Below are positions 1 through 59,386 of a DNA stretch of 59,386 bases, in pieces. The notes below the pieces were generated by a model. The model made no database searches. It was not told where the DNA came from and worked only from the letters and a program-made list of their open reading frames with translations. This DNA is from an uncultured Phycisphaeraceae bacterium. GTDB lineage: Bacteria > Planctomycetota > Phycisphaerae > Phycisphaerales > UBA1924. A program made the translations under genes and the position numbers. Where the stretch lies: positions 1 to 59,386 of the forward strand of contig CALCCF010000082.1 in NCBI GenBank assembly GCA_937899905.1, in the 5' to 3' direction. Position 1 is the first letter of the stretch. Each line of letters starts with the position of its first letter.

Positions 1-1
1 G

Positions 2-1567
2 TTCGGCTGCGTCGTTGTCTTCGCGTTGGCGTGCTTCGGCGCGGACGGTGTGTTCTAGTCGGCGATCTTCGGCGGGGACGCGGTCTTCGAGTCGGCGATC
101 TTCGGCGGGGACGCGGGGTTCTTCTCGGCGAGCTTCGGCGGGGATGCGGACTTTGAGTCAGCGAGCTTCGGCGGGCACGCGAACTTTCGCTTGGCGAGCT
201 TCGGCGGGGATGCGGACTTTCGCTCGGCGAGCTTCAAGCGTTCCGTGTTTGTTGAACGCTGTACGTTCGCCGTCCAGCCCGTATTCGTGGCCGCACGGTT
301 CTCGGATCAGCAGGCCTTCAAGACCGACGCGTCGTTCGCGGCCGCACGATTCCAGAACGATGCTGGCGATACCGCGTCGTTCGGCAGGCGTGTGCCAAGC
401 TTGGAAGCCAGGACCGGCTCGGCGTCGCCGAGGAGCGCCGCGGCGTGGTTGCGCGGCTGGCGCGGGTTCGTCGCTCGCCGGTTGTGGTGGCGCGCGGTCG
501 TCCAAGGCAGCAGCCGGCGCCTGCGCTGGGACACGGTCCGCGCGTTCGGCGAGTCGGCCATCCTGACGCGAGCATCCACGTCGGCCCTGGTGCTGGTGCC
601 CATCACCACCGCGCTCTGGCCCGCACTGCGCCGCGCCGTCGAGCACATCGGCCAGCAGCAGGGCGGCCAGCTGTTGCTGCCCGAGGGCACCAGCGTCGTG
701 CTGCCCGACGACGCGACGCTGGTCATCTCCGAGACCACGGCGACCGGCTTGACACCGACGTCACCCGAGACGGCCTGGGTGCTGCCCGAGGACATGCCGT
801 GGGTCTGGGCGGCCCTGTTCTTCGCCGCGCTGTTCGTGGTGCTGGGCCGCGTGCTGTACCAGGCCTTCGTGCCCCACGAGGTCCGCGAGGCCACGCGCGT
901 CGACTTCATCGAACAACAGGCCACCACGTACCGACAGGCCGAGCCCGACGAGCGGCGCCAGCTCATCCAGCGCGCCATCGAGGCCGTCGACCAAGCCGGC
1001 CGCGATCCCGTGCTGCGCGAGTTCCGCCACCGCCGCCTCGTGCGCGACGACGGCCTGGTGGTCTGGATCCCCGAGCGGGTCGAGGACTTCGAGTACGACG
1101 CCGGAAGGGTGCCCAACCCGGCGCGGCGTGACGACGTGCGGGCCGCGCTGGGCAAGGCCGGCGCGAGCGAGGAAGACGAAGCGTGGGATGGTTCCTCGGC
1201 GAAGCCGCAGATGCTACGGACGGCCGAGCCGGTCATGTCGGCCGACTCTCGCCGGGTGATCGCCGTGCGGGCCGGGGCGGAGGCCCGCTACGACCTCGTG
1301 ACCCGGCAGCACCGCCGCTGGGCCTGGGCCGCGATGTGGTTGTACACGCTGGCGATGGTGCTGGTCATCGTGGTCGTGTATGACCAGTCGATGGCGATCC
1401 TGCGCGAGACCGGCCTGCACGGGGCGTCCGAGGTTGTCCGCTACGGCCTGCCAGCCGTGTGCCTCGTGGCCCTCACCGGCATGTTGTCGTGGCTGGTGAT
1501 CGACGCGCTCTTCGGCTGGCTGTGGCCCAATCTCGGCCGGCGCTGGAAGAGGCTGACCGCTGGCTGA
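2..1567 (+). pseudogene. Pentapeptide-repeat membrane protein, 5' truncated by the window and interrupted by an in-frame TAG
   Basis: The frame running to 1567 opens with 11-residue repeats (SASFGGDADFE and variants; 33-bp units at about 26, 59, 92, 125, 158, 191 and 224), the F-x-x-A-x-F spacing of Pentapeptide_3-type right-handed beta helices. About four hydrophobic segments follow (around 584-655, 797-870, 1318-1400 and 1440-1530), so the C-terminal part is a membrane anchor. The repeats continue upstream of a TAG at 56-58, which sits where sibling units carry GAG. After the stop the only plausible start is a TTG at 191 with no ribosome-binding site. I infer a nonsense mutation, a sequencing error, or a gene restarted at TTG. 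The function of the family is not known. Confidence 0.6.
26..235 (+). repeat. 33-bp coding tandem repeats of the pentapeptide region
   Basis: Seven tandem units of 33 bp, each starting TCGGCG or TTGGCG and containing TTCGGCGGGGACGCG or a variant. Each encodes an 11-residue A-x-F/A-x-F unit. The period is a multiple of three and fits a repeated protein fold, unlike the noncoding 21-bp arrays elsewhere in the window. Confidence 0.85.
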
Positions 1568-1611
1568 CCGCGGGTCGGCCCTTGCAAAGGCCCGTAACCC
1601 GCCGGGCGTAG

Positions 1612-1635
1612 GTCCGAATACCAAAACCGCCCTGG
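1612..1635. repeat. 24-bp element, copy 1, flanking 21-bp array 1
   Basis: This 24-bp block with the core ACCAAAACCG matches 6633-6656 at 22 of 24 positions. In both places it lies at the end of a 21-bp repeat array that is far from the adjacent dockerin gene. It is not part of any recognised gene. Confidence 0.75.
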
Positions 1636-1666
1636 TGACCCCCAGAAGGGCCTCCGCCCCACCAAG

Positions 1667-1855
1667 GACTCAATCCTGCGCGGTCGGAACTCAATCTGGG
1701 GCGGCCGGAACTGAATCTGGGGCGGTCGGAATCCAATCTGGCGCGGCTTAGGCTCTTGTCTGCGCGGCGAGATGGTCTTCCAGCGCGGCAAGAACGCTGA
1801 CCGACGCGACAAGAACCGCGTTCATGGCGGAGCGAGTCTTCCTCTGGGCCAGCGG
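1667..1855. repeat. 21-bp degenerate tandem array 1
   Basis: The intergenic stretch 1568-1881 contains about nine 21-bp units. The first four (1667, 1688, 1709, 1730) are most alike, e.g. AACTCAATCTGGGGCGG followed by CCGG. Later units drift but keep a GCGG or CGCG core. Units near 1793-1834 begin GAACGC or GAACCG, like array 2. The array ends about 27 bp past the stop of the minus-strand dockerin gene at 1882. All frames stay largely open because 21 is a multiple of 3 and the DNA is GC-rich, so I do not call a gene here. Confidence 0.8.
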
Positions 1856-1881
1856 CGCCGCACGCGCCGGGCTCGCGCCCG

Positions 1882-3207
1882 TTACGGGCACCCCCCGTCG
1901 AACGCGTTCTGGAAGGCGAGGAAGTCGAAGATCGTCAGCGCGCCATCGCCGTCGAAGTCGGCCCGCGGGTCTTCGGTGTCGAAGAGGTTCTGGAACTCGA
2001 GGAAGTCGAAGATCGTCAGCTCGCCGTCCCCATCGAGGTCGGCCGGGCAGAAAGGGCCACAGAGGTTCAGCAGCACGCTCGCGGCGTTGCCGGTCGCGTT
2101 GAACACGACGATGTCCGGGTCGTTGTCGCCATCGAGATCGCCCAGGCCCACACCCCCAGGCCCCGAGCCGCCGCCGTACTGGTCCCGCGGCGCGAACGTG
2201 CCGTCGCCAACGCCCGTCAGCACGCTCACGCTATTGCCCAGGAGGTTGGGCACCGCCATGTCCAGCACGCGATCGCCGTCCAGGTCGGCCAGCGCGACAT
2301 CGAACGGCCCGTTGCCGGCGGCGTAGCGCACCTGGGGATCGAACGTGCCGCCGCCACGGTTGATCAGCACGCTCACGTCGTCGGTCACCTCGTTCGCCAC
2401 GACGATGTCCGGCTCGCCGTCGCCGTTGAGATCGCCCACGGCCACGCTCTGGGGCACATCGCCCGCGGCGTAGCGCACCTGCGGCGCAAGCGTCCCGTCG
2501 CCGTTGCCCATCAGCACGCTAACGTCGTCGCTCAGCACGTTGGCGACGACCAGGTCCAGGCTGCCGTCGCGGTTGACGTCGCCCAGCGCCAGCCGCCACG
2601 GCCGGTCGCCGGCGGTGTACGTTACCGGCGCCGCGAACAGGCCGCCGGTGTTGAGCATCACGCTCACGACGTCGAGGTCCTGGTTGGGCACGATCATGTC
2701 CAGGTCGCCATCGCGGTCGAGGTCGCCAAGGACAACGTCGCGCGGCTGATCGCCGACCGCCACGCGCCGCTCGAGCCCGAACGTGCCATCACCGTTGCCC
2801 GGCAGCACACTCGCGTCGTCGGTGCGCGCGTTGGGCACGACGATGTCCAGGCGGCCGTCGTTGTCGATGTCCCCGAGCGCCACGGCCTGGGGCTGCTCGC
2901 CAACGTCCCGCCTGCTCGATGGCCCGAAGGTCCCATCGCCAAGGCCCAGCCGGATGGTGACGTCGTTGCTGAAAGAGTTCGCCACGACCATGTCGAGCGT
3001 GCCGTCGCGGTTCAGATCGCCGAGCGCGATGCCCGAAGGGAACGACCCCGCGGCGTACCCAACTGGCCCGGCGAACGCCTGCCCGGGTGAGCACGATTGC
3101 GCGAGGGCCTTGGATGGGCCCAGTGCCGCGGGCCCGCACACAACGACGCAGGCGGCGACCGCAGTGCGGATCGGCATCGGACAAGGCTTCTTGAGGTATG
3201 CTGGCAT
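1882..3207 (-). CDS. Secreted FG-GAP/VCBS repeat protein with C-terminal GC-type dockerin
   Basis: 441 aa. An N-terminal signal peptide ends near ALAQS. About seven tandem blade repeats of roughly 45 residues follow, with Ca-binding motifs such as GDLNRDGTLDMVVAN and the blade end VSVLMGNGDGT, giving a predicted beta-propeller. The last 55 residues are two EF-hand-like loops (ADLDGDGELTIFDF and ADFDGDGALTIFDF, each followed by FQN.F), ending in GGCP. The start is supported by an AGGAG-like site just upstream. It is the downstream-most of four similar minus-strand genes. Extracellular or surface location is inferred; ligand unknown. Confidence 0.9.
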   Translation of the reverse strand: MPAYLKKPCPMPIRTAVAACVVVCGPAALGPSKALAQSCSPGQAFAGPVGYAAGSFPSGIALGDLNRDGTLDMVVANSFSNDVTIRLGLGDGTFGPSSRRDVGEQPQAVALGDIDNDGRLDIVVPNARTDDASVLPGNGDGTFGLERRVAVGDQPRDVVLGDLDRDGDLDMIVPNQDLDVVSVMLNTGGLFAAPVTYTAGDRPWRLALGDVNRDGSLDLVVANVLSDDVSVLMGNGDGTLAPQVRYAAGDVPQSVAVGDLNGDGEPDIVVANEVTDDVSVLINRGGGTFDPQVRYAAGNGPFDVALADLDGDRVLDMAVPNLLGNSVSVLTGVGDGTFAPRDQYGGGSGPGGVGLGDLDGDNDPDIVVFNATGNAASVLLNLCGPFCPADLDGDGELTIFDFLEFQNLFDTEDPRADFDGDGALTIFDFLAFQNAFDGGCP

Positions 3208-3258
3208 GTCTCTCTCCTCTGCTCTTTGGTCCCCTGATCTGTCGTCGGAACGCGATTG

Positions 3259-4560
3259 CTATGGACAGCCGGTGTCGAAGGCCTTCTGGAACTCAATGAA
3301 GTCGAAGAGCGTTAATGCTCCGTCGCCGTCAAAGTCGGCGATGGGGCTGCCGGCGTCAAACAGGTTGAGGAATTCGAAGAAGTCGAAGACGGTGGCCTCG
3401 CCGTCGCCGTCCAGATCCACGCGGCAACGAAACGGGCCGCACTGGTTCAGCAGCACACCGACGGCGTCGTCGTTGCTGTTGGTGATCGCAAGGTCCGCGT
3501 CGCCGTCGGTATCAAAATCGGCTACGGCGATCGACGCAGGATTCTCGCCGACGCCGTAGAGCACCTGGGTCGTAAACGTGCCGTCGCCGGTGTTCAGCAG
3601 CACGCTGAGGTCATCACTGGCATCGTTCGCGACGGCGAGATCTGGAGCGCCGTCGCTGTTCAGGTCGGCGATTGCGACGGACTGCGGAGAGATCCCCACG
3701 TCGTAGGGCACACGGACGTCGAAGGTGCCGTCGCCGGGGTTGGGCAGCACGCTCACCGTGCCGTCCAGGTTGGTGATGGCCAGGTCGGCATCACCATCGG
3801 CGTCCAGATCCCCGAGCGACATCGACCAGGGGAAGCTGCCGGCACGGTATTGCTGCTCGCTGGTGAGCGTCCCCGCGCCGTCGTTGAGGAACACGCTGAC
3901 CGTGTCGCTCGAGAAGTTTGGCACGGCGATGTCTGGATCGCCGTCGCCATCGAGATCGCCGATCGCCGCCACCTGGGGCTGGTCGCCCGCCGCGTAGTGA
4001 ATCTCGGGCGCGAAGGTGCCATCGCCGTTGTTCAGCAACACGCTCACGGTGTCGTTGCCGATGTTGGTCGTCACGAGGTCAACGTTTCCATCGCCATCCA
4101 GATCGGCCGCGGATACGCTTGCAGGGGAGCGCTCGATGTCGTATTCGACACTGTCCGCGAAGGATCCATCGCCCTCGTTGAGCAGCACGCTCATGGTGTC
4201 GTCCTGGAAGTTGGTGACCGCGAGGTCGGGGCTGCCGTCGCCGTCGAGGTCGGCGATCGCAATCGAGGTTGGCAGGGTGCCCACGACGTAGCGCCCGACC
4301 CGCACAAACGCACCGACGCCATCGTTGCGCAGGGTCACGACGGTGTCGTCGAAGGCGTTGACCACGGCCAGATCGCCGTCACCATCGCCATCGAGATCGC
4401 CAACGACGATCGAAACGGGCCCGTCGCCGGCGTCGTAGGCCGTCTGGGGTCTGAAGATCTCGGTGGGGTCGCACGGCTGGGCGAGCGTGGTGGCTGCGGC
4501 CAGGGCCGAGGCCATCAACGCGGAAGGGACCGCGGGCAGCGCGGTGCGGAATTCTGGCAT
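3259..4560 (-). CDS. Secreted FG-GAP/VCBS repeat protein with C-terminal GC-type dockerin
   Basis: 433 aa. I chose the ATG at 4560 because GGAGGAG lies just upstream and the next residues form a signal peptide ending AAATTLAQP. About seven blade repeats carry D-x-D-x-D-G loops (GDLDGDGDGDLAVVNA) and VSVLLNNGDGTF ends. The C-terminus is the duplicated dockerin-like module (VDLDGDGEATVFDF, ADFDGDGALTLFDF) ending KAFDTGCP. It is closely related in architecture to its neighbour at 1882-3207, so the pair are probable tandem duplicates. No enzymatic motif was seen. Confidence 0.9.
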   Translation of the reverse strand: MPEFRTALPAVPSALMASALAAATTLAQPCDPTEIFRPQTAYDAGDGPVSIVVGDLDGDGDGDLAVVNAFDDTVVTLRNDGVGAFVRVGRYVVGTLPTSIAIADLDGDGSPDLAVTNFQDDTMSVLLNEGDGSFADSVEYDIERSPASVSAADLDGDGNVDLVTTNIGNDTVSVLLNNGDGTFAPEIHYAAGDQPQVAAIGDLDGDGDPDIAVPNFSSDTVSVFLNDGAGTLTSEQQYRAGSFPWSMSLGDLDADGDADLAITNLDGTVSVLPNPGDGTFDVRVPYDVGISPQSVAIADLNSDGAPDLAVANDASDDLSVLLNTGDGTFTTQVLYGVGENPASIAVADFDTDGDADLAITNSNDDAVGVLLNQCGPFRCRVDLDGDGEATVFDFFEFLNLFDAGSPIADFDGDGALTLFDFIEFQKAFDTGCP

Positions 4561-4641
4561 CGTGGGTCTCCTCCTCACCACAGCGTACAGGAAGCCGCCC
4601 ACTCACGCAAGCGAATCTTCGAGGATCGGATGCACGCGCTG

Positions 4642-6495
4642 CTACGGGCAGCCGGCGTCGAAGGCGTTCTGGAACGCCAGGAAGTCGAACAGCGTGAGGC
4701 GTCCGTCGCCGTCGAAGTCGGCGATGGGGTCGCCGGCGTCGAAGAGGTTCTGGAACTCCAGGAAGTCGAACAGCGTGAGTCGGCCATCGCCGTCGATATC
4801 TGCGTCACAGCTTCCCACGTCACGGCCGAACACGATGAAGCTGGAGCCTGAGTTCAGCACGCCACCGACGCGTGCAATGGGCGCGCCGATGATCAGGTCG
4901 GGCATGCCATCTCCATTGACGTCGCCCGCGGAGTCGACCGAGAAGCCGCTGCGATCCCCATCCTCAGCTCCGCCCAGCCGGAAACCGTTTACGCCGTCCA
5001 AGTCAAACAAACGAAGTCTCGCTGGGAACGTGTCGCCAGAAGCGACGTCGCGACCATAGACGACGTAGCTCGCACCGGCACGGAATCGGCCAGCGGGATC
5101 GGCCGTCCGCGCGCCGATGATCAAGTCGTCGATGCCGTCCCCATCCACATCTCCGGCCGCGGCGACCGAGCAGCCGCTGGCATCCTGGAATGCCACACCA
5201 TCTATTCGCAGGCCCGTCACTCCGTCAAGATCCTCCAGCCGGAGCACCGGCGGGAACGTCGCGCCCGATGTGGTATCGCGGCCGAAGACCACGAAGCTTG
5301 AGCCTGCGTCTGTGTAGAACGACGCGAACTCCGCCTTGTACGCGCCGATGATCACATCGTCGATGCCGTCGCCATTGATGTCGCCCGCGGTCGCGACCTG
5401 ATCGCCGCTCTCGTCCGAGATATCGACGCCCAGCGCCCCAAACCCGTTTGTACCATCGATGTCGGCCAGTTCGAACACGGCCGGAAAGACCTCTCCCAAG
5501 GTCGAGTCGCGGCCGAAGACGACGTAGCTCATCCCCAAGTTTCCTCGGCTATCTGCTCCGACGCCAGTGGCACCGATGATCAGATCGTCGAGGCCATCGC
5601 CATTCACGTCTCCCGCAAAGGCGACAGATCTGCCGCTGTAGTCTCCTTCGCTCACTCCATCCAGTCGGAAACCGTTCGTTCCGTCGATGCTCGCAAGCGA
5701 CAAGGTCGCAGGAAACGGTGTTCCAGATGACACGTCTCGGCCGTAGATGACGTAGCTTGAGCCGGCATCAGTCCGGCCGTCGGGGTCTGCATCGAACGCC
5801 CCGATGATCAGGTCGTCGATTCCGTCCGCGTTGACATCGCCAGCCGCGGCCACCGCGCTGCCACTGTTGTCATTCTCACCTGCGCCATCGACTCGAAATC
5901 CGTTCTCGCCGTCGAGATCTGCGAGTTGCATGACCGCAGGGAACGTGGCGCCGGATGCTCCGTCTCGGCCGAAGACTACAAAGCTCGAGCCCGCATTGGT
6001 GAGGCCGCCGGGATCCGCCCGCGGCGCCCCGATGATCAAGTCGTCGATACCATCGCCATTCACGTCGCCAGCGGAGTCGATTCGCTGGCCTGTGTAGTCT
6101 CCGGCGATCACGCCATCCAGGCGGAATCCGTTCGTTCCATCGAGCTCATCCAACTCCATAGCGGATGGGAAAGGCGTACCCGAAGAGCTATCTCGGCCGA
6201 AGAAGACGTAGCACGAGCCGGGATCCGTGCTGGAGTCGCGCGCTCCCGTGGCCCCAATGATGAAGTCATCCAAGCCGTCACCGTTCACATCACCGGCAGA
6301 TGCAACGGCGCTGCCGCTGAAGGTGTCGGACGTGACGCCATTGATGCGGAACCCGATCTCACCATCGAGATCGGCGAGTTGGAGAGCAACGGGAAACGGG
6401 TCTCGCAGGCCGCCCTGGGCAAGCACCATCGGTTCGCAGGCCAGCGGCAGGCCAACCACGGCTGCCAGCGTTCCCAAACGATTACTCGGACGCAT
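4642..6495 (-). CDS. Secreted integrin-type FG-GAP repeat protein with GC-type dockerin
   Basis: 617 aa from the ATG at 6495, which begins a signal peptide ending near EPMVLAQGG. The frame stays open further upstream, but that stretch only translates the 21-bp array and is rejected. The body has about seven repeats of roughly 65 residues in integrin-alpha style: SAGDVNGDGIDDLIIGAP, then an A-G-S-S-Y-V-V-F-G-R strand, then an L-x-D-L-D-G-x-N-G-F-R blade. It ends with the duplicated dockerin (ADIDGDGRLTLFDF, ADFDGDGRLTLFDF) and NAFDAGCP. This differs from the shorter VCBS-type blades of the two downstream genes. Confidence 0.9.
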   Translation of the reverse strand: MRPSNRLGTLAAVVGLPLACEPMVLAQGGLRDPFPVALQLADLDGEIGFRINGVTSDTFSGSAVASAGDVNGDGLDDFIIGATGARDSSTDPGSCYVFFGRDSSSGTPFPSAMELDELDGTNGFRLDGVIAGDYTGQRIDSAGDVNGDGIDDLIIGAPRADPGGLTNAGSSFVVFGRDGASGATFPAVMQLADLDGENGFRVDGAGENDNSGSAVAAAGDVNADGIDDLIIGAFDADPDGRTDAGSSYVIYGRDVSSGTPFPATLSLASIDGTNGFRLDGVSEGDYSGRSVAFAGDVNGDGLDDLIIGATGVGADSRGNLGMSYVVFGRDSTLGEVFPAVFELADIDGTNGFGALGVDISDESGDQVATAGDINGDGIDDVIIGAYKAEFASFYTDAGSSFVVFGRDTTSGATFPPVLRLEDLDGVTGLRIDGVAFQDASGCSVAAAGDVDGDGIDDLIIGARTADPAGRFRAGASYVVYGRDVASGDTFPARLRLFDLDGVNGFRLGGAEDGDRSGFSVDSAGDVNGDGMPDLIIGAPIARVGGVLNSGSSFIVFGRDVGSCDADIDGDGRLTLFDFLEFQNLFDAGDPIADFDGDGRLTLFDFLAFQNAFDAGCP

Positions 6496-6632
6496 CGCAA
6501 TCCCCCTCGCGCCGACGGCGGGCCGGCTCGTTCGAACAAGGTACAGCAATCGGCTGGACGGATCAACGGGACTTTCTGGGCTCCGCACGCGTTCCTTCGC
6601 GCCGGCCCCGCCGATAACGCCCCGAATCTCAC

Positions 6633-6656
6633 GTCCGATTACCAAAACCGTCCTGG
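6633..6656. repeat. 24-bp element, copy 2, flanking 21-bp array 2
   Basis: Matches 1612-1635 at 22 of 24 positions and has the same placement: immediately next to a 21-bp array, on the side away from a dockerin gene stop codon. It lies upstream of the signal-peptide start of the 4642-6495 gene, so it could also sit in that gene's leader. Confidence 0.75.
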
Positions 6657-6665
6657 CGCCCCCGA

Positions 6666-6875
6666 GAGGAGTTCTGGCCGAGCGCAGAATCGTTCTGGGC
6701 ACGCCACGAGCGATTCTGCTGGCGACACGAACTCCTCGCGTCGCGATCAGAACGGCACGCGTCGCGACCAGAACTCCTCGCGTCGCGATCAGAACGGCTC
6801 CCATCGCGGCAAGAACGCCTCCCGTCGCGATCGGAACGGCTCCCGACGCGACACGAACGGTGCTCCACGCCACGC
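6666..6875. repeat. 21-bp tandem array 2
   Basis: The 416-bp gap 6496-6911 holds ten 21-bp units. Seven start exactly with GAAC at 6729, 6750, 6771, 6792, 6813, 6834 and 6855; three more degenerate ones precede them (6666, 6687, 6708). A typical unit is GAACTCCTCGCGTCGCGATC plus A. The array starts about 37 bp past the stop of the minus-strand dockerin gene at 6912. There are no spacers between units, so this is not a CRISPR array. Role unknown. Confidence 0.9.
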
Positions 6876-6911
6876 GAGCCGTGCCCGCCAGCCTCGCCCA
6901 CCTCGAGCGTG

Positions 6912-8690
6912 CTATGGACACCCCGCCGAAAACGCGTTCTGGAAGGCCAGGAAGTCGAAGATGGTAAAGCCGCCGTCGCCGTCGAAGTCGGCTCGCGGGT
7001 CCATGATGTCGAAGAGGTTCTGGAACTCGAGGAAGTCGAAGATGGTCAGCGCGCCGTCGCCGTCGAGGTCGGCAGCGCAGGGGGCGCCGCCGAGCTGCCG
7101 GCCGAACACGACGAATGCCCGTTCCTCGCCGTACCCCGGCGACGGGTAGGTGCCGACGGCCAGATCTTCCAAACCATCGCCGTTGAGATCGCCGACGAAC
7201 TCGAGTGCAAAGCCGATGCGATCGCGGCTGGTGTCGCTGCCGACAATTACGAACCCGTTCGTGCCGTCGATGTCGCTGAGCTGCACGACCGGAGGGGGTG
7301 GGCTGTCGTCGCCAAAGAGGATGTAGACCTGCCCGAGTTCGCCTTCGGCGTATGGCGCCGAGATCGCGATGTCGTTGATGCCGTCGCCGTTGATGTCGCC
7401 AGCGGCGAGCGAACGGCCGCTGGCACCAAACTCCAGGTCGCCCTCGATCGTGAAGCCGTTCGTGCCGTCGAGGTCGCCAAGGTCCAGTTCGGGCGGGAAT
7501 CCGTCATCTCGCCCGAAGACCACGCGCGTGACGCCTGCGGAGTAGCGGCCGCCCACGTTTTCCAGAGGCGCACCGATCGCGAAGTCGTCCACGCCGTCGC
7601 CGTTAATGTCACCGACGCTCGCAACGGCCTGGCCGCTGTTGCCATACGTGCCCGTGGGGGGGACGACCTTAAAGCCATTCGTGCCATCGAGGTCGTCGAA
7701 CTCGTCGAGCACGCTCGATCGATCGGTATCGCCGTACACAACGTAGGAGATGCCGGCTCCGTACTGGCGGCGGGGCGCTCCTACGAGGAAGTCCTTGAAC
7801 CCGTCATCGTTGACGTCGCACACCGCGACGAGCGAACTACCGGCTCGCTCGTCCGGCTCGTCTCCGGCGATGCGCGCGCCGTCATCGGGCGTGAGATCGC
7901 CAACGTCGACGGTGGGGGGGAAAGGGTCAGCCGGATAGTTGCGGCCGTAGAACACGTACGCTGCGCCGACGAATGATGCACCGCCGGAACTGTATTGCAA
8001 TGCGCCAACGGCAAGATCCTCGAAGCCGTCGTTGTCAATATCACCGGAAGACGCCAGAGACGAGCCAAAGTAGTCGAATGGACTCTCGCCCCTGAACCGC
8101 ACTCCGTTGGTCTCGTCAATATCCTCGAGATTGAACAGCGAGGCAAACGGTCCGACCACGCCGACATCACGGCCGAAGACCACGTAAGCCTCGCCCGCAT
8201 CCCGCTTGCCATCAGGATCGGCTCGCTCCGCGCCGATCAACACGTCATCGATGCCGTCGCCATTCACATCGATGCCGCCGCTGACGGCCCGGCCTGCGCG
8301 GTCGCCCCGATTGACGCCGTCGATTCGGAGCCCGTCTTCGCCGTTCAGCGTGCTCACATCAACCACCGGCGGTAGTGTGGAGCCGCCAAAGAACACATAC
8401 GCGGCACCCTTGAACCCGCCCCCGTACTCGGCACCAACGATCAGATCCTGGAATCCGTCGCCGTCTAAGTCGCCGGCGCTCGCCACGTCACGACCAAAGA
8501 ACGCCCCAGACCCAGCGCCCTCCAGCCTGAACCCGGTCGTGCCGTCCAGTTCCATGAGGTCGAGCACCGAAGGGAACGGGTCGTCCTGCCCCAGCACGCC
8601 TGCGGGCACCGACCATGCCATGCCGCATGCGGCCAGCACAGAAATGGCCCTACGACGACCGGCCCGATCCCCAAAATCTGCCTCGTGCAT
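6912..8690 (-). CDS. Secreted integrin-type FG-GAP repeat protein with GC-type dockerin
   Basis: 592 aa. A signal peptide (about residues 12-35, ending GVLGQDD) precedes about seven integrin-alpha-like FG-GAP blades (VASVGDINGDGVDDFAIGAP and similar). The tail is the duplicated dockerin-like module (ADLDGDGALTIFDF, ADFDGDGGFTIFDF) ending NAFSAGCP. The start is supported by GGGAG about 8 nt upstream. A 37-nt stretch of its dockerin DNA (7007-7043) is identical to 1977-2013 in the last gene of the cluster, suggesting recent duplication or gene conversion. It is the first gene of the minus-strand cluster. Confidence 0.9.
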   Translation of the reverse strand: MHEADFGDRAGRRRAISVLAACGMAWSVPAGVLGQDDPFPSVLDLMELDGTTGFRLEGAGSGAFFGRDVASAGDLDGDGFQDLIVGAEYGGGFKGAAYVFFGGSTLPPVVDVSTLNGEDGLRIDGVNRGDRAGRAVSGGIDVNGDGIDDVLIGAERADPDGKRDAGEAYVVFGRDVGVVGPFASLFNLEDIDETNGVRFRGESPFDYFGSSLASSGDIDNDGFEDLAVGALQYSSGGASFVGAAYVFYGRNYPADPFPPTVDVGDLTPDDGARIAGDEPDERAGSSLVAVCDVNDDGFKDFLVGAPRRQYGAGISYVVYGDTDRSSVLDEFDDLDGTNGFKVVPPTGTYGNSGQAVASVGDINGDGVDDFAIGAPLENVGGRYSAGVTRVVFGRDDGFPPELDLGDLDGTNGFTIEGDLEFGASGRSLAAGDINGDGINDIAISAPYAEGELGQVYILFGDDSPPPPVVQLSDIDGTNGFVIVGSDTSRDRIGFALEFVGDLNGDGLEDLAVGTYPSPGYGEERAFVVFGRQLGGAPCAADLDGDGALTIFDFLEFQNLFDIMDPRADFDGDGGFTIFDFLAFQNAFSAGCP

Positions 8691-8903
8691 GTCGATCTCC
8701 CGTACGCCCCGCCAGTATGCCAGCGTCCACGAACAAGGTACTGGAAATCCGAGGGCCGTTCAATAGCGAATCGCGGCCCGGCTCGCCTCCCGTCTTTCCG
8801 CTGACCGATATCCTTGGATTGGGGCGTCTGGGACCAGGCGGCGGGCCACCGGAGGGCCCGATTCCAACCCGTACCCCGTCAAGTCCGCCACGGAGGGTGG
8901 CCC

Positions 8904-11372
8904 ATGGGCATGTACGAGAAAGACGGCTTGGGCATGTTCCACGGGCGGCTGATCCTGCTCGCGGGCCTTGGCCTCGTCGGCTTCCTGGCGCTGACCACCC
9001 AGCTCGGGCGGCTGAGCTTCCAGATGGGCCCCGGACCGGATGGGCTGAAGGCGCAGGCCGAGTCCCGGCTCGAGCGGCTGGCGTGGGAGCCGACCGTCCG
9101 CGGCCGCATCCTCGATCGCAAGGGCCGCGTGCTGGCCCAGGACCGGCCGACGTTCGATGTCCGCGTCGATTACGCCGTGCTCAGTGGTTCCTGGGCCGAG
9201 GCGTGGAGCGTGGCGTTCGCGCGCGAGGTCCACGCCGAGGTGTGGCGCGAGCTCGCGCCCACGCAGCGTGACGCGTTGGCGCTGGCGTACCAGCCGTACT
9301 TCGACCAGCACGTCGAGCGCGGGCTGGCCGAGCTGGCGATGGTCGGCCAGACGCCGCTCGAAGAGATCCTGATCCGCATCGAAGACGTCACCAATCGCGT
9401 CAAGCGGATCGCGGGGCGGTTTGTGTTGCGGCGCTTTGAAGAACTCGAGAAGAAGGTCAACGCACGAGGGCGAGAGCTCACCCGGGAGCTTGACGAGCGA
9501 CTCAAGAGGCAGGCCCAGCGGCCGGTGCTCGAGCAGACCCAGCCGCACACGATCATCCCGCAGGTCGAGGACCACATCGGCTTCGCTATCCAGGCGCTCG
9601 GCGAGCGCACGAGCGTGCTCGAAGCGCCCGTGCTCGATCTCGATGGCACGCCCACGGGATCCCTGGCGCGCGTCGAGCTGCCGGTCGTGCCCGGGCTGGA
9701 GGCGGGCAACGCGCGAGACCGGCAGTACCCGTTCCGCACCGTCACCGTTGACATCGACCGCACGACTCTCATCGGCCCCGCGCGCGGCGATGGATCGGTG
9801 AGCGTGACCGTTGGCGGCGTGCTCGACTCGATCATCGGGCGGACGCGTGACCAGTTGTATAAGGAAGACGCCGAACGCCGCGAGGCGTGGCTCGAGGAAG
9901 AAGCCTCGTCCGAAGAGCGCGCACGCGTGGAGACGGCGCGCGGCGTCGATCGCGGCCGCTACCTCGAGGGTGACCACGTCGGCAACTCCGGCGTCGAGGC
10001 GCGTATGGAGCACGTGCTCCGCGGCCTCCGCGGCGTGCGCGTCCGCCGCCTGGACACGGGCGCCCAGGAAGTCATCGAGGCGGACCACGGCCGCGACGTC
10101 ACGCTCACCATCGATGCCCAGCTCCAAGCGCGCATCGCCGCGGCGATGTCGCCCGAGGTCGGCCTCGCCGTCTCGCGGGAGTGGCACGGCAGCTTCGACA
10201 CGCGACGCGACACGGGCCAGCCGCTCAGCGGCGCCGCGGTCGTCATCGACATCGAGACCGGCGAGGTGCTGGCGCTGGTATCGACGCCGACGATCGACCC
10301 CAGCGATCCCACGCAGAGCCTGACCGAGCCCGAAGGCGTCGCCTCGCACGACTGGGCCAGCCCGCACGTGAACCGCGCGACGTCGGCGATCTACCCGCCG
10401 GGCAGCATCGCCAAGGCCATGACGCTGACGTGGGCCGCCAGCCGCGGCGAGCAGCAACTGGGCGAACGCATCGCGTGCAATGGGCACTTCCTTCCCGAGC
10501 GGCAGGACATCCTGCGGTGCTGGATCTGGCGGCCTCGGTTCGGCATGGCGACGCACAGCATGCAGTGGGAGGTCGATCCCGACGAGGCCCAAGCCCTCAC
10601 CTGCTCGTGCAACATCTACTTTTACGAACTTGGCCGCCGCCTGGGTGCGGAGCGCATGCTCGAGGCATACCGAGCGTTCGGGGCCGGCGAAGCGCCGCTG
10701 AGCGCCGTGCCGAGCACGCCGGGCATCATCGGCTCGAGCAGTCCGACGGCGCGACTGACGAGCACCGATGCCGCCATGCTGGGCATCGGTCAGGGCCCCG
10801 TCGCCTGGAGTCCGCTGCACGCCGCGGACGCGTACGCCACGCTCGCGCGCGGCGGCGTTCGTCTTGGTCCGGTTGTGGTGCGAGAGGACACGCCGCCGCG
10901 ATCTGAAGACATCGGGCTCGACCCCGCGGCCGTTGAGCGTGCCTTGGAAGGCCTGCGAGGCAGCGTGAACGATCGTCGCTTCGGCACCGGCAACCACACG
11001 GTCATCAACGGCGTGTTCGAGCCGTACTTCGATGTCCAGGGCGTCGACATCTGGGGCAAGACCGGCACCGCCCAGCAGAGTGCCACGCTCACGAAGGAAC
11101 TCAAGGTTGCACCACCCGGATCCGAGCTGATCCCAGGACAGCCCGATCCGCCAGGCACGACGAGCGAGCTCACGCAAGTCACGACCCGCTACACGCACGC
11201 GTGGTTCGTCGGGCTTGTCGGGCCAGAAGGGCAGCAACCGAGGTACGCCATCAGCGTGATGATGGAATTCGCCGGCAGCGGTGGTCGCGTGAGCGCGCCG
11301 ATCGCCAACCAGATCATCCACGCGTTGCAGCGAGAGGGATACCTCACGGATGGCGCGGGTGGGGGCCTCTAA
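8904..11372 (+). CDS. mrdA: Penicillin-binding protein 2, peptidoglycan transpeptidase
   Basis: 822 aa. GGAGGGTGG before the ATG at 8904 sets the start. One membrane anchor (about residues 10-34) is followed by a dimerisation/pedestal region and a transpeptidase domain with all three active-site motifs: Ser501-x-x-Lys504 (PPGSIAKAM), Ser568-Cys-Asn570, and Lys719-Thr-Gly (GKTGTA). The family crosslinks peptidoglycan during cell elongation together with a SEDS glycosyltransferase, and rodA follows after 3 bp. It is longer than the roughly 630-residue enteric PBP2, with a charged helical insert between the pedestal and catalytic parts. Confidence 0.93.
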   Translation: MGMYEKDGLGMFHGRLILLAGLGLVGFLALTTQLGRLSFQMGPGPDGLKAQAESRLERLAWEPTVRGRILDRKGRVLAQDRPTFDVRVDYAVLSGSWAEAWSVAFAREVHAEVWRELAPTQRDALALAYQPYFDQHVERGLAELAMVGQTPLEEILIRIEDVTNRVKRIAGRFVLRRFEELEKKVNARGRELTRELDERLKRQAQRPVLEQTQPHTIIPQVEDHIGFAIQALGERTSVLEAPVLDLDGTPTGSLARVELPVVPGLEAGNARDRQYPFRTVTVDIDRTTLIGPARGDGSVSVTVGGVLDSIIGRTRDQLYKEDAERREAWLEEEASSEERARVETARGVDRGRYLEGDHVGNSGVEARMEHVLRGLRGVRVRRLDTGAQEVIEADHGRDVTLTIDAQLQARIAAAMSPEVGLAVSREWHGSFDTRRDTGQPLSGAAVVIDIETGEVLALVSTPTIDPSDPTQSLTEPEGVASHDWASPHVNRATSAIYPPGSIAKAMTLTWAASRGEQQLGERIACNGHFLPERQDILRCWIWRPRFGMATHSMQWEVDPDEAQALTCSCNIYFYELGRRLGAERMLEAYRAFGAGEAPLSAVPSTPGIIGSSSPTARLTSTDAAMLGIGQGPVAWSPLHAADAYATLARGGVRLGPVVVREDTPPRSEDIGLDPAAVERALEGLRGSVNDRRFGTGNHTVINGVFEPYFDVQGVDIWGKTGTAQQSATLTKELKVAPPGSELIPGQPDPPGTTSELTQVTTRYTHAWFVGLVGPEGQQPRYAISVMMEFAGSGGRVSAPIANQIIHALQREGYLTDGAGGGL

Positions 11373-11375
11373 CGC

Positions 11376-12629
11376 ATGCTCGACCGCATCAGCGGCATCA
11401 TGCTCGCCGAGGGCGCCGGGGCCCGCGCCAAGTGGGCGGTGGCGAACTTCGGCTGGCTCAGCTTTGCCGCCGCGTTCGCGCTCTCGCTGCTGGGTGTCTA
11501 CGCGATCGACATCGCCACGCAGCCCGAGCCCGGAGCCACCGGCCTCAGCGGCACGGCGCACCGGCAGTTGCTGTTCCTTGGCATCGGCCTGTGCGTGTCG
11601 TGCGTCGTGTGCGTGCCGCACTACCGCTGGCTCGGCATCCTGCGTTGGCCGATGGCCGCGGTAACGATCGGCCTGCTGGTCTTCTTGCTCATCCCGGCCG
11701 TGCCATCGTCGATCGTGACACCGCGCAACGGCACGCGTGGGTGGATCGATCTCGGCGTGACCGACTTCCAGCCGTCGGAGGTCGCCAAGGTCGTGTTCGT
11801 GATCGTGCTGGCATGGCACATGCGATACAAGCGCAGCCATCGCCGCTTCCTCGGGCTGTTCGGCCCCGCGATGATCGCCTTCGTGCCCATCGCGCTGATC
11901 ATGCTGCAGCCCGACTTTGGGACCGCCATGACGTTCGTGCCAGCCTTGGCGGCCATCGTCATCGCCGCGGGCGCCAAGCTGCGGCATCTTGCGATCATCG
12001 CGCTCATCGCCGCGATGGCGGCGCCCGCGACGTATCCCTTCCTCAAGGACTACCAGAAGGAGCGTGTCGTCGGGCTCGTCCGCCAGATCCAGGGCAGCCG
12101 CGAGGGCGCCGACGATATCAACTACCAGAGCTTTACCGCGCAGAAGGTCATGGGTGCCGGGCTCGCAACCGGTACCGCCGACGACCACGCCCGGGCCCTC
12201 ATCCGTTACAACCGCCTGCCCGAGGCGCACAACGACATGGTCTACAGCGTGCTCGTCACCCGCTTCGGCTTCTGGGGCGGCGTGGGCATCCTGGGGCTCT
12301 ACCTTGCGTGGCTGCTGGGCGCGCTGGGCGTCGCGGCGGTGTGTACCGACCCCTTCGGCCGGCTGCTCGCGGTTGGCCTCGCGGCGGTCATCGCCGGCCA
12401 GACCATCGTGAACGTGGGCATGAACGTGGGCTTGGTGCCGATCGTGGGGATCACGCTGCCCTTCTTGTCGGCCGGCGGCTCCAGCATGGTCATGGTGTGG
12501 CTGACGACCGCGCTGGTGCTCAGCGTGGGGCTTCGCCGATCCAGCCAGCCGTACCGCCCCTCGTTTGAATACGCTCAAGGTGATGCGCAACCGGTCCTCG
12601 GCAACGTCCGCACACGTCCCAGCCCCTGA
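11376..12629 (+). CDS. rodA: Rod shape-determining SEDS glycosyltransferase RodA
   Basis: 417 aa polytopic membrane protein. SEDS hallmarks are visible: GWIDLGVTDFQPSEVAKVVF, LQPDFGTAMTF, the AHNDMVYSVL loop in place of the usual EAHTDFIFA, and the C-terminal GLVPIVGITLPFLSAGGSS. The family polymerises lipid II into glycan strands and partners with PBP2, encoded immediately upstream, so the pair forms a transcriptional unit. Presence of this pair argues for a conventional elongation machinery. Confidence 0.93.
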   Translation: MLDRISGIMLAEGAGARAKWAVANFGWLSFAAAFALSLLGVYAIDIATQPEPGATGLSGTAHRQLLFLGIGLCVSCVVCVPHYRWLGILRWPMAAVTIGLLVFLLIPAVPSSIVTPRNGTRGWIDLGVTDFQPSEVAKVVFVIVLAWHMRYKRSHRRFLGLFGPAMIAFVPIALIMLQPDFGTAMTFVPALAAIVIAAGAKLRHLAIIALIAAMAAPATYPFLKDYQKERVVGLVRQIQGSREGADDINYQSFTAQKVMGAGLATGTADDHARALIRYNRLPEAHNDMVYSVLVTRFGFWGGVGILGLYLAWLLGALGVAAVCTDPFGRLLAVGLAAVIAGQTIVNVGMNVGLVPIVGITLPFLSAGGSSMVMVWLTTALVLSVGLRRSSQPYRPSFEYAQGDAQPVLGNVRTRPSP

Positions 12630-13422
12630 AACCGCGAGCGGCGATGCGCCCCCCGAGCGCGACATCGCCGCGTTCATCGCCGAGGTGATCGCGGAGGCTC
12701 CCGCCGAGCCGCTCGAACCCCCGCCCGATTTCCTGGCAGCCGCGGCCGAGCTCGGCATCGCCTTCGAGCCCGGTGAGGTGGAGAAGCTGGGTCGGTTCCT
12801 CGCGCTGCTGCTGCACGCCAACACGCGCATGAATCTCACGGCCATCAAGGATGCGCCGTCCGCCTGGCAGCGTCACATCCTCGATGCGCTCACGCTCATG
12901 GCCCCGCTCGCCGAGCTACCTGAGGGCGCCACGGTGATCGACATCGGCACCGGCGGCGGCGTGCCGGGCATCCCGTTGGCGATCGTGCGGCCAGATCTGC
13001 GCTTCACCCTGCTCGATGCGACCGCCAAGAAGACCGCGTTTGTGCGCGCGGCGATGGATGTGTTGGGCGTGGAACACGCCACCGTGGTGACGGCACGGGC
13101 CGAGGCCGCCGGTCGGGATCCCAACCATCGCGACACGTACGACGTGGCCATCGCCCGCGCCGTCGGCCCCATGGCCACCATCGCCGAGCTCGCGACACCG
13201 TTCGTCAAGCCCGGCGGCGTCGCGCTGCTCATCAAGGGCGAGCGGGCCGCGGACGAACTCGCCGACGCGAAGGCCGCCCTGCACCTGCTGCTGAGCGCAC
13301 ACGCCGGCACGCTCGATACCCCGACCGGTAAGATCGTCATCCTCGAGAAGATGAGGCCGACCCCTAAGGCCTACCCGCGCGGCAACGGCGAACCGAAGCG
13401 GAAGCCGCTAGGAGTGTCGTGA
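12583..13422 (+). CDS. rsmG: 16S rRNA (guanine527-N7)-methyltransferase
   Basis: 279 aa from the ATG at 12583, preceded by CAAGG; the start lies inside the 3' end of rodA (47-nt overlap), suggesting coupling. The SAM-binding motif is VIDIGTGGGVPGIPLAI. The lead-in L-H-A-N-T-R-M-N-L-T-A matches the RsmG N-terminal helix (LL.WN...NLTA), and D-A-L-T-L matches the usual H-x-x-D-S-L. An N-terminal extension of about 60 acidic/proline-rich residues is unusual for this roughly 210-residue family. It is expected to use SAM to methylate G527 in the 530 loop of 16S rRNA. Confidence 0.92.
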   Translation: MRNRSSATSAHVPAPETASGDAPPERDIAAFIAEVIAEAPAEPLEPPPDFLAAAAELGIAFEPGEVEKLGRFLALLLHANTRMNLTAIKDAPSAWQRHILDALTLMAPLAELPEGATVIDIGTGGGVPGIPLAIVRPDLRFTLLDATAKKTAFVRAAMDVLGVEHATVVTARAEAAGRDPNHRDTYDVAIARAVGPMATIAELATPFVKPGGVALLIKGERAADELADAKAALHLLLSAHAGTLDTPTGKIVILEKMRPTPKAYPRGNGEPKRKPLGVS

Positions 13423-13423
13423 G

Positions 13424-13909
13424 ATGGACTGGCGGCTCGTTCGGCTCGGAAAGCGCGCACTGATCGTGCTCGCGCTTGGTGCTACGGCGTTCTTGATACA
13501 GTGGCTTCGGTCGCCCTGGGGCGGGTTTACGGGCTGGTTCGGAACGGCACTCCAGCTTTCTGTCGCGATTTCGGCGACAACCCTCGTGCTCATCGCGGTA
13601 CGCGCGATCATCCTTATCGCATTCCGGCCAATGCGGCGTCGGACGGAACGCTCAACCTGGCCCAGCCATATCGCTGGGTACGTTTGTGGATGGGTAGGTA
13701 TCCTGGCCGGCGTGGCGTGCTTGTTGCTGGTCAACGCCATCGGCTCCATGATGGAAGGTGTAGACATCGAGTTCGGTCATGTGCCCGTGCTCTTTGGCAT
13801 GCTGCTCATCGGTGTGCTGGGCATTCTGCTGATAAGCGTGGGTTGGGCCTTTGGCGGTCTCGGGCCCACGCCTGTACAGAAGACCGAGAAGCGTCCCCCC
13901 GATGCCTGA
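13424..13909 (+). CDS. Hypothetical four-helix membrane protein
   Basis: 161 aa with four predicted transmembrane segments (about residues 10-28, 42-66, 82-105 and 120-146) separated by short basic loops, and a short charged C-terminal tail. I recognise no family. It starts 1 nt after the rsmG stop and its 3' end overlaps the helicase start by 8 nt, so it is probably co-transcribed with both. Codon use matches its neighbours. Confidence 0.75.
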   Translation: MDWRLVRLGKRALIVLALGATAFLIQWLRSPWGGFTGWFGTALQLSVAISATTLVLIAVRAIILIAFRPMRRRTERSTWPSHIAGYVCGWVGILAGVACLLLVNAIGSMMEGVDIEFGHVPVLFGMLLIGVLGILLISVGWAFGGLGPTPVQKTEKRPPDA

Positions 13910-15974
13910 CGCGCGCGAGTTGCTGGAAGCCGACGGTCCGGTCGCCAACGCGCTCGAGGGCCGCTACGAGCCCCGGCCCGAACAGCTCGGGATGGCCGAC
14001 GCCGTGCAGCGCACGATGGAGAATCGCGCCCACCTGCTCGCCGAGGCCGGCACGGGCGTGGGCAAGAGTTTCGCGTACCTCGTGCCCGCAATGGTTCGCG
14101 CGATCTGCGCCGGCGAGCGCGTGGTCATCTCGACGCACACGATCGCGCTGCAAGAGCAGCTCATCGAACGTGATATCCCACTTCTCCAACGCGTGCTCCA
14201 GCCGGTGCTGCTCGCCCAGCCGGGCAGCCGGAGCGAATTGCACGCCTCGCTCGTGAAGGGCCGCGGCAATTACCTTTCGATCCGCAGGTTGGAGTTGGCT
14301 AGCAAACGCCGGCTCAAGCTCTTCGGCGACGAGCCAAGCCGGCGTTCGCTTGGCACCATCGAGGAGTGGGCCTACGAGACGCACGATGGCACGCTCAGCA
14401 CGCTTCCCGCGCTCGAACGGCCAGGCGTGTGGGATCGCGTGCAGAGCGACAGCGGCAACTGCATGGGCCGCAAATGCCCGCGGCACAGCCAATGCTTCTA
14501 TCAGAACGCCCGCCGCGACATGGAGCGGGCCAATCTGTTGGTGACCAACCACGCCTTGTTCTTCAGTGATCTCGCGTTGCGATCACGAGGCACGGGCTTC
14601 TTGCCGCGCTACGACCACGTCGTGCTCGACGAAGCGCACACCGTCGAGGAGGTAGCCGCCGACCACTTCGGGCTGTCGCTGACCGAGGGTCGCGTGATGC
14701 ACCTGCTGGGCGTGCTGCTCAACAGCCGGACGAACAAGGGCTATCTGGTGAATCTCGAGCTTCCTGAGGATCGCCCGGTGCTGGCGGCGGCGAACGCGGT
14801 GCACGAGGCCGAGCTGGCGGCGCGCGAGTTTTTTGGGTCGCTGGGCGTCGTGGCGTCGGATGGTGCAGGTGGCCAGAGCGCCACACTCCGCGTGCGGGAG
14901 CCAGAGGTTGTTGGCAACAGCGTCACGCCTGCCTTTGATGAACTCGCCGGGCGGCTCAAGCGTCTCAAGGAAGCACTGCCCGACGAGCCGCAGTTCGAGC
15001 CCGACAAGTTCGAGCTGAATAGCTACACGATGCGTGCCGCCGAGATCGCTCGCACCTGCGAGGCTCTGGTGAGCCAGAAGGAGTCAGGTTTCGTCTACTG
15101 GATCGATTCGAGTCGCGGCAGCACGGGTCGTCCGCGTGTGAGCATCGCGTGCGCTCCCGTCGATGTGGGGCCGATCCTCGGCGAAGAGCTCTTCTCTCGC
15201 GACTTCTCCGTGTCGCTCACAAGCGCAACGCTCGCGACCAACTCTCGCGAAGAGGGCTCGGGCTTCGAGCACGCGATCGAGCGGCTTGGTGCGGTGGGGG
15301 CGTCGACGCTCCGCCTCGGCTCGCCATTTGACTACGCGAGCCAGGCAAAGCTGATCATCGACGAGCGTGTGGGCACACCAACTCGCGGTCACGGCGCTGA
15401 GTACGAGCAGCGGCTGGCGGACGCGATCGTGGAGCACGTTGGTTCGACGCGCGGCGGAGCGTTCGTGCTGTTCACGAGCCACAGGCGCTTGCGTGCAATG
15501 GCGCGTGCGTGCCGCGATCCGCTTGGCCGGCTTGGAATCGACATCTATGCCCAGGAAGCGGACGGCTCTCGCGCGCAGATCCTGGAGCGATTCCGTGATG
15601 ACCCGAGCGCGGCCCTGTTCGGCGCGGCCAGCTTCTGGCAGGGAGTGGATGTCCCCGGCGACACCTTGCGCAACGTCATCATCACGCGGCTGCCGTTCGA
15701 TCCCCCGGATCGTCCGCTGGCCGAGGCCCGGGCGGAGCGGCTGAAGGAGATGGGCAAGGACCCGTTCCGAGAGGACAGCCTCCCGCGCGCAGTGATTCGC
15801 TTCAAGCAAGGCTTCGGCCGGCTCGTGCGCAGCGCGAGCGACTCGGGCCGCGTGGTCGTGCTGGACCCACGCCTCGTGACGGCTCGTTACGGCGCGAAGT
15901 TCCTGGCGGCGATGCCAGAGGGCGTACCCGTCGAGCGCTACGAGGGTGAGCCGCTCGGCGAGTCGGCGTGGTAG
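13902..15974 (+). CDS. DinG/XPD-type ATP-dependent DNA helicase
   Basis: 690 aa from the ATG at 13902. Superfamily 2 motifs are clear: Walker A AEAGTGVGKS (Lys55), motif II VVLDEAHTVEE, the ALFGAASFWQGVDVPGDT motif, and motif VI RFKQGFGRLVR. Three cysteines (187, 192, 198) have the same spacing as the last three Fe-S ligands of E. coli DinG. The position expected for the first ligand is Ser126 (KGRGNYLSIRRL). The family unwinds damaged, R-loop or G4 structures. An intact 4Fe-4S cluster is therefore in doubt. Confidence 0.9.
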   Translation: MPDARELLEADGPVANALEGRYEPRPEQLGMADAVQRTMENRAHLLAEAGTGVGKSFAYLVPAMVRAICAGERVVISTHTIALQEQLIERDIPLLQRVLQPVLLAQPGSRSELHASLVKGRGNYLSIRRLELASKRRLKLFGDEPSRRSLGTIEEWAYETHDGTLSTLPALERPGVWDRVQSDSGNCMGRKCPRHSQCFYQNARRDMERANLLVTNHALFFSDLALRSRGTGFLPRYDHVVLDEAHTVEEVAADHFGLSLTEGRVMHLLGVLLNSRTNKGYLVNLELPEDRPVLAAANAVHEAELAAREFFGSLGVVASDGAGGQSATLRVREPEVVGNSVTPAFDELAGRLKRLKEALPDEPQFEPDKFELNSYTMRAAEIARTCEALVSQKESGFVYWIDSSRGSTGRPRVSIACAPVDVGPILGEELFSRDFSVSLTSATLATNSREEGSGFEHAIERLGAVGASTLRLGSPFDYASQAKLIIDERVGTPTRGHGAEYEQRLADAIVEHVGSTRGGAFVLFTSHRRLRAMARACRDPLGRLGIDIYAQEADGSRAQILERFRDDPSAALFGAASFWQGVDVPGDTLRNVIITRLPFDPPDRPLAEARAERLKEMGKDPFREDSLPRAVIRFKQGFGRLVRSASDSGRVVVLDPRLVTARYGAKFLAAMPEGVPVERYEGEPLGESAW

Positions 15975-15986
15975 TCGGGCGCTTGC

Positions 15987-17420
15987 TTACGAGCGTTTGA
16001 TCGTGCGCAGGATCATGATGACCGTGCGCCAGATGATCTTGAGGTCGAGAAGCAGGCTCATGTTCTCGACGTACTCGATGTCGTAGCGGATCCACTCCTG
16101 GAAGTCGCTGCCGGCGGCGCGCGTGCGGCTTACCTGCCAGAGCCCCGTTACGCCGGGTCGCACGCTCAGCCGCGCTTCACGCCAGCCGGGGCAGTACTGG
16201 TTCTCTTTGTACGGGCTGGGTCGCGGCCCGACAACCGACATGTGTCCGAGCAGCACGTTGATGAACTGCGGAAGTTCGTCGATTTGGAGTGTGCGGATGA
16301 ACCGCCCAACCTTGGTCAGTCTTGGGTCGTTCTTGATGTAGAACTGCGGCCCGTCGACCTGGTTCATCGCGGCGATCTCGGCCTTCATCTTCTCCGCGTC
16401 CTTGCGCATGGAGCGGAACTTCAGGCACGGGAACTCCTTGGCGTTCAGCGATTCGCGCGTGTGGGCGAAGAAGAACGGCCGTCCGTCCTCGATCAGGATC
16501 GCGAGCATCACGAACGGGTAGATTGGCAGCGTGAGCAGCAACGCCACGACGGCGAACGCGATGTCGAAGCCGCGCTTGATGACGCGTTCGAGTGGTGGTC
16601 GATATCGCGGCCGCAGCGGTTCGGTGCGTTCGGTGGGTTCGAGGTCGAGCCACTGGACATCGCCGGGATCGGGCGCGCGTTCCGGGTCGTCCCAGACGAT
16701 GTCCGGCCCGACGATCAGCGTGTCGGCGTCGACCTTCTGGCCTGCCCCGACCCACACTCGGCCGACGCACTGTGCGCCGGGATCTATGCTGGCTGAGGGA
16801 TCGCTCCAAAGACCATCACGCCCGGGCGTCGCGCGATTCACGGTGCTTCCCGGCTTCTGCCAGTGGTCGACGAGCGTGCGTGCGCTGCGTAGTAACTCGG
16901 TGGGATCCTCAGCGTCGAATACCCTCGCGGAGGTCTGCATCGGCCAGCGCTGCCCGGGCCGAACGGCCTGCCGGAGCTTGCGCCACCCATCGCGCGGCGA
17001 TTCGGCCTCTTGCCAGAGCTTGGCGACGGTGGGGCGGTTCGTGATCGCCGCACGCGCGAATCGCGAGTCGTGGCTGCCGTAGATGCGCTCGAAGCGCTCG
17101 AAGTCACCGGCGGGTCCGGTCACGATGCGTTCGCGGTACGCGTGGTCGTCCTGGTCTTGGAGCCGGAGCATCACGAGATCGGCATCGTCCCACACGATGC
17201 GATCGACCACGGGGCCGATGTCGAACAGGCACAGCACCCGCTGCTGCAGCAGCAAGAAGAGATGGGCGTGAGGCACCAGCGGCGTCGGCATCGCGCGTCG
17301 GACCACCTGCACGCCGCGCGACGCCCAGTAGCGATCGTGGATCGCGATGGGCGAGAGCCCAAACACCGTGGGCATCGCGTCCGGCTGCTCGGCGGGGTTC
17401 GCTTTGGGCTCGGCGATCAT
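15987..17420 (-). CDS. Polyprenyl-phosphate sugar-1-phosphate transferase (bacterial sugar transferase)
   Basis: 477 aa. The C-terminal 190 residues are a canonical sugar-transferase domain: one membrane-associated hydrophobic helix (FDIAFAVVALLLTLPIYPF), KFRSMRKDAE, IDELPQFINVLLGHMSVVGP and RPGVTGLWQVSRTRA. It transfers a sugar phosphate to undecaprenyl phosphate to start exopolysaccharide assembly. The N-terminal 290 residues do not show the usual multi-helix and CoA-binding-like region, and are of unknown fold. Its start overlaps the stop of the EpsI-like gene by 4 nt (ATGA). It is the last gene of the exosortase operon. Confidence 0.88.
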   Translation of the reverse strand: MIAEPKANPAEQPDAMPTVFGLSPIAIHDRYWASRGVQVVRRAMPTPLVPHAHLFLLLQQRVLCLFDIGPVVDRIVWDDADLVMLRLQDQDDHAYRERIVTGPAGDFERFERIYGSHDSRFARAAITNRPTVAKLWQEAESPRDGWRKLRQAVRPGQRWPMQTSARVFDAEDPTELLRSARTLVDHWQKPGSTVNRATPGRDGLWSDPSASIDPGAQCVGRVWVGAGQKVDADTLIVGPDIVWDDPERAPDPGDVQWLDLEPTERTEPLRPRYRPPLERVIKRGFDIAFAVVALLLTLPIYPFVMLAILIEDGRPFFFAHTRESLNAKEFPCLKFRSMRKDAEKMKAEIAAMNQVDGPQFYIKNDPRLTKVGRFIRTLQIDELPQFINVLLGHMSVVGPRPSPYKENQYCPGWREARLSVRPGVTGLWQVSRTRAAGSDFQEWIRYDIEYVENMSLLLDLKIIWRTVIMILRTIKRS

Positions 17421-18046
17421 GGGGCCCGCTCCGGGGCCATCGCCGCGGCAAGTTCGGCGGCCGTGTCCCTGACCATCTGGCGGAGCGCGCCCGGATCTTC
17501 GGCTGGGGACGTCGTGAGTAGTTGGACGACCGCACCCGGGCCGGGCCAGCCTGGGCCGTCGGGCTGGGCATCATCGATGACGCCGCGCGATGCCCCCCAT
17601 TCGCCGGGTGCGACGTAGGCGGTCTCGATCGTCAGCATCTCCCGTAGCGGGCCCTCGCGACGGGCATGCCGGCTGACCGTCAGCCCATTCGTGGCCTCGG
17701 CTCCCTCGGGGGTCCAGCCCCCGATGCGCATCGCGTATGACGGCTCGTACGCGAGCAGATCGCGTCGATCCTGGGCGATGATGACGCGCACGAACGCGGC
17801 ATCCGCGGTTTCAACGCCCTGTGGCCTGTAGACCGTGACGCGCTCCCAGACCTCGTTGTGCGGCGGGTAGGCGTGGGGTAGTTCTTCGTTTGAGTTGGAT
17901 CGCAGCCACGCTCCAACCCGATCTGGCATCGCACTGGGCGCGATGTCGCTGGGCTCGATCATCGAGCCGCGTTGGCGCGCAGGATCGACGAGCAAGATCA
18001 CGACCGAGCAGCACAGGGTCAGGATGGTCGGGAGAACGAGCTTCAC
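17417..18046 (-). CDS. Exosortase-associated EpsI-like protein
   Basis: 209 aa from a GTG at 18046, with AAGGAG about 12 nt upstream. A short N-terminal hydrophobic segment is followed by an EpsI-like region: an early P.R(V)G.W, a Y.. ..V.VYR strand, then a middle with RRDLLAYEPSYAMRIGGW and a C-terminal helix. In known systems EpsI-like proteins accompany exosortases. A longer frame to 18130 exists but would overlap the upstream exosortase gene by 65 nt. The family call rests on context as much as sequence. Confidence 0.65.
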   Translation of the reverse strand: MKLVLPTILTLCCSVVILLVDPARQRGSMIEPSDIAPSAMPDRVGAWLRSNSNEELPHAYPPHNEVWERVTVYRPQGVETADAAFVRVIIAQDRRDLLAYEPSYAMRIGGWTPEGAEATNGLTVSRHARREGPLREMLTIETAYVAPGEWGASRGVIDDAQPDGPGWPGPGAVVQLLTTSPAEDPGALRQMVRDTAAELAAAMAPERAP

Positions 18047-18065
18047 TGCCGTATCAAGCTCCTTC

Positions 18066-18929
18066 TTACTGGTACGCAAGCGCGTACCGACGCACGGGGA
18101 TCTGGGCGTACCGCAGCACGCGGATGCCAAGGTAGAGCAGCGCGAACGCCAGCAGCAGCGTGAGCCACCCGCTGATCTGGGCCATGACGCCCGCCGATGC
18201 CGGCCACACGCTTGCGACCGCTGAAAACGGGACGAGCCGGACGATGTTGGCGACCAATGCGACGAGTGGGCTGGCGAGCACGAGGCCGATGCGCACGCTC
18301 TGCCGCAGCGGCGTGCCGTACGCGAACGCGTACGTCACCAGGCCGATGGCCGCGATCATGCGAGTTCCCGAGTTGTCGCCCAGGCTCTGCTGCGATGAGC
18401 CCACGATCAGCTCGCCGCCGTTCGCCGACGCCGCGACGCCGAATGTCTCCAGCACGCCGGCTGTGAACGCGAGCGTCCACGCACCCAGCACGTCTGCGAT
18501 GGGCAGCAGCCAAGGCATGGGCGCTGGCGCCAGGAACAGGAGCGCGACGACCGCCGGCAGCATCCGCATGATGACGCTCAGTCCGACGACCGACCAGATC
18601 GCCCCGATGACTACGCCGATGGCGCCGAGGTGCAGCGCGAGCGTGTGTCCGTTCGCGCCACCGAGCAGATACAAGAGGCCGGCCAGCGCCGCGACGATCG
18701 GCCCGATCCAAAGGCCCTGCCGACCCGCGCCACGCAAGCGTCCTCGCCGGCACAAGGCCAGCCAACCGGCTACGGCGGGTACGAGCACGATGTACCCGTT
18801 GTCTGGGTCGGCCGTGGCGCTGAGGTAGATATCGCGCCACGCGGGCCAGCACGCCGCGACGGCCAGGCCGATCGCGACCACGGCTTGCACCAGCGTCCAA
18901 CGCGTCCATGTCCGGGAAGCCGCGGTCAT
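18066..18929 (-). CDS. Exosortase/archaeosortase-like membrane protein lacking the canonical Cys
   Basis: 287 aa, about eight transmembrane helices. The ATG at 18929 overlaps the upstream stop by 4 nt. Exosortase layout is evident: DPDNGYIVLVPAVAGWLAL near the start, then SLGDNSGTRMIAAIGLV where the family has an ACSG motif, then NIVRLVPF with the conserved Arg231. The nucleophile position is Asn186, the later His position appears to be Ala250, and the only cysteines are at 27 and 60. Canonical exosortases cleave C-terminal PEP-CTERM-type signals. This copy may be non-catalytic or a variant class. Confidence 0.8.
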   Translation of the reverse strand: MTAASRTWTRWTLVQAVVAIGLAVAACWPAWRDIYLSATADPDNGYIVLVPAVAGWLALCRRGRLRGAGRQGLWIGPIVAALAGLLYLLGGANGHTLALHLGAIGVVIGAIWSVVGLSVIMRMLPAVVALLFLAPAPMPWLLPIADVLGAWTLAFTAGVLETFGVAASANGGELIVGSSQQSLGDNSGTRMIAAIGLVTYAFAYGTPLRQSVRIGLVLASPLVALVANIVRLVPFSAVASVWPASAGVMAQISGWLTLLLAFALLYLGIRVLRYAQIPVRRYALAYQ

Positions 18930-19747
18930 GCGGTGGCACCCGTCGATCGGTCGGTGAGCACTTGGCCCTTGGTCACCACGCTGCCGGGCCCGAGCACGCA
19001 ACGGGCGACGACCGCCCCCGCGCCCACGCGCGCCCCGCGTAGCACAACAGCCTCGCGCATGCGCGCCGATGCGTTGACCTCGGCCCCGCGCTCCACGATC
19101 GCAAAGGGCGCCCCCCCGTGAACCACGCCGAGCGCTTCGAGATACTGCTCGCGATCTCGCATCGGCAGTGACGCACGTTGGCCACGGCTCGCGTACGCGA
19201 CACGCACGCGGTGCGTCTGAGCGATCTTCGGCAGGCACTGCTCCTTGAAGTCGAGGTAGCCGCTGCCAGGGATTGCACGCATGGCCTCGGCCGAGACGAG
19301 CATGATGCCGGTGGGGGTACCGTCGTGCTCGGCGAGCAGCGCGACGTCGGCGTCGAGGCCCAGCAACAGGTCAACCACCTCGGTAAGCGGTTGCCTGAGC
19401 ACGCAGCCGCCCGTGGCGACAAGCATGAGCCCCTGACGCTCGCTCGCCGCGGCCCGCAGCACGCCGCCGGTGCCGAGGAACGCGACATCATCGGGCTCCA
19501 CGCTCGATCGATCGGATGGCATCGACGCGGGCTTGGAGCTGTGGCGGTCGATGAGGACGCCCAGGTCCGGGGCGGATCCGAGGTGCTCGCCGAGCCGCTC
19601 GTGGGCTGCGATCCATCGCTGGCCGACGGTCTCGTCAGCGGTCAGCGGCAGGTCGAGCACGTTGCGGCCCGCGGCCTTGAGCAACGGGGTCGCGCGCACG
19701 GCGCCGGCAAACAGCAGCATCTGCCGGATGGCGTTCGCGCCGCTCAT
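18926..19747 (-). CDS. Degenerate sugar-phosphate nucleotidyltransferase-like protein with left-handed beta-helix tail
   Basis: 273 aa from the ATG at 19747 (AAGGGCGAGG just upstream). The middle resembles an NTP-transferase fold (FLGTGGVLRAA, compare the usual PLGTAGA). The last 50 residues are hexapeptide-like (REAVVLRGARVGAGAVVARC, VLGPGSVV). The N-terminal G-x-G-T-R nucleotide-binding loop is absent, and the usual G-D metal site is replaced by VATGG, so catalysis is doubtful. It is the first gene of the four-gene exosortase operon. It might be a regulator or scaffold in polysaccharide synthesis. Confidence 0.65.
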   Translation of the reverse strand: MSGANAIRQMLLFAGAVRATPLLKAAGRNVLDLPLTADETVGQRWIAAHERLGEHLGSAPDLGVLIDRHSSKPASMPSDRSSVEPDDVAFLGTGGVLRAAASERQGLMLVATGGCVLRQPLTEVVDLLLGLDADVALLAEHDGTPTGIMLVSAEAMRAIPGSGYLDFKEQCLPKIAQTHRVRVAYASRGQRASLPMRDREQYLEALGVVHGGAPFAIVERGAEVNASARMREAVVLRGARVGAGAVVARCVLGPGSVVTKGQVLTDRSTGATA

Positions 19748-19964
19748 GCCTCGCCCTTCGCTCGAGGGCTTGTGGAATGTTGCGGCCTCGCCCGAAGGTC
19801 CCATAGCACAGCGCCCGTCCCTATCTCAACGGACCGCGCCGGACGGCCCCTGCACCGCTTCATCGGCACATCGGGGCCGCGAGTGGCGGCCGAGCCACGA
19901 TGGTATTTCGCGTCTCGGTGCCAGCCCACCGCCTCTGAAGGCCGGGTCTTCGATGTCCCAACGC

Positions 19965-21833
19965 CTAGCCCTGGACCATGCTGTACGTCAGCGGTCCGTT
20001 CGGGCCTAGATCGATGCCCAGGGCCATCCAGAGCAAGAGCATGATCGTCCACGCGATGGCGAACACGATGGTGTACGGCATCATCATCGAGATGAGCGTG
20101 CCCATGCCCGAACGGGGTGCGAACCTCTGCATGAAGACGAGGATGATGACCAGGTACGCGTTCAGCGGCGTGATGATGTTCGTGGTGCTGTCGCCAATGC
20201 GATAGGCCGCCTGGGTGAGCTCGGGGCTGATGCCCACGAACATGAGCATGGGCACGAAGATCGGCGCGAACAGCGTGTACTTGGCGCTCATGGACCCGAT
20301 AAACAGGTTGAACACCATGGTGAGCACGATGAAGGCGATCACGAGCCCGTAGTTGCTCAGCCCGCTGGTCGCGAGGTACTGGCCGCCCGCGTGTGCCATC
20401 ATGACGTCAAGGCCGCTGTAGGCCATGTACTCGATGAACTGCGCGGCGAAGAACGCCAGCACGATGATGGGCGCCATTAGCTCGATGGCCTTGATCATCA
20501 CGGCGCCGGCGTCCTTTGTGCTCTTCACGTTACCGACGACGATGCCGTACACGATGCCGGGGATGATCGACCCGATGAAGATCAACGGCGTGATGACGAG
20601 CACCCATCGTTCGAACTGCGGCGAGCGCCTCTGGAGTACAACGCCGTCAACGGTCACGAATCGGGTCAGCGTCGCGTCGGTGTAGTACCCCTCGCCCTCG
20701 ACCACGACGGCGCCTTCGGGCATCGCCGCCGGCGGATCGATCGGCTTGCCCTCGAAACGCACGACATCGGCGATGAATGAGTCGGGTTCGGGCTGCTCGA
20801 CCGTCGCGACCCCTGGGATGCTGTAGTCGTGGAGCGGCAAGTCCTTGACCAGCACCGAAGCGAAGATGAGGCCGATCACGATCGCGCCGGCGATGGCCGC
20901 GGCGATGAGGCCCTTGGTCTCGGTCGGCGAGAGGTTGTGCGCGTCGACATCGCCGGGGTCGACTGGCGCCGGTCCACCGTCAGCGACGCTCTTGCGATTC
21001 AATCGCCGCTCGACGAACCACGAGGTGGTCGCCCATCCGACGCCCGTAATGACGAACGTCGAGGCGATCATGAACCACCAGTTGCATGTCGCGGCGACCT
21101 CGTACTCGGGATCGAGTACCTGGGCGCCCTCGGTGCTCAGCGCCGCGAGCATGGGGTCAAGACCGGTGACGACGAGGTTGGCGTTAAAGCCGGCCGCGAC
21201 GCCGGCGAACACCGCGGCGATGCCGGCGAGTGGCGATCGACCGACGGCCTTGTACAGCAGCGCGGCCAACGGCGGGAGCACGACGTACCCGGCGTCGAGG
21301 CCGAAGCTGCTCATGATGCCCAGGAACAGCATCGCCGGCGTCAGGAATCGAGCCGGTACGACCTTCATGAACGCCTTGAGCCCGGCTCCGATCAGCCCGG
21401 TCTTCTCCGCGACGCCGATGCCGAGCATGCCGGTGAGCACGACGCCGAGGGGCGCGAATCCCATGAAGTTCGCGACCATGGTGCTCAGCGCCCAGTAGAG
21501 GCCCTCGCCCGTGAGCAGGCTTTGGGCCTTGAGGATCTCCCCCGTGGGCACGAGCTCGGTCGTCGCGCTACCGGTCTCGGGGTCGACGGCCTCCTGCAGC
21601 GACTTCACCTCGACCGACCAGCCCTGCGAAAAGGCGATGTGGCTCATGATCATCACCACGATCGCGCCGAGCAGGAACAGCGTGGCCGCGTCGGGCAACT
21701 TGTTGCCCAGCCACTCGATGCCGTCGAGCAGGCCCTTGCGGCCCTTGAGCAACTCGGGCTCGCTCATGGGCGCACCGACCGGCGGGTCATTCGGCTGATC
21801 GTTCGATTTCGGCGGCGTGCTGCTGGGGTCCAT
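19965..21833 (-). CDS. AbgT-family transporter
   Basis: 622 aa from the ATG at 21833 with GGGAG upstream. Polytopic membrane protein with AbgT features: WLGNKLPDAATLFLLGAI near the start, PLGVVLTGMLGIGVAEKTGL, FNANLVVTGLDPMLA, and the C-terminal YRIGDSTTNIITPLN and SAKYTLFAPIFVPMLM. AbgT proteins move p-aminobenzoyl-glutamate or export sulfonamide-like compounds; substrate here is unknown. It carries a roughly 80-residue soluble loop between two central helices (DLPLHDYSIPG to QFERWV). Single-gene unit. Confidence 0.88.
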   Translation of the reverse strand: MDPSSTPPKSNDQPNDPPVGAPMSEPELLKGRKGLLDGIEWLGNKLPDAATLFLLGAIVVMIMSHIAFSQGWSVEVKSLQEAVDPETGSATTELVPTGEILKAQSLLTGEGLYWALSTMVANFMGFAPLGVVLTGMLGIGVAEKTGLIGAGLKAFMKVVPARFLTPAMLFLGIMSSFGLDAGYVVLPPLAALLYKAVGRSPLAGIAAVFAGVAAGFNANLVVTGLDPMLAALSTEGAQVLDPEYEVAATCNWWFMIASTFVITGVGWATTSWFVERRLNRKSVADGGPAPVDPGDVDAHNLSPTETKGLIAAAIAGAIVIGLIFASVLVKDLPLHDYSIPGVATVEQPEPDSFIADVVRFEGKPIDPPAAMPEGAVVVEGEGYYTDATLTRFVTVDGVVLQRRSPQFERWVLVITPLIFIGSIIPGIVYGIVVGNVKSTKDAGAVMIKAIELMAPIIVLAFFAAQFIEYMAYSGLDVMMAHAGGQYLATSGLSNYGLVIAFIVLTMVFNLFIGSMSAKYTLFAPIFVPMLMFVGISPELTQAAYRIGDSTTNIITPLNAYLVIILVFMQRFAPRSGMGTLISMMMPYTIVFAIAWTIMLLLWMALGIDLGPNGPLTYSMVQG

Positions 21834-21925
21834 GGCGTCTCCCACGGGTCTGTGAACCGCCAGCAACCTACCCCCGCCCGCCGAGCGAAGCAACCCCTAG
21901 GCTCGGCTGGACTTGGGGGTAGAGC

Positions 21926-22924
21926 TTGAGCCAGCCACCGTTTCTCAACCTGGAAATCGACCGTGCCAATGCCGGCGTGGTGCTCTTGGGCGTGCCGTTC
22001 GACGCGACAACCAGCTATCGCCCCGGAACGGCGATGGGGCCGGCCGCGATTCTGGAAGCCTCTGCCCAGATCGATCTGGAGGACACGAGGCTCGGCCGCA
22101 TCAGCGACCGCGGCATCTTGATGGAGCCGATCGAGCCCTGGATAGCGGAACTCTCGGCGGCCGTGCGGCCCGATGCCGAGCCGATGATCGAGACCGAGGG
22201 AGAGCCGCCCTTTGACGAGTCTGCACGCGATCGGGTGGATGCCGCGTGCGAGCGTGTCCGCGATCACGTGCGACAGAAGGTCGCCGATGTCCTGGCCGAG
22301 GGTCGCACGCCGGGTGTCGTCGGCGGTGAGCACGGCGTCAGCCAAGGTTCGATCGAGGCGAGCGCGGCCCACGCGGGTGAGATCGGCATCCTCCAGATCG
22401 ACGCGCATATGGACTTGCGCGAGGCGTACTGCGGCCTGCGCCACAGCCACGCCTCGGTCATGCGCAACGCGCTGACTTTGGTCCCCGGCGTGACGGCGCT
22501 GGCTCAGGTCGGTATCCGTGACTACTGCCGCGAAGAACGCGAGTTTGCTCAAGCGAGCCAGGCATCGCTCGGCAAGCCGGTCACAACGATCTTCGGAGAG
22601 GACATCGCCGACGCGGGCGGCGAGCCGGGCCGATTCCTCGATCTCGTCGAGCGGGCCTTGCACGCGTTGCCGCCGACGATCTACGTGAGCTTCGACATCG
22701 ATGCGCTCGAGGTGTACCTCTGCCCAAACACGGGAACGCCGGTGCCCGGCGGGCTGAGCTTTCAGCAAGCCGGTGCGATCATCAGGGCGATCATCGACTG
22801 CGGCAAGCAGGTAATTGGCTTCGATCTCGTCGAGGTCGCACCGGATCCTGATCGGAATGTGCGTTCGATCGATGCGATCGTGGGTGCGAGGGTGTTGTAC
22901 AAGCTCTGCGCGCTGGGCGCGTAA
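21926..22924 (+). CDS. Ureohydrolase (agmatinase/arginase family)
   Basis: 332 aa. A TTG start at 21926 is proposed because GGGGGT lies upstream and no other start precedes the conserved VVLLGVPFDATTSYRPG. All six binuclear-metal ligands are visible: His in VVGGEHG, DAHMD (Asp, His, Asp), and SFDIDAL (two Asp). NTGTPVPGGL follows, as in family members. GGEH replaces the usual GGDH. The family hydrolyses guanidino compounds to urea; the exact substrate (agmatine, guanidinobutyrate or other) cannot be told. Confidence 0.85.
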   Translation: MSQPPFLNLEIDRANAGVVLLGVPFDATTSYRPGTAMGPAAILEASAQIDLEDTRLGRISDRGILMEPIEPWIAELSAAVRPDAEPMIETEGEPPFDESARDRVDAACERVRDHVRQKVADVLAEGRTPGVVGGEHGVSQGSIEASAAHAGEIGILQIDAHMDLREAYCGLRHSHASVMRNALTLVPGVTALAQVGIRDYCREEREFAQASQASLGKPVTTIFGEDIADAGGEPGRFLDLVERALHALPPTIYVSFDIDALEVYLCPNTGTPVPGGLSFQQAGAIIRAIIDCGKQVIGFDLVEVAPDPDRNVRSIDAIVGARVLYKLCALGA

Positions 22925-22950
22925 AAGAGGCCGCTCTTCCGAACGGCCTC
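22923..22950 (-). terminator. Rho-independent terminator of atpC
   Basis: Inverted repeat GAGGCCG (22927-22933) and CGGCCTC (22944-22950), with four A at 22923-22926 that read as U on the minus-strand transcript, located 17 bp past the atpC stop codon. It also abuts the end of the convergent ureohydrolase gene. Confidence 0.75.
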
Positions 22951-22966
22951 GTCGGATCGGGTTTGT

Positions 22967-23398
22967 TCAGCCGCGGTCGCGCTCGCGGATCATCTTGAGC
23001 TGGAGCGTGGCCCGTTCCATCTGGCGGGTGATGCGCTCCTGCTCGGCGACGGGGTCGGGGTGGTCCTTGGGCACGCGGCGGGCCTCGGCCTCGGCCAGCT
23101 CGGCCTTGGCGTCCTGCTCGCTCAGCTCGGCCGGAGTCTTCGCGCTGCTGGCCAGCACGCGGATGGTGTTGTTCGAGACCTGCACGAAGCCGTCCTCGAC
23201 GAGGTAGATCTCTTCGTTGCGTTCGTTGGTCTTTAGGCTCAGCACACCGAGGCCCAGCTTGGCGACGATCGGCGCTCGGCCGGGCAGCACACCGAACTGG
23301 CCGTCGTGTGCCGGCACCGAGGCGTACTTCACGGGCTTGTCGGCCAGGATGCCGTCGGGGGTGATCAGCTTGCACGTGAGTGTGGCGGTGTCGCTCAT
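22967..23398 (-). CDS. atpC: F1Fo ATP synthase epsilon subunit
   Basis: 143 aa. The N-terminal beta-sandwich is typical (LTCKLITPDGILADKPV, PAHDGQFGVLPGRAPIVAKLG, YLVEDGFVQVSNN), followed by the helical hairpin rich in Ala, Glu and Arg. Epsilon is the rotor-stalk subunit that couples F1 to the c-ring and inhibits ATP hydrolysis. No other ATP synthase gene is in the window: upstream is a divergent permease and downstream a terminator, so this is a stand-alone atpC. Confidence 0.92.
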   Translation of the reverse strand: MSDTATLTCKLITPDGILADKPVKYASVPAHDGQFGVLPGRAPIVAKLGLGVLSLKTNERNEEIYLVEDGFVQVSNNTIRVLASSAKTPAELSEQDAKAELAEAEARRVPKDHPDPVAEQERITRQMERATLQLKMIRERDRG

Positions 23399-23497
23399 GG
23401 GGCTCGCGGGCTCCAGATAGTGGCAAAAAGCGTGCGGTCGCCGGCTTCAGAAACACATCCATGCCGGGGCCGCCATGGTAGCGCCATACGCTGGGCC

Positions 23498-24445
23498 ATG
23501 CCCGCCCGGATCGGCCTGGTGCTATTGCTCGTGCTGATGCTGCTGGGCCTGATCCTGCGGCTGGTGATCGAGCCGGGAGGCCGCCTGGGCCTTCCCGGGG
23601 ACGGCGTGATCTGGGGCATCCGGCTGGATCGGGCGATCGCGGCCATCATCGTTGGCGTGGCGCTCGGGGCCGCTGGCGTGGCCCTCCAGGCGATGCTGCG
23701 GAACCCGCTGGCCTCGCCGGATCTCCTGGGCATGTCGGCCGGGGCGGTTCTCGCTGTCACGTTGGGGCGTGCGCTTGGGATTGGCGTTCCCGACGGCGCG
23801 GCGGCTCTGGTTGGTGCGATCGGGGCCCTTGGGCTGGTGTTGCTGCTGGGCCGCCGTCGAGGTCAGATTGAGCCGGTGACGCTCATCCTGGTGGGTGTGG
23901 CGCTCGCGATCGGGCTGGGCTCGCTCGCGAGTGCTGTGCGCGCGTTGCTGCCGCCGAGCGCGCGGCCCGAGGGCGCTTGGATGTTCGGCACGCTCTCCGA
24001 TGGACTGACCACGCCCCGCCTTGCGCTTGCGGGTGCGGTGGCGATTGCCGGTGTGGTCTGGATCGCCGCGCGCGGTCGCGGACTTGATGCCGCTGCGATG
24101 GGTGAAGACGAGGCTCTGAGCACCGGCGTGCCGTTGCGCCGCTTGCGGCTCGAGATGCTGCTCGTGGCGGGCGGACTGACGGCGGTCGCCGTCGTGCTCG
24201 CGGGGCCGATCGCGTTCCTCGGCTTGGTGTGCCCGCACCTCGTGCGACTGGTCATCGGGCCGCGCCACGGCACGCTGGTCATCGGCGCCGCAATGGCGGG
24301 GGCGACGCTCATGCTGCTGAGCGACAGCGTGGTTCGCGTCGTTCCGCTCGAGACGGGACGTTTGCCCACTGGAGTTGTGGTGGCCGTCCTGGCCGCGCCG
24401 GCGCTCATCGTCATCCTGCGTTCGCAGGTCAGCCGGCCGATCTAG
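23498..24445 (+). CDS. FecCD/BtuC-family ABC transporter permease
   Basis: 315 aa from the ATG at 23498. Multi-helix membrane protein with family hallmarks: RLDRAIAAIIVGVALGAAGV, MLRNPLASPDLLGMSAGA, and IAFLGLVCPHLVRLVIGPRH, followed by a C-terminal LETGRLPTGVVVAVLAAPAL. These permeases import iron-siderophore, heme or cobalamin with an ATPase and a binding protein. Neither partner is in the window, so this is an orphan subunit whose substrate cannot be assigned. Confidence 0.88.
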   Translation: MPARIGLVLLLVLMLLGLILRLVIEPGGRLGLPGDGVIWGIRLDRAIAAIIVGVALGAAGVALQAMLRNPLASPDLLGMSAGAVLAVTLGRALGIGVPDGAAALVGAIGALGLVLLLGRRRGQIEPVTLILVGVALAIGLGSLASAVRALLPPSARPEGAWMFGTLSDGLTTPRLALAGAVAIAGVVWIAARGRGLDAAAMGEDEALSTGVPLRRLRLEMLLVAGGLTAVAVVLAGPIAFLGLVCPHLVRLVIGPRHGTLVIGAAMAGATLMLLSDSVVRVVPLETGRLPTGVVVAVLAAPALIVILRSQVSRPI

Positions 24446-25132
24446 TCAAGCGAGCAGGTCGAGGCTCGGCGCGGCGGCGGTCATCTCGTCGGCCCGGCGA
24501 TCCTGGCGCAGCATCTCGGAATTCGCCAGATCGCTGACGATCGACCACACCTCCGCCCCCAGATCTCCGGGCGACAGCACGCTGATCACGGAGCCGCGGT
24601 CGCTGCTGGTGTCGGGATCAACCTGCCCGGTCGCCGGGCCGGCCTCCCCGACGGGAACGGTCTCCGCCTTCGGGCGCTCGCTGGTCGACCTGAGGCTCTT
24701 CTCGGCGATCGCCTGGCGAGCCGCGGCCTCCATGCGAGAGGCCTTGGCGGCTACCGATCGATCCGTGCTGCTGGGGTCGGCGGGCGCGAGCGCCGCACGA
24801 CGGATGGCCTGCGCCTTTTGTACCGTTTCCTCGGGCGTGCGGCCCGGGGAGCTATCGATCTGCACCGATCCCGCGACCGCGTAGCGCTTGCCGTCCGGGC
24901 CGGTCTCGTACGTGTAGTTGGGGCCCCCGCGGAACAGCGGACCTGCGGCTGCCTTATGGGCTTCCTCGTGCCGCTTGACGCGTGCGTCGGTCTGCTTCAG
25001 CTCGTCCAGCTTGCGCTGTTCTGAGTCGCTGAGCTGGCTCTCGCTCGAGGCGGAGCGAGCGACACCAGTGACGCTCGGACGTTCGAACGCGTTCGGTCGG
25101 CTGCTCGTGCTGGGTTCCGTTGCGGGAATCAT
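24446..25132 (-). CDS. SprA-related putative metalloprotease with HExxH
   Basis: 228 aa if started at the ATG at 25132; the start is uncertain because the upstream site is weak. The core reads DARVKRHEEAHKAAAG, with HEEAH as a zinc-type HExxH, then YTYETGPDGKRYAVAGSVQID, which is the signature of the SprA-related family. A Ser/Pro-rich N-terminus precedes it and an Ala-rich helix plus acidic tail follows. No signal peptide was seen with this start. Function and substrates are unknown for the family. It lies downstream of rpmE, separated by a strong terminator. Confidence 0.75.
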   Translation of the reverse strand: MIPATEPSTSSRPNAFERPSVTGVARSASSESQLSDSEQRKLDELKQTDARVKRHEEAHKAAAGPLFRGGPNYTYETGPDGKRYAVAGSVQIDSSPGRTPEETVQKAQAIRRAALAPADPSSTDRSVAAKASRMEAAARQAIAEKSLRSTSERPKAETVPVGEAGPATGQVDPDTSSDRGSVISVLSPGDLGAEVWSIVSDLANSEMLRQDRRADEMTAAAPSLDLLA

Positions 25133-25276
25133 GGAGCTACCCGCACTGAAGATCGGCTGATTCGTCCCGGCAATAGATGGCTTGAGCGAATTCCTGGGGG
25201 TGTTCTGTGGATAGCCGGCCCCCGCGACGGTCTGTGCGGGCGCATCGGGTCCGAGTAGAACGTCGGCTAAGACCGA

Positions 25277-25308
25277 AAACAAAAACCGCGTGGATGCGAT
25301 CCACGCGG
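25277..25308 (-). terminator. Rho-independent terminator of rpmE
   Basis: Perfect 10-bp inverted repeat CCGCGTGGAT (25286-25295) and ATCCACGCGG (25299-25308) with a 3-nt loop, followed on the minus-strand transcript by a U-rich run (25277-25285). It is 30 bp past the rpmE stop codon and the best terminator in the window. Confidence 0.92.
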
Positions 25309-25337
25309 CTGAGACGTATTCCGGATGGCGAAAGGCC

Positions 25338-25568
25338 TTAGCCCTTCTTCTTGTCCTTGGCGAAGTAGTTGCCGCCGAACTTCCGCTGGAACTTCTCGAC
25401 GCGGCCGGCCGCATCGACGAAGGCCTGCTTACCCGTAAAGAACGGGTGCGAGCCCGACCAGACTTCCACGTGCATCTCGGGCACGGTCGCGCCGACGGTC
25501 ATCACGACCTCGCCGTTGTGGTAGACCTTGCAGTTTGGGTAGTACTTGGGGTGCGTGTCCTGCTTCAT
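25338..25568 (-). CDS. rpmE: 50S ribosomal protein L31
   Basis: 76 aa. Begins MKQDTHPKYYPNCKVYHNG and contains VEVWSGSHPFFTGKQ and RVEKFQRKFG, which is L31. Only one cysteine is present, so the zinc ribbon of C-plus L31 is missing and this is a zinc-independent form. The start at 25568 was chosen at the conserved M-K-x-D. It is followed by a strong terminator. Confidence 0.93.
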   Translation of the reverse strand: MKQDTHPKYYPNCKVYHNGEVVMTVGATVPEMHVEVWSGSHPFFTGKQAFVDAAGRVEKFQRKFGGNYFAKDKKKG

Positions 25569-25688
25569 GGCCGGCTCCGGTGCGACTCGGGTCAAAAGTC
25601 GGGCTGGGAGTATACGCGGCGGATCGCCTCCGGCCAAGGGTGGCCAAGACAGCGGTTTGGGCTGAGATCTGGGCGCTTGAATTCCGCC

Positions 25689-26126
25689 TCAGGCCGCGTC
25701 GCTGGCCGAATCGATGTTGGCCCGGTTGAGCAGCCACCGCATGACGTCCCGGGTCGTCACGATGCCGATCAGGCGGCCCGACTGCTCGACCACAGGAAGG
25801 GCCGAGACCCGCTGGTTGAGCATAAGGATGGCGGCCCGCTCGGCCTTTTCGGCGGGCGAGGCGGTCTGGGGGGTCCGGGTCATGATCTGGTGGGCCCGGC
25901 GCCTCAGGCTGTTTGCGTCGGCCGTGCGCTCGTTGATGGTCCCCGCGAACGGGCTGACGTTGGCCAGGACGTCTCGATCGGAGATGATGCCCACGAGTTC
26001 GCCCTCATCGCCGATGATCGGGATGTGCCGGAAGCGAAACCTCGTGAACAGACCGCGCACATGCTCGAGGTCGTCGTCCATGGTCGCGGTGATGAGCTCA
26101 CTGGTCATGATGTCTTCGATGCGCAT
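25689..26126 (-). CDS. CBS-domain-pair protein
   Basis: 145 aa made almost entirely of two CBS motifs: IEDIMTSELITATMDDDLEH with HIPIIGDEGELVGIISDRDV, and HQIMTRTPQTASP with ALPVVEQSGRLIGIVTTRDV. CBS pairs bind adenosyl ligands and act as energy or ligand sensors, usually attached to or partnering other proteins. No fused effector domain is present, so its target is unknown. Confidence 0.88.
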   Translation of the reverse strand: MRIEDIMTSELITATMDDDLEHVRGLFTRFRFRHIPIIGDEGELVGIISDRDVLANVSPFAGTINERTADANSLRRRAHQIMTRTPQTASPAEKAERAAILMLNQRVSALPVVEQSGRLIGIVTTRDVMRWLLNRANIDSASDAA

Positions 26127-26211
26127 CGGCGTGCCTCCGAGGGACGTCTGACACCCTCGCCTGGGATATCGGCTGTTGTGGGGCCCGAGCGCAGCTTCGC
26201 TACAGTGGCCG

Positions 26212-26802
26212 ATGCCCGATGTTCCTGCTGATCAGCCCGGAGTGGGCCCCGATAACCGGCCCGCCGGCCCCGAGAGCATCCACGCGCCTTGGCGATTCCA
26301 GTACCTCGAGTCTCTCGGCGAAGACGGCCCGCCGGCCAAGACCGCCCACGGCAGCGCGGCCACGTTCCTGGCGGCATACTGGGCAAGCCCCGATAAGGAC
26401 GAGGCCAACCACGTCATTGCGCGCACGGCCAAGGGCATGATCATGCTCAACGCGTTTCCGTACTCCAACGGGCACCTGCTCGTGGCGCTGGGTGAAGGGC
26501 GTCCGAGGCTGCTCGACTACGAGCCCGAGGACCGCGCGCACCTTTGGATGCTGGTCGAACTGGCCTGCGACCTGGCCGAGCGGACGCTCGAGTGCCAGGG
26601 CATGAACGTCGGGATTAATCAAGGGCGCGCGGCGGGTGCCGGCGTGCCGAGCCACCTGCACGTGCACGTGGTGCCGCGCTGGACCGGCGACACCAATTTC
26701 ATTACGACGGTTGGGCAGGTGCGCGTTGTGCCGCAGGCGCTGGACGACATGGCCCGGCGCTACCGCGACGCGTGGAGCTCGATGAAAGCGGGGATTGGCT
26801 AG
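26212..26802 (+). CDS. HIT-family hydrolase/phosphorylase (Ap4A phosphorylase-like)
   Basis: 196 aa from the ATG at 26212. Contains APWRFQYLES near the N-terminus, KGMIMLNAFPYSNGHLLVAL, and the triad motif HLHVHVVPRWTGDTNFIT, which closely resembles the mycobacterial Ap4A phosphorylase subgroup of HIT proteins. The expected role is nucleotide or dinucleoside polyphosphate hydrolysis in the cytoplasm. Convergent with the PilZ gene, sharing 4 nt. Confidence 0.85.
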   Translation: MPDVPADQPGVGPDNRPAGPESIHAPWRFQYLESLGEDGPPAKTAHGSAATFLAAYWASPDKDEANHVIARTAKGMIMLNAFPYSNGHLLVALGEGRPRLLDYEPEDRAHLWMLVELACDLAERTLECQGMNVGINQGRAAGAGVPSHLHVHVVPRWTGDTNFITTVGQVRVVPQALDDMARRYRDAWSSMKAGIG

Positions 26803-27143
26803 AACGTTGGCGGGCAGGTCAGGCCGAGGTCGAATTGGCCGTCCTCGCGCTCACCGCACCGGGCCACCACGCCCTTGATGAACGTTGCACGGCGGCCCTC
26901 GTCGTAGAGCGTGATGCGGTCGCCGGCGGTCAGCGGCTGGCGGGATACGAGGCCGATGCCGCTCGAGCTGGAGTCGCGGATCTCCAGGGGTAGAAGCCAT
27001 CGCCCGCCGTCGGTTCCGAAAACCACGGCGAGCCGCTGGCCCTCGGCGGCCATGCGGGGCGCCCGCCGGCGTTCGAAGCGGTATGGCCCGTGGTCCGAAG
27101 CCGCGGGCTCCTGCTTGAGTTCGATGTTTCGTGCCGCATCCAT
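26799..27143 (-). CDS. PilZ-domain protein, probable c-di-GMP receptor
   Basis: 114 aa. The N-terminal RFERRRAPR matches the RxxxR loop and IRDSSSSGIGL matches D/N-x-S-x-x-G, the two c-di-GMP-binding motifs of PilZ. Beta strands with a GDRITLYDE segment follow. It has no other domain, so it would act as a stand-alone adaptor. The start at 27143 is the last ATG before the motif. The 280 bp between this gene and the next plus-strand gene (27144-27423) hold no recognised feature apart from promoter space for both. Confidence 0.82.
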   Translation of the reverse strand: MDAARNIELKQEPAASDHGPYRFERRRAPRMAAEGQRLAVVFGTDGGRWLLPLEIRDSSSSGIGLVSRQPLTAGDRITLYDEGRRATFIKGVVARCGEREDGQFDLGLTCPPTF

Positions 27144-27423
27144 GACGTGTTCACCACCCGGTGGTCGGATCCGTCTCGCCCGTGGCTCACCACCTCGGCC
27201 TTGGGCGTGTTCTCGCCAGGTCTGGCGATCCCTCCGCCCAAGCCATCGGTCTGGCAGGGGTGGGTGGTTTATTCGGGTTGACGCACTCCGGACAGATTTC
27301 CGGCTTCGGCCGATCCTGCGCCCCCGAGCTGTCGGCCGAGCGGCCCCAAGTAGTGGCATGGGGCCGACTTCCGCTGTAGCGATAGAGGGGCTCGGCGCAT
27401 AACCTGCCGCAGGAGGGGATTCG

Positions 27424-28290
27424 ATGTTGAGCACGCCGATGAATCGCGGCCGATTGGCCGTTGCTGTTACCGCTCTATTTGGGTGTGTGGCCGGCTCCGC
27501 GGCCGGACAGGACCTCCTGGCGGGCAACGGCCCGCTGTCGTCCATGCCCGCGGCCCACGAGACCGGAGCCGACCTTATCTGGGCCGTGCCCGAGGGTGCG
27601 TCGGCTGGAGTGAGCGCGTACTCAACGCTCGAGTATCGCTTGGCCGAGCGTGTCGAGGTGTCCGCCTCGACGATCGAGTCGGTCGTCGTGTACGGCTACC
27701 AGCAGGGCGCCATCGCGGGGCCGACGATCGACTTCCTGGGCGTCGAGCTCTGGGCCGGCCAGCCCGGCCAGCCCGGCAGCACCCGTGTGGCGGGTGACAT
27801 CTCGGCGAACGCCCTTTCGTCCGCGGAGTTCGCCGACGCGTATGTCGCGCTGCATGGCGTGTCGTTCACGACCGACCGCCCGGTCTATGCGCTCACGGCT
27901 GGCGACCTCGATTGGTCGGTGCAGGCCGGCGAGTACTGGCTCGTGTGGTCGATGGGCGGTTCACTCGATGGCGGCCCGTACAGCCCGTACCTAGGCGACG
28001 AGACGGCGCCGGCCGATGGCAGCGCGCTGCAGCGTGTGCTCGGCTCGTGGCGGCAGGCACGCAACCGCACCGAGGGCGGCTTGCAGGTATCGCTGCCGTT
28101 CGAGGTGTACGGCTCGACCGCCTGCGTGGCCGATTGCGACGGCGACGGCGCGCTGACCATCTTCGATTTCCTGTGCTTCCAGAACGCCTATTCGGAGGGC
28201 GAGGCCTCGGCCGACTGCGACGGCGACGGCTCGGTCACGGCAGCCGACTTCAACTGCTTCCAGGCCTCATTCATGGCCGGTTGCGGCTGA
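27424..28290 (+). CDS. Small secreted protein with GC-type dockerin
   Basis: 288 aa, start preceded by GGAGGGG. A signal peptide (ending GSAAGQD) leads into a roughly 200-residue beta-rich domain (STIESVVVYGYQQG, FLGVELWAGQPGQPGST, PVYALTAGDLDWSVQAGEYW) that I do not recognise. The C-terminal module has ADCDGDGALTIFDFLCFQN and ADCDGDGSVTAADFNCFQ, ending FMAGCG. Here extra cysteines occur inside the dockerin, unlike the 1-8.7 kb group, and the second loop has lost the IFDF sequence. Cell-surface location is inferred. Confidence 0.85.
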   Translation: MLSTPMNRGRLAVAVTALFGCVAGSAAGQDLLAGNGPLSSMPAAHETGADLIWAVPEGASAGVSAYSTLEYRLAERVEVSASTIESVVVYGYQQGAIAGPTIDFLGVELWAGQPGQPGSTRVAGDISANALSSAEFADAYVALHGVSFTTDRPVYALTAGDLDWSVQAGEYWLVWSMGGSLDGGPYSPYLGDETAPADGSALQRVLGSWRQARNRTEGGLQVSLPFEVYGSTACVADCDGDGALTIFDFLCFQNAYSEGEASADCDGDGSVTAADFNCFQASFMAGCG

Positions 28291-28318
28291 GTAGGACACA
28301 CGCGTTGCGGCTTGGTGC

Positions 28319-28972
28319 TTAACCCGATTGACGCTGTACCAATCTGTCGATCGCCAGCGTCTCGACCGAGGGCGTATCGATGCCGGTGACGACCTCCCAG
28401 AAGGGCTCGTCGAATCCGTCGGGCATCCAGATGTTGAACTGGCTGGATGGGTCGTCGGCGTAGGTCTTCAGCGACGCATTGCCGGTAAACAGGGCCCGCT
28501 GGATGAGCAGCAGGTCGTCGCTCACGTACTCGGACTCGGCCGACACTCCCACGATGGCGTCGACCAACTCGCCGAAGAGCTGGCGGTCACGCTCGAGCAG
28601 GACATGGGCGTCATCCCAGAGCAGGAATCGGTGGCGGCTGGCCGGGCCGCAGTGGGCCGGGTCTCGGCCGCGGAGCAGCGAAACCACGCCCCGCGGCCCG
28701 TGCACCCTTCGAGCGAGCGAGGGTCCTGGGATGCCGTGCTCGAGCTGGGCGCAGAAGCTCTCCAGGTCCTCGATGTGGCGTCCCTGGAAGCGGAAGACCT
28801 CGGTGTGGCGCTGGGCCTGGATAAATTGCCCGAGCGAGGCCATGAAGTCCAGCTGCCGGCGCGGCGACGGCGACCACGCGACGAGGTGCGACTCGTCCAT
28901 TAGGGCGAGCACATCGGCCTGCCACCGTCCCCCTAAGAGGGGGTTGTTCGATTGGCTGGTTAGCACACCCAT
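28319..28972 (-). CDS. Hypothetical protein
   Basis: 217 aa from the ATG at 28972 (GGAAGG upstream). I do not recognise the family. Visible features are VLALMDESHLVAWSP near the start, HRFLLWDDAHVLLERD, which looks like a Walker B-type strand with two Asp but no P-loop, and a Phe/Trp-rich C-terminus. No signal peptide or membrane helix. The 28973-29183 gap upstream carries a perfect 14-bp palindrome (29142-29155). Confidence 0.7.
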   Translation of the reverse strand: MGVLTSQSNNPLLGGRWQADVLALMDESHLVAWSPSPRRQLDFMASLGQFIQAQRHTEVFRFQGRHIEDLESFCAQLEHGIPGPSLARRVHGPRGVVSLLRGRDPAHCGPASRHRFLLWDDAHVLLERDRQLFGELVDAIVGVSAESEYVSDDLLLIQRALFTGNASLKTYADDPSSQFNIWMPDGFDEPFWEVVTGIDTPSVETLAIDRLVQRQSG

Positions 28973-29141
28973 TGAGACACCCAGACCTTCCCGTACACAG
29001 CACAAGCAGGAGGTCACCACGAACCCCATCGCGGCTGCAAAGCGGGGGCAGCCGCTCTCCTCTTTTGACAATGTGCGCCAGGATTGCGGCTCGGCCAGCA
29101 TTCGCCGGAATACGCGTTACAACCGACAGAATCGGGCAGGA

Positions 29142-29155
29142 TTCCCGTACGGGAA
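29142..29155. promoter_or_regulatory. Perfect 14-bp palindrome, possible operator
   Basis: TTCCCGTACGGGAA is exactly palindromic, about 170 bp upstream of the hypothetical gene at 28319-28972 and 29 bp upstream of the 3' end of the oxidoreductase gene (inside that coding gene's flank at low coordinate side). Such symmetry suits a dimeric regulator, but there is no direct evidence that it is bound. Confidence 0.3.
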
Positions 29156-29183
29156 GAACGTCCGAATGCCGTTATTGTGTGGG

Positions 29184-30830
29184 TTATCCGGGATGTCGGC
29201 GGGCTTCGGCGGGTGGGCCGAGCGTTGCACCGAGTTCAGATTCGGGCACATCGGCGGATGGATGCACGGCCGGGAGAACAGAACCGGCGGCCGCCGCCTC
29301 ACGCTGAAGCCGCTTCTCGCCCGAGCCGGCAACCGTCGGCCGGTCGTGCCCGGCGGCCTTGCGGCCGTCCTCGGTCACGCGGTAGACGATGCCGATCGTG
29401 TGCTCGGGCTGGCCTTGCAGTAGGCGATCGACGACCTCGACGCCCTGCATCAGCGTGTGGTCGGTGTTGGCGACCTCGTACTTCCACATGCCGAAGCGGC
29501 CTCGGCTGTAGATCTGGTGGCTCTCGAGCCAGGGGATGGCGACCGACAGCCGCTCGTCGCGATCGACCGAGGGCGTGGGGTAGCTGTACTCCACGGCGTG
29601 GTGCCAGGTGCTGACGATGTCGTCACGCTCGCCCGGCTCGAGAAGGCCGGCGTTCTCCAGGCCCGCGATCGTGTCCTGGACGACCTCGGAGGCATCCACG
29701 GGCTTGTGCCCGCTGGCGCTGATCTCGCAGAGCAGCGAGTAGTGGGTGTCGTTGGCCCCGGTCTGATTGGGGGTCATGTGGGGCGAGTAGTTGCTGAGGT
29801 AGGTGACGCGATAGAAAGGGCAGTCGTCGCCGGGGAAGTACATCCAGCTCTTGGTGCTCGGGCACGGGCGTTTGAGGCCGACACCGACCATGTGGCCGGC
29901 CGAGTGCAGCAGCCCGCCCGCGGCCTCGCGGACGTCCGAGGGCGCGTCGGAGACGATCTCCGTGCACAGGACGTCCAAGGGCATCGCCGAGATGATCGCG
30001 TCGTAGGGTCGCTCTTGGGTGGTGCCATCGGGCGTGCGCACGATGGCGACCTTGCGAGCCGCGTCGATTCGGACGACGGCGGTGGAGAGCTCGATGCGAT
30101 CGGTCAGCCGCTCGGCGATCCTTCGGTAGAACTCGCCGGTGCCGCCTTTGAGGGGGAACTTGAAGCGGTTGTTGGGGCCCCAGCCGAAGTCGTCGCGCTT
30201 TTCCACGACGTTGCGCACGGCCCGCTCGACGTCGATGACCGCGACGCGCTCGCCGATCCAGTGCTTGTTCATCATTTCTGGGGGGTGGGCCCAGACCTTG
30301 AAGTTGTACGGCCGCATGAAGATCCGGGCAATGCCCTCGCCGAAGACGCGGTCGATGAACTCGCCGAAGTTGGCCGCGTCCTTCGAGCTTGGCGCATCGG
30401 CGGCCTGGGCGCGGATGAGGCCGACGAGGCAGTCCGCGGCGTCTGTTTCGGGCAGGTAGCGGATGTTGTTCTGGAACGGGTACGGCACCCAGCGATCGCT
30501 GACTCGGACCCAGCTCTCGCGGTCGTTGAGCACGAAGTCGTCGCCCATGACCTCGTCGAAGATGCGGTCGTAGTACTCGTAGTGGCTGAACATGACGTGG
30601 CCGCCGATGTCCCACGTGAAGCCGATGTCGTCCTGGAAGGAGTGGGCGAGCCCCCCCGCGTAGGGGAGCGACTCGAGTACGGTGAAGTTCTCGTGGCCGA
30701 GCTCGCGCAGCCGCCACGCGGCGCCGAGGCCCGTCGGGCCGGCTCCGATGATGAGCACGCGGCTCTCGGGGCCGAGGATGCCTTCGTTCGAAGCCTGATG
30801 TTCGGCTTGATTAGGGAAATTCGACCCCAT
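29184..30830 (-). CDS. FAD-dependent oxidoreductase (protoporphyrinogen oxidase / amine oxidase fold)
   Basis: 548 aa from the ATG at 30830. N-terminal dinucleotide-binding motif VLIIGAGPTGLGAAWRL, then YAGGLAHSF and FTWDIGGHVMFSHY, as in protoporphyrinogen-oxidase-like and UDP-galactopyranose-mutase-like enzymes. GGTGEFYRRIAERL marks the second FAD region and RFGMWKYEVANTDHTLMQG the C-terminal FAD contact. Such proteins in surface-glycan contexts often act on sugar nucleotides; the substrate here is unknown. The divergent LuxR-type gene lies 188 bp away. Confidence 0.82.
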   Translation of the reverse strand: MGSNFPNQAEHQASNEGILGPESRVLIIGAGPTGLGAAWRLRELGHENFTVLESLPYAGGLAHSFQDDIGFTWDIGGHVMFSHYEYYDRIFDEVMGDDFVLNDRESWVRVSDRWVPYPFQNNIRYLPETDAADCLVGLIRAQAADAPSSKDAANFGEFIDRVFGEGIARIFMRPYNFKVWAHPPEMMNKHWIGERVAVIDVERAVRNVVEKRDDFGWGPNNRFKFPLKGGTGEFYRRIAERLTDRIELSTAVVRIDAARKVAIVRTPDGTTQERPYDAIISAMPLDVLCTEIVSDAPSDVREAAGGLLHSAGHMVGVGLKRPCPSTKSWMYFPGDDCPFYRVTYLSNYSPHMTPNQTGANDTHYSLLCEISASGHKPVDASEVVQDTIAGLENAGLLEPGERDDIVSTWHHAVEYSYPTPSVDRDERLSVAIPWLESHQIYSRGRFGMWKYEVANTDHTLMQGVEVVDRLLQGQPEHTIGIVYRVTEDGRKAAGHDRPTVAGSGEKRLQREAAAAGSVLPAVHPSADVPESELGATLGPPAEARRHPG

Positions 30831-31018
30831 CGGCTGGTCTTCTCTCTTCCGTGATCGTTGGCTGCTCTGGAAGTTCTTGCACACGGTTTTGTGTGCTGTT
30901 CATTGGAACGTCGCCGCGACGGCACAGGTCTGTGTGTGCGCGCGTCTGGCGCGCATCTCGGCCCTGCAACACCGCCAATCTTCGCCCGATACCTCATCCC
31001 ACAGAAAGGGGGTGTCGC

Positions 31019-31825
31019 GTGATCGCAGGACATGACTATAAGCGGGCGGCGGGCATGGTCGAGACACGTGGAGTGCCAGCAGCCGCCGCGAGCGCCGCGA
31101 ACGCCGATGGAATCCTGCGGCTGGCATGGTCCTTGTCTCGCGTCGCGGCCGTGCCGACCCCAGACCTTGCCGAGCAGCTCGCGCACTCGCTGCTGGAGCT
31201 CTGCGGTGCATCGGGCATCGCCACGCTGCAGATCGGGCGCGTCCATCGTTCGAGAGACTGGCGATGCGAGGTGAGCGCCGCGATTGTGCGGCCGGCACGA
31301 GACATGCCACCCGCTCGCCGTGTGCTATCGCTTCCGTGGCATCGGCCCTTGCACGAGGACGATGGCCCGCTGTGCATCGTTCGGAGCCCGTCGCCGGGCG
31401 AGCCCGAACTGGCACCGCTCGAACCGTTTTACAGGGCGGCCGGGTCGAGCATCCAGCTGTCGGGGATCGTGCGGCTTGGGCATGCCAATGGCCTCGTGGT
31501 GGCCGTGCAATTGGGACAGCCTCGGGGCGACGCGGGGCGGATGTCGGCGTCGATGCTCTCGCTGGTCTTGCCATGGGTACACGCGATCGCATGCCACGCT
31601 GTGGGTGAGGGCGACGGGCTGCAGCCGCGGGCGTGGCTGACGCCCCGCGAGGCGGAGGTTCTCCAGCGGCTCACCGAGGGGCTCTCGGTGAATCAGATTG
31701 CCGAAGAAATCGAGCGGAGCCCCTTCACTGTGCACGACCACGTGAAGTCACTGCATCGCAAGCTCGGTGTCTCCCGCCGCGCCGCGCTGGTGCGTTGCGC
31801 GACCAGTGGAGTCGCCCCGCCCTGA
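31019..31825 (+). CDS. LuxR-type HTH transcriptional regulator
   Basis: 268 aa from a GTG at 31019 with AAAGGGGGTG upstream. The C-terminal 60 residues form a GerE/LuxR helix-turn-helix: LTPREAEVLQRLTEGLSVNQ, then EEIERSPFTVHDHVKSLHRK. The N-terminal 200 residues are alpha/beta with no recognised sensor family and no response-regulator receiver. Divergent from the FAD oxidoreductase gene, which is its nearest candidate target. Its 3' end overlaps the convergent lipoprotein gene by 78 nt. Confidence 0.85.
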   Translation: MIAGHDYKRAAGMVETRGVPAAAASAANADGILRLAWSLSRVAAVPTPDLAEQLAHSLLELCGASGIATLQIGRVHRSRDWRCEVSAAIVRPARDMPPARRVLSLPWHRPLHEDDGPLCIVRSPSPGEPELAPLEPFYRAAGSSIQLSGIVRLGHANGLVVAVQLGQPRGDAGRMSASMLSLVLPWVHAIACHAVGEGDGLQPRAWLTPREAEVLQRLTEGLSVNQIAEEIERSPFTVHDHVKSLHRKLGVSRRAALVRCATSGVAPP

Positions 31826-32446
31826 GGATTCGGCGAGTCGATTCTGGATCGACCGCGCGACCTGGGCCGCGGCTCGCTCGTCGAGGTCCTTGGGCGCATC
31901 GAAGCGCGTGCCGAGCCCTCGGCGTGAGAGCGCGGGGTTGGTGGAGTCGACGCTGTAGCGGATGCCCGAAGAATCGAGCCGACGGTTGGGCGAGACGCGG
32001 CGGAGGATGAGCACGCGGACGCTGACGAGCACGGTCTCGGCGGCTTGGCCGGGCGGGAGCGTCGGCTGGGGGTCGGCGAGCGGGGCTCGCACGCCACGCG
32101 GTGCCTGGATCGCTGCTTCGGCTGCCTCGAAGCGCACCTCGATGACCCTGCTTTGTGCGTTGAGTGTGTCCTCGGCGATGCGAGCTCCCGGGGCGAGCGT
32201 CCACGGCGCGAGCAGGCCCGCGCCGGTCTTGGGCTCGGTGACGATCACGCCCGAGCGGGCATCGACGCGCTCGATCTCGAAGCGGCGGCGGGTGAGCTCG
32301 TCGCGGGCGGCCTGGAAGACGCCGGCGTAGTCCTCGACCGGGACGGCGAACGTCGCGGCGGCAGGTGGGGCGGGCGATCGGCCTGTCTGGGCACAGCCTG
32401 CGAGCAGTACGACGAGGGCCAAGAGCAACGCGAGGCGGGCAAGCAT
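31748..32446 (-). CDS. Putative lipoprotein
   Basis: 232 aa. N-terminal signal MLARLALLLALVVLLAGC with a clear lipobox (LAGC), so it is probably lipid-anchored. The mature region starts with a helix (YAGVFQAARDELTRRRFEIE) and strands ARSGVIVTEPKTGAG, VIEVRFEAAEAAIQ and VLVSVRVLILRRVSP, reminiscent of small beta/alpha lipoproteins. No family recognised. The gene overlaps the LuxR-type regulator gene tail to tail. Confidence 0.75.
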   Translation of the reverse strand: MLARLALLLALVVLLAGCAQTGRSPAPPAAATFAVPVEDYAGVFQAARDELTRRRFEIERVDARSGVIVTEPKTGAGLLAPWTLAPGARIAEDTLNAQSRVIEVRFEAAEAAIQAPRGVRAPLADPQPTLPPGQAAETVLVSVRVLILRRVSPNRRLDSSGIRYSVDSTNPALSRRGLGTRFDAPKDLDERAAAQVARSIQNRLAESSGRGDSTGRATHQRGAAGDTELAMQ

Positions 32447-32468
32447 CGTGCAGCGTACGCCGGTCGGG

Positions 32469-33962
32469 CTAGGTTGCATCAGAGGTCGCGGCGTCGGCGA
32501 GTTCGGTGAGCAGCTGCCAGAGGGCTTGCACGCTCTCGAAGGTGTTGCCCATGCCGCCGATGGCCACGCGGATGGTCGAGCGTTCCCGGCCGTCGGCATC
32601 GGGCAGCGTCGTGTGGGTGAGCAGGACGCGGCCGGTGGCGTTGGCGGCTTCGAGGAGGGCTTTCGTCTCGTGGTCGCGATCACCCGTCAGCCGCAGGCAT
32701 AGCAGAGAGAGCGACCGCGGGGCGGCCAGCTCGAAGCGATCGTCGGCCAGGACCTGTCGCTCGAGCCACTCGGTCCAGGCGACGTGCTGGCGGATGTGGG
32801 CCCGGAGCCCCTCGGCTCCATAGTGACGCATGACGAACCAGAGCTTGAGCGCCCGGAAGCGGCGGCCGAGCGGAACCTGCCAGTCGCGGTAGTCGATGAC
32901 CTCGCCCGAGTCGGTCGCGCTGTTGCGGAGGTACTCGGGCGTGACGCTCATGGCGTCGATGAGGTTGGCCCGGTCGGCGATGTAGAACAGGTCGCAGTCG
33001 AAGTTGGTCAGCAGCCACTTGTGCGGGTTGGTGCAATAGCTGTCGGCGTGCTCGACACCCTCGAGGAACCAGCGGTGCTCGGGGCACACGGTGGCCGAGC
33101 CGGCCCAGGCCGCGTCGACGTGGACCCAGGCGTCCGGGCAGTGCTCGGCTCGCACGGCTGCGATGCGATCGATGGGGTCGAACGCACCGCTGCTGGTCGA
33201 GCCGGCGGTGGCGCAGATGTAGAACGGGGTGAGGCCGGCGTTGAGATCCTCGTTGATCTTGGTGCGGAGCGCCTCGGTATCCATCGCGTGGTTGGCGTCG
33301 GTCGCGATGAGGCGGAGGTGCTCGATGCCGGCGATGCGTGTGGCCTTCAGGACGGAGCTGTGGGCTTGGTTTGAGGTGTACGCGACGAGGGTGCCGGGAT
33401 TGGTGTGCGGGTGTGCTTTGCGGAAGCGATGGCGGGCGGCGACCATGGCGACTAGCGTGGCCTCGCTGGCGGTGCCCTGGATGACGCCGCCGCCGGCGCC
33501 CGTGCTCAGGAAGCGATCGGGCAGGCCGCCGAGGTGGGCCATCCAGTCGAGCATGCGGGTCTCGACCTCGGTGATTGCCGGGCCGGTCTGCCAGAGCATG
33601 CCCTGGACGCCCAGGCCGGTGGAGATCAGGTCTCCGAGCACGGCCGGCCAGGAGCCGTTGGCCGGGAAGTAGCCGAAGAAGCCGGGCGACTGCCAGTGCG
33701 TGAGCGCGGGCAGCACGATCGAGCGGACGTCCTCGAGGATGTCGGGCCATTGGGTGTGATCGATGCCGGCTTGTGGCGGCTTGTCCGGCATGGCGCGGAG
33801 CACGTCGCCGGGCTTGACGGCCGAGCGGACCGGGCGCTCGCCGATGGTCTCGTGGTAGTCGAGGATCAGGTCGACGGCGTCGTGGGCGAGGCGGCGAAAC
33901 TCGTCGGACGAGAGGTGGCGAGGGGCGTCTGTGTGCTGGGTTTGGTCTGGAGCGTCGGGCAT
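32469..33962 (-). CDS. Pyridoxal-phosphate-dependent amino acid decarboxylase (aromatic/group II)
   Basis: 497 aa. Group II decarboxylase features: HWQSPGFFGYFPANGSWPAV, GVIQGTASEATLVAMVAAR, HVDAAWAGSA (the Asp that pairs with the cofactor), and NPHKWLLTNFDCDLFY with Lys315 as the Schiff-base residue. The class decarboxylates aromatic or related L-amino acids to amines; the exact substrate is not decidable. Its 5' end overlaps the upstream glycosyltransferase gene by 97 nt in another frame. Confidence 0.88.
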   Translation of the reverse strand: MPDAPDQTQHTDAPRHLSSDEFRRLAHDAVDLILDYHETIGERPVRSAVKPGDVLRAMPDKPPQAGIDHTQWPDILEDVRSIVLPALTHWQSPGFFGYFPANGSWPAVLGDLISTGLGVQGMLWQTGPAITEVETRMLDWMAHLGGLPDRFLSTGAGGGVIQGTASEATLVAMVAARHRFRKAHPHTNPGTLVAYTSNQAHSSVLKATRIAGIEHLRLIATDANHAMDTEALRTKINEDLNAGLTPFYICATAGSTSSGAFDPIDRIAAVRAEHCPDAWVHVDAAWAGSATVCPEHRWFLEGVEHADSYCTNPHKWLLTNFDCDLFYIADRANLIDAMSVTPEYLRNSATDSGEVIDYRDWQVPLGRRFRALKLWFVMRHYGAEGLRAHIRQHVAWTEWLERQVLADDRFELAAPRSLSLLCLRLTGDRDHETKALLEAANATGRVLLTHTTLPDADGRERSTIRVAIGGMGNTFESVQALWQLLTELADAATSDAT

Positions 33963-36094
33963 GAGGCAACGTAGCGTGGCACGGCGGGCACGGGCTTTCC
34001 GAGGCGCAGGCGCATGAGGGCCTTCCAGCCCTCGGGGCTGGATGAACTGGTTGGCGGTGGGGTCTTGGTGATGCCCTCGAAAACGCCGCGGATCACGGCG
34101 AGGACTGCGGCCGGGCGCGGGCCCGCGAGGCGGAAGGCCTGGGCGACGCCGAGCCAGGCAAGGGCGCGTCTGGAACCCTGGCCGTGGCGGCGCGACATCC
34201 AGAGCCAGTTGCGTGTGGCCAGGTGGCACCAGCGGGGGCTCTTGTTCGTGGCGGCGGGGCTGTCGTGCCAGACGACCCAGCACGGATCGAACCAGACTCT
34301 GCCTTGCGTGTGCAGCGCGAGCGCGAGATCGGTGTCGTTGCGGTAAAGGAAGTAGGGCTCGCAGTATCCGCCCACGCGGTGCCAGGCTTCCTTGCGGACG
34401 AGGTTGCCGCAGCCCATGACTGGCCAGGTTTCGCAGGCCTGGTACACGCGGCGGGCGAAGGGCCACTCGCTGCGTCCGCCGTCGGGGTGGCGCGGGTGCA
34501 GCGCGACGGCGGCGACGTCGGGACGATCGTTGAGAAGTTGCAATGCGAGGGCGAGTGCGTCGGCGTCTGGCCAGGAGTCGTCGTCGAGGATCAGCACGGT
34601 CTTGCCGGTGGCGGCGTCAACACCGCGGTTGAAGGCGGCAACGCCCGTGTTGGTTTCTTGGCGGATGAGCTTGGTGCGGGGGAACTCTCGTCGAACCGCC
34701 GCCCCTGTGCCATCGGTCGAGGCGTTGTCGACGACGATGGTCTGGGCGCTGGCCATGGGCTCGTCATCGGCGAGGTGCGCGAGCGTGCGCAGCAGCGCGT
34801 CCTTGCGGTTGTAGGCGACGATGACGATGCTCAAGCCCTGCTCATCGCCGCGGACCTCCCGGCTTGGCGGCGCGGGTGGCGCGTGGCCGAAGACACCGCC
34901 GGCGCGTTGCATCTTCAGGGCGAGTCGGACGCCTTGCAGTGCTGCCCCGATGGCGCGTCGTGCCTGGGTGGCGGGCGTGGTGGTGATGGTCCAACCGCCC
35001 TGGATCTCGTGGGCGATGGAGCCAACGGGGTTGAGCAGGTGCGAGAGGTTGCCGCGGCGGACGCGGGCGTCGAAGACGCGGGCGGGCGGCTTGGCCTCGG
35101 CTCGGGCTTGGTCTTCGGTGAGGCCGGGGCGGTCTGGGTTGCCGGTGTCGAGGCCCTTGGGGAGCGCGCCGGTGACACGCCCTCGCGCGGCGTCGCGCAG
35201 GCCGGCGATGTGGAGGTCGCCCACGGCGTGGAGGCCGGCGGCGTGCAGGGCCGTGGCACGCATGGTCTCCTTGGTGGCTCGGCCGATGACGGGCAGGCCG
35301 CCCTCGGTGAGCGCGACCATGGCGCCGCGGGCGGCGAAGTACCGCGGGACGGTGCGCATCCGGCCCGGGCCGGGGTGCTCGACCTGGCTAGCGGGGATGC
35401 CCAGCAGGCGGCCTCGGGTGGCCAGGCGGACGCGGCAGCCCCAGCCGACGTCATCGCCGTTGAGGAACGTATCGGGGAAGAGGCCGGCCTTGCGCACAGC
35501 GGCGGCGGTGGTCAGGATGCTGCACGCGGCCAAGTAGTCGCACACGATCGGCTGGTCGCTCTCAGGAGGAGATTGCAGGTACTCGCCGCTGAGGGGGGCG
35601 ATGTGGCCGCCGCACTCGAAGGGCTTGCCGGTCTCGGGATCGATGAGCGTGGAGCCGACCATGGCAGCGTTGGGCAGCGCGAGGCCGGCGATCAGGTGTT
35701 CGAGGGCGTCGGGCTGCGGGACGGCGTCGCTGTCGAGCAGCCACACGAGGTCACGATTGCGGGCAATCCCTAATGTGTATCGCATCCCGGCGTTGAAGCC
35801 GCCGCTGCCGCCGGAGTTGGTGGGCTGGCGGTGGTCGATGAAGTTCCACGGCTCGGGCAGCGGATCTCGCGGGAGCCCTTGGGCGATGGGCGGATTGCTG
35901 GCGTTGTCGACCAGGACGAGGGTTGGCTCGAGGTTTCGAGGAATCTGGAGCGCGCGGAGCGCTTGGCAAAGGTTTTGGACATCGGTGGGCCGATTGAAGC
36001 AAGGGCTGATAACCCACAGGTTGGTGGGCGCGGCCTGTAGTGGTTCGACGGCACCGCCTCGTAGTGGATTGTCGCCCTCGGCAAACCGCTCCAT
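33866..36094 (-). CDS. Glycosyltransferase with two family-2 domains
   Basis: 742 aa. The first GT2 domain (residues about 25-290) shows VISPCFNRPTDVQN, VLVDNASNPP and WLLDSDAVPQPD. A second (about 410-640) shows SIVIVAYNRKDALLRTL, IVVDNASTDGTG, VLILDDDSWPDADA and WPVMGCGNLVRK. Both have the D-x-D-type nucleotide-sugar site. No membrane helix. The last 30 residues are Thr/Ser/Pro-rich and overlap the decarboxylase gene start, suggesting the original stop codon was lost. Likely role: surface glycan assembly. Confidence 0.87.
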   Translation of the reverse strand: MERFAEGDNPLRGGAVEPLQAAPTNLWVISPCFNRPTDVQNLCQALRALQIPRNLEPTLVLVDNASNPPIAQGLPRDPLPEPWNFIDHRQPTNSGGSGGFNAGMRYTLGIARNRDLVWLLDSDAVPQPDALEHLIAGLALPNAAMVGSTLIDPETGKPFECGGHIAPLSGEYLQSPPESDQPIVCDYLAACSILTTAAAVRKAGLFPDTFLNGDDVGWGCRVRLATRGRLLGIPASQVEHPGPGRMRTVPRYFAARGAMVALTEGGLPVIGRATKETMRATALHAAGLHAVGDLHIAGLRDAARGRVTGALPKGLDTGNPDRPGLTEDQARAEAKPPARVFDARVRRGNLSHLLNPVGSIAHEIQGGWTITTTPATQARRAIGAALQGVRLALKMQRAGGVFGHAPPAPPSREVRGDEQGLSIVIVAYNRKDALLRTLAHLADDEPMASAQTIVVDNASTDGTGAAVRREFPRTKLIRQETNTGVAAFNRGVDAATGKTVLILDDDSWPDADALALALQLLNDRPDVAAVALHPRHPDGGRSEWPFARRVYQACETWPVMGCGNLVRKEAWHRVGGYCEPYFLYRNDTDLALALHTQGRVWFDPCWVVWHDSPAATNKSPRWCHLATRNWLWMSRRHGQGSRRALAWLGVAQAFRLAGPRPAAVLAVIRGVFEGITKTPPPTSSSSPEGWKALMRLRLGKPVPAVPRYVASCPTLQTKPSTQTPLATSRPTSFAASPTTPST

Positions 36095-36181
36095 GGTGTT
36101 TAGCGTACGGCAGTATGGTTCGGGGGGGACATGGGGTAACCTGCGCCGGCTAGGGCCGGCCGCTAATATGGGTTCCCTGGA

Positions 36182-36246
36182 GCCGCCACCCCCTGGCGGC
36201 GAGCAGCCCCGCCACTGGGCCGACCCGGCCCCCCGCCCGGCGGGCG
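36182..36246 (+). promoter_or_regulatory. Leader hairpins upstream of the surface cyclophilin gene
   Basis: Two perfect inverted repeats lie between the divergent start codons: GCCGCCA (36182-36188) with TGGCGGC (36194-36200), and CGCCCG with CGGGCG near 36234-36246. The second is about 25 bp before the ATG and close to the ribosome-binding region (GGAGAG). They could structure the mRNA leader. A TAATAT at 36164-36169 is a possible -10 box. All of this is inference. Confidence 0.35.
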
Positions 36247-36270
36247 ATCACAGAAGACGGAGAGTACACC

Positions 36271-38715
36271 ATGTCTATGTATGGACGCGCATTGGGTTGG
36301 TTGGATCGCCTCGCGGGACGGGACCAGAACCGGACCGATCTGGCGATGATGGAGACGCTCGAGCCGCGGGTGCTGCTCGATGCGAGCTTCCCGGACATCA
36401 CGGATCTGGTCGATCCGACGAACACCGTGGTGAGGATCAAGACCACGCTGGGCGAGATCGACTTCGAACTGTTCGACAACGCGGGACCTGGCGGCGCTAG
36501 TGCGGCCCCGGTCACGGTCGAGAACTTCCTGAGTTATGTCAACTCGGGTCGGTACCTGGACAGCTTCTTCCATCGCTCCGTCCAGGTGAGCTCGACCAAC
36601 CCCGACATCGACGGCGATCCGTTCGTGATCCAGGGCGGTGGCTTCATCTTCACGGATGAGGACGGCCTGAGCCGCGTCGATACGTTCGACGCGATCGAGA
36701 ACGAGGCCGATCCGGACCGCTCGAATGTTGAGCGTTCGCTCGCGATGGCGCTGACGCAGAGCATCGGCATCGACACCGCGACGAGCCAGTTCTTCATCAA
36801 CCTTCGGGATAACAACGGCAGCCTCGGCGACGGTGACATCGATCTCGACGCCCAGGACTTCACGGTATTTGGCCGCGTGGCGAACGATCGCTCGTGGGGC
36901 GTCGTCGAGGCGATCCAGAACCTGGAGACCTTCGTCTTTGCGGACATCCTTGTCGACACCGATGGCAACCCGGTGTTGGACGCGTCCGGGCGAACGCAGT
37001 TCCTTGACAACCCGGACGCCAACGTGGTGAGCTTCGCGCTCAGCGACGTCCCGGTGCGGAGCACTCCCGCACCGATTCCGCCGGAAGAGGTTCGCAGCAC
37101 GGCGCTCGAAGAGCAGTTCCTGGTGTCGGTCACGAGCGCGCTGGTGATCAAGCCGGCCGAGGCGGAGACGTTCTTCACGTTCCTGGTCGGGCACCCCGAG
37201 GGCTACGCGAACGAGACCAGCCGGACGTATGTCGAGCTGACGTCGAACACGGCGGGCTCGACGCCATCCTTCTACCAGGTGGTCCTTCGCTATGAGACGG
37301 GCGTGCGAGACCAGGTCATCTCGAGCGGCACGCTGCAGCCCGGGCAGCGCACCAGCATCGCCATCAGCGATCCCGACCTCACGCCCGAGGATCAGGCGCG
37401 GCGGTTCGCACCGTTTGCGATCGAGATCCAGAGCACGCGCGGCCTGAGCGCGTCCCTGACGCACTCGGACTTTGGCGCGACGCTGAGCGAGTCGTTCGTG
37501 AACTTCACCGACCTCGATGCTCGGGGTACTGATGCGTTCAACACGTGGGCGTTCGGCGGCACCGCGTCGACGTTGGTCCCGCCGGATTCCGATGCGGACG
37601 GACGCATCGACAACGTGGACTTCCGTGAGTCGTACGTCGTGTGGCAGAACCTCGACGACATCGATGGAACGGTGACGCTCACGCTCTACACCGATGCGAG
37701 CACGTTCAATCGGATCAGCTTCCCACTCGAAGGGAACCGGCGTGGTGGGGCCGAGCTCCACAACCTCTTCGCTTCGATGACGCAGACGGCGCAGGCCGTG
37801 CTGCTCGAGTCGGACGTGCCCATTATCGCGGCGCTGAGCACGTACGACGTGCTGCTCAACTCCGGCGGCACCGCCACGGTCGCGACGAGCGCGTACAACG
37901 CGATCGGGTCGATCAACGGCGGCGACCGCGAGGGTGTGCTCGCCGGCGTGCGGTACTCCGCCGGCGATGGCGAGGAAGCGTACCTGAGCTTCCTGAACAC
38001 GGCCCGCAGCGGCGCGGTGGTCCAGCTGATCTTCACCGACACCGACGGCAATGAGGCCACGACCGGCGTCGTCTTGGGCGCTCGCGATCTTGGGTTCTTC
38101 AACCTGTCGCTGATCCCTGGCGGGGCGTTCGATCCTGATGAGTTCCTGACGGTCCGCTACTCGTCGTCGGTGCCGATCGCGGGGCAGTATGTTGCCGTGA
38201 TCGACAACGAGATCATGTCGACCTCGTTCCAGACGCAGCTCTCGGACTTCGTGATCCTTTCGGGCGGGTTCGATGCGGGTGATCGCTCCGGCACGACCGG
38301 CGACGTGATTTCGCTATATAACCCGTATGACGATGACGCCGAGGTGACGCTGAACTTCACGATCCAGTTCTTCTTCTTCGATCGCGACATCTTCGTGCAG
38401 TTTGGGTTCTTGCCGATGCTGGCACCGGGTGAGCGCGCCGACATCACGGCCCGAGACTTCACGGATGTTCTCGCGACGCTCGAGCTGGGCGAGGACTGGG
38501 GCCGATATGGCATCGCGATCGCGGGTATCGCGTTGCCCTCGGGCGGTGGCGTGACCCCGCAGGCCGGTCAGTTTGCCGCTTCGCTGTCGCGATTTGGGTC
38601 GGACCCGTTTGGGCCGGGCAACTCGAGCACGATCAGCACGGGCACGTTCGCGGAGGGCACGGTCCGCGATCTTTCCGATGCGATCTTCGTGACGCCTCCC
38701 GGTACAACGACCTGA
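36271..38715 (+). CDS. LEPR-XLL surface protein with cyclophilin-type peptidyl-prolyl isomerase domain
   Basis: 814 aa. Residues 20-40 hold METLEPRVLLDAS, the LEPR-XLL motif of planctomycete exported proteins. Residues about 50-250 are a cyclophilin: VRIKTTLGEIDFELF, FFHRSVQV with the catalytic Arg, VIQGGGF and TSQFFINL, so the isomerase site looks intact. The remaining 550 residues form repeated beta-rich domains (NTWAFGGTAS, ESYVVWQNLDD, EAYLSFLNTA, DVISLYNPYDDDAEVTL) of unknown family. No dockerin. Start supported by GGAGAG. A terminator follows. Confidence 0.85.
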   Translation: MSMYGRALGWLDRLAGRDQNRTDLAMMETLEPRVLLDASFPDITDLVDPTNTVVRIKTTLGEIDFELFDNAGPGGASAAPVTVENFLSYVNSGRYLDSFFHRSVQVSSTNPDIDGDPFVIQGGGFIFTDEDGLSRVDTFDAIENEADPDRSNVERSLAMALTQSIGIDTATSQFFINLRDNNGSLGDGDIDLDAQDFTVFGRVANDRSWGVVEAIQNLETFVFADILVDTDGNPVLDASGRTQFLDNPDANVVSFALSDVPVRSTPAPIPPEEVRSTALEEQFLVSVTSALVIKPAEAETFFTFLVGHPEGYANETSRTYVELTSNTAGSTPSFYQVVLRYETGVRDQVISSGTLQPGQRTSIAISDPDLTPEDQARRFAPFAIEIQSTRGLSASLTHSDFGATLSESFVNFTDLDARGTDAFNTWAFGGTASTLVPPDSDADGRIDNVDFRESYVVWQNLDDIDGTVTLTLYTDASTFNRISFPLEGNRRGGAELHNLFASMTQTAQAVLLESDVPIIAALSTYDVLLNSGGTATVATSAYNAIGSINGGDREGVLAGVRYSAGDGEEAYLSFLNTARSGAVVQLIFTDTDGNEATTGVVLGARDLGFFNLSLIPGGAFDPDEFLTVRYSSSVPIAGQYVAVIDNEIMSTSFQTQLSDFVILSGGFDAGDRSGTTGDVISLYNPYDDDAEVTLNFTIQFFFFDRDIFVQFGFLPMLAPGERADITARDFTDVLATLELGEDWGRYGIAIAGIALPSGGGVTPQAGQFAASLSRFGSDPFGPGNSSTISTGTFAEGTVRDLSDAIFVTPPGTTT

Positions 38716-38733
38716 TACAGATCTTGCGTACGT

Positions 38734-39741
38734 TCACGGGCCGTTCGACTCTGTCGGACGGCCCTTTTTGGTGCGCTCCGGTTCAGTGGCTGGGTGCGTG
38801 ACGAGATCGGGCTTGGCGTCGCCCGAGAGCTTGCGCAGCGCGGCGCGAGCGGGCCGCGGGAGGCGCGAGAGCATGGGGCCCAGTCGGCGTGCGATCGCGA
38901 CCTCGTCCGAGTTGTGGTACGCGTCTCGGACGGCGTGGAGGTATTGCAGCTCGATGGGTGTGTGCGTCTCGTCGATCCAGTGGCACTCGGCTTGACGCAG
39001 GATCGTGTTGGCTCGGACGGCGACCTCGGCCGCGTGATTCGCGAAAAAGTCCTGGTGGTTGGCGATCAGGCGGCGATACAACGCCTCGTGCCGTGCCGTG
39101 GCGTCGTCGATCATGGTCTGCTGGCTGTGGCGTCGCCAGTTGAACAGCGGCTCACGCACGCGGACGCCGTGCCAGCCGTGGGCGGCGAACTTCAGCCAGA
39201 GGTCCCAGTCCTCATAGCCGTCGTTCATCGATTCATCGAATCCCTCGGCGGCCTCGAAGCGATCGCGTCTGATGAGGCACGTGACGGGGTGGAGGTTCGT
39301 GACGAGGAGCAGGATGGAATCCCACTCGGGCACGCGCCAGATCACGCCCTTGCCGAGGTCGGTCAGGCGTTCCTGGCAGTACGCGTGGCTTGCGTCGGGA
39401 TCTGCGGCGAGTTTGGTGTGGAGCACGCGAAGGAAGCTCGGCTCGATCCAGTCATCGGCGTCGAGGAAGGCGAGGTAGTCGCCCGTGGCGATCCTGGCCC
39501 CGGCATTTCTGGCAGCGGGCAGCCCGGCGTTGGGCTGGTGGATCACGCGCACGCCGAGCGGTTCGAGGGCGTCGCAGGCGGCTGGCGTGGTGCCGTCATC
39601 CGAACCATCGTTGACGACGATGACCTCGGCCTTGGCGTCGCGCTGGTCGAGGCAAGAGCGGGCCGCCTCGGCGACCCACGCCCCGTGGTTGAAGCACGGA
39701 ATCACGAAGCTTGTCAGCGGCGTAGCGGGGTCGCTGGGCAT
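38734..39741 (-). CDS. Family-2 glycosyltransferase
   Basis: 335 aa, N-terminal GT2 domain: TSFVIPCFNHGAWVAEAARS, EVIVVNDGSDDGTTP, NAGLPAARNAGARIATGDYL and AFLDADDWIEPSFL (D-x-D site), then an acceptor part with NDGYEDWDLWLKFAAHGWHG. The C-terminal 90 residues are helical and uncharacterised. The last codons overlap a terminator hairpin for the convergent surface-protein gene. Likely role: transfer of sugars to surface polysaccharide or protein. Confidence 0.88.
   Translation of the reverse strand: MPSDPATPLTSFVIPCFNHGAWVAEAARSCLDQRDAKAEVIVVNDGSDDGTTPAACDALEPLGVRVIHQPNAGLPAARNAGARIATGDYLAFLDADDWIEPSFLRVLHTKLAADPDASHAYCQERLTDLGKGVIWRVPEWDSILLLVTNLHPVTCLIRRDRFEAAEGFDESMNDGYEDWDLWLKFAAHGWHGVRVREPLFNWRRHSQQTMIDDATARHEALYRRLIANHQDFFANHAAEVAVRANTILRQAECHWIDETHTPIELQYLHAVRDAYHNSDEVAIARRLGPMLSRLPRPARAALRKLSGDAKPDLVTHPATEPERTKKGRPTESNGP
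38738..38769 (+). terminator. Rho-independent terminator of the surface cyclophilin gene
   Basis: GGGCCGTTCGAC (38738-38749) pairs with GTCGGACGGCCC (38753-38764) with one mismatch and a TCT loop, followed by TTTTT. It lies 23 bp past the stop at 38715 and inside the last codons of the convergent glycosyltransferase gene. Confidence 0.85.
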
Positions 39742-39809
39742 CTTGGGGTTGTAGCCCGATCGTGGGCGGCATGTGGGCCGGTGGTGCGGCTGGGCCCTAT
39801 CGTCCTGGC

Positions 39810-41534
39810 GTGCGTGTGTCCTGGACCCTGCTCTGGCACATTACCTTCGAGCTCTGGCGGCATGTGCTGCTCATCACCGCCGTACTGGTGCTGGTGACGG
39901 CGTTTGGTGCGACCGTACAGCATTACGCCAAGGGCCAGCTCTCGGCCGTCGACACGCTCAAGTTCATGGGGCTTGCGGCGATCCCGATGCTGGCGTATGC
40001 CGTCCCGTTCTCGGGAGCGTTGGCGGCGACGCTGACGTACCACCGCCTGGGCCAGGATCGGGAGCTGATGGCGGCGCAGGCCGGGGGCATGAGCTTCGTC
40101 GCGTTGCTCGGGCCGGCGATCGTGACTGGCGTCGTGCTGACCTCGACGATGGGCGTCCTCAGCGAGCAGGTGATCCCCAGGTTCTTGCAGCGGATGAGCG
40201 AGGTGGCCTCGGGGCAGGCGGCGGGGCTCATCAGCCGGGCCATCGAGCGCGGTGAGGCGGTGCAGGTCGAGGGCTATCTGCTCTTCGCGGATCGCGTGTT
40301 CATGCCCGAGGTCGGGCAGCCGGACGTTCAGGCGCATCTGGTGCTGCTGGGCGCTCACCTCGTCAATCTCGATGAGACGGGCGAGATGGAGAGCTGGGGT
40401 GCCGCGGAGCGGGCTGATCTCTGGGTCATGCAGCCACGTGAGGTGACCGAGGCGGACCTCGTGAACCCGGACGAAGCGCCGGGTGCGCCGGGTGAGCGAG
40501 TCAGCGAGATCATCTATCGGGTGCGCGAGGCGGTCGGCGACGCCGGCGTGCTCGCCGACGGAACGGTGGGCGAGTTCACCGACACGTGGTACATGCCCAG
40601 CGGTGGGGGAGATAGCCCGAAGTTCCTGACTTGGGGCGAGATGCGTGCCATGTATCACGATCCGGACCCGATGGGGCCGATCGATGCGCAGCGGCGCGAT
40701 CTGGCGTTCCATCTCGCGCTTCGGACGGTCATCGAGCGCACCGTGGGCGAGCTTCGTGCCGGCAGCACGGTGCAGATGCGCGACTCGGAAGATTCGACGC
40801 TCGTGCTTCGTGCCGGCGGCATCGAGTGGGTCGAGGACGAGAAGGCCTGGCGGCTCTCGCCTCGGGGTAACCAGGTGATCACGGTCGAGCGGTATCGTTC
40901 GAGGTCGGACGGCTCTCGATCGGTCGACCGCTTCGAGCTGGGTGCTGCGACCATCGTGGCTTCGCTGACCGGCGACCCGACCAATCGCGGCATGTCGCTG
41001 GAGCTCGTGGGTGAGGACGTGCGCACGGCGCTGGCCGAGCGACCGGGGGCCGATGCTCGGGTCGGCGGCGTTCGGGATTCGATGACGTTTGGCCCGCTCA
41101 TCGTCGAGGACGATCCGATCGCGGCGAACCTCGCGATGCACAGCGAGCAACTGCTCGCGGCGGTGGAAGCCCACAACGGCCGATGGGGCAGCGAGGACCC
41201 GTTCCTGGCGCCGCCGACGAAGGACCTGCGGGATCGCATTGCCAAAGCGAGAAAGCAGATCCTGGGCACGCACCACGAGCGTTTGGCGCTCAGTGCGGCG
41301 GCGATCCTGCTGGTCATTGCTGGCGCCGTGGTCGCGATCCGTTTCCAGGAGGCGTCGCCTTTGACCGCGTACCTCGCCGCCTTCGTGCCGGCACTCGGTA
41401 TGGTGCTCGCAATCTCGACCGGCCAGGAGATGGTGGACGATTACGGACCGATCGGCCTGCCGGTGCTGTGGGGCGGCCTGGTTGTGCTGGCGGCGTTGAT
41501 TGCCTGGGTGTTGCAGCGCGTTTCGCAGCGCTAG
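39810..41534 (+). CDS. LptF/LptG-family permease
   Basis: About 574 aa from a GTG at 39810; ATG 39771 or GTG 39762 would add 13-16 residues but leave almost no room for the divergent gene's promoter. Membrane helices at the N-terminus (HVLLITAVLVLVTAFGATV and PMLAYAVPFSGALAATL) and C-terminus (ERLALSAAAILLVIAGAVV, YGPIGLPVLWGGLVVLAALIAWV) bracket a large soluble beta-rich middle, the LptF/LptG layout. The family extracts lipopolysaccharide or related lipids with the LptB ATPase, which is not in the window. Confidence 0.82.
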   Translation: MRVSWTLLWHITFELWRHVLLITAVLVLVTAFGATVQHYAKGQLSAVDTLKFMGLAAIPMLAYAVPFSGALAATLTYHRLGQDRELMAAQAGGMSFVALLGPAIVTGVVLTSTMGVLSEQVIPRFLQRMSEVASGQAAGLISRAIERGEAVQVEGYLLFADRVFMPEVGQPDVQAHLVLLGAHLVNLDETGEMESWGAAERADLWVMQPREVTEADLVNPDEAPGAPGERVSEIIYRVREAVGDAGVLADGTVGEFTDTWYMPSGGGDSPKFLTWGEMRAMYHDPDPMGPIDAQRRDLAFHLALRTVIERTVGELRAGSTVQMRDSEDSTLVLRAGGIEWVEDEKAWRLSPRGNQVITVERYRSRSDGSRSVDRFELGAATIVASLTGDPTNRGMSLELVGEDVRTALAERPGADARVGGVRDSMTFGPLIVEDDPIAANLAMHSEQLLAAVEAHNGRWGSEDPFLAPPTKDLRDRIAKARKQILGTHHERLALSAAAILLVIAGAVVAIRFQEASPLTAYLAAFVPALGMVLAISTGQEMVDDYGPIGLPVLWGGLVVLAALIAWVLQRVSQR

Positions 41535-41549
41535 GAAGGGAGCGAGCTC

Positions 41550-42650
41550 GTGCGATTGCTCGACCGTTCGATCGGCATCCAGTACTTCCTGAATGTTGTG
41601 CTGCTGCTGCTCATCCTGGCCAGCTTCATCGTCGTGGTCGATGCGTCGCTGAACATGCACCGCTATCTGCGGTACGCGGGCGAGCACGATGAATTCCTGC
41701 CCAAGGCGATGAGCACGATCTCGATCATCTGGAGTCTGTGGTGGCCGAGGCTGGTGCAGCTGTTCAACTACACGCTTGGGTTTGTGCTGGTCTCGGCGCT
41801 GGGCTTCACGATGGCGCAGCTCGTGGCTCGTCGAGAGCTGGTGGCCATCCTCGCGAGCGGCATTAGCCTGTGGCGTGCGATCGCGCCGGTGTTCGTCGTG
41901 GCGTTCGGCTTCCTGCTCATCGGCGTGGCGAACCAGGAGTTGGTGATCCCACGGATCGTGGGCATCCTGCTTGCAGACGATCCGCGGGTGAGCAACCAGG
42001 ATGGGCGCATTGGCGTGACGAACCTGCCGACGACTGCCGATGCCAGCGGGCGGCTCTTCTTCGCGACCACGTTCGACCCTGGTGAGGGCGTGATGGAAGG
42101 GGTTAAGGTCTGGGAGCGCAACCAGGTGGGCGTGCCCACGCGGTTGATTTCTGCAGACGCGGCTCGGTGGGATGGTTCGGCCTGGGTGCTCGAGGGCGGG
42201 CGGGCCTCGCTCGTCGGGCAGGCGGGCGAGATCACCGCGATCGACCGCATCGAGACGGAGATGGACCCCAACGCGTTTGCGGTCCGCCGATTCGCGGGGC
42301 TGGGTCAGCATCTGAGCTTTGCCACGCTGGGCGACCTGCTCGGCCAGGACGAGAGCCTGACGCCTGAGCTTCGCCGGAGGCTGCAGCGCGATCGCTGGGG
42401 TCGGGTGGGGTCGTGGCTTGCCATGAGCCTCTCGATCGTGATCGCGGTTCCGTTCTTCGTGACCCGTGAGCCCAGGAACATGGCGTTGCAAGCTGCGAAG
42501 TGTGCGCCGATCGTGCTCGCGGCGTTGGTTTTGTCGGCGCTGGGGGTCTCGGCGCCGATCGCCGGAATGCCGGGCTGGCTGAGCGTGTTCCTCCCGGCGA
42601 TGCTGCTTGCGCCCGCGGCCGCGGCCGCGGCAACCAGCGTCCAGACCTGA
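41550..42650 (+). CDS. LptF/LptG-family permease
   Basis: 366 aa from a GTG at 41550 with AGGAAGGGAG upstream. Six hydrophobic segments in the LptF/LptG order: IQYFLNVVLLLLILASFIVV, FVLVSALGFTMAQLVARREL, SLWRAIAPVFVVAFGFLLIG, then a soluble domain (about residues 130-280) and the closing helices SWLAMSLSIVIAVPFFVT and IVLAALVLSALGVSAP. It follows the larger permease gene by 15 bp, so the two likely form a heterodimer. Confidence 0.84.
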   Translation: MRLLDRSIGIQYFLNVVLLLLILASFIVVVDASLNMHRYLRYAGEHDEFLPKAMSTISIIWSLWWPRLVQLFNYTLGFVLVSALGFTMAQLVARRELVAILASGISLWRAIAPVFVVAFGFLLIGVANQELVIPRIVGILLADDPRVSNQDGRIGVTNLPTTADASGRLFFATTFDPGEGVMEGVKVWERNQVGVPTRLISADAARWDGSAWVLEGGRASLVGQAGEITAIDRIETEMDPNAFAVRRFAGLGQHLSFATLGDLLGQDESLTPELRRRLQRDRWGRVGSWLAMSLSIVIAVPFFVTREPRNMALQAAKCAPIVLAALVLSALGVSAPIAGMPGWLSVFLPAMLLAPAAAAAATSVQT

Positions 42651-42842
42651 GCGTCGGGTCGGCGAGGGTTCGGCCTGTCGTTTCCGGGGGATGCCTCCCC
42701 GATCGCGAGGCGAACGCACCGAAGTGGACCGATTCGCAAGGATCTGTGAAACTCCCGGCTCGGCTTGGGTATAGAAGCGGTGCGTGGCGGGGCCTCTCGC
42801 GATTCTCTCGCCACTCGATCGATCGGCTAGGATCTGACCTGC

Positions 42843-43667
42843 ATGCGAGTGCCTTCGCGAAACCCCCAGAGCACCGAGAGTCGTCGGCGGACCCACCGAG
42901 GGTTCTCGTTGATCGAGTTGCTCGTGGTGATGGGCATCGTGACGGTTCTGCTTGGGTTGTTGATCCCGTCGTTGCGGTACGTCCGGTATGCCGCGAACGG
43001 GGCCGTGTGCGCGACAAACCTCCGGCAGATCGGCATCGGCTGGCGGCAGTACGTTGACGACCACCAGGCCATGCCGTTTCGTGAGGATGCCGACTGGAAG
43101 TATGGCGGCGCTTCGTTCGTCTACGGGGGCGGGGGCGCCGACAAGCGGGCCGTGCTCTCGAGCGATCGGCCGGTGAACGCGTACATCGTGAACGATGGAG
43201 AACAGGAGAGCGGTGGCCTCGCGTATCTGTTCCGCTCGCCGCTGGACCGCGGATATCGGTGGACAGAGCGGTCGGGCCGACCGGTCGATCAGGACGTCTT
43301 CCCGCAGCGCACGGCGTTCGAGCGATTTGGAACGAGCTATCGCGCTAACCCGCTCTTGCTCGACCAGCGTCGCTGGAACCCTGAATTGCCCAGCGGGCCG
43401 ATGGCCGAGCACGAGATCCAGACGATGCCTTCTCGATTGTTGTTGATCTCCGTACCGCAGTGGCAGATCTCGGTCGACAGCGAGTGGCGCATCGACGCGT
43501 CGTGGCACCCGGAGCCAAATTCGGGCAACGTGCTGTTCCTCGATGGCTCGGTCCGGTTTGTCGAGTATGCAACCGGCTTGGGTAAGACCTTCGAGTACGT
43601 GCCCGGCCCGGTCGAGGGGATGAGGCCTTTCATCGGTTCGCCACCGATCCCGCCGATGCCCCGCTAG
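42843..43667 (+). CDS. Prepilin-type N-terminal cleavage/methylation protein (DUF1559-like)
   Basis: 274 aa. Class III prepilin signal: a basic leader then RGFSLIELLVVMGIVTVL, with cleavage expected after Gly20 and the Glu at +5. The mature part has VCATNLRQIGIGWRQYVDDH, then a late NVLFLDGSVRFVEYA that matches the H-x9-DG-like C-terminal motif of planctomycete pseudopilins. These are numerous in planctomycetes and are thought to be part of type II-like secretion or pilus systems. No secretion genes lie nearby. Confidence 0.87.
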   Translation: MRVPSRNPQSTESRRRTHRGFSLIELLVVMGIVTVLLGLLIPSLRYVRYAANGAVCATNLRQIGIGWRQYVDDHQAMPFREDADWKYGGASFVYGGGGADKRAVLSSDRPVNAYIVNDGEQESGGLAYLFRSPLDRGYRWTERSGRPVDQDVFPQRTAFERFGTSYRANPLLLDQRRWNPELPSGPMAEHEIQTMPSRLLLISVPQWQISVDSEWRIDASWHPEPNSGNVLFLDGSVRFVEYATGLGKTFEYVPGPVEGMRPFIGSPPIPPMPR

Positions 43668-43673
43668 CGACGC

Positions 43674-45266
43674 CTAGCTCCCCAGCAGTTCGAGCAGCCT
43701 TTCACGGATGGCCTTGGGGTCGCCCGAGCCCTTGGCTTCCTTCATTGCGTGGCCGATGAGCCGGCCGATGGCCTGCTGCTTTCCGGCTCGCACCTCGTCG
43801 GCCGCTTGGGCGTTGGCCTCGATGGCTGACTGGCACCAGGTGTCGATCGCGGCATCGTCCTTCACGACCAGCAGGCCGCGCTCTTTGGCGAGATCGTGTG
43901 CGTTGCTCTCCCGTCGTTCCATCGCGAACGCCTCGAGCAGCTCGTCCAACCCGTTGCTACTGAGCTCGCCGTCGAGCCGCATGGCGATGAGATCGGCGAG
44001 TTGGGCCTCGGTGATGGCGAGTTCGCCGGGGGTGCATCCGCGTTCGTTAGCGAGGCTCGCGAGCTTTTGCGCGAACGCGTTGGCCAGCGGGCGGGCCGAA
44101 GTGGATCCTTCGTGCCCACGCTCCTGCAACAGCTGTAGCGTGGATGCGAACGAACGCGCTGTCGATCGATCGTTGAGGATGAGCGTCGCGTCTGGCAGCG
44201 GGATCGCCAACTCGCGAGTGAGGCGTTCGAGCTGGCCCAGCCAAGGCATATCGGCCAGCGCGTGCGCGCGCTCGAGCATCTCCGTCGTGATGCGCACCGG
44301 CGGGAGATCGGGGTCGGGGAAGTAGCGATAGTCGTGCGCGTCTTCTTTTTCGCGCTGTGGGATGGTGCGCAGGTTGGCGTCGTCCCAGCCGAAGGTGCGT
44401 TTCGCGCCGGCGCCCATCTCGCGGCCGTCTTCACGCCAGCGCACGGGCTGGGTGCGATGCTCGTACTCGATGGCGCCAACGACCGCGCGGAAGCTGTTGA
44501 GGTTCTTGACCTCGATGATTGGCGTCCGGACGGTGCTGCCGTCGGCGAGCGAGAGCTCGCAGTTGATGTTGGGCTCGAACCGCATGTGTCCTTCTTGGAG
44601 TACGCCCAGACTCGCGCCCATGAGGCGGACGGTGTGGCGCAGCCAGCGGCAGAACGCCTCTGCCTGTGCGGCGGACGTGAAGTCGGGCTCGGTCACGATC
44701 TCGAGTAACGGCGTGCCAGCGCGGTTCAGGTCGACGATCGAGTGGTCGATCGGCCGGCCGCCGGGGGCCTCGTGCAGCAGCTTGCCGGCGTCTTCTTCGA
44801 GGTGCGCCCGGGTGATGCCAATGCGTGTGCGCGGGGCGTCGAGATCGGCCTCACCGCGATCATTGAATGCCGGCAGCTCGACCTCGCCCCTGGCGCAAAG
44901 CGGCGCGTCGTATTGGCTGATCTGGTATGCCTTGGGCAGGTCGGGGTAGAAGTAGCTCTTGCGGTCGAATCGTGTCACGTCCGCGATCGAGCAGCCCAGG
45001 GCGAGGCCGACGGCTATGGAGAGTTCGATGGCCTTGGCGTTGGGCATGGGCAGGGCACCGGGCAGCGCGAGCACGACGGGGTCGATCAGCGAGTTGGGCT
45101 CAACGGCACCGGTGCTTGGGTGGGCGGGGTTGCGGGCGCGGGTGAACATCTTGCTGTGGGTCGCCAGCTCGATGTGGACCTCCATGCCGACGATCAGCCG
45201 AACATCGCGGATCTCGATGTCGGCTCGTTCGTGCTCGCTGAGCGATGGCGCGTCGGTCGTGGTCAT
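43674..45266 (-). CDS. gatB: Aspartyl/glutamyl-tRNA amidotransferase subunit B
   Basis: 530 aa. Family motifs are clear: LIVGMEVHIELATHSKMFT, RFDRKSYFYPDLPKAYQISQ, APGGRPIDHSIVDLNRAGTP, LEIVTEPD, and EKEDAHDYRYFPDPDLPP, followed by the tail GatB/YqeY domain ending with IGHAMKEAKGSGDPK. It amidates mischarged Glu-tRNA(Gln) or Asp-tRNA(Asn) with GatA and GatC, which are not in the window. Its ATG overlaps the upstream sigma-like gene by 4 nt, implying translational coupling. Confidence 0.94.
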   Translation of the reverse strand: MTTTDAPSLSEHERADIEIRDVRLIVGMEVHIELATHSKMFTRARNPAHPSTGAVEPNSLIDPVVLALPGALPMPNAKAIELSIAVGLALGCSIADVTRFDRKSYFYPDLPKAYQISQYDAPLCARGEVELPAFNDRGEADLDAPRTRIGITRAHLEEDAGKLLHEAPGGRPIDHSIVDLNRAGTPLLEIVTEPDFTSAAQAEAFCRWLRHTVRLMGASLGVLQEGHMRFEPNINCELSLADGSTVRTPIIEVKNLNSFRAVVGAIEYEHRTQPVRWREDGREMGAGAKRTFGWDDANLRTIPQREKEDAHDYRYFPDPDLPPVRITTEMLERAHALADMPWLGQLERLTRELAIPLPDATLILNDRSTARSFASTLQLLQERGHEGSTSARPLANAFAQKLASLANERGCTPGELAITEAQLADLIAMRLDGELSSNGLDELLEAFAMERRESNAHDLAKERGLLVVKDDAAIDTWCQSAIEANAQAADEVRAGKQQAIGRLIGHAMKEAKGSGDPKAIRERLLELLGS

Positions 45267-46855
45267 GGTGCGATGCTATCTGGCCGAGACGCCCTCCGGC
45301 CGAAGCGCATCGCTTCTCGTGTCGCTTCGCGCACTCTCCGGGCGACCCATGGGCGGTGGATGCCGAAGCGCTCAGCCAGGGCGTCGAGTGTCCGAGGACG
45401 CTCGCCGAGTCCGAAGCGTGCCTCGAGTAGTGCCCGTTGCTCTGGTGCGAGTGCCGGCAGCCCGGCACGCAGCGCGTGGGGGGTGTCCAGGAACGACTGC
45501 CACGGGCTTACACGGTGGGTCCAATCCTCGATCCGCGCCTGAGCGAACGTGCGGCGGGCGGTCGTGGAACGGGACGCGGGCGCGTGGGTGTCGGCCATAG
45601 CGTGATCGACCGCAAGCGTGACGGCGGCGCTCAGTCGACCGCCACGGGCGGGGTCGTAGCGGTGGGCGGCTTCGGCGGCGGCAGCAATAGCCAACTGCAG
45701 CTTGGTGGCTGCCGCACGCGAGGGCAGGGTTTCGATCTCGCCGCCGAGTCGTGCTTCGATGCTTCGGAGCACGATGCTGAGCAGCGGGCGGAGGGCCTCG
45801 ACGCGGAGGCGGGCGGCCCAGAGCAGATCGGTCTCGACTGCGTCGATGGGCTCGGATCGCAGGTGCGCGGCGCTGGTTTGCGCGATGGTGCGCGCGGCTC
45901 GGACCGTGAGCGTGCGCGCGGAGGCGGTGATCGCTCGCTCCAAGGCGCGATCGGGCGTGGTCGAATCTCGCATCTCGGCGACGAGGTCGGCGAGGAGTGT
46001 CGGGCCCGGAGCGCCCACTGGGATTTCGATGATGTCGTTGTGTTCGGGCTCGGTTTCGGGTAGGTCGAGGCCGCGCAGTCGCGCGAGCCGTTGCGCATCG
46101 ATCATGCGGCGTGTTGCGGTTGTGTTCCGGCCGAGGCGGCTGGCGATCGCCGCGGGCTCGATGCATCGGTCGTGGGCCTTCAGGGCGAGCCGGCGCTGCT
46201 TCGTCGACCAGCCGGCATTGCTGCCAGAGCGCTTCAGGAGGAGCTGTCGTATCGACTCGTGGCTGCGGCCGAGCTCGGCGGCGATCGTTCGGGCGGCGGA
46301 GCTGATGGAAGATCCACCGGACTGGAGCTCGCTGGCGCGCAGGATTGCGCGCTCGCGTTCTTCGTCGCTGAGTCGTGTGAATGACCTTGCCTTACCGATG
46401 GTGGCGCCGGCGCTGGTCTCGAAGGCCGCGATCGCGTCGGGGGTGAACATGAGGCGTTGCGTGCGACCCGATCGGACGCTACGAGCGGGCAGCCCGCGTG
46501 CGCGGTAGCGGAGCACGGTGCGTTCGGCGACACCCCACTTGGCGGCGAGCTGGGCGAGGTCGAGCGAGCCCGCGGGGAGTTCCTTGGGCGTGACCTTGGC
46601 GTGGGCGCTCAGTCGCTCGACCAGGATGCCCGCATCGGCGATCGCCGTGGCACCGTCGATTCGGCCGCGCGAATCGATGGCGTAGCCCGAGGCGGTGCTC
46701 AGGAACCATCCGGCGGGCAGCGAGGCATCGGCTTCGATCGTGAACATCCCGGCTTCGAGCCGATCGATCGCGCGGAGCAGAACGTGGTGCGGGGCGCGCA
46801 GGAGCTCGGCGAGCGCGTCGGCCGCGGCCTGGCTGGAGGGCCTGCGTGAGGCCAC
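45263..46855 (-). CDS. Multi-HTH, sigma-70-like DNA-binding protein
   Basis: 530 aa. The C-terminal 60 residues resemble sigma region 4: LAPEQRALLEARFGLGE, LDALAERFGIHRPWVARRVR. About 90 residues before that is AHRYDPARGGRLSAAVTLAV, resembling the F-D-P-x-R-G-x-x-F-S part of region 2. Three further HTH-like stretches precede: LAQLAAKWGVAERTVLRYRA (MerR/excisionase-like), ARTIAAELGRSHESIRQLLL, and AAIASRLGRNTTATRRMID. It is 3 nt after mqnA and overlaps gatB by 4 nt. Whether it is a real sigma factor or a derived regulator is undecided. Confidence 0.75.
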   Translation of the reverse strand: MASRRPSSQAAADALAELLRAPHHVLLRAIDRLEAGMFTIEADASLPAGWFLSTASGYAIDSRGRIDGATAIADAGILVERLSAHAKVTPKELPAGSLDLAQLAAKWGVAERTVLRYRARGLPARSVRSGRTQRLMFTPDAIAAFETSAGATIGKARSFTRLSDEERERAILRASELQSGGSSISSAARTIAAELGRSHESIRQLLLKRSGSNAGWSTKQRRLALKAHDRCIEPAAIASRLGRNTTATRRMIDAQRLARLRGLDLPETEPEHNDIIEIPVGAPGPTLLADLVAEMRDSTTPDRALERAITASARTLTVRAARTIAQTSAAHLRSEPIDAVETDLLWAARLRVEALRPLLSIVLRSIEARLGGEIETLPSRAAATKLQLAIAAAAEAAHRYDPARGGRLSAAVTLAVDHAMADTHAPASRSTTARRTFAQARIEDWTHRVSPWQSFLDTPHALRAGLPALAPEQRALLEARFGLGERPRTLDALAERFGIHRPWVARRVREATREAMRFGRRASRPDSIAP

Positions 46856-46858
46856 CGC

Positions 46859-47752
46859 TCACTCGCTCTCGGGGGCCGCGACCGGTTGGGCCGAGGGGGA
46901 TGCAAGATCGGCCACACGGGGCGACTGGACATCGATGATGTCGTGCCTTGCGCACAAGCCGTAGAAGCGATCGATCGCTTCGCGCTCCCGAGGTCCGACC
47001 TCGTAGCGGAGCAGTTCGGCGATGTAGTGCTGGGCAAGATCGACCGGCCATCGTGCCTTCGGGGCCCATTGCTGCACGAGCCAATCGAGGCGCGTTGCGT
47101 TGTGGCGCCGCTGGCGGTCGAGCATGGCGGCCGCGAGGGCGATGCGGCGGCGGCCCTCGTCGTTGTTGAGCACTTCGGTCCGGCACATCCACGAGGCGTA
47201 CACAAACGGCAAGCCAGTGAGCTCTTTCCAGGCCTCCCCGAGGTCGAGCTGGTGTGCGTACTTGACGGCGGGCGGGCTGTGCGTGACGACCTTATCACCG
47301 ATGAGCAGCAGCGTCTCGGGCCAGCCCTCGTCGTCCTGGTTTGGTTTGGCACCGCCCAGGGCGATGCGCTCGAGCGCGTTGAACTCGAATACATCTGGTC
47401 GTGCGCCGAACCGCTCGGCCAGGAGCACGCGTGCGAGCGCGACCGAGGTGTGGCTGTCGGCGTCGACGCACAACTGCGTGACGGTCTCAAGAGGCACGCT
47501 CGAGAACAACCGAACGGTGAGCGTCGGCCCGTCGCACCCGATCATGCCGGCCGGAACGACCGACAACGGGGTCTCCGAGCCGGCGGCATCGATGATCGAG
47601 GCCAAGCCCATATCGGCCTCGCCGGTGCGCACCATCGGGGCGATGTCCGCGGGCACGGCCGGGATGATCTTCAGGCCTTCGAGCTTGTCGAGGCCTTCGA
47701 CCAATGGGGCCGTGTTGAGGTACTGCACGCAAGCGATGCGGATGGGATCCAC
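46859..47752 (-). CDS. mqnA: Chorismate dehydratase of the futalosine menaquinone pathway
   Basis: 297 aa. MqnA-like signature throughout: IACVQYLNTAPLVEGL at the N-terminus, PADIAPMVRTGEADMGLASI, LFSSVPLETVTQLCVDADSHTS-like strand, VVTHSPPAVKYAHQLDLGEA and LPFVYASWMCR. It converts chorismate to 3-enolpyruvylbenzoate. The window has no other mqn gene. It starts 3 nt downstream of the phosphatase stop, so the four-gene minus-strand run ending at gatB is probably one operon. Confidence 0.88.
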   Translation of the reverse strand: MDPIRIACVQYLNTAPLVEGLDKLEGLKIIPAVPADIAPMVRTGEADMGLASIIDAAGSETPLSVVPAGMIGCDGPTLTVRLFSSVPLETVTQLCVDADSHTSVALARVLLAERFGARPDVFEFNALERIALGGAKPNQDDEGWPETLLLIGDKVVTHSPPAVKYAHQLDLGEAWKELTGLPFVYASWMCRTEVLNNDEGRRRIALAAAMLDRQRRHNATRLDWLVQQWAPKARWPVDLAQHYIAELLRYEVGPREREAIDRFYGLCARHDIIDVQSPRVADLASPSAQPVAAPESE

Positions 47753-47755
47753 TGC

Positions 47756-48550
47756 TCAGCCTCCCGACCCGGGTTCGGCGTCCGGTCCAGAAGCGTCATC
47801 CAGCAGCGGTGGCTCCTGCGTCGTCTCGGAGGCGAGGAACTCAAGCTTATCGAAGGGCCCAGAGCGATCGCCGTTGGTTTCCATGTTGCCGGCGCCGCCT
47901 AAACCGTCGGTCGCTTGGTCGTAGGGGATGGTGCCGCCTTCGGTGTACGCGGAACGAATCTGCGGAAGCCAAGTCTCGAGCATCGGCCGCAGATAAGGGT
48001 TGTCGTCGTGGTCGTACACGTGCGTCTCGTTGTACGCCCGGTCGACATCCCAGCCGTCGTTGATCGTGCGTTGGAGGGCGATGAGGCAGCCGGTGCGCTC
48101 GCTGCCGGCCGCGCAGTGCACCCACACGGGCTGGTGGGCGGGGTCGTTCATGATGCGCAGGGCCATGACGTAGTCGTTGGGGTCGCCCGTGGCGTCGCCG
48201 ATCAGGGTGAAGCGGTAGCGCGTGACGCCGAGTTCCTCGGCGACGGCCTGCGCGGTGCGTTCTTCGTCGGATCCCTGCGTGTGGGCGCCCAGATCGATGA
48301 TGGTCTTAATGCCCATCGAGCGGACGACGCGCCGGGTTGCGTTGGGCGTTGGCTCGCCGCTGCGGTAGATCGCGCCCTCCTGGACGACGCCCCAGCGCTT
48401 GGGCCAGAAGATCTCGTGGCCCTCGTCGACGTACCAGATCAGGCCGGCCGCGAACGCGAGCAGGATCACCACGGCGATGATCCTGCCCTTCTTGGACGGT
48501 CGAGTGGGAGCGGCCTTTTCCGTTGCGGTGTCTTGTGGGGCGTCGGTCAT
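47756..48550 (-). CDS. Membrane-anchored dual-specificity/tyrosine phosphatase
   Basis: 264 aa from the ATG at 48550. One N-terminal transmembrane helix (GRIIAVVILLAFAAGLIWYV) is followed by a DSP-like domain with YRSGEPTPNATRRVV, KTIIDLGAH, and the active-site loop VHCAAGSERTG (C-x5-R). The tail is Gly/Pro-rich. The family removes phosphate from Tyr, Ser/Thr or other substrates; the target is not known. It is divergent from recR, 27 bp away, and leads the mqnA/gatB operon. Confidence 0.85.
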   Translation of the reverse strand: MTDAPQDTATEKAAPTRPSKKGRIIAVVILLAFAAGLIWYVDEGHEIFWPKRWGVVQEGAIYRSGEPTPNATRRVVRSMGIKTIIDLGAHTQGSDEERTAQAVAEELGVTRYRFTLIGDATGDPNDYVMALRIMNDPAHQPVWVHCAAGSERTGCLIALQRTINDGWDVDRAYNETHVYDHDDNPYLRPMLETWLPQIRSAYTEGGTIPYDQATDGLGGAGNMETNGDRSGPFDKLEFLASETTQEPPLLDDASGPDAEPGSGG

Positions 48551-48577
48551 GGGCGATCGTAGGAATACGATCGTGGG

Positions 48578-49273
48578 ATGCCGAATGGATCGTCCAGCCG
48601 GAGGGGGAGCCAGCGCACGGCCGCGCCCACGCCGTACCCGCAGAGCGTGCAGCGGGCGATCGATGAGCTTGCGGCCATGCCGGGCATCGGTCGGCGGACG
48701 GCGGAGCGGCTGGCGTTTTACCTGCTGAAGGGCAAGCCGGAGGTGGCCCAATCGCTGGCGAGCGCCATCGGCGAGATGCGCACCAAGGCGTCACCGTGCA
48801 CGATCTGTGGAAACTTGGCCGACGAGCCCTTGTGCCGGGTGTGTCGCGCCGCGGTGCCGCTGCCCGGCGGCGAGGCGCCGGCGCGGGATGCGTCGGTGGT
48901 CCTGGTGGTCGAGCAGCCGCGGGACTTGTTTGCGATCGAGGCCAGCGGCGCGTTCAAGGGCGTGTACCACGTGCTCATGGGCCGGCTGAGCCCGCTCGAG
49001 GGTGTCGGGCCGGGCGACATCAACATCGCCGATCTGCTTGCACGCGTGGACGATCCGAAGCGCAACGCTGGCGGGCTGCCCGTGCGCGAGGTGATCCTCG
49101 GATTGAACCCTACGCTCGAGGGCGACGCGACCGGGCTGTACCTCGCCGAGGAGTTGGGCAAGCGTGGGGTGAGCGTCAGCCGGCTGGCGCGCGGCCTGCC
49201 CAGCGGCGGCCAGATCGATTGGGCGAGTAAGGCCGTGCTCGAGGACGCGATCGAGGGGCGGCGGGGCTTCTAA
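48578..49273 (+). CDS. recR: Recombination protein RecR
   Basis: 231 aa. N-terminal HhH region ELAAMPGIGRRTAERLAFYL, a Cys4 zinc finger (CTICGNLADEPLCRVC), and a Toprim domain with VVEQPRDLFAIEASGAFKG and GLNPTLEGDATGLYLA. It supports RecFOR loading of RecA in gap repair. The 3' end overlaps the convergent phosphatase gene by 4 nt. Confidence 0.94.
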   Translation: MPNGSSSRRGSQRTAAPTPYPQSVQRAIDELAAMPGIGRRTAERLAFYLLKGKPEVAQSLASAIGEMRTKASPCTICGNLADEPLCRVCRAAVPLPGGEAPARDASVVLVVEQPRDLFAIEASGAFKGVYHVLMGRLSPLEGVGPGDINIADLLARVDDPKRNAGGLPVREVILGLNPTLEGDATGLYLAEELGKRGVSVSRLARGLPSGGQIDWASKAVLEDAIEGRRGF

Positions 49274-49764
49274 CGCTCCGGGGCGTTCGCGGCGAGTTCG
49301 TCGAGCAGGCCGGCGCAGGCGGCCATGAGCATGTCGAAGACCCGATCGAAGCCGTCGTCGCCGCCGTAGTAAGGGTCGGGCACGTCGGGGGCGGATTGGA
49401 TCGAGTGGCTTGGGTCGTAGCTGCGCATGAGGCGCAGTCGCTCAGCCGGTGCGCCCATCGACAGCAGGTTCTCGTGGTTGCTGGCGTCCATGGCGATGAT
49501 GTGCGTGAAGCGTTCGAAGTCGGCGCGTTCGATCTGGCGCGCGATGCTGGGGAGGTGGACGCCGCGCGTGGTCGCGACGGCCGATGCGCGCCGGTCCGGG
49601 CCCTCGCCGGCGTGCCAGCCGCCGGTGCCGGCCGAGTCGACGATCATGCCATCGATGCCGCGCTCGGCGGCTAGGTGCAAGAAGATGCCCTCGGCCAGTG
49701 GGCTCCGGCAGATGTTGCCCAGGCAGACGAAGAGGACGCTCGGAGGGGCGGACGGCTCGGTCAT
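49270..49764 (-). CDS. Low-molecular-weight protein tyrosine phosphatase
   Basis: 164 aa from the ATG at 49764. Active-site loop VLFVCLGNICRSPLAEG (C-x5-R-S) and the acid-loop DPYYGGDDGFDRVFDML are both present. Such enzymes often control exopolysaccharide tyrosine kinases, although no such kinase is visible here. Upstream is a terminator-like hairpin shared with the thioredoxin gene. Confidence 0.9.
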   Translation of the reverse strand: MTEPSAPPSVLFVCLGNICRSPLAEGIFLHLAAERGIDGMIVDSAGTGGWHAGEGPDRRASAVATTRGVHLPSIARQIERADFERFTHIIAMDASNHENLLSMGAPAERLRLMRSYDPSHSIQSAPDVPDPYYGGDDGFDRVFDMLMAACAGLLDELAANAPER

Positions 49765-49799
49765 TCTCGACGCTAGGCCCTTGTTGCGGCGGGCCAACG

Positions 49800-49823
49800 A
49801 AAACGCCGCCCAGTGGGGCGGCG
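49800..49823 (-). terminator. Probable terminator of the TlpA-like gene
   Basis: CGCCGCCC (49804-49811) and GGGCGGCG (49816-49823) form a GC-rich stem with a short loop. Four A at 49800-49803 read as a short U run on the minus-strand transcript. It lies 34 bp past the stop at 49858. The U tract is short, so termination may be partial. Confidence 0.65.
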
Positions 49824-49857
49824 CGAAGCAATCACGAGCTCGGGTGTTGTACGCAGA

Positions 49858-51216
49858 TCAGCCCTCGGCCTTGTCGGCGTCGTCGGCCTGCTCGAGTACG
49901 GGCGGCTCGATGCCCATCTCGGTGAGCAGCTGGTCGATCTTGCTTGTCTTCTCAGGCATCGGGGCGGCGGGGTGCAGGTTGTGGAAGCGCACCTTGCCGT
50001 CGGCATCGATGATGGCGACGTGTGGGATGCCGGCGACGCCGAAGTCCGGGTTGAAGACGTCCTGCTCGGTGAAGACGACGGGCCAGGTGACGCTGTGGCC
50101 TTCCATCACGGCGGGCATCAGGTCGTACTCCTTCTGCGCGTTACCCTCGGTATCAACCGGGCCTTCCTCGCCGGGCACGCCGTAGACGGCACCCTGCAGG
50201 CTGGTCACGCCGACGATGGTGACGGGCATGCCGGCGTAGTGGTCCTTGAGTTCTTGGACCTTGGGGAAGCTGGCGATGCACGGCCCACACCAGGTGGCCC
50301 AGAAGTCGATGACCACGACCTGGCCCTTGAGGTCCTCGAAGCTGGTGATTGAGGCATCGCTGGACCAGTTGATGGTCATCTCGGGCATGGCGTAGCCGAT
50401 GAGCTTGCCACGAGCGGCGGCGCCGTCCATGCGTGCCAGGCTGTTCTTGACGTAATCGAGCGAGGTGCCGAGCACGGGTTCGCCGGCGTCGTCTGTGGCG
50501 GTGACTGCGCTATTCATCATGGCCACGAGGCCGAGGCGGATGGCCTCGAGTTGCTCGGCCTCGACGCCGTCCATGCGGCTGATGCCGCTCCAATACATGG
50601 CGCCCTCGGTGGCCATGCTCGGCGGCGCGTCGGCGAGCATCACGCCCAGAGAGATGAATTGGTCCTTGTACTCGTCCGCGCCATCACGCAGGCCGCGCAT
50701 GAGTCCGCCGATGCCGGCGACCTTGCCCTGCTTGATGGCGTCGTGCAGCTTGGGGTGCTCGAGCACGTTCTTGACGAGCGTGGCCTGGAGTTCCGGCTCG
50801 GGCGTGCTGGTGCGCGTGGGCATGCCGCGGAGCATGAGATCGAGCGTGGCCATCTCGACCGCGTCGACCGACTTGGCATCGATGTTGGCCATGAGCTCGC
50901 CGACGCGGGCCGCGGCCATCGCGCGAGCGTCGTCGCCGTTGAAGAGCCCGGCGCGGTTGAGCTTGTTGATGCCCTCGGCGGAGATCTGGCTCATGTCGAG
51001 CGTCTTGAGGGCCTCCATCTGGGTGGCGATCCAGCTGTCGTAGGTGGCCTGTTTCGCGGCGCGGACCTCGGCCCAATTGGCCTGGTACATCTCGATGGCG
51101 GCATCGACCTTCGGGGTCGTGCTTTCGGCTTCGCCGCTGTTCTGAGCGAGGGCGACGCCCGCGCTCAGCACGAGGGCGAGGGCCGGGGCGATCATGTGGG
51201 TTGCGGTGCGACGCAT
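49858..51216 (-). CDS. Secreted TlpA-like thioredoxin-fold protein
   Basis: 452 aa. A signal peptide (ending AGVALAQN) is followed by a roughly 240-residue alpha-helical domain that I do not recognise, and then a thioredoxin-like C-terminal domain with VVVIDFWATWCGPCIASFPK (active-site Cys-Gly-Pro-Cys), VTIVGVTSLQG and GIPHVAIIDADGKVRFH. Likely periplasmic disulphide reductase or peroxidase partner. Start set by GGAG just upstream. Confidence 0.86.
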   Translation of the reverse strand: MRRTATHMIAPALALVLSAGVALAQNSGEAESTTPKVDAAIEMYQANWAEVRAAKQATYDSWIATQMEALKTLDMSQISAEGINKLNRAGLFNGDDARAMAAARVGELMANIDAKSVDAVEMATLDLMLRGMPTRTSTPEPELQATLVKNVLEHPKLHDAIKQGKVAGIGGLMRGLRDGADEYKDQFISLGVMLADAPPSMATEGAMYWSGISRMDGVEAEQLEAIRLGLVAMMNSAVTATDDAGEPVLGTSLDYVKNSLARMDGAAARGKLIGYAMPEMTINWSSDASITSFEDLKGQVVVIDFWATWCGPCIASFPKVQELKDHYAGMPVTIVGVTSLQGAVYGVPGEEGPVDTEGNAQKEYDLMPAVMEGHSVTWPVVFTEQDVFNPDFGVAGIPHVAIIDADGKVRFHNLHPAAPMPEKTSKIDQLLTEMGIEPPVLEQADDADKAEG

Positions 51217-51326
51217 GGTGGAACTCCAATCGGTGTGCGGCCTGGGCTCCGCCAGGCGTGGTTCATAGACGGTATGGGGCGGACCCTGCGATCGTGACGC
51301 GGGTCTCGCCCATTGGTGCGAAGGCG

Positions 51327-51827
51327 TTATACCTCGGTTTGGTGCTGGCCTGGGTGTGAGGACCCGGCTTGGCCGTTCTCGACATACGCCTTGATGTCCG
51401 AGAGGTCCTTCTCCATCGCTTTTCGCATGCTTCCTTTCATAAGGGGAGTCATGATCGCGCCGACAACGCGGGCGAAGAGCGTGGTTGGCACTCCGAGGAT
51501 GTCATAGCCCAGCCGGCAGCCCTGGCCGTCAGGGATCACCTCAACCTTGCTGTCGAACTTGACGCCGCAGGACAGCGCGCTCAGCGTGTAGGAATGGGGC
51601 GGATCGAAGGTGGAGACCTCCATCTCCTCGGTCGCCTGCTTGCCCATCATCGTGCGTGTCTCGCGGAATCGGGTGCCCACGCCGATGGGCGAGCCGTCGT
51701 TCGCTGGGCTGAGCATCTCGACGGCGTTGATGCCCTCGACCATGGCCGTCGCGTTCGGAAAGTCGCTCGCGGCCGCGAAGACCGCCTCCGCCGGTGCGTC
51801 GATGTGCGTGCTGAGTTGCATGCGCAT
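51327..51827 (-). CDS. START-like (SRPBCC) polyketide cyclase/dehydrase-type protein
   Basis: 166 aa from the ATG at 51827 with GAGAGGAC upstream. The SRPBCC fold opens with IDAPAEAVFAAASDFPNATAM, continues with VGTRFRETRTMMGKQATEEM and ends in a C-terminal helix KGSMRKAMEKDLSDIKAYVE. The fold carries hydrophobic ligands. No partner gene is obvious; it diverges from the carboxyltransferase gene. Confidence 0.82.
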   Translation of the reverse strand: MRMQLSTHIDAPAEAVFAAASDFPNATAMVEGINAVEMLSPANDGSPIGVGTRFRETRTMMGKQATEEMEVSTFDPPHSYTLSALSCGVKFDSKVEVIPDGQGCRLGYDILGVPTTLFARVVGAIMTPLMKGSMRKAMEKDLSDIKAYVENGQAGSSHPGQHQTEV

Positions 51828-52024
51828 GGGTGGTCCTCTCGCCCGGGCGAGTGGCCCCGGGATTCCAGTGCCAGAGTACAGGGATGTCAGTATAGTTGCC
51901 GCCCGCCGATCATGGAGCGGCTCGTGCCTCCTGGCGGTCAGCACGCCGGATATGCTCCGAGCGAACCCGCCCCAATCGGGGCCTAGACGCCCGAAACCGT
52001 GATCGCCGCCTTGGGAGCCGTGCC

Positions 52025-53761
52025 TTGCCCGACGCCACCGCCGAACCGACCCAGACGCCCGCAACGCTCCGCGAGGCCAACGAGCGCTCCCTTGTCCTCG
52101 AGGCGAACATCCGTATGGGCGGCGGGGCCAAGGCCATCGACCGGCAGCACAAGAAGGGGCGTCTCACCGCGCGCGAGCGAGTCGCGAGGTTGGTGGATGG
52201 GGCCGTGCCCGAAGACGCCCATGCGACCGAGATCCCAGGCTTCATGGAGCTCGGGCTGTGGGCGGCCGAGGGCATGTACCGCGAGCACGGAGGCGCGCCC
52301 GGGGCCGGCGTGGTCACGGGTATCGGCGAGGTGCAGGGACGCCGGCACATGATCATCGCCAACGACGCGACGGTGAAGGCCGGTGCGTTCTTCCCGATGA
52401 CGTGCAAAAAGATCATCCGAGCGCAGCACGTGGCTCGCATGGCTCGGTTGCCGCTGATTTACCTCGTCGATAGCGCGGGCGTGTACCTGCCCTTGCAAGA
52501 AGACGTGTTCCCCGATACGGACGATTTCGGGCGCATCTTTTACCTCAACAGCGTGATGAGCGCCGAGGGCATCCAGCAGACTGCGGCCATCATGGGGTTC
52601 TGTGTTGCGGGCGGGGGGTACCTACCCGTGCTGTGTGACACGCTGCTGATGACCGAGGGCAGCGGGCTGTATCTCGCTGGGCCGGCGCTCGTGAAGGCGG
52701 CCATCGGTCAGGAAGTCAGTGACGAGGAACTGGGGGGTGCGTCGATGCACGCGGCCATCAGCGGCACGATCGACTTCAAGGAGGCGGATGATGAGGCGTG
52801 CCTGACGCGCGTGCGCGAGGTGGTTGGGAAGGGAAGAGACGGAGAGACGGAGAGACGAAGAGACGGCGTTGGGGAAGGGATTGGTTCTCTCCGGTCGGGT
52901 GAGGACGTGTACGACATCTTCACCGACAAGGCCGGGCAGCAGTACGACGTGCGCGACATCCTGGCGTGCGTGGTCGATGCCCGGGCGTTGCCCAACGCTG
53001 AGGGGCACGAGAGCCTCGAGCCGGACTTTGATGAGTACAAGGCCGAGTATGGGCAGTCGCTGGTGTGCGGCTATGCGCGCATCGGTGGGCATGCCTGCGG
53101 CATCGTGGCCAACCAGTGCGAGATGACGCAGCGCACGCAGCCGGGTGGCAAGGCCGGGCCGAGCAAGGCGGCGGGCATGCCGCGTGTGATCTACGACGAC
53201 AGCGCCGATAAGGCCGCGCGGTTCATCATGGATTGCAACCAGCGGAAGATCCCGCTCGTGTTCATCCACGACACGACGGGGTTCATGGTCGGCCGCGATA
53301 GCGAGCAGGCGGGCATTATCCGCAGTGGCGCGAAGCTCGTGAACGCGATGAGCAACTGCGTGGTGCCCAAGATCGTGCTGATTACCGGTTCGAGTTATGG
53401 CGCGGGCAACTATGCGATGTGCGGGCGTGCTTTCGAGCCCTTCCTGAGCCTCGCGTGGCCGGCGGGCAAGTGCGCGGTGATGGGGGCGGCCCAGTCTTCC
53501 GGCGTGCTGGCGACCATCGAGGAACGCAGCCGCGAGCGCAAGGGCGAGGTCATCGACGAGGAGACGCATAAGCAGATCCTCGAAGCCGTGCGCGCGAGCT
53601 ACAACGAGCAGCAAGACATCCATTACGGCGCGGCTCGCGGCTGGGTCGATCGGATCATCCAGCCGCACCGCACGCGCGAGGAATTGATCGACGCGCTCGC
53701 GAGCGCGAACCAGGGTTGGGACTACTCGCGCGAGTTCAAGACGGGCATCTTGCAGACCTAA
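52025..53761 (+). CDS. Acyl-CoA carboxylase carboxyltransferase subunit (methylcrotonyl-CoA type)
   Basis: 578 aa. A TTG at 52025 is preferred: GGGAG precedes it and AIDRQHKKGRLTARERVARL begins soon after, as in MccB. Carboxyltransferase motifs include IANDATVKAGAFFPMTCKKI, PLIYLVDSAGVYLPLQ, DDFGRIFYLNSVMSAEG, FIHDTTGFMVG and GAGNYAMCGRAFEP. Residues about 270-295 are a charged insert coded by an octamer repeat. The biotin carboxylase partner is not in the window, so the substrate remains open. Confidence 0.88.
   Translation: MPDATAEPTQTPATLREANERSLVLEANIRMGGGAKAIDRQHKKGRLTARERVARLVDGAVPEDAHATEIPGFMELGLWAAEGMYREHGGAPGAGVVTGIGEVQGRRHMIIANDATVKAGAFFPMTCKKIIRAQHVARMARLPLIYLVDSAGVYLPLQEDVFPDTDDFGRIFYLNSVMSAEGIQQTAAIMGFCVAGGGYLPVLCDTLLMTEGSGLYLAGPALVKAAIGQEVSDEELGGASMHAAISGTIDFKEADDEACLTRVREVVGKGRDGETERRRDGVGEGIGSLRSGEDVYDIFTDKAGQQYDVRDILACVVDARALPNAEGHESLEPDFDEYKAEYGQSLVCGYARIGGHACGIVANQCEMTQRTQPGGKAGPSKAAGMPRVIYDDSADKAARFIMDCNQRKIPLVFIHDTTGFMVGRDSEQAGIIRSGAKLVNAMSNCVVPKIVLITGSSYGAGNYAMCGRAFEPFLSLAWPAGKCAVMGAAQSSGVLATIEERSRERKGEVIDEETHKQILEAVRASYNEQQDIHYGAARGWVDRIIQPHRTREELIDALASANQGWDYSREFKTGILQT
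52833..52864 (+). repeat. GGAGAGAC octamer repeat inside a coding gene
   Basis: Four tandem octamers (GAAGAGAC, GGAGAGAC, GGAGAGAC, GAAGAGAC) within the carboxyltransferase gene. They encode a charged, low-complexity stretch (G-R-D-G-E-T-E-R-R-R-D-G) between conserved segments. Thirty-two bp is not a multiple of three, so neighbouring changes must have restored the frame. Confidence 0.85.
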
Positions 53762-53772
53762 GGGAGGGCGTG

Positions 53773-54219
53773 ATGGTGCGCATGGGTTTGGCGATCGGTG
53801 TGATTCTGCTTGCGGTGTTCGCCTCGGCGTGCGCCGGTGGTGGGGGCCGCTCCGACACGGCGATGACGCTCACGCCCGTTGGCGAGTGGCAGTTGGTCGC
53901 CATCGAGGGCGAGGCGTTCGAGTTGCCGCAAGGGGCGAGGCTGCCCACGCTGACCGTGCGCGAGGATGGGTCCGTCGGTGGTTTGGCGGGCATCAACCGC
54001 TTCTCGGGATCCGTGGATGCCGACGCGTGGGACGATAACGGCTGGATGATGGGGCCCGCCGCGATGACACGCATGGCCGGCACGCCTGCGGCGATGGATT
54101 TCGAGAGTCGGTACATCGAGCTTCTGGGGTCGGCGGACCTTGTCTACCCGTGGCCGAAGACGATGGATCTGCTGCAGGATGGCCGGTTCCTCCTGCGGTT
54201 CGAGCGGGTCGGCGAGTGA
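53773..54219 (+). CDS. META-domain (HslJ-like) lipoprotein
   Basis: 148 aa from the ATG at 53773 with AGGGAGGG upstream. A lipoprotein signal with FASACAGG as lipobox, then a META-like domain: GEWQLVAIEGEAFELP, LTVREDGSVGGLAGINRFSG, GPAAMTRMAGTPAAMDFES and a C-terminal RFLLRFERV. HslJ-like proteins sit in the envelope and are linked to stress or drug tolerance. The 3' end overlaps the ATP-grasp gene by 4 nt. Confidence 0.85.
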   Translation: MVRMGLAIGVILLAVFASACAGGGGRSDTAMTLTPVGEWQLVAIEGEAFELPQGARLPTLTVREDGSVGGLAGINRFSGSVDADAWDDNGWMMGPAAMTRMAGTPAAMDFESRYIELLGSADLVYPWPKTMDLLQDGRFLLRFERVGE

Positions 54220-55142
54220 GCGAGACCCCGCCAAGACACGTGCCATCGATCGCGCTGCTGACGTGCCGGCACCACGACCACATCGACCACGCGTCCGAGG
54301 GTGCGCTGATGCAGGCGCTGGTTCGTCGCGGGGCGATCGTGAGCTACGTGGCGTGGGATGACGTGCTCGGTCCGGTCAAGCGAGCGGATGGTCCGCCGGT
54401 GGGTCTGGCTGTCGATGCCGACGCGTACGTCCTGCGGACGACGTGGGACTACTGGGATCGACTCGACCAGTTCAGGGCGTTCATCGATGCCATGGCGGAC
54501 CCGGTGCTCTTGAACCCGCCGAAGACGGTGCTCGCCAACCTACACAAGTCCTACCTGCGCGAGCTCGAGGCCAGCGGGGTGGGCATCGTGCCGACGATCT
54601 TCGTCCAGCGAGGTGAGGAACGGTCGGCGGCCGACGAGGCGCAGTCGCGCGGCTGGTCGGTGGTCGTCGCCAAGCCCAGTGTGGGCGCGGCCGGGAGCGG
54701 TCTTCAGAGGTTCGATCGAGTCGAGGACGGCCTCGTCGAATACTTGCAAGAGTTGACCGCCGAAGGTATGGCCCTCGTGCAGCGGTTCCTGCCGCGCGTG
54801 GCGAGCGAGGGTGAGACGTCGCTGGTGTACTTCGATGGCGCGTTGTCGCACGCGGTGACCAAGGTGCCCGCCGCGGGCGATTACCGATCGCAGGTCGACT
54901 TTGGCGGCGTGTACACGCTGGTCGAGGCGACGGCGGATCAGCGCGGTGCCGCCGAGCGGACGCTGCGCGCCTGGGAAGAACACTACGGCGAGCGACCCCT
55001 CTACGCTCGTGTCGATCTGGTGCCGGACATGGACGGCGAGCCGCTGCTCGGGGAGCTGGAACTCATCGAGCCCGAGCTGTTCCTGGATTTACACGAGGAC
55101 GCGGCCGCAACGTTCGCCGACGCGATCATGGCCCGCGTCTAG
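54216..55142 (+). CDS. ATP-grasp enzyme (RimK/glutathione synthetase-like)
   Basis: 308 aa from a GTG at 54216 that overlaps the previous stop (GTGA). ATP-grasp layout: a Rossmann-like start (PSIALLTCRHHDH, ALMQALVRRGAIVSYVAWDD), RTTWDYWDRLDQFRAF, the lysine segment VVVAKPSVGAAGSGLQR, and the metal-binding end LLGELELIEPELFLDL. It should couple ATP to carboxylate-amine ligation. The substrate is unknown, and the small lipoprotein upstream gives no clue. Confidence 0.84.
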   Translation: MSETPPRHVPSIALLTCRHHDHIDHASEGALMQALVRRGAIVSYVAWDDVLGPVKRADGPPVGLAVDADAYVLRTTWDYWDRLDQFRAFIDAMADPVLLNPPKTVLANLHKSYLRELEASGVGIVPTIFVQRGEERSAADEAQSRGWSVVVAKPSVGAAGSGLQRFDRVEDGLVEYLQELTAEGMALVQRFLPRVASEGETSLVYFDGALSHAVTKVPAAGDYRSQVDFGGVYTLVEATADQRGAAERTLRAWEEHYGERPLYARVDLVPDMDGEPLLGELELIEPELFLDLHEDAAATFADAIMARV

Positions 55143-55321
55143 GAACACGCCCTCCCGCTTCGCGCTTTCTTTGGCGCTCCCTCACAAGCACTTCGTGCAT
55201 CGCACACGCGTTCTTCGCGCACCGCTCGCGTCGTGGCAACACGAGACGCGCGTGTGCCCGGTATTGATTTGTTCCAGTTTTTGGGCGAATCAACACCCCA
55301 CGCAAAGAGGATGAGCTGAAG

Positions 55322-57271
55322 ATGAACACCCATGGCCTCACCGCTTCGATCCTGCTGGCCCTGGCCGCCGGCACCGCCTCGGCCCAGTCGGCCGACTTCT
55401 ACCTGCACGTGCTGCACCACAACGACGCCGAGAGCCAGCTGCTCAACGCCGGTGCCGGCGCGCTCGAGGACTTCGGCGGTGTCGACCGCTTCGCGACGGT
55501 CGTCGCCAACCTGCGGGCCGAGGCCCAGGTCTTCCCGGCTGGCTTCGACAGCGGCTCGGTGCTCATCACCAGCGGTGACAACTTCCTGGCCGGCCCCGAG
55601 TTCAGCGCCAGCCTCGACGCGGGCGTGCCGTTCTTCGACACCATCGCCCTCGACCTGATCGGCTACGACGCCTTCGCGATCGGCAACCACGAGTTCGACT
55701 TCGGCCCCGACGTGCTCGAGGACTTCATCGCCGGCTTTACGACCAACCCGGCCCCCTTCGTCTCGGCCAACCTGGACTTCTCGGGCGAGGCCGGCCTGCA
55801 GGCGCTGGTTGACAGCGGCCGCATCGCCTCGAGCACGGTTATCGACGTTGCCACCAGCATGGGCGGCACCGTCCAGGTCGGCATCGTCGGCGCGACGACC
55901 ACCAGCCTGCCCTTCATCTCCAGCCCGCGCGGCGTGGTCGTCAGCGACATCCTGCCGGCCGTGCAGGCCGAGGTCGATGCGCTGACCGCCGATGGCGTGG
56001 ACATCATCCTGCTGACCAGCCACCTGCAGGGCGTGACCACCGAGCTCGACCTCATCGGCAGCCTGCGCAACGTCGACGCCGTGATCGGCGGCGGCGGCGA
56101 CGAGCTGCTGGCCAACCCCGATGATCTGCTGATCCCCGGCGACGAGCCCGCGGTGGTTCTGGGCGAGAGCGGCTACCCGCTGACACGGACCGACGCCGAC
56201 GGCGCGACCGTGCCCGTCGTGACCACCGCCGGCGCGTACAAATACGTCGGCCGCCTGATCCTGGGCTTCGACACCGAGGGCAACCTGGTCGAGGTGCTCG
56301 ACGAGTCCGGCCCGGTGCGCGTCTCGGGCATCGGCGATGACGCCGTGCTGGGCGATCCGCTCATCCGCAGGCTCGTTGTGAACCCAGTCCAGGACGCCGT
56401 CGATGCGCTGGCCGCCAACGTGATCGGCACCAGCGAGGTCGACCTCGACGGCCGCCGCTCGAGCGTCCGCAACATCGAGACGAACCTGGGCAACCTCATC
56501 GCTGACAGCTTCCTGGCCACGGCCACCGAGCTGGCCCCGACTTTCGGCACGCCCGTGCCCGACGTCGCGCTGGCCAACGGCGGGGGCATCCGCAACGACA
56601 GCATCATCCCCGCCGGCGACATCACCGAGCTGGACACCTTCGACATCCTGCCCTTCACCAACTTCGTGACCGTCGTCGAGGCGATCCCCGCGACGCAGTT
56701 CAAGGAGATCCTCGAGAACGCCGTGAGCCGCCAGGGCCAGTCCAACGGCCGCTTCGCGCAGGTCGCCGGCTTCACCTTCGAGTACGACTTCCGCGGCACG
56801 GCCCAGGTGATCGAGGACGACGTCGTCACCGTGGCGGGCGAGCGCGTCCGCCGCGTGACGCTTGCCGATGGCACCGCCATCGTCGAGGACTTCGCCGTTG
56901 TCCCCGGCGCACCCGAGGTCGACGTCGCGATCGTCGACTTCCTGGCCCGCGGCGGCGACCAGTACCCGTTCCGAGGCGCCCCCTTCACCAGCCTGGGCGT
57001 GACCTACCAGCGCAGCCTGTTCGACCAGATCTCGGTTCGCCTGGGTGGCCTCGTCGCCGAGTCGGCCTACCCCGAGGGCGGCGAGGGCCGCATCGTGCCC
57101 AGCTGCTACGCCGACTTCAACCTGGACGGCGGCGTCGACCTGTTCGACTTCCTGGCTTTCCAGAACGCCTTCAACGACGGCGACCTCTCGGCCGACTGCG
57201 ACCGCGATGGCGAGCTGGATCTGTTCGACTTCCTGTGCTTCCAGAACGCGTTCGACCAAGGCTGCTCGTAA
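55322..57271 (+). CDS. Secreted 5'-nucleotidase/cyclic-phosphodiesterase with GC-type dockerin
   Basis: 649 aa. A signal peptide ends ASAQSAD. The metallophosphatase half begins with LHVLHHNDAESQLL and contains LITSGDNFLAG, AIGNHEFDFGPDVLEDF and ILLTSHLQGV. The nucleotidase C-terminal half has NLGNLIADSFLATA, VALANGGGIRND and DILPFTNFV. The tail is the duplicated dockerin (ADFNLDGGVDLFDFLAFQN, ADCDRDGELDLFDFLCFQN) ending NAFDQGCS. Codons are strongly C-ending compared with neighbours, consistent with high expression. It would salvage phosphate or nucleosides at the surface. Confidence 0.9.
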   Translation: MNTHGLTASILLALAAGTASAQSADFYLHVLHHNDAESQLLNAGAGALEDFGGVDRFATVVANLRAEAQVFPAGFDSGSVLITSGDNFLAGPEFSASLDAGVPFFDTIALDLIGYDAFAIGNHEFDFGPDVLEDFIAGFTTNPAPFVSANLDFSGEAGLQALVDSGRIASSTVIDVATSMGGTVQVGIVGATTTSLPFISSPRGVVVSDILPAVQAEVDALTADGVDIILLTSHLQGVTTELDLIGSLRNVDAVIGGGGDELLANPDDLLIPGDEPAVVLGESGYPLTRTDADGATVPVVTTAGAYKYVGRLILGFDTEGNLVEVLDESGPVRVSGIGDDAVLGDPLIRRLVVNPVQDAVDALAANVIGTSEVDLDGRRSSVRNIETNLGNLIADSFLATATELAPTFGTPVPDVALANGGGIRNDSIIPAGDITELDTFDILPFTNFVTVVEAIPATQFKEILENAVSRQGQSNGRFAQVAGFTFEYDFRGTAQVIEDDVVTVAGERVRRVTLADGTAIVEDFAVVPGAPEVDVAIVDFLARGGDQYPFRGAPFTSLGVTYQRSLFDQISVRLGGLVAESAYPEGGEGRIVPSCYADFNLDGGVDLFDFLAFQNAFNDGDLSADCDRDGELDLFDFLCFQNAFDQGCS

Positions 57272-57299
57272 GACCAGCACGCTTGTGAACCCACACACC

Positions 57300-57344
57300 G
57301 GCGGCCCGGGCGCGCACACAGGATGTGCTTGAGCCCGGGCCGCC
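57300..57344 (+). terminator. Strong hairpin past the 5'-nucleotidase gene
   Basis: GGCGGCCCGGGC (57300-57311) and GCCCGGGCCGCC (57333-57344) form a perfect 12-bp stem, with a smaller inner stem in the loop (GCACA and TGTGC). It lies 29 bp past the stop. Only a weak T run follows (TTGTCG), so it may act as an mRNA 3' stabiliser as well as a terminator. Confidence 0.65.
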
Positions 57345-57429
57345 TTGTCGTGCGCCGCGCACGCGAAAGGCGGATCGACGGGCCAGAACGGCGCCCGCGG
57401 ATCCGCCCTCCGGGATGTGTGTGGTCCGC

Positions 57430-58083
57430 TTACGCCGCTTCGGTCTGCGCGCTCTGCTGGGCGTTTCCAACACCCAGGCGCACGACCGTGATCGGCCCCT
57501 GCGTCACCTTGTCGGTCTGCTGCGCGTTGATCTGGTAGCGCACCTCATCGATACCAAAGGGAAGGCCGCTGTCGGTGAACGCCTTGTCGGTCACCGTCGC
57601 GATCACCGAGTACGCCGTCTCGGTCGCCAGCTGCCGGCTGACGATGTAGAACGTGCCCTGCGGCCCCCTGCCCTTCCACTTGAGCTCGAGCGCGCCATTG
57701 GGCAGCAGCGTGGTGCCCACGTCGCTGGGCGCATCGGGCGCGGGCGTCTCGCCGGGGGGCGCCTTGGGGCTCAGGTCGGCGAGCACGTAGACCTGCGGGT
57801 CGTCGCTGCTGGCGGCGAAGGCCTTGACGGTCAGGATCAGGTCGCGCGCACCCTCGATCGCGGTATCGGCCTTGTCGTAGTAGTTCTGCGTCGCGCTCTT
57901 GCTGGCGGCGCGCGCCGCGCCAGCGGCCGTCCGTGCGGTATCGGCCTGAGCGGTGGCGCTCGCCAGGGCCGCGACGTCGGCGGCATCGACGCCGATGGCG
58001 GCGGCGTTTTCCGTCCACGTGGCGAGGCGGTCGGTGATCCAGTCCAGTGCGTTTCCGCGCTGTGTGGGCAAATTGCGTCCCAT
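57430..58083 (-). CDS. Protein with a fibronectin-III-like domain
   Basis: 217 aa from the ATG at 58083 with AGGAG upstream. The N-terminal half is Ala-rich helix (DWITDRLATWTENAAAIGV, then ATAQADTARTAAGAARAASK). The C-terminal half looks like fibronectin type III: LLPNGALELKWKGRGPQGTF, YIVSRQLATETAYSVIATV and EVRYQINAQQTDKVTQGPI. No signal peptide. Function not recognised; the layout suggests a structural or binding protein. It converges on the nucleotidase gene's hairpin. Confidence 0.75.
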   Translation of the reverse strand: MGRNLPTQRGNALDWITDRLATWTENAAAIGVDAADVAALASATAQADTARTAAGAARAASKSATQNYYDKADTAIEGARDLILTVKAFAASSDDPQVYVLADLSPKAPPGETPAPDAPSDVGTTLLPNGALELKWKGRGPQGTFYIVSRQLATETAYSVIATVTDKAFTDSGLPFGIDEVRYQINAQQTDKVTQGPITVVRLGVGNAQQSAQTEAA

Positions 58084-58251
58084 GTCGGAACTCCTGTCTT
58101 GAGCGGGGCCTGGCACGGCGCCCCACGAGGTTGGTGGTGGCCGGGCACCCGCCCGGCCTGCGGAGTTGATCGACGGTCGAGGGACGCGACTTTGGTCCGA
58201 TGATGATGATCGGCGAAAGAAGTTTGCAAGTCGTTGGGGGAACCAAAGTTA

Positions 58252-58503
58252 GAACGCTCCTCCGCGGACGGCCATGGCCGGCCGGGGACCGCGACGCGCG
58301 CCGGGCGATGCGTGGCGACGGACCAGGCCCACGCGCACACGGGCCAGCGCCATGCGCCGATGGCCCGCGTTCACGCGCCGATGGACCTTGCTCATGCGCC
58401 CACGGCCGATCGGCGCGTGCATCCAGCCCATCGGCGCATGCGTACCGTCCGGCAACAGCGATCGGTGGCGGGTGCGCACGCGCCGACGGCCTCCGGGCAG
58501 GTT
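58252..58503. repeat. 21-bp degenerate tandem array 3
   Basis: The 612-bp gap 58084-58695 contains about twelve 21-bp units from 58252. The unit at 58357 begins CCGATGGCCCGCGTTCACG and that at 58378 CCGATGGACCTTGCTCATG, and most units end in GCG, GTG or ATG. The first unit starts GAACGCTCCTCCGCG, close to the GAAC units of array 2. It sits between a divergent minus-strand gene and the plus-strand FG-GAP gene at 58696. The other parts of the gap hold no recognised gene. Confidence 0.82.
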
Positions 58504-58695
58504 GAGCCAGACCCTATCTCGAGCTCGACCTGAGCCAGGCGGCCCAACCAACGCCTCCCCTGGGTTGCCCGACCGCGACCGCTCGCCCCGCCCTTCATAC
58601 CGACCGCCCACCCCCCCCCCGCCCGGCTGGCGGGCCCCGATGGCCCCGCACCCACGCCCGGCAAAGAACCCGCCCCCGCAAGGAGGAACCCCGCC

Positions 58696-59386
58696 ATGAT
58701 CCGACGACACCAGCTCGTCATTGCGCTCGTCCTGTCAGCCGCCATGCCGATGGCGGCGTCGGGACAATCCTGCGACGTGGACGAGATCTTCTCGCTGACC
58801 ACTTTCTATGACGTCGGCGAAGGGCCGACATCGGTGGCGATCGGGGACCTCGATGGCGATGGCGACAACGACCTCGCCGTCGCCAACGTTAATAGCGATG
58901 ACGTCAGCGTGCTGCTCAACAACGGGGACGGCACGTTCGCCGGCGACACGCGATATGGCGGCGGCGAGTCACCCGTGTCGCTGGTGATCGCCGATCTGGA
59001 TGGCGATGGCGACAACGATCTCGCCGTGACGAACCCCCTTGTGGACAGCGTTGGCGTGCTGCTCAATGGCGGCGGTGGAGTGTTCGCACTGCCAGCGGTT
59101 GTTGATTCGATCGCATCGCCTCGCTCTCTCGCAGTCGCCGATCTCGATGGTGACGGCGACGCGGACCTGGCCGTCAGCAGCTCCGCGGGCAACGAGGTCG
59201 GGCTCCTGCTCAACAATGGCGATGCGACCTTCTCCCTCAACGTCCTTGGCGGTGTCGGCACGGCCGCAGGGGCGCTCTCGGCCGGCGACCTCGATGGGGA
59301 TGGTGATCCCGACCTGGCCGTGACGGATCTGTTCCGCAACGACGTTGGCATACTGCTGAACAACGGCGACGCCACGTTCGCGCCCG
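58696..59386 (+). CDS. Secreted FG-GAP/VCBS repeat protein, 3' end beyond the window
   Basis: At least 230 aa; start preceded by AGGAGGAAC. A signal peptide (MPMAASGQSCD) is followed by about five VCBS blades: VAIGDLDGDGDNDLAVANVN, VSVLLNNGDGTF, then LVIADLDGDGDNDLAVTNPL and so on. It resembles the genes at 1882-3207 and 3259-4560. I expect a dockerin tail past the window end, which I cannot see. Confidence 0.88.
   Translation, partial: MIRRHQLVIALVLSAAMPMAASGQSCDVDEIFSLTTFYDVGEGPTSVAIGDLDGDGDNDLAVANVNSDDVSVLLNNGDGTFAGDTRYGGGESPVSLVIADLDGDGDNDLAVTNPLVDSVGVLLNGGGGVFALPAVVDSIASPRSLAVADLDGDGDADLAVSSSAGNEVGLLLNNGDATFSLNVLGGVGTAAGALSAGDLDGDGDPDLAVTDLFRNDVGILLNNGDATFAP

Follow-up and report, generated by a model that had tools for sequence, protein, structure and literature searches.

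Based on profile searches and alignments of the proteins encoded in a 59,386-nucleotide stretch of DNA from an uncultured Phycisphaeraceae bacterium (the window) and in the genome that it belongs to, we found that this one genome carries at least 150 copies of a duplicated dockerin-type module, on more than a hundred different exported proteins. The module has a cysteine at either end, and we consider it reasonably probable that it is a dockerin with an intramolecular disulfide joining its two ends, and that it docks its cargo non-covalently on one common, genus-specific receptor outside the cytoplasm.

Six proteins of the window share a duplicated dockerin module

The six window proteins that had been predicted to share a C-terminal module ending in Gly-Cys all do so (Table 1). 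In each of them alignment placed a duplicated EF-hand module, with two DxDxDG loop-helix repeats, at the C terminus, and Gly-Cys at or adjoining the last residue; the endings were GCP (four times), GCG and GCS (once each), as claimed. The FDF.xFQN motif also occurred, but was inexact in some repeats (FDFFEFLN, FDFIEFQK, AADFNCFQA). When the six modules were aligned, a second invariant Cys was seen three residues ahead of loop 1, at the opposite end of the module.

All six proteins scored above the curated cut-off of 29 bits for NF041540 dockerin_GC (32.3-45.4 bits), the NCBIfam "GC-type dockerin" model, which bears out the public name given in the original prediction. With Pfam Dockerin_1 (PF00404), one of the six reached the model's own cut-off, three were listed below it and two were unlisted at E 0.1. 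The cargo was as varied as had been proposed: Pfam recognised FG-GAP repeats in all four products of the minus-strand gene tandem and a 5'-nucleotidase C-terminal domain in 55322-57271, and a Pfam cargo match was looked for in 27424-28290 and none was found. The true start of 4642-6921 probably lies downstream of the listed GTG; a signal-peptide-like segment begins at codon 143 (window position 6495).

Table 1. Proteins and GC dockerin modules of the window.
Positions	Strand	Feature	Basis
1882..3207	-	Secreted FG-GAP propeller protein, C-terminal GC dockerin, 441 aa	Profile matches
1885..2049	-	GC dockerin module; Cys codons 2047-2049 (before loop 1), 1888-1890 (Gly-Cys end)	NF041540, alignment
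3259..4602	-	Secreted FG-GAP propeller protein, C-terminal GC dockerin, 447 aa	Profile matches
3262..3426	-	GC dockerin module; Cys codons 3424-3426, 3265-3267	NF041540, alignment
4642..6921	-	Secreted FG-GAP propeller protein, C-terminal GC dockerin; probable internal start near 6495	Profile matches
4645..4809	-	GC dockerin module; Cys codons 4807-4809, 4648-4650	NF041540, alignment
6912..8690	-	Secreted FG-GAP propeller protein, C-terminal GC dockerin, 592 aa	Profile matches
6915..7079	-	GC dockerin module; Cys codons 7077-7079, 6918-6920	NF041540, alignment
27424..28290	+	Secreted protein, unassigned cargo domain, C-terminal GC dockerin, 288 aa	NF041540
28123..28287	+	GC dockerin module; Cys codons 28123-28125, 28282-28284	NF041540, alignment
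55322..57271	+	Secreted 5'-nucleotidase-like protein, C-terminal GC dockerin, 649 aa	NF041540, Pfam
57104..57268	+	GC dockerin module; Cys codons 57104-57106, 57263-57265	NF041540, alignment

The module is carried by many exported proteins of the home genome

Searching the home genome gave 237 candidates, at least 150 of them over the NF041540 cut-off, whereas none of 14 control genomes had any match to the module, which is therefore not a chance pattern. A cargo scan was run on 106 of the 140 full frames, leaving out those longer than 900 aa or beyond the residue limit (109 were kept) and three with doubtful starts; all 106 matched NF041540. The cargo was very diverse, and among the 25 of 31 Pfam families that were listed none was obviously cellulolytic. 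By a crude rule, a signal-peptide-like start was present in 129 of the 140 full frames, compared to 13 of 32 control frames. Of the 163 home-genome frames that run to a stop codon, most end in GCx or xGC, which makes the Cys the last or last-but-one residue. The NF041540 matches, the genome-wide count and the cargo scan together bear out the proposal of one secreted family with a near-terminal Cys fixed across unrelated cargo.

The module was not confined to the C terminus. Five home-genome proteins carry it directly after the signal-peptide-like start, with the Gly-Cys internal and at least 170 residues downstream, and two single-repeat modules each have a Cys on both sides. A module common to exported proteins with unrelated cargo might serve to have them recognised for passage through the outer membrane and not for attachment, but it occurs at either protein end, and we regard this as an unlikely role.

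The near-terminal cysteine is paired with a second one

Both module Cys were present in 155 of the 163 home-genome frames with a stop, a count that is biased since these loci were picked with a Gly-Cys model. In 14 other genomes, where the last Cys is not fixed, 89 dockerins were selected under stricter completeness rules that dropped 13 hits: both Cys occurred in 34, the N-side Cys only in 9, the C-terminal one only in 3 and neither in 43. The two thus covaried, with 12 of 89 discordant (Fisher odds ratio 54, p 6e-13; genome-stratified p 9e-10). Looser completeness gave 34, 10, 4 and 48 in the same order (n=96 dockerins, other genomes).

A second pair, formed by a loop Cys (D-C-D) and a helix Cys (F-L-C-F), behaved in the same way. 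Among 312 home-genome repeats, 7 had both, 305 neither and none a single one; in named relatives the numbers were 47 both, 159 neither and 3 discordant among 209 pattern-caught repeats, a tally from which 15 listed partial hits were excluded. In 27424-28290 all six Cys beyond the signal-peptide-like start sit in the module, in the matching pairs 234/287, 238/251 and 265/278, and all four Cys of 55322-57271 do the same (595/648, 626/639). Outside the module, 26 of 124 proteins had no Cys at all, and the Cys total after the predicted signal peptide was even in 79 of the 124 and odd in 45 (p 0.003).

To judge from these sequence patterns, the near-terminal Cys is probably structural and not an anchor. 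We infer that the Cys of the final Gly-Cys and the one about three residues before loop 1 form an intramolecular disulfide, which would replace the non-covalent clasp of a dockerin. The odd Cys totals (45/124) and the discordant dockerins (12/89) count against such a clip. The search for oxidation proteins consisted of the VKOR and Thioredoxin_4 families; VKOR was absent from 10 of 10 genomes of the home family (present in 2 of 18 searched) and DsbA-like Thioredoxin_4 was not found in the home genome, and both results were counted against the disulfide.

Covalent anchoring and a processing signal had been suggested as roles of the last Cys. A site of covalent attachment or lipidation, or a C-terminal processing signal, fixing the protein to the cell surface would suit a Cys that is last or last-but-one in most of the 163 frames, and the NCBI product name for NF041540 says 'anchored'. 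PEP-CTERM, LPXTG or similar sorting signals consist of a motif followed by a transmembrane helix and a basic tail at the C terminus. No such layout was found in the module, where neither a helix nor another hydrophobic segment or basic tail follows the Gly-Cys at or adjoining the C terminus. Moreover, the Cys tracks the one at the other module end, it is retained in the five N-terminal modules ahead of at least 170 residues, and Cys totals are even in 79 of 124 proteins, all of which counts against anchoring and processing alike. Both roles are poorly supported, and a surface attachment site of this kind appears highly improbable.

Disulphide linkage, also among the original suggestions, survives in part: the paired Cys fit a bond, but one within the module and not to something else. 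Pair covariation alone does not distinguish an internal from an intermolecular bond, and the odd Cys total in 45 of 124 proteins would be in keeping with chains of tagged proteins or with a bond to the Cys of a surface partner. On the other side, a Ruminococcus dockerin clasp (PMC5934362) shows that the two ends can adjoin, the extra Cys also form matched pairs inside one repeat, and the two half modules keep both Cys. Bonds between molecules therefore seem improbable.

Predicted fold and proposed mechanism

The model of the module (pLDDT 94.1, pTM 0.79) has two long helices, at 17-28 and 44-56. In a Foldseek search no match fell below E 0.001 (E above 1); the first three of its 11 rows were dockerins and the other eight were not. 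Among the 30 chains that Foldseek ranked highest, a structural aligner listed 13 neighbours, all of them dockerins (best Z 5.4).

In PMC5934362 a Ruminococcus dockerin is described with a stabilising N-to-C clasp made by Trp-Pro stacking, and Slutzki 2013 is cited there for work on the clasp. Engineered disulfides between cohesin and dockerin appear as a title in the references of PMC12484212. A disulfide-clipped dockerin was not found described in the literature searched, including parts of PMC6461901, PMC5934362, PMC5864761, PMC11557425 and PMC12484212.

In the mechanism that we propose, the proteins would undergo Sec-type export, after which the two EF-hand loops would bind calcium and the fold would bring both module ends close to each other. 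A bond would then form between the Cys some three residues ahead of loop 1 and that of the final Gly-Cys, and this clip would act as the non-covalent N-to-C 'intramolecular clasp' does in some cellulosomal dockerins. The clipped module, symmetric through its two repeats, would hold the cargo non-covalently on one receptor beyond the cytoplasm, which would be genus-specific and unlike any recognisable cohesin.

Candidate receptors and genome-specific faces

A cohesin-like receptor co-occurring with the tail, which had been proposed as something to look for, was sought with PF00963 and with a profile of seven planctomycete cohesin-like stretches. With PF00963 none was found in the home genome (G000) even at E 10, none at E 1 in any of the five genus genomes, and none over the cut-off in 10 family genomes, one of which (G278) had a match below it. 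Across 41 genomes PF00963 exceeded its cut-off in G220, G287 and G127, none of them rich in dockerin_GC. The planctomycete profile, which includes the G278 sequence, found nothing in G000 and a single weak match (E 0.69) among the five genus genomes. A cohesin was thus rejected as the receptor, with no convincing match in the genus beyond that one weak hit; these negatives hold for PF00963 and the planctomycete profile, and a more divergent cohesin could escape both. LEPR-XLL proteins were also considered as a scaffold and set aside: they occur in the genus, yet were matched in one of nine genomes of the dockerin-bearing family f4, and so do not track the tag. One LEPR-XLL protein inspected in full was subtilase-like by eye.

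The modules themselves point to a shared partner. In choice-of-anchor B orthologues, module identity was 56% to same-genome modules on other cargo and 39% to orthologues in other genera, and the same-genome identity was higher in all 14 comparable modules (12 genomes; 19 choice-of-anchor B modules in all). For the recognition face the values were 60% and 33%. Loop/helix positions 8-20 were nearly alike in both repeats of 153 modules. Modules of one genome that are alike across cargo are expected if its tags share one partner, and we infer docking to such a common partner from this genome-specific sameness. Module duplication could also yield sameness within a genome: codon identity at identical residues was 0.66 against 0.55 expected.

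The very diverse cargo, and a genus with no cohesin beyond one weak hit, would likewise suit a receptor-free cap, stabilised by calcium and the same disulfide clip, that guards exported proteins against unfolding or proteolysis. Yet the face is nearly fixed across the 153 modules and in both repeats, and it varies between genomes even where the cargo is orthologous, to an extent that a mere cap should not require. We therefore consider a cap somewhat unlikely and favour the docking dockerin.

Implications and comparison with known systems

An annotation label that had lacked an explanation is turned into a testable mechanism. With the Cys probably structural, the question becomes what the dockerin binds. 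At least 150 dockerins next to no recognisable cohesin would either hide a new receptor fold or show a dockerin job that we did not find described in the literature searched, and either outcome would widen the textbook cohesin-dockerin pair. Additionally, protein engineers might gain a dockerin that keeps its shape with less calcium.

PEP-CTERM/exosortase resembles the GC dockerin in placing C-terminal tags on many exported proteins, and both systems exist in these genomes. PEP-CTERM is a transmembrane cleavage signal, whereas the GC dockerin is a folded module. Median PEP-CTERM numbers were 18 and 11 in the dockerin-bearing families f1 and f4, and 82 and 56 in f3 and f2. Across genomes the correlation between the two was weak (rho -0.31, p 0.048, uncorrected for kinship), and f5 was low in both. 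Family medians thus hint at a replacement, which we do not adopt on its own, and no paper in the literature searched treated dockerin together with PEP-CTERM. We offer only tentatively the broader proposal that this Phycisphaerae-like genus (and, in a looser sense, its family and one adjoining family) displays more than 100 exported proteins by cohesin-less docking through one disulfide-clipped dockerin, with a receptor whose binding face co-evolves with the tags in each genome, largely in place of PEP-CTERM sorting.

The 'planctosome' proposed for freshwater Planctomycetes in PMC6461901 shares with our case the non-cellulosomal dockerin proteins in planctomycetes. That model has recognised cohesins and peptidases, whereas here there are at least 150 tags and no cohesin found in the home genome.

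With type I-III cellulosomal dockerins (PF00404) the module shares the duplicated calcium loop and helix, the two-fold symmetric face and possibly a similar model fold. Unlike them, it falls below the PF00404 cut-off in five of the six window proteins, its cargo is not obviously cellulolytic (25 of 31 Pfam families), and the genus has no recognisable cohesin beyond one weak hit. Some cellulosomal dockerins have a stabilising N-to-C clasp, according to PMC5934362; that of the GC module is apparently made by Cys and not by Trp-Pro stacking.

The module comes under NF041540 dockerin_GC, matched by the six window proteins and by every one of the 106 home-genome proteins scanned. In the literature searched, where no paper contains the phrase 'GC-type dockerin', this name has no mechanism attached, and to it we add the Cys pair, the copy number, the N-terminal and half modules, and the genome-specific faces.

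GC dockerin modules and their cargo

As in the original prediction, six proteins of the window share a C-terminal module of about 55 residues, and all six scored above the cut-off of NF041540 ("GC-type dockerin"). The home genome (3.63 Mb in 113 contigs, of which the window is C82 in full) had at least 150 NF041540 matches above cut-off, from 237 candidates, and the 14 control genomes had none. Across the phylum, with at most 15 candidates scored per genome, a match at E 0.001 was found in 37 of 392 genomes; the most first-look candidates, by which richness was ranked, were in the window's own genus and family. The 79 loci found by sequence in named relatives came from Phycisphaerae, Phycisphaeraceae and other Planctomycetota metagenome assemblies, with one from an uncultured bacterium; the window is called Phycisphaerae-like on this basis alone. 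The module family is real and large, and its label was already known.

Cargo was scanned in 106 home-genome proteins out of 140 full frames, and all 106 gave a dockerin_GC match at E 1e-5. Pfam detected FG-GAP repeats (25), beta-helix (5), subtilase (3) and single cases such as haem peroxidase, spondin and glucose dehydrogenase, among the 25 of 31 families listed. By a crude rule, 129 of the 140 full frames had a signal-peptide-like start, compared to 13 of 32 other window frames. LEPR-XLL frames matching the cyclophilin-type protein by length and motif alone were seen in three of the other genus genomes. For the longer LEPR-XLL protein of contig C20, frames of 1,831-1,911 aa carrying the motif were listed in all four other genus genomes, in one of them below cut-off.

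Coordinates of the features discussed (in the window unless a contig is named)
Feature	Position	Strand	Remarks
Four tandem module-bearing genes	1882-8690	minus	FG-GAP propeller cargo
Exopolysaccharide sugar transferase-like gene	15987-17420		253.6 bits, cut-off 295.55; near the exosortase
Exosortase	18066-19238	minus	One of three in the home genome
Module-bearing protein	27424-28290		No Pfam match for cargo
Cyclophilin-type isomerase domain protein	36271-38715	plus	N-terminal LEPR-XLL motif; zero Cys
Exported-looking thioredoxin-fold protein	49858-51216		TlpA/ResA-related, under the cut-offs of those models
Module-bearing protein	55322-57271		5'-nucleotidase-like cargo
LEPR-XLL protein, up to 1,989 aa	Home-genome contig G000:C20, locus L384, 1476-7445	minus	Subtilase-like by eye; long tail

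Pairing of the module cysteines

Two Cys were invariant in the window alignment, the first lying three residues ahead of loop 1 and the second within the final Gly-Cys. Searching the DNA around the home-genome matches with an end-trimmed profile in which Cys was masked gave 169 module-bearing reading frames, six of them without a stop in the fetched DNA (four N-terminal modules and two cut by the locus end, which may duplicate full frames). The 163 frames with a stop had both Cys in 155 cases, the first only in two, the last only in five and neither in one, a census biased by the picking of loci with a Gly-Cys-type model. The eight exceptions included one split match, one cut locus and two single-repeat modules that in fact have Cys on both sides; the rest were an Arg replacing the terminal Cys, an N-terminal module and two degenerate modules. 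Half dockerins with a single repeat (loci L114, L045, L040, L120 and L121) likewise kept a Cys at either flank.

A fairer test is offered by relatives that may or may not carry the terminal Cys, their loci having been picked partly by NF041540, whose matches often stop before the Gly-Cys, and partly by Pfam Dockerin_1. Among 89 complete C-terminal modules from 14 genomes (13 further matches, incomplete or not terminal, were left out), 34 had both Cys, nine the first only, three the last only and 43 neither (Fisher odds ratio 54, p 6e-13; genome-stratified p 9e-10). The pairing was also seen inside the single genome G251 (8, 3, 0 and 10, in the same order) and was less clean in G278 (9, 1, 3 and 8). 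Likewise, Cys at loop position 2 and in the helix occurred together in seven home-genome repeats and were both missing in 305, with none discordant; the 209 pattern-caught repeats of named relatives gave 47, 159 and 3. The linker between repeats had no Cys in 77 modules, one in three and two in nine. Outside the signal-peptide-like start, the proteins at 27424-28290 and 55322-57271 have exactly six and four Cys, all in the module at paired positions. After the predicted signal peptide, the Cys total was even in 79 and odd in 45 of 124 home-genome proteins.

Assemblies B67T1L10 and B31T1B8 (loci L085-L099 and L102-L109) have modules whose Cys number rises to about eight and whose DxDxDG calcium loops are often degenerate, e.g. 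CDPDPACDIFDFLCFQN; disulfides may stand in place of calcium there.

In five home-genome proteins the module directly follows a signal-peptide-like start, so that the Gly-Cys is internal with at least 170 residues behind it (N-terminal modules are found at loci L216, L219, L228 and L013). One of these proteins is complete; it and one other, the two with enough sequence to tell, show, by eye, an alpha/beta hydrolase part resembling PET hydrolases, and Pfam gave one PETase match among the 106 scanned proteins, to which the complete one belongs. A similar protein occurs in a named relative (L055).

Since the Cys is kept in these modules, it needs no C-terminus; a structural bond would tolerate such a shift of the module, and a C-terminal cleavage signal or covalent anchor would not. 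This speaks against two of the roles first proposed for the terminal Cys, anchoring and processing, and the pairing with the first Cys favours the third, a disulphide. The terminal Cys is most likely explained by a disulfide clip joining the two ends of the module. A bond between molecules, which sequence alone cannot tell from an internal one, appears improbable. A point against the clip is that two oxidant families that might join so many Cys pairs were absent, VKOR from the 10 genomes searched in the window's family and Thioredoxin_4 from the home genome; the thioredoxin-fold protein at 49858-51216 is encoded in the window.

Proposed docking face and receptor

Loop and helix positions 8-20 were near-identical between the two repeats in 153 home-genome modules (L-T-(I/L)-F-D-F-L-(A/E)-F-Q-N etc.). 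Choice-of-anchor B proteins were present in 20 of 41 genomes; those of the window's family and of f4, genome G368 excepted, have a terminal dockerin, and those of family f5 do not. In all 14 comparisons (14 of 19 modules, from 12 genomes, two counted twice and some with sets of two modules), their modules were closer to same-genome modules on unrelated cargo than to other-genus orthologues (identity 56% versus 39%; recognition face 60% versus 33%), as expected if a genome's tags all fit one partner. Where residues are identical, codon identity was 0.66 compared to 0.55 expected from cargo codon use, an excess indicating some shared descent of modules; 23 of 11,628 pairs reached 0.9, and recent module copying is insufficient to explain the same-genome likeness.

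The cohesin-like receptor suggested as a search target was not found in the home genome even at E 10, nor above cut-off in 10 genomes of the window's family; G278 has one sub-threshold match. A planctomycete cohesin profile including that stretch matched nothing in the home genome and gave one match, at E 0.69, in another genome of the genus. A purely stabilising cap with no receptor is unlikely, and a clipped dockerin attaching the cargo to one common receptor is the joint explanation that we consider probable. What the module docks onto is now a well-posed question.

Exosortase was found in 41 of 41 genomes. Compared with f2 and f3, families f1 and f4, the order's two with dockerins, had fewer PEP-CTERM tags; f5 was low in tags of both kinds, and the overall dockerin/PEP-CTERM correlation was weak. 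Each of five sampled genus genomes has three exosortases, the third scoring lower (93-110 bits).

Comparison with known dockerins

A structure model of the module, built from 71 window and named-relative sequences, reached pLDDT 94.1 and pTM 0.79. Foldseek returned 11 rows, of which the top three were dockerins, yet with E above 1, and the other eight were not, which slightly lowers confidence in the clipped-dockerin explanation. With a second aligner on the 30 top-ranked Foldseek chains, the 13 rows listed were all dockerins (best Z 5.4, 2y3n chain B). As described in an excerpt of PMC5934362, which cites Slutzki 2013, the ends of a Ruminococcus dockerin are joined by a Trp-Pro stacking clasp whose mutation lowers stability. 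Most simply read, the job of this end-to-end clasp would fall here to a disulfide between the first and last Cys, the proposed equivalent in the window's module differing in being a disulfide instead of Trp-Pro stacking. The two-fold symmetry of the module is shared with dual-binding dockerins, as these are described in an excerpt of PMC12484212.
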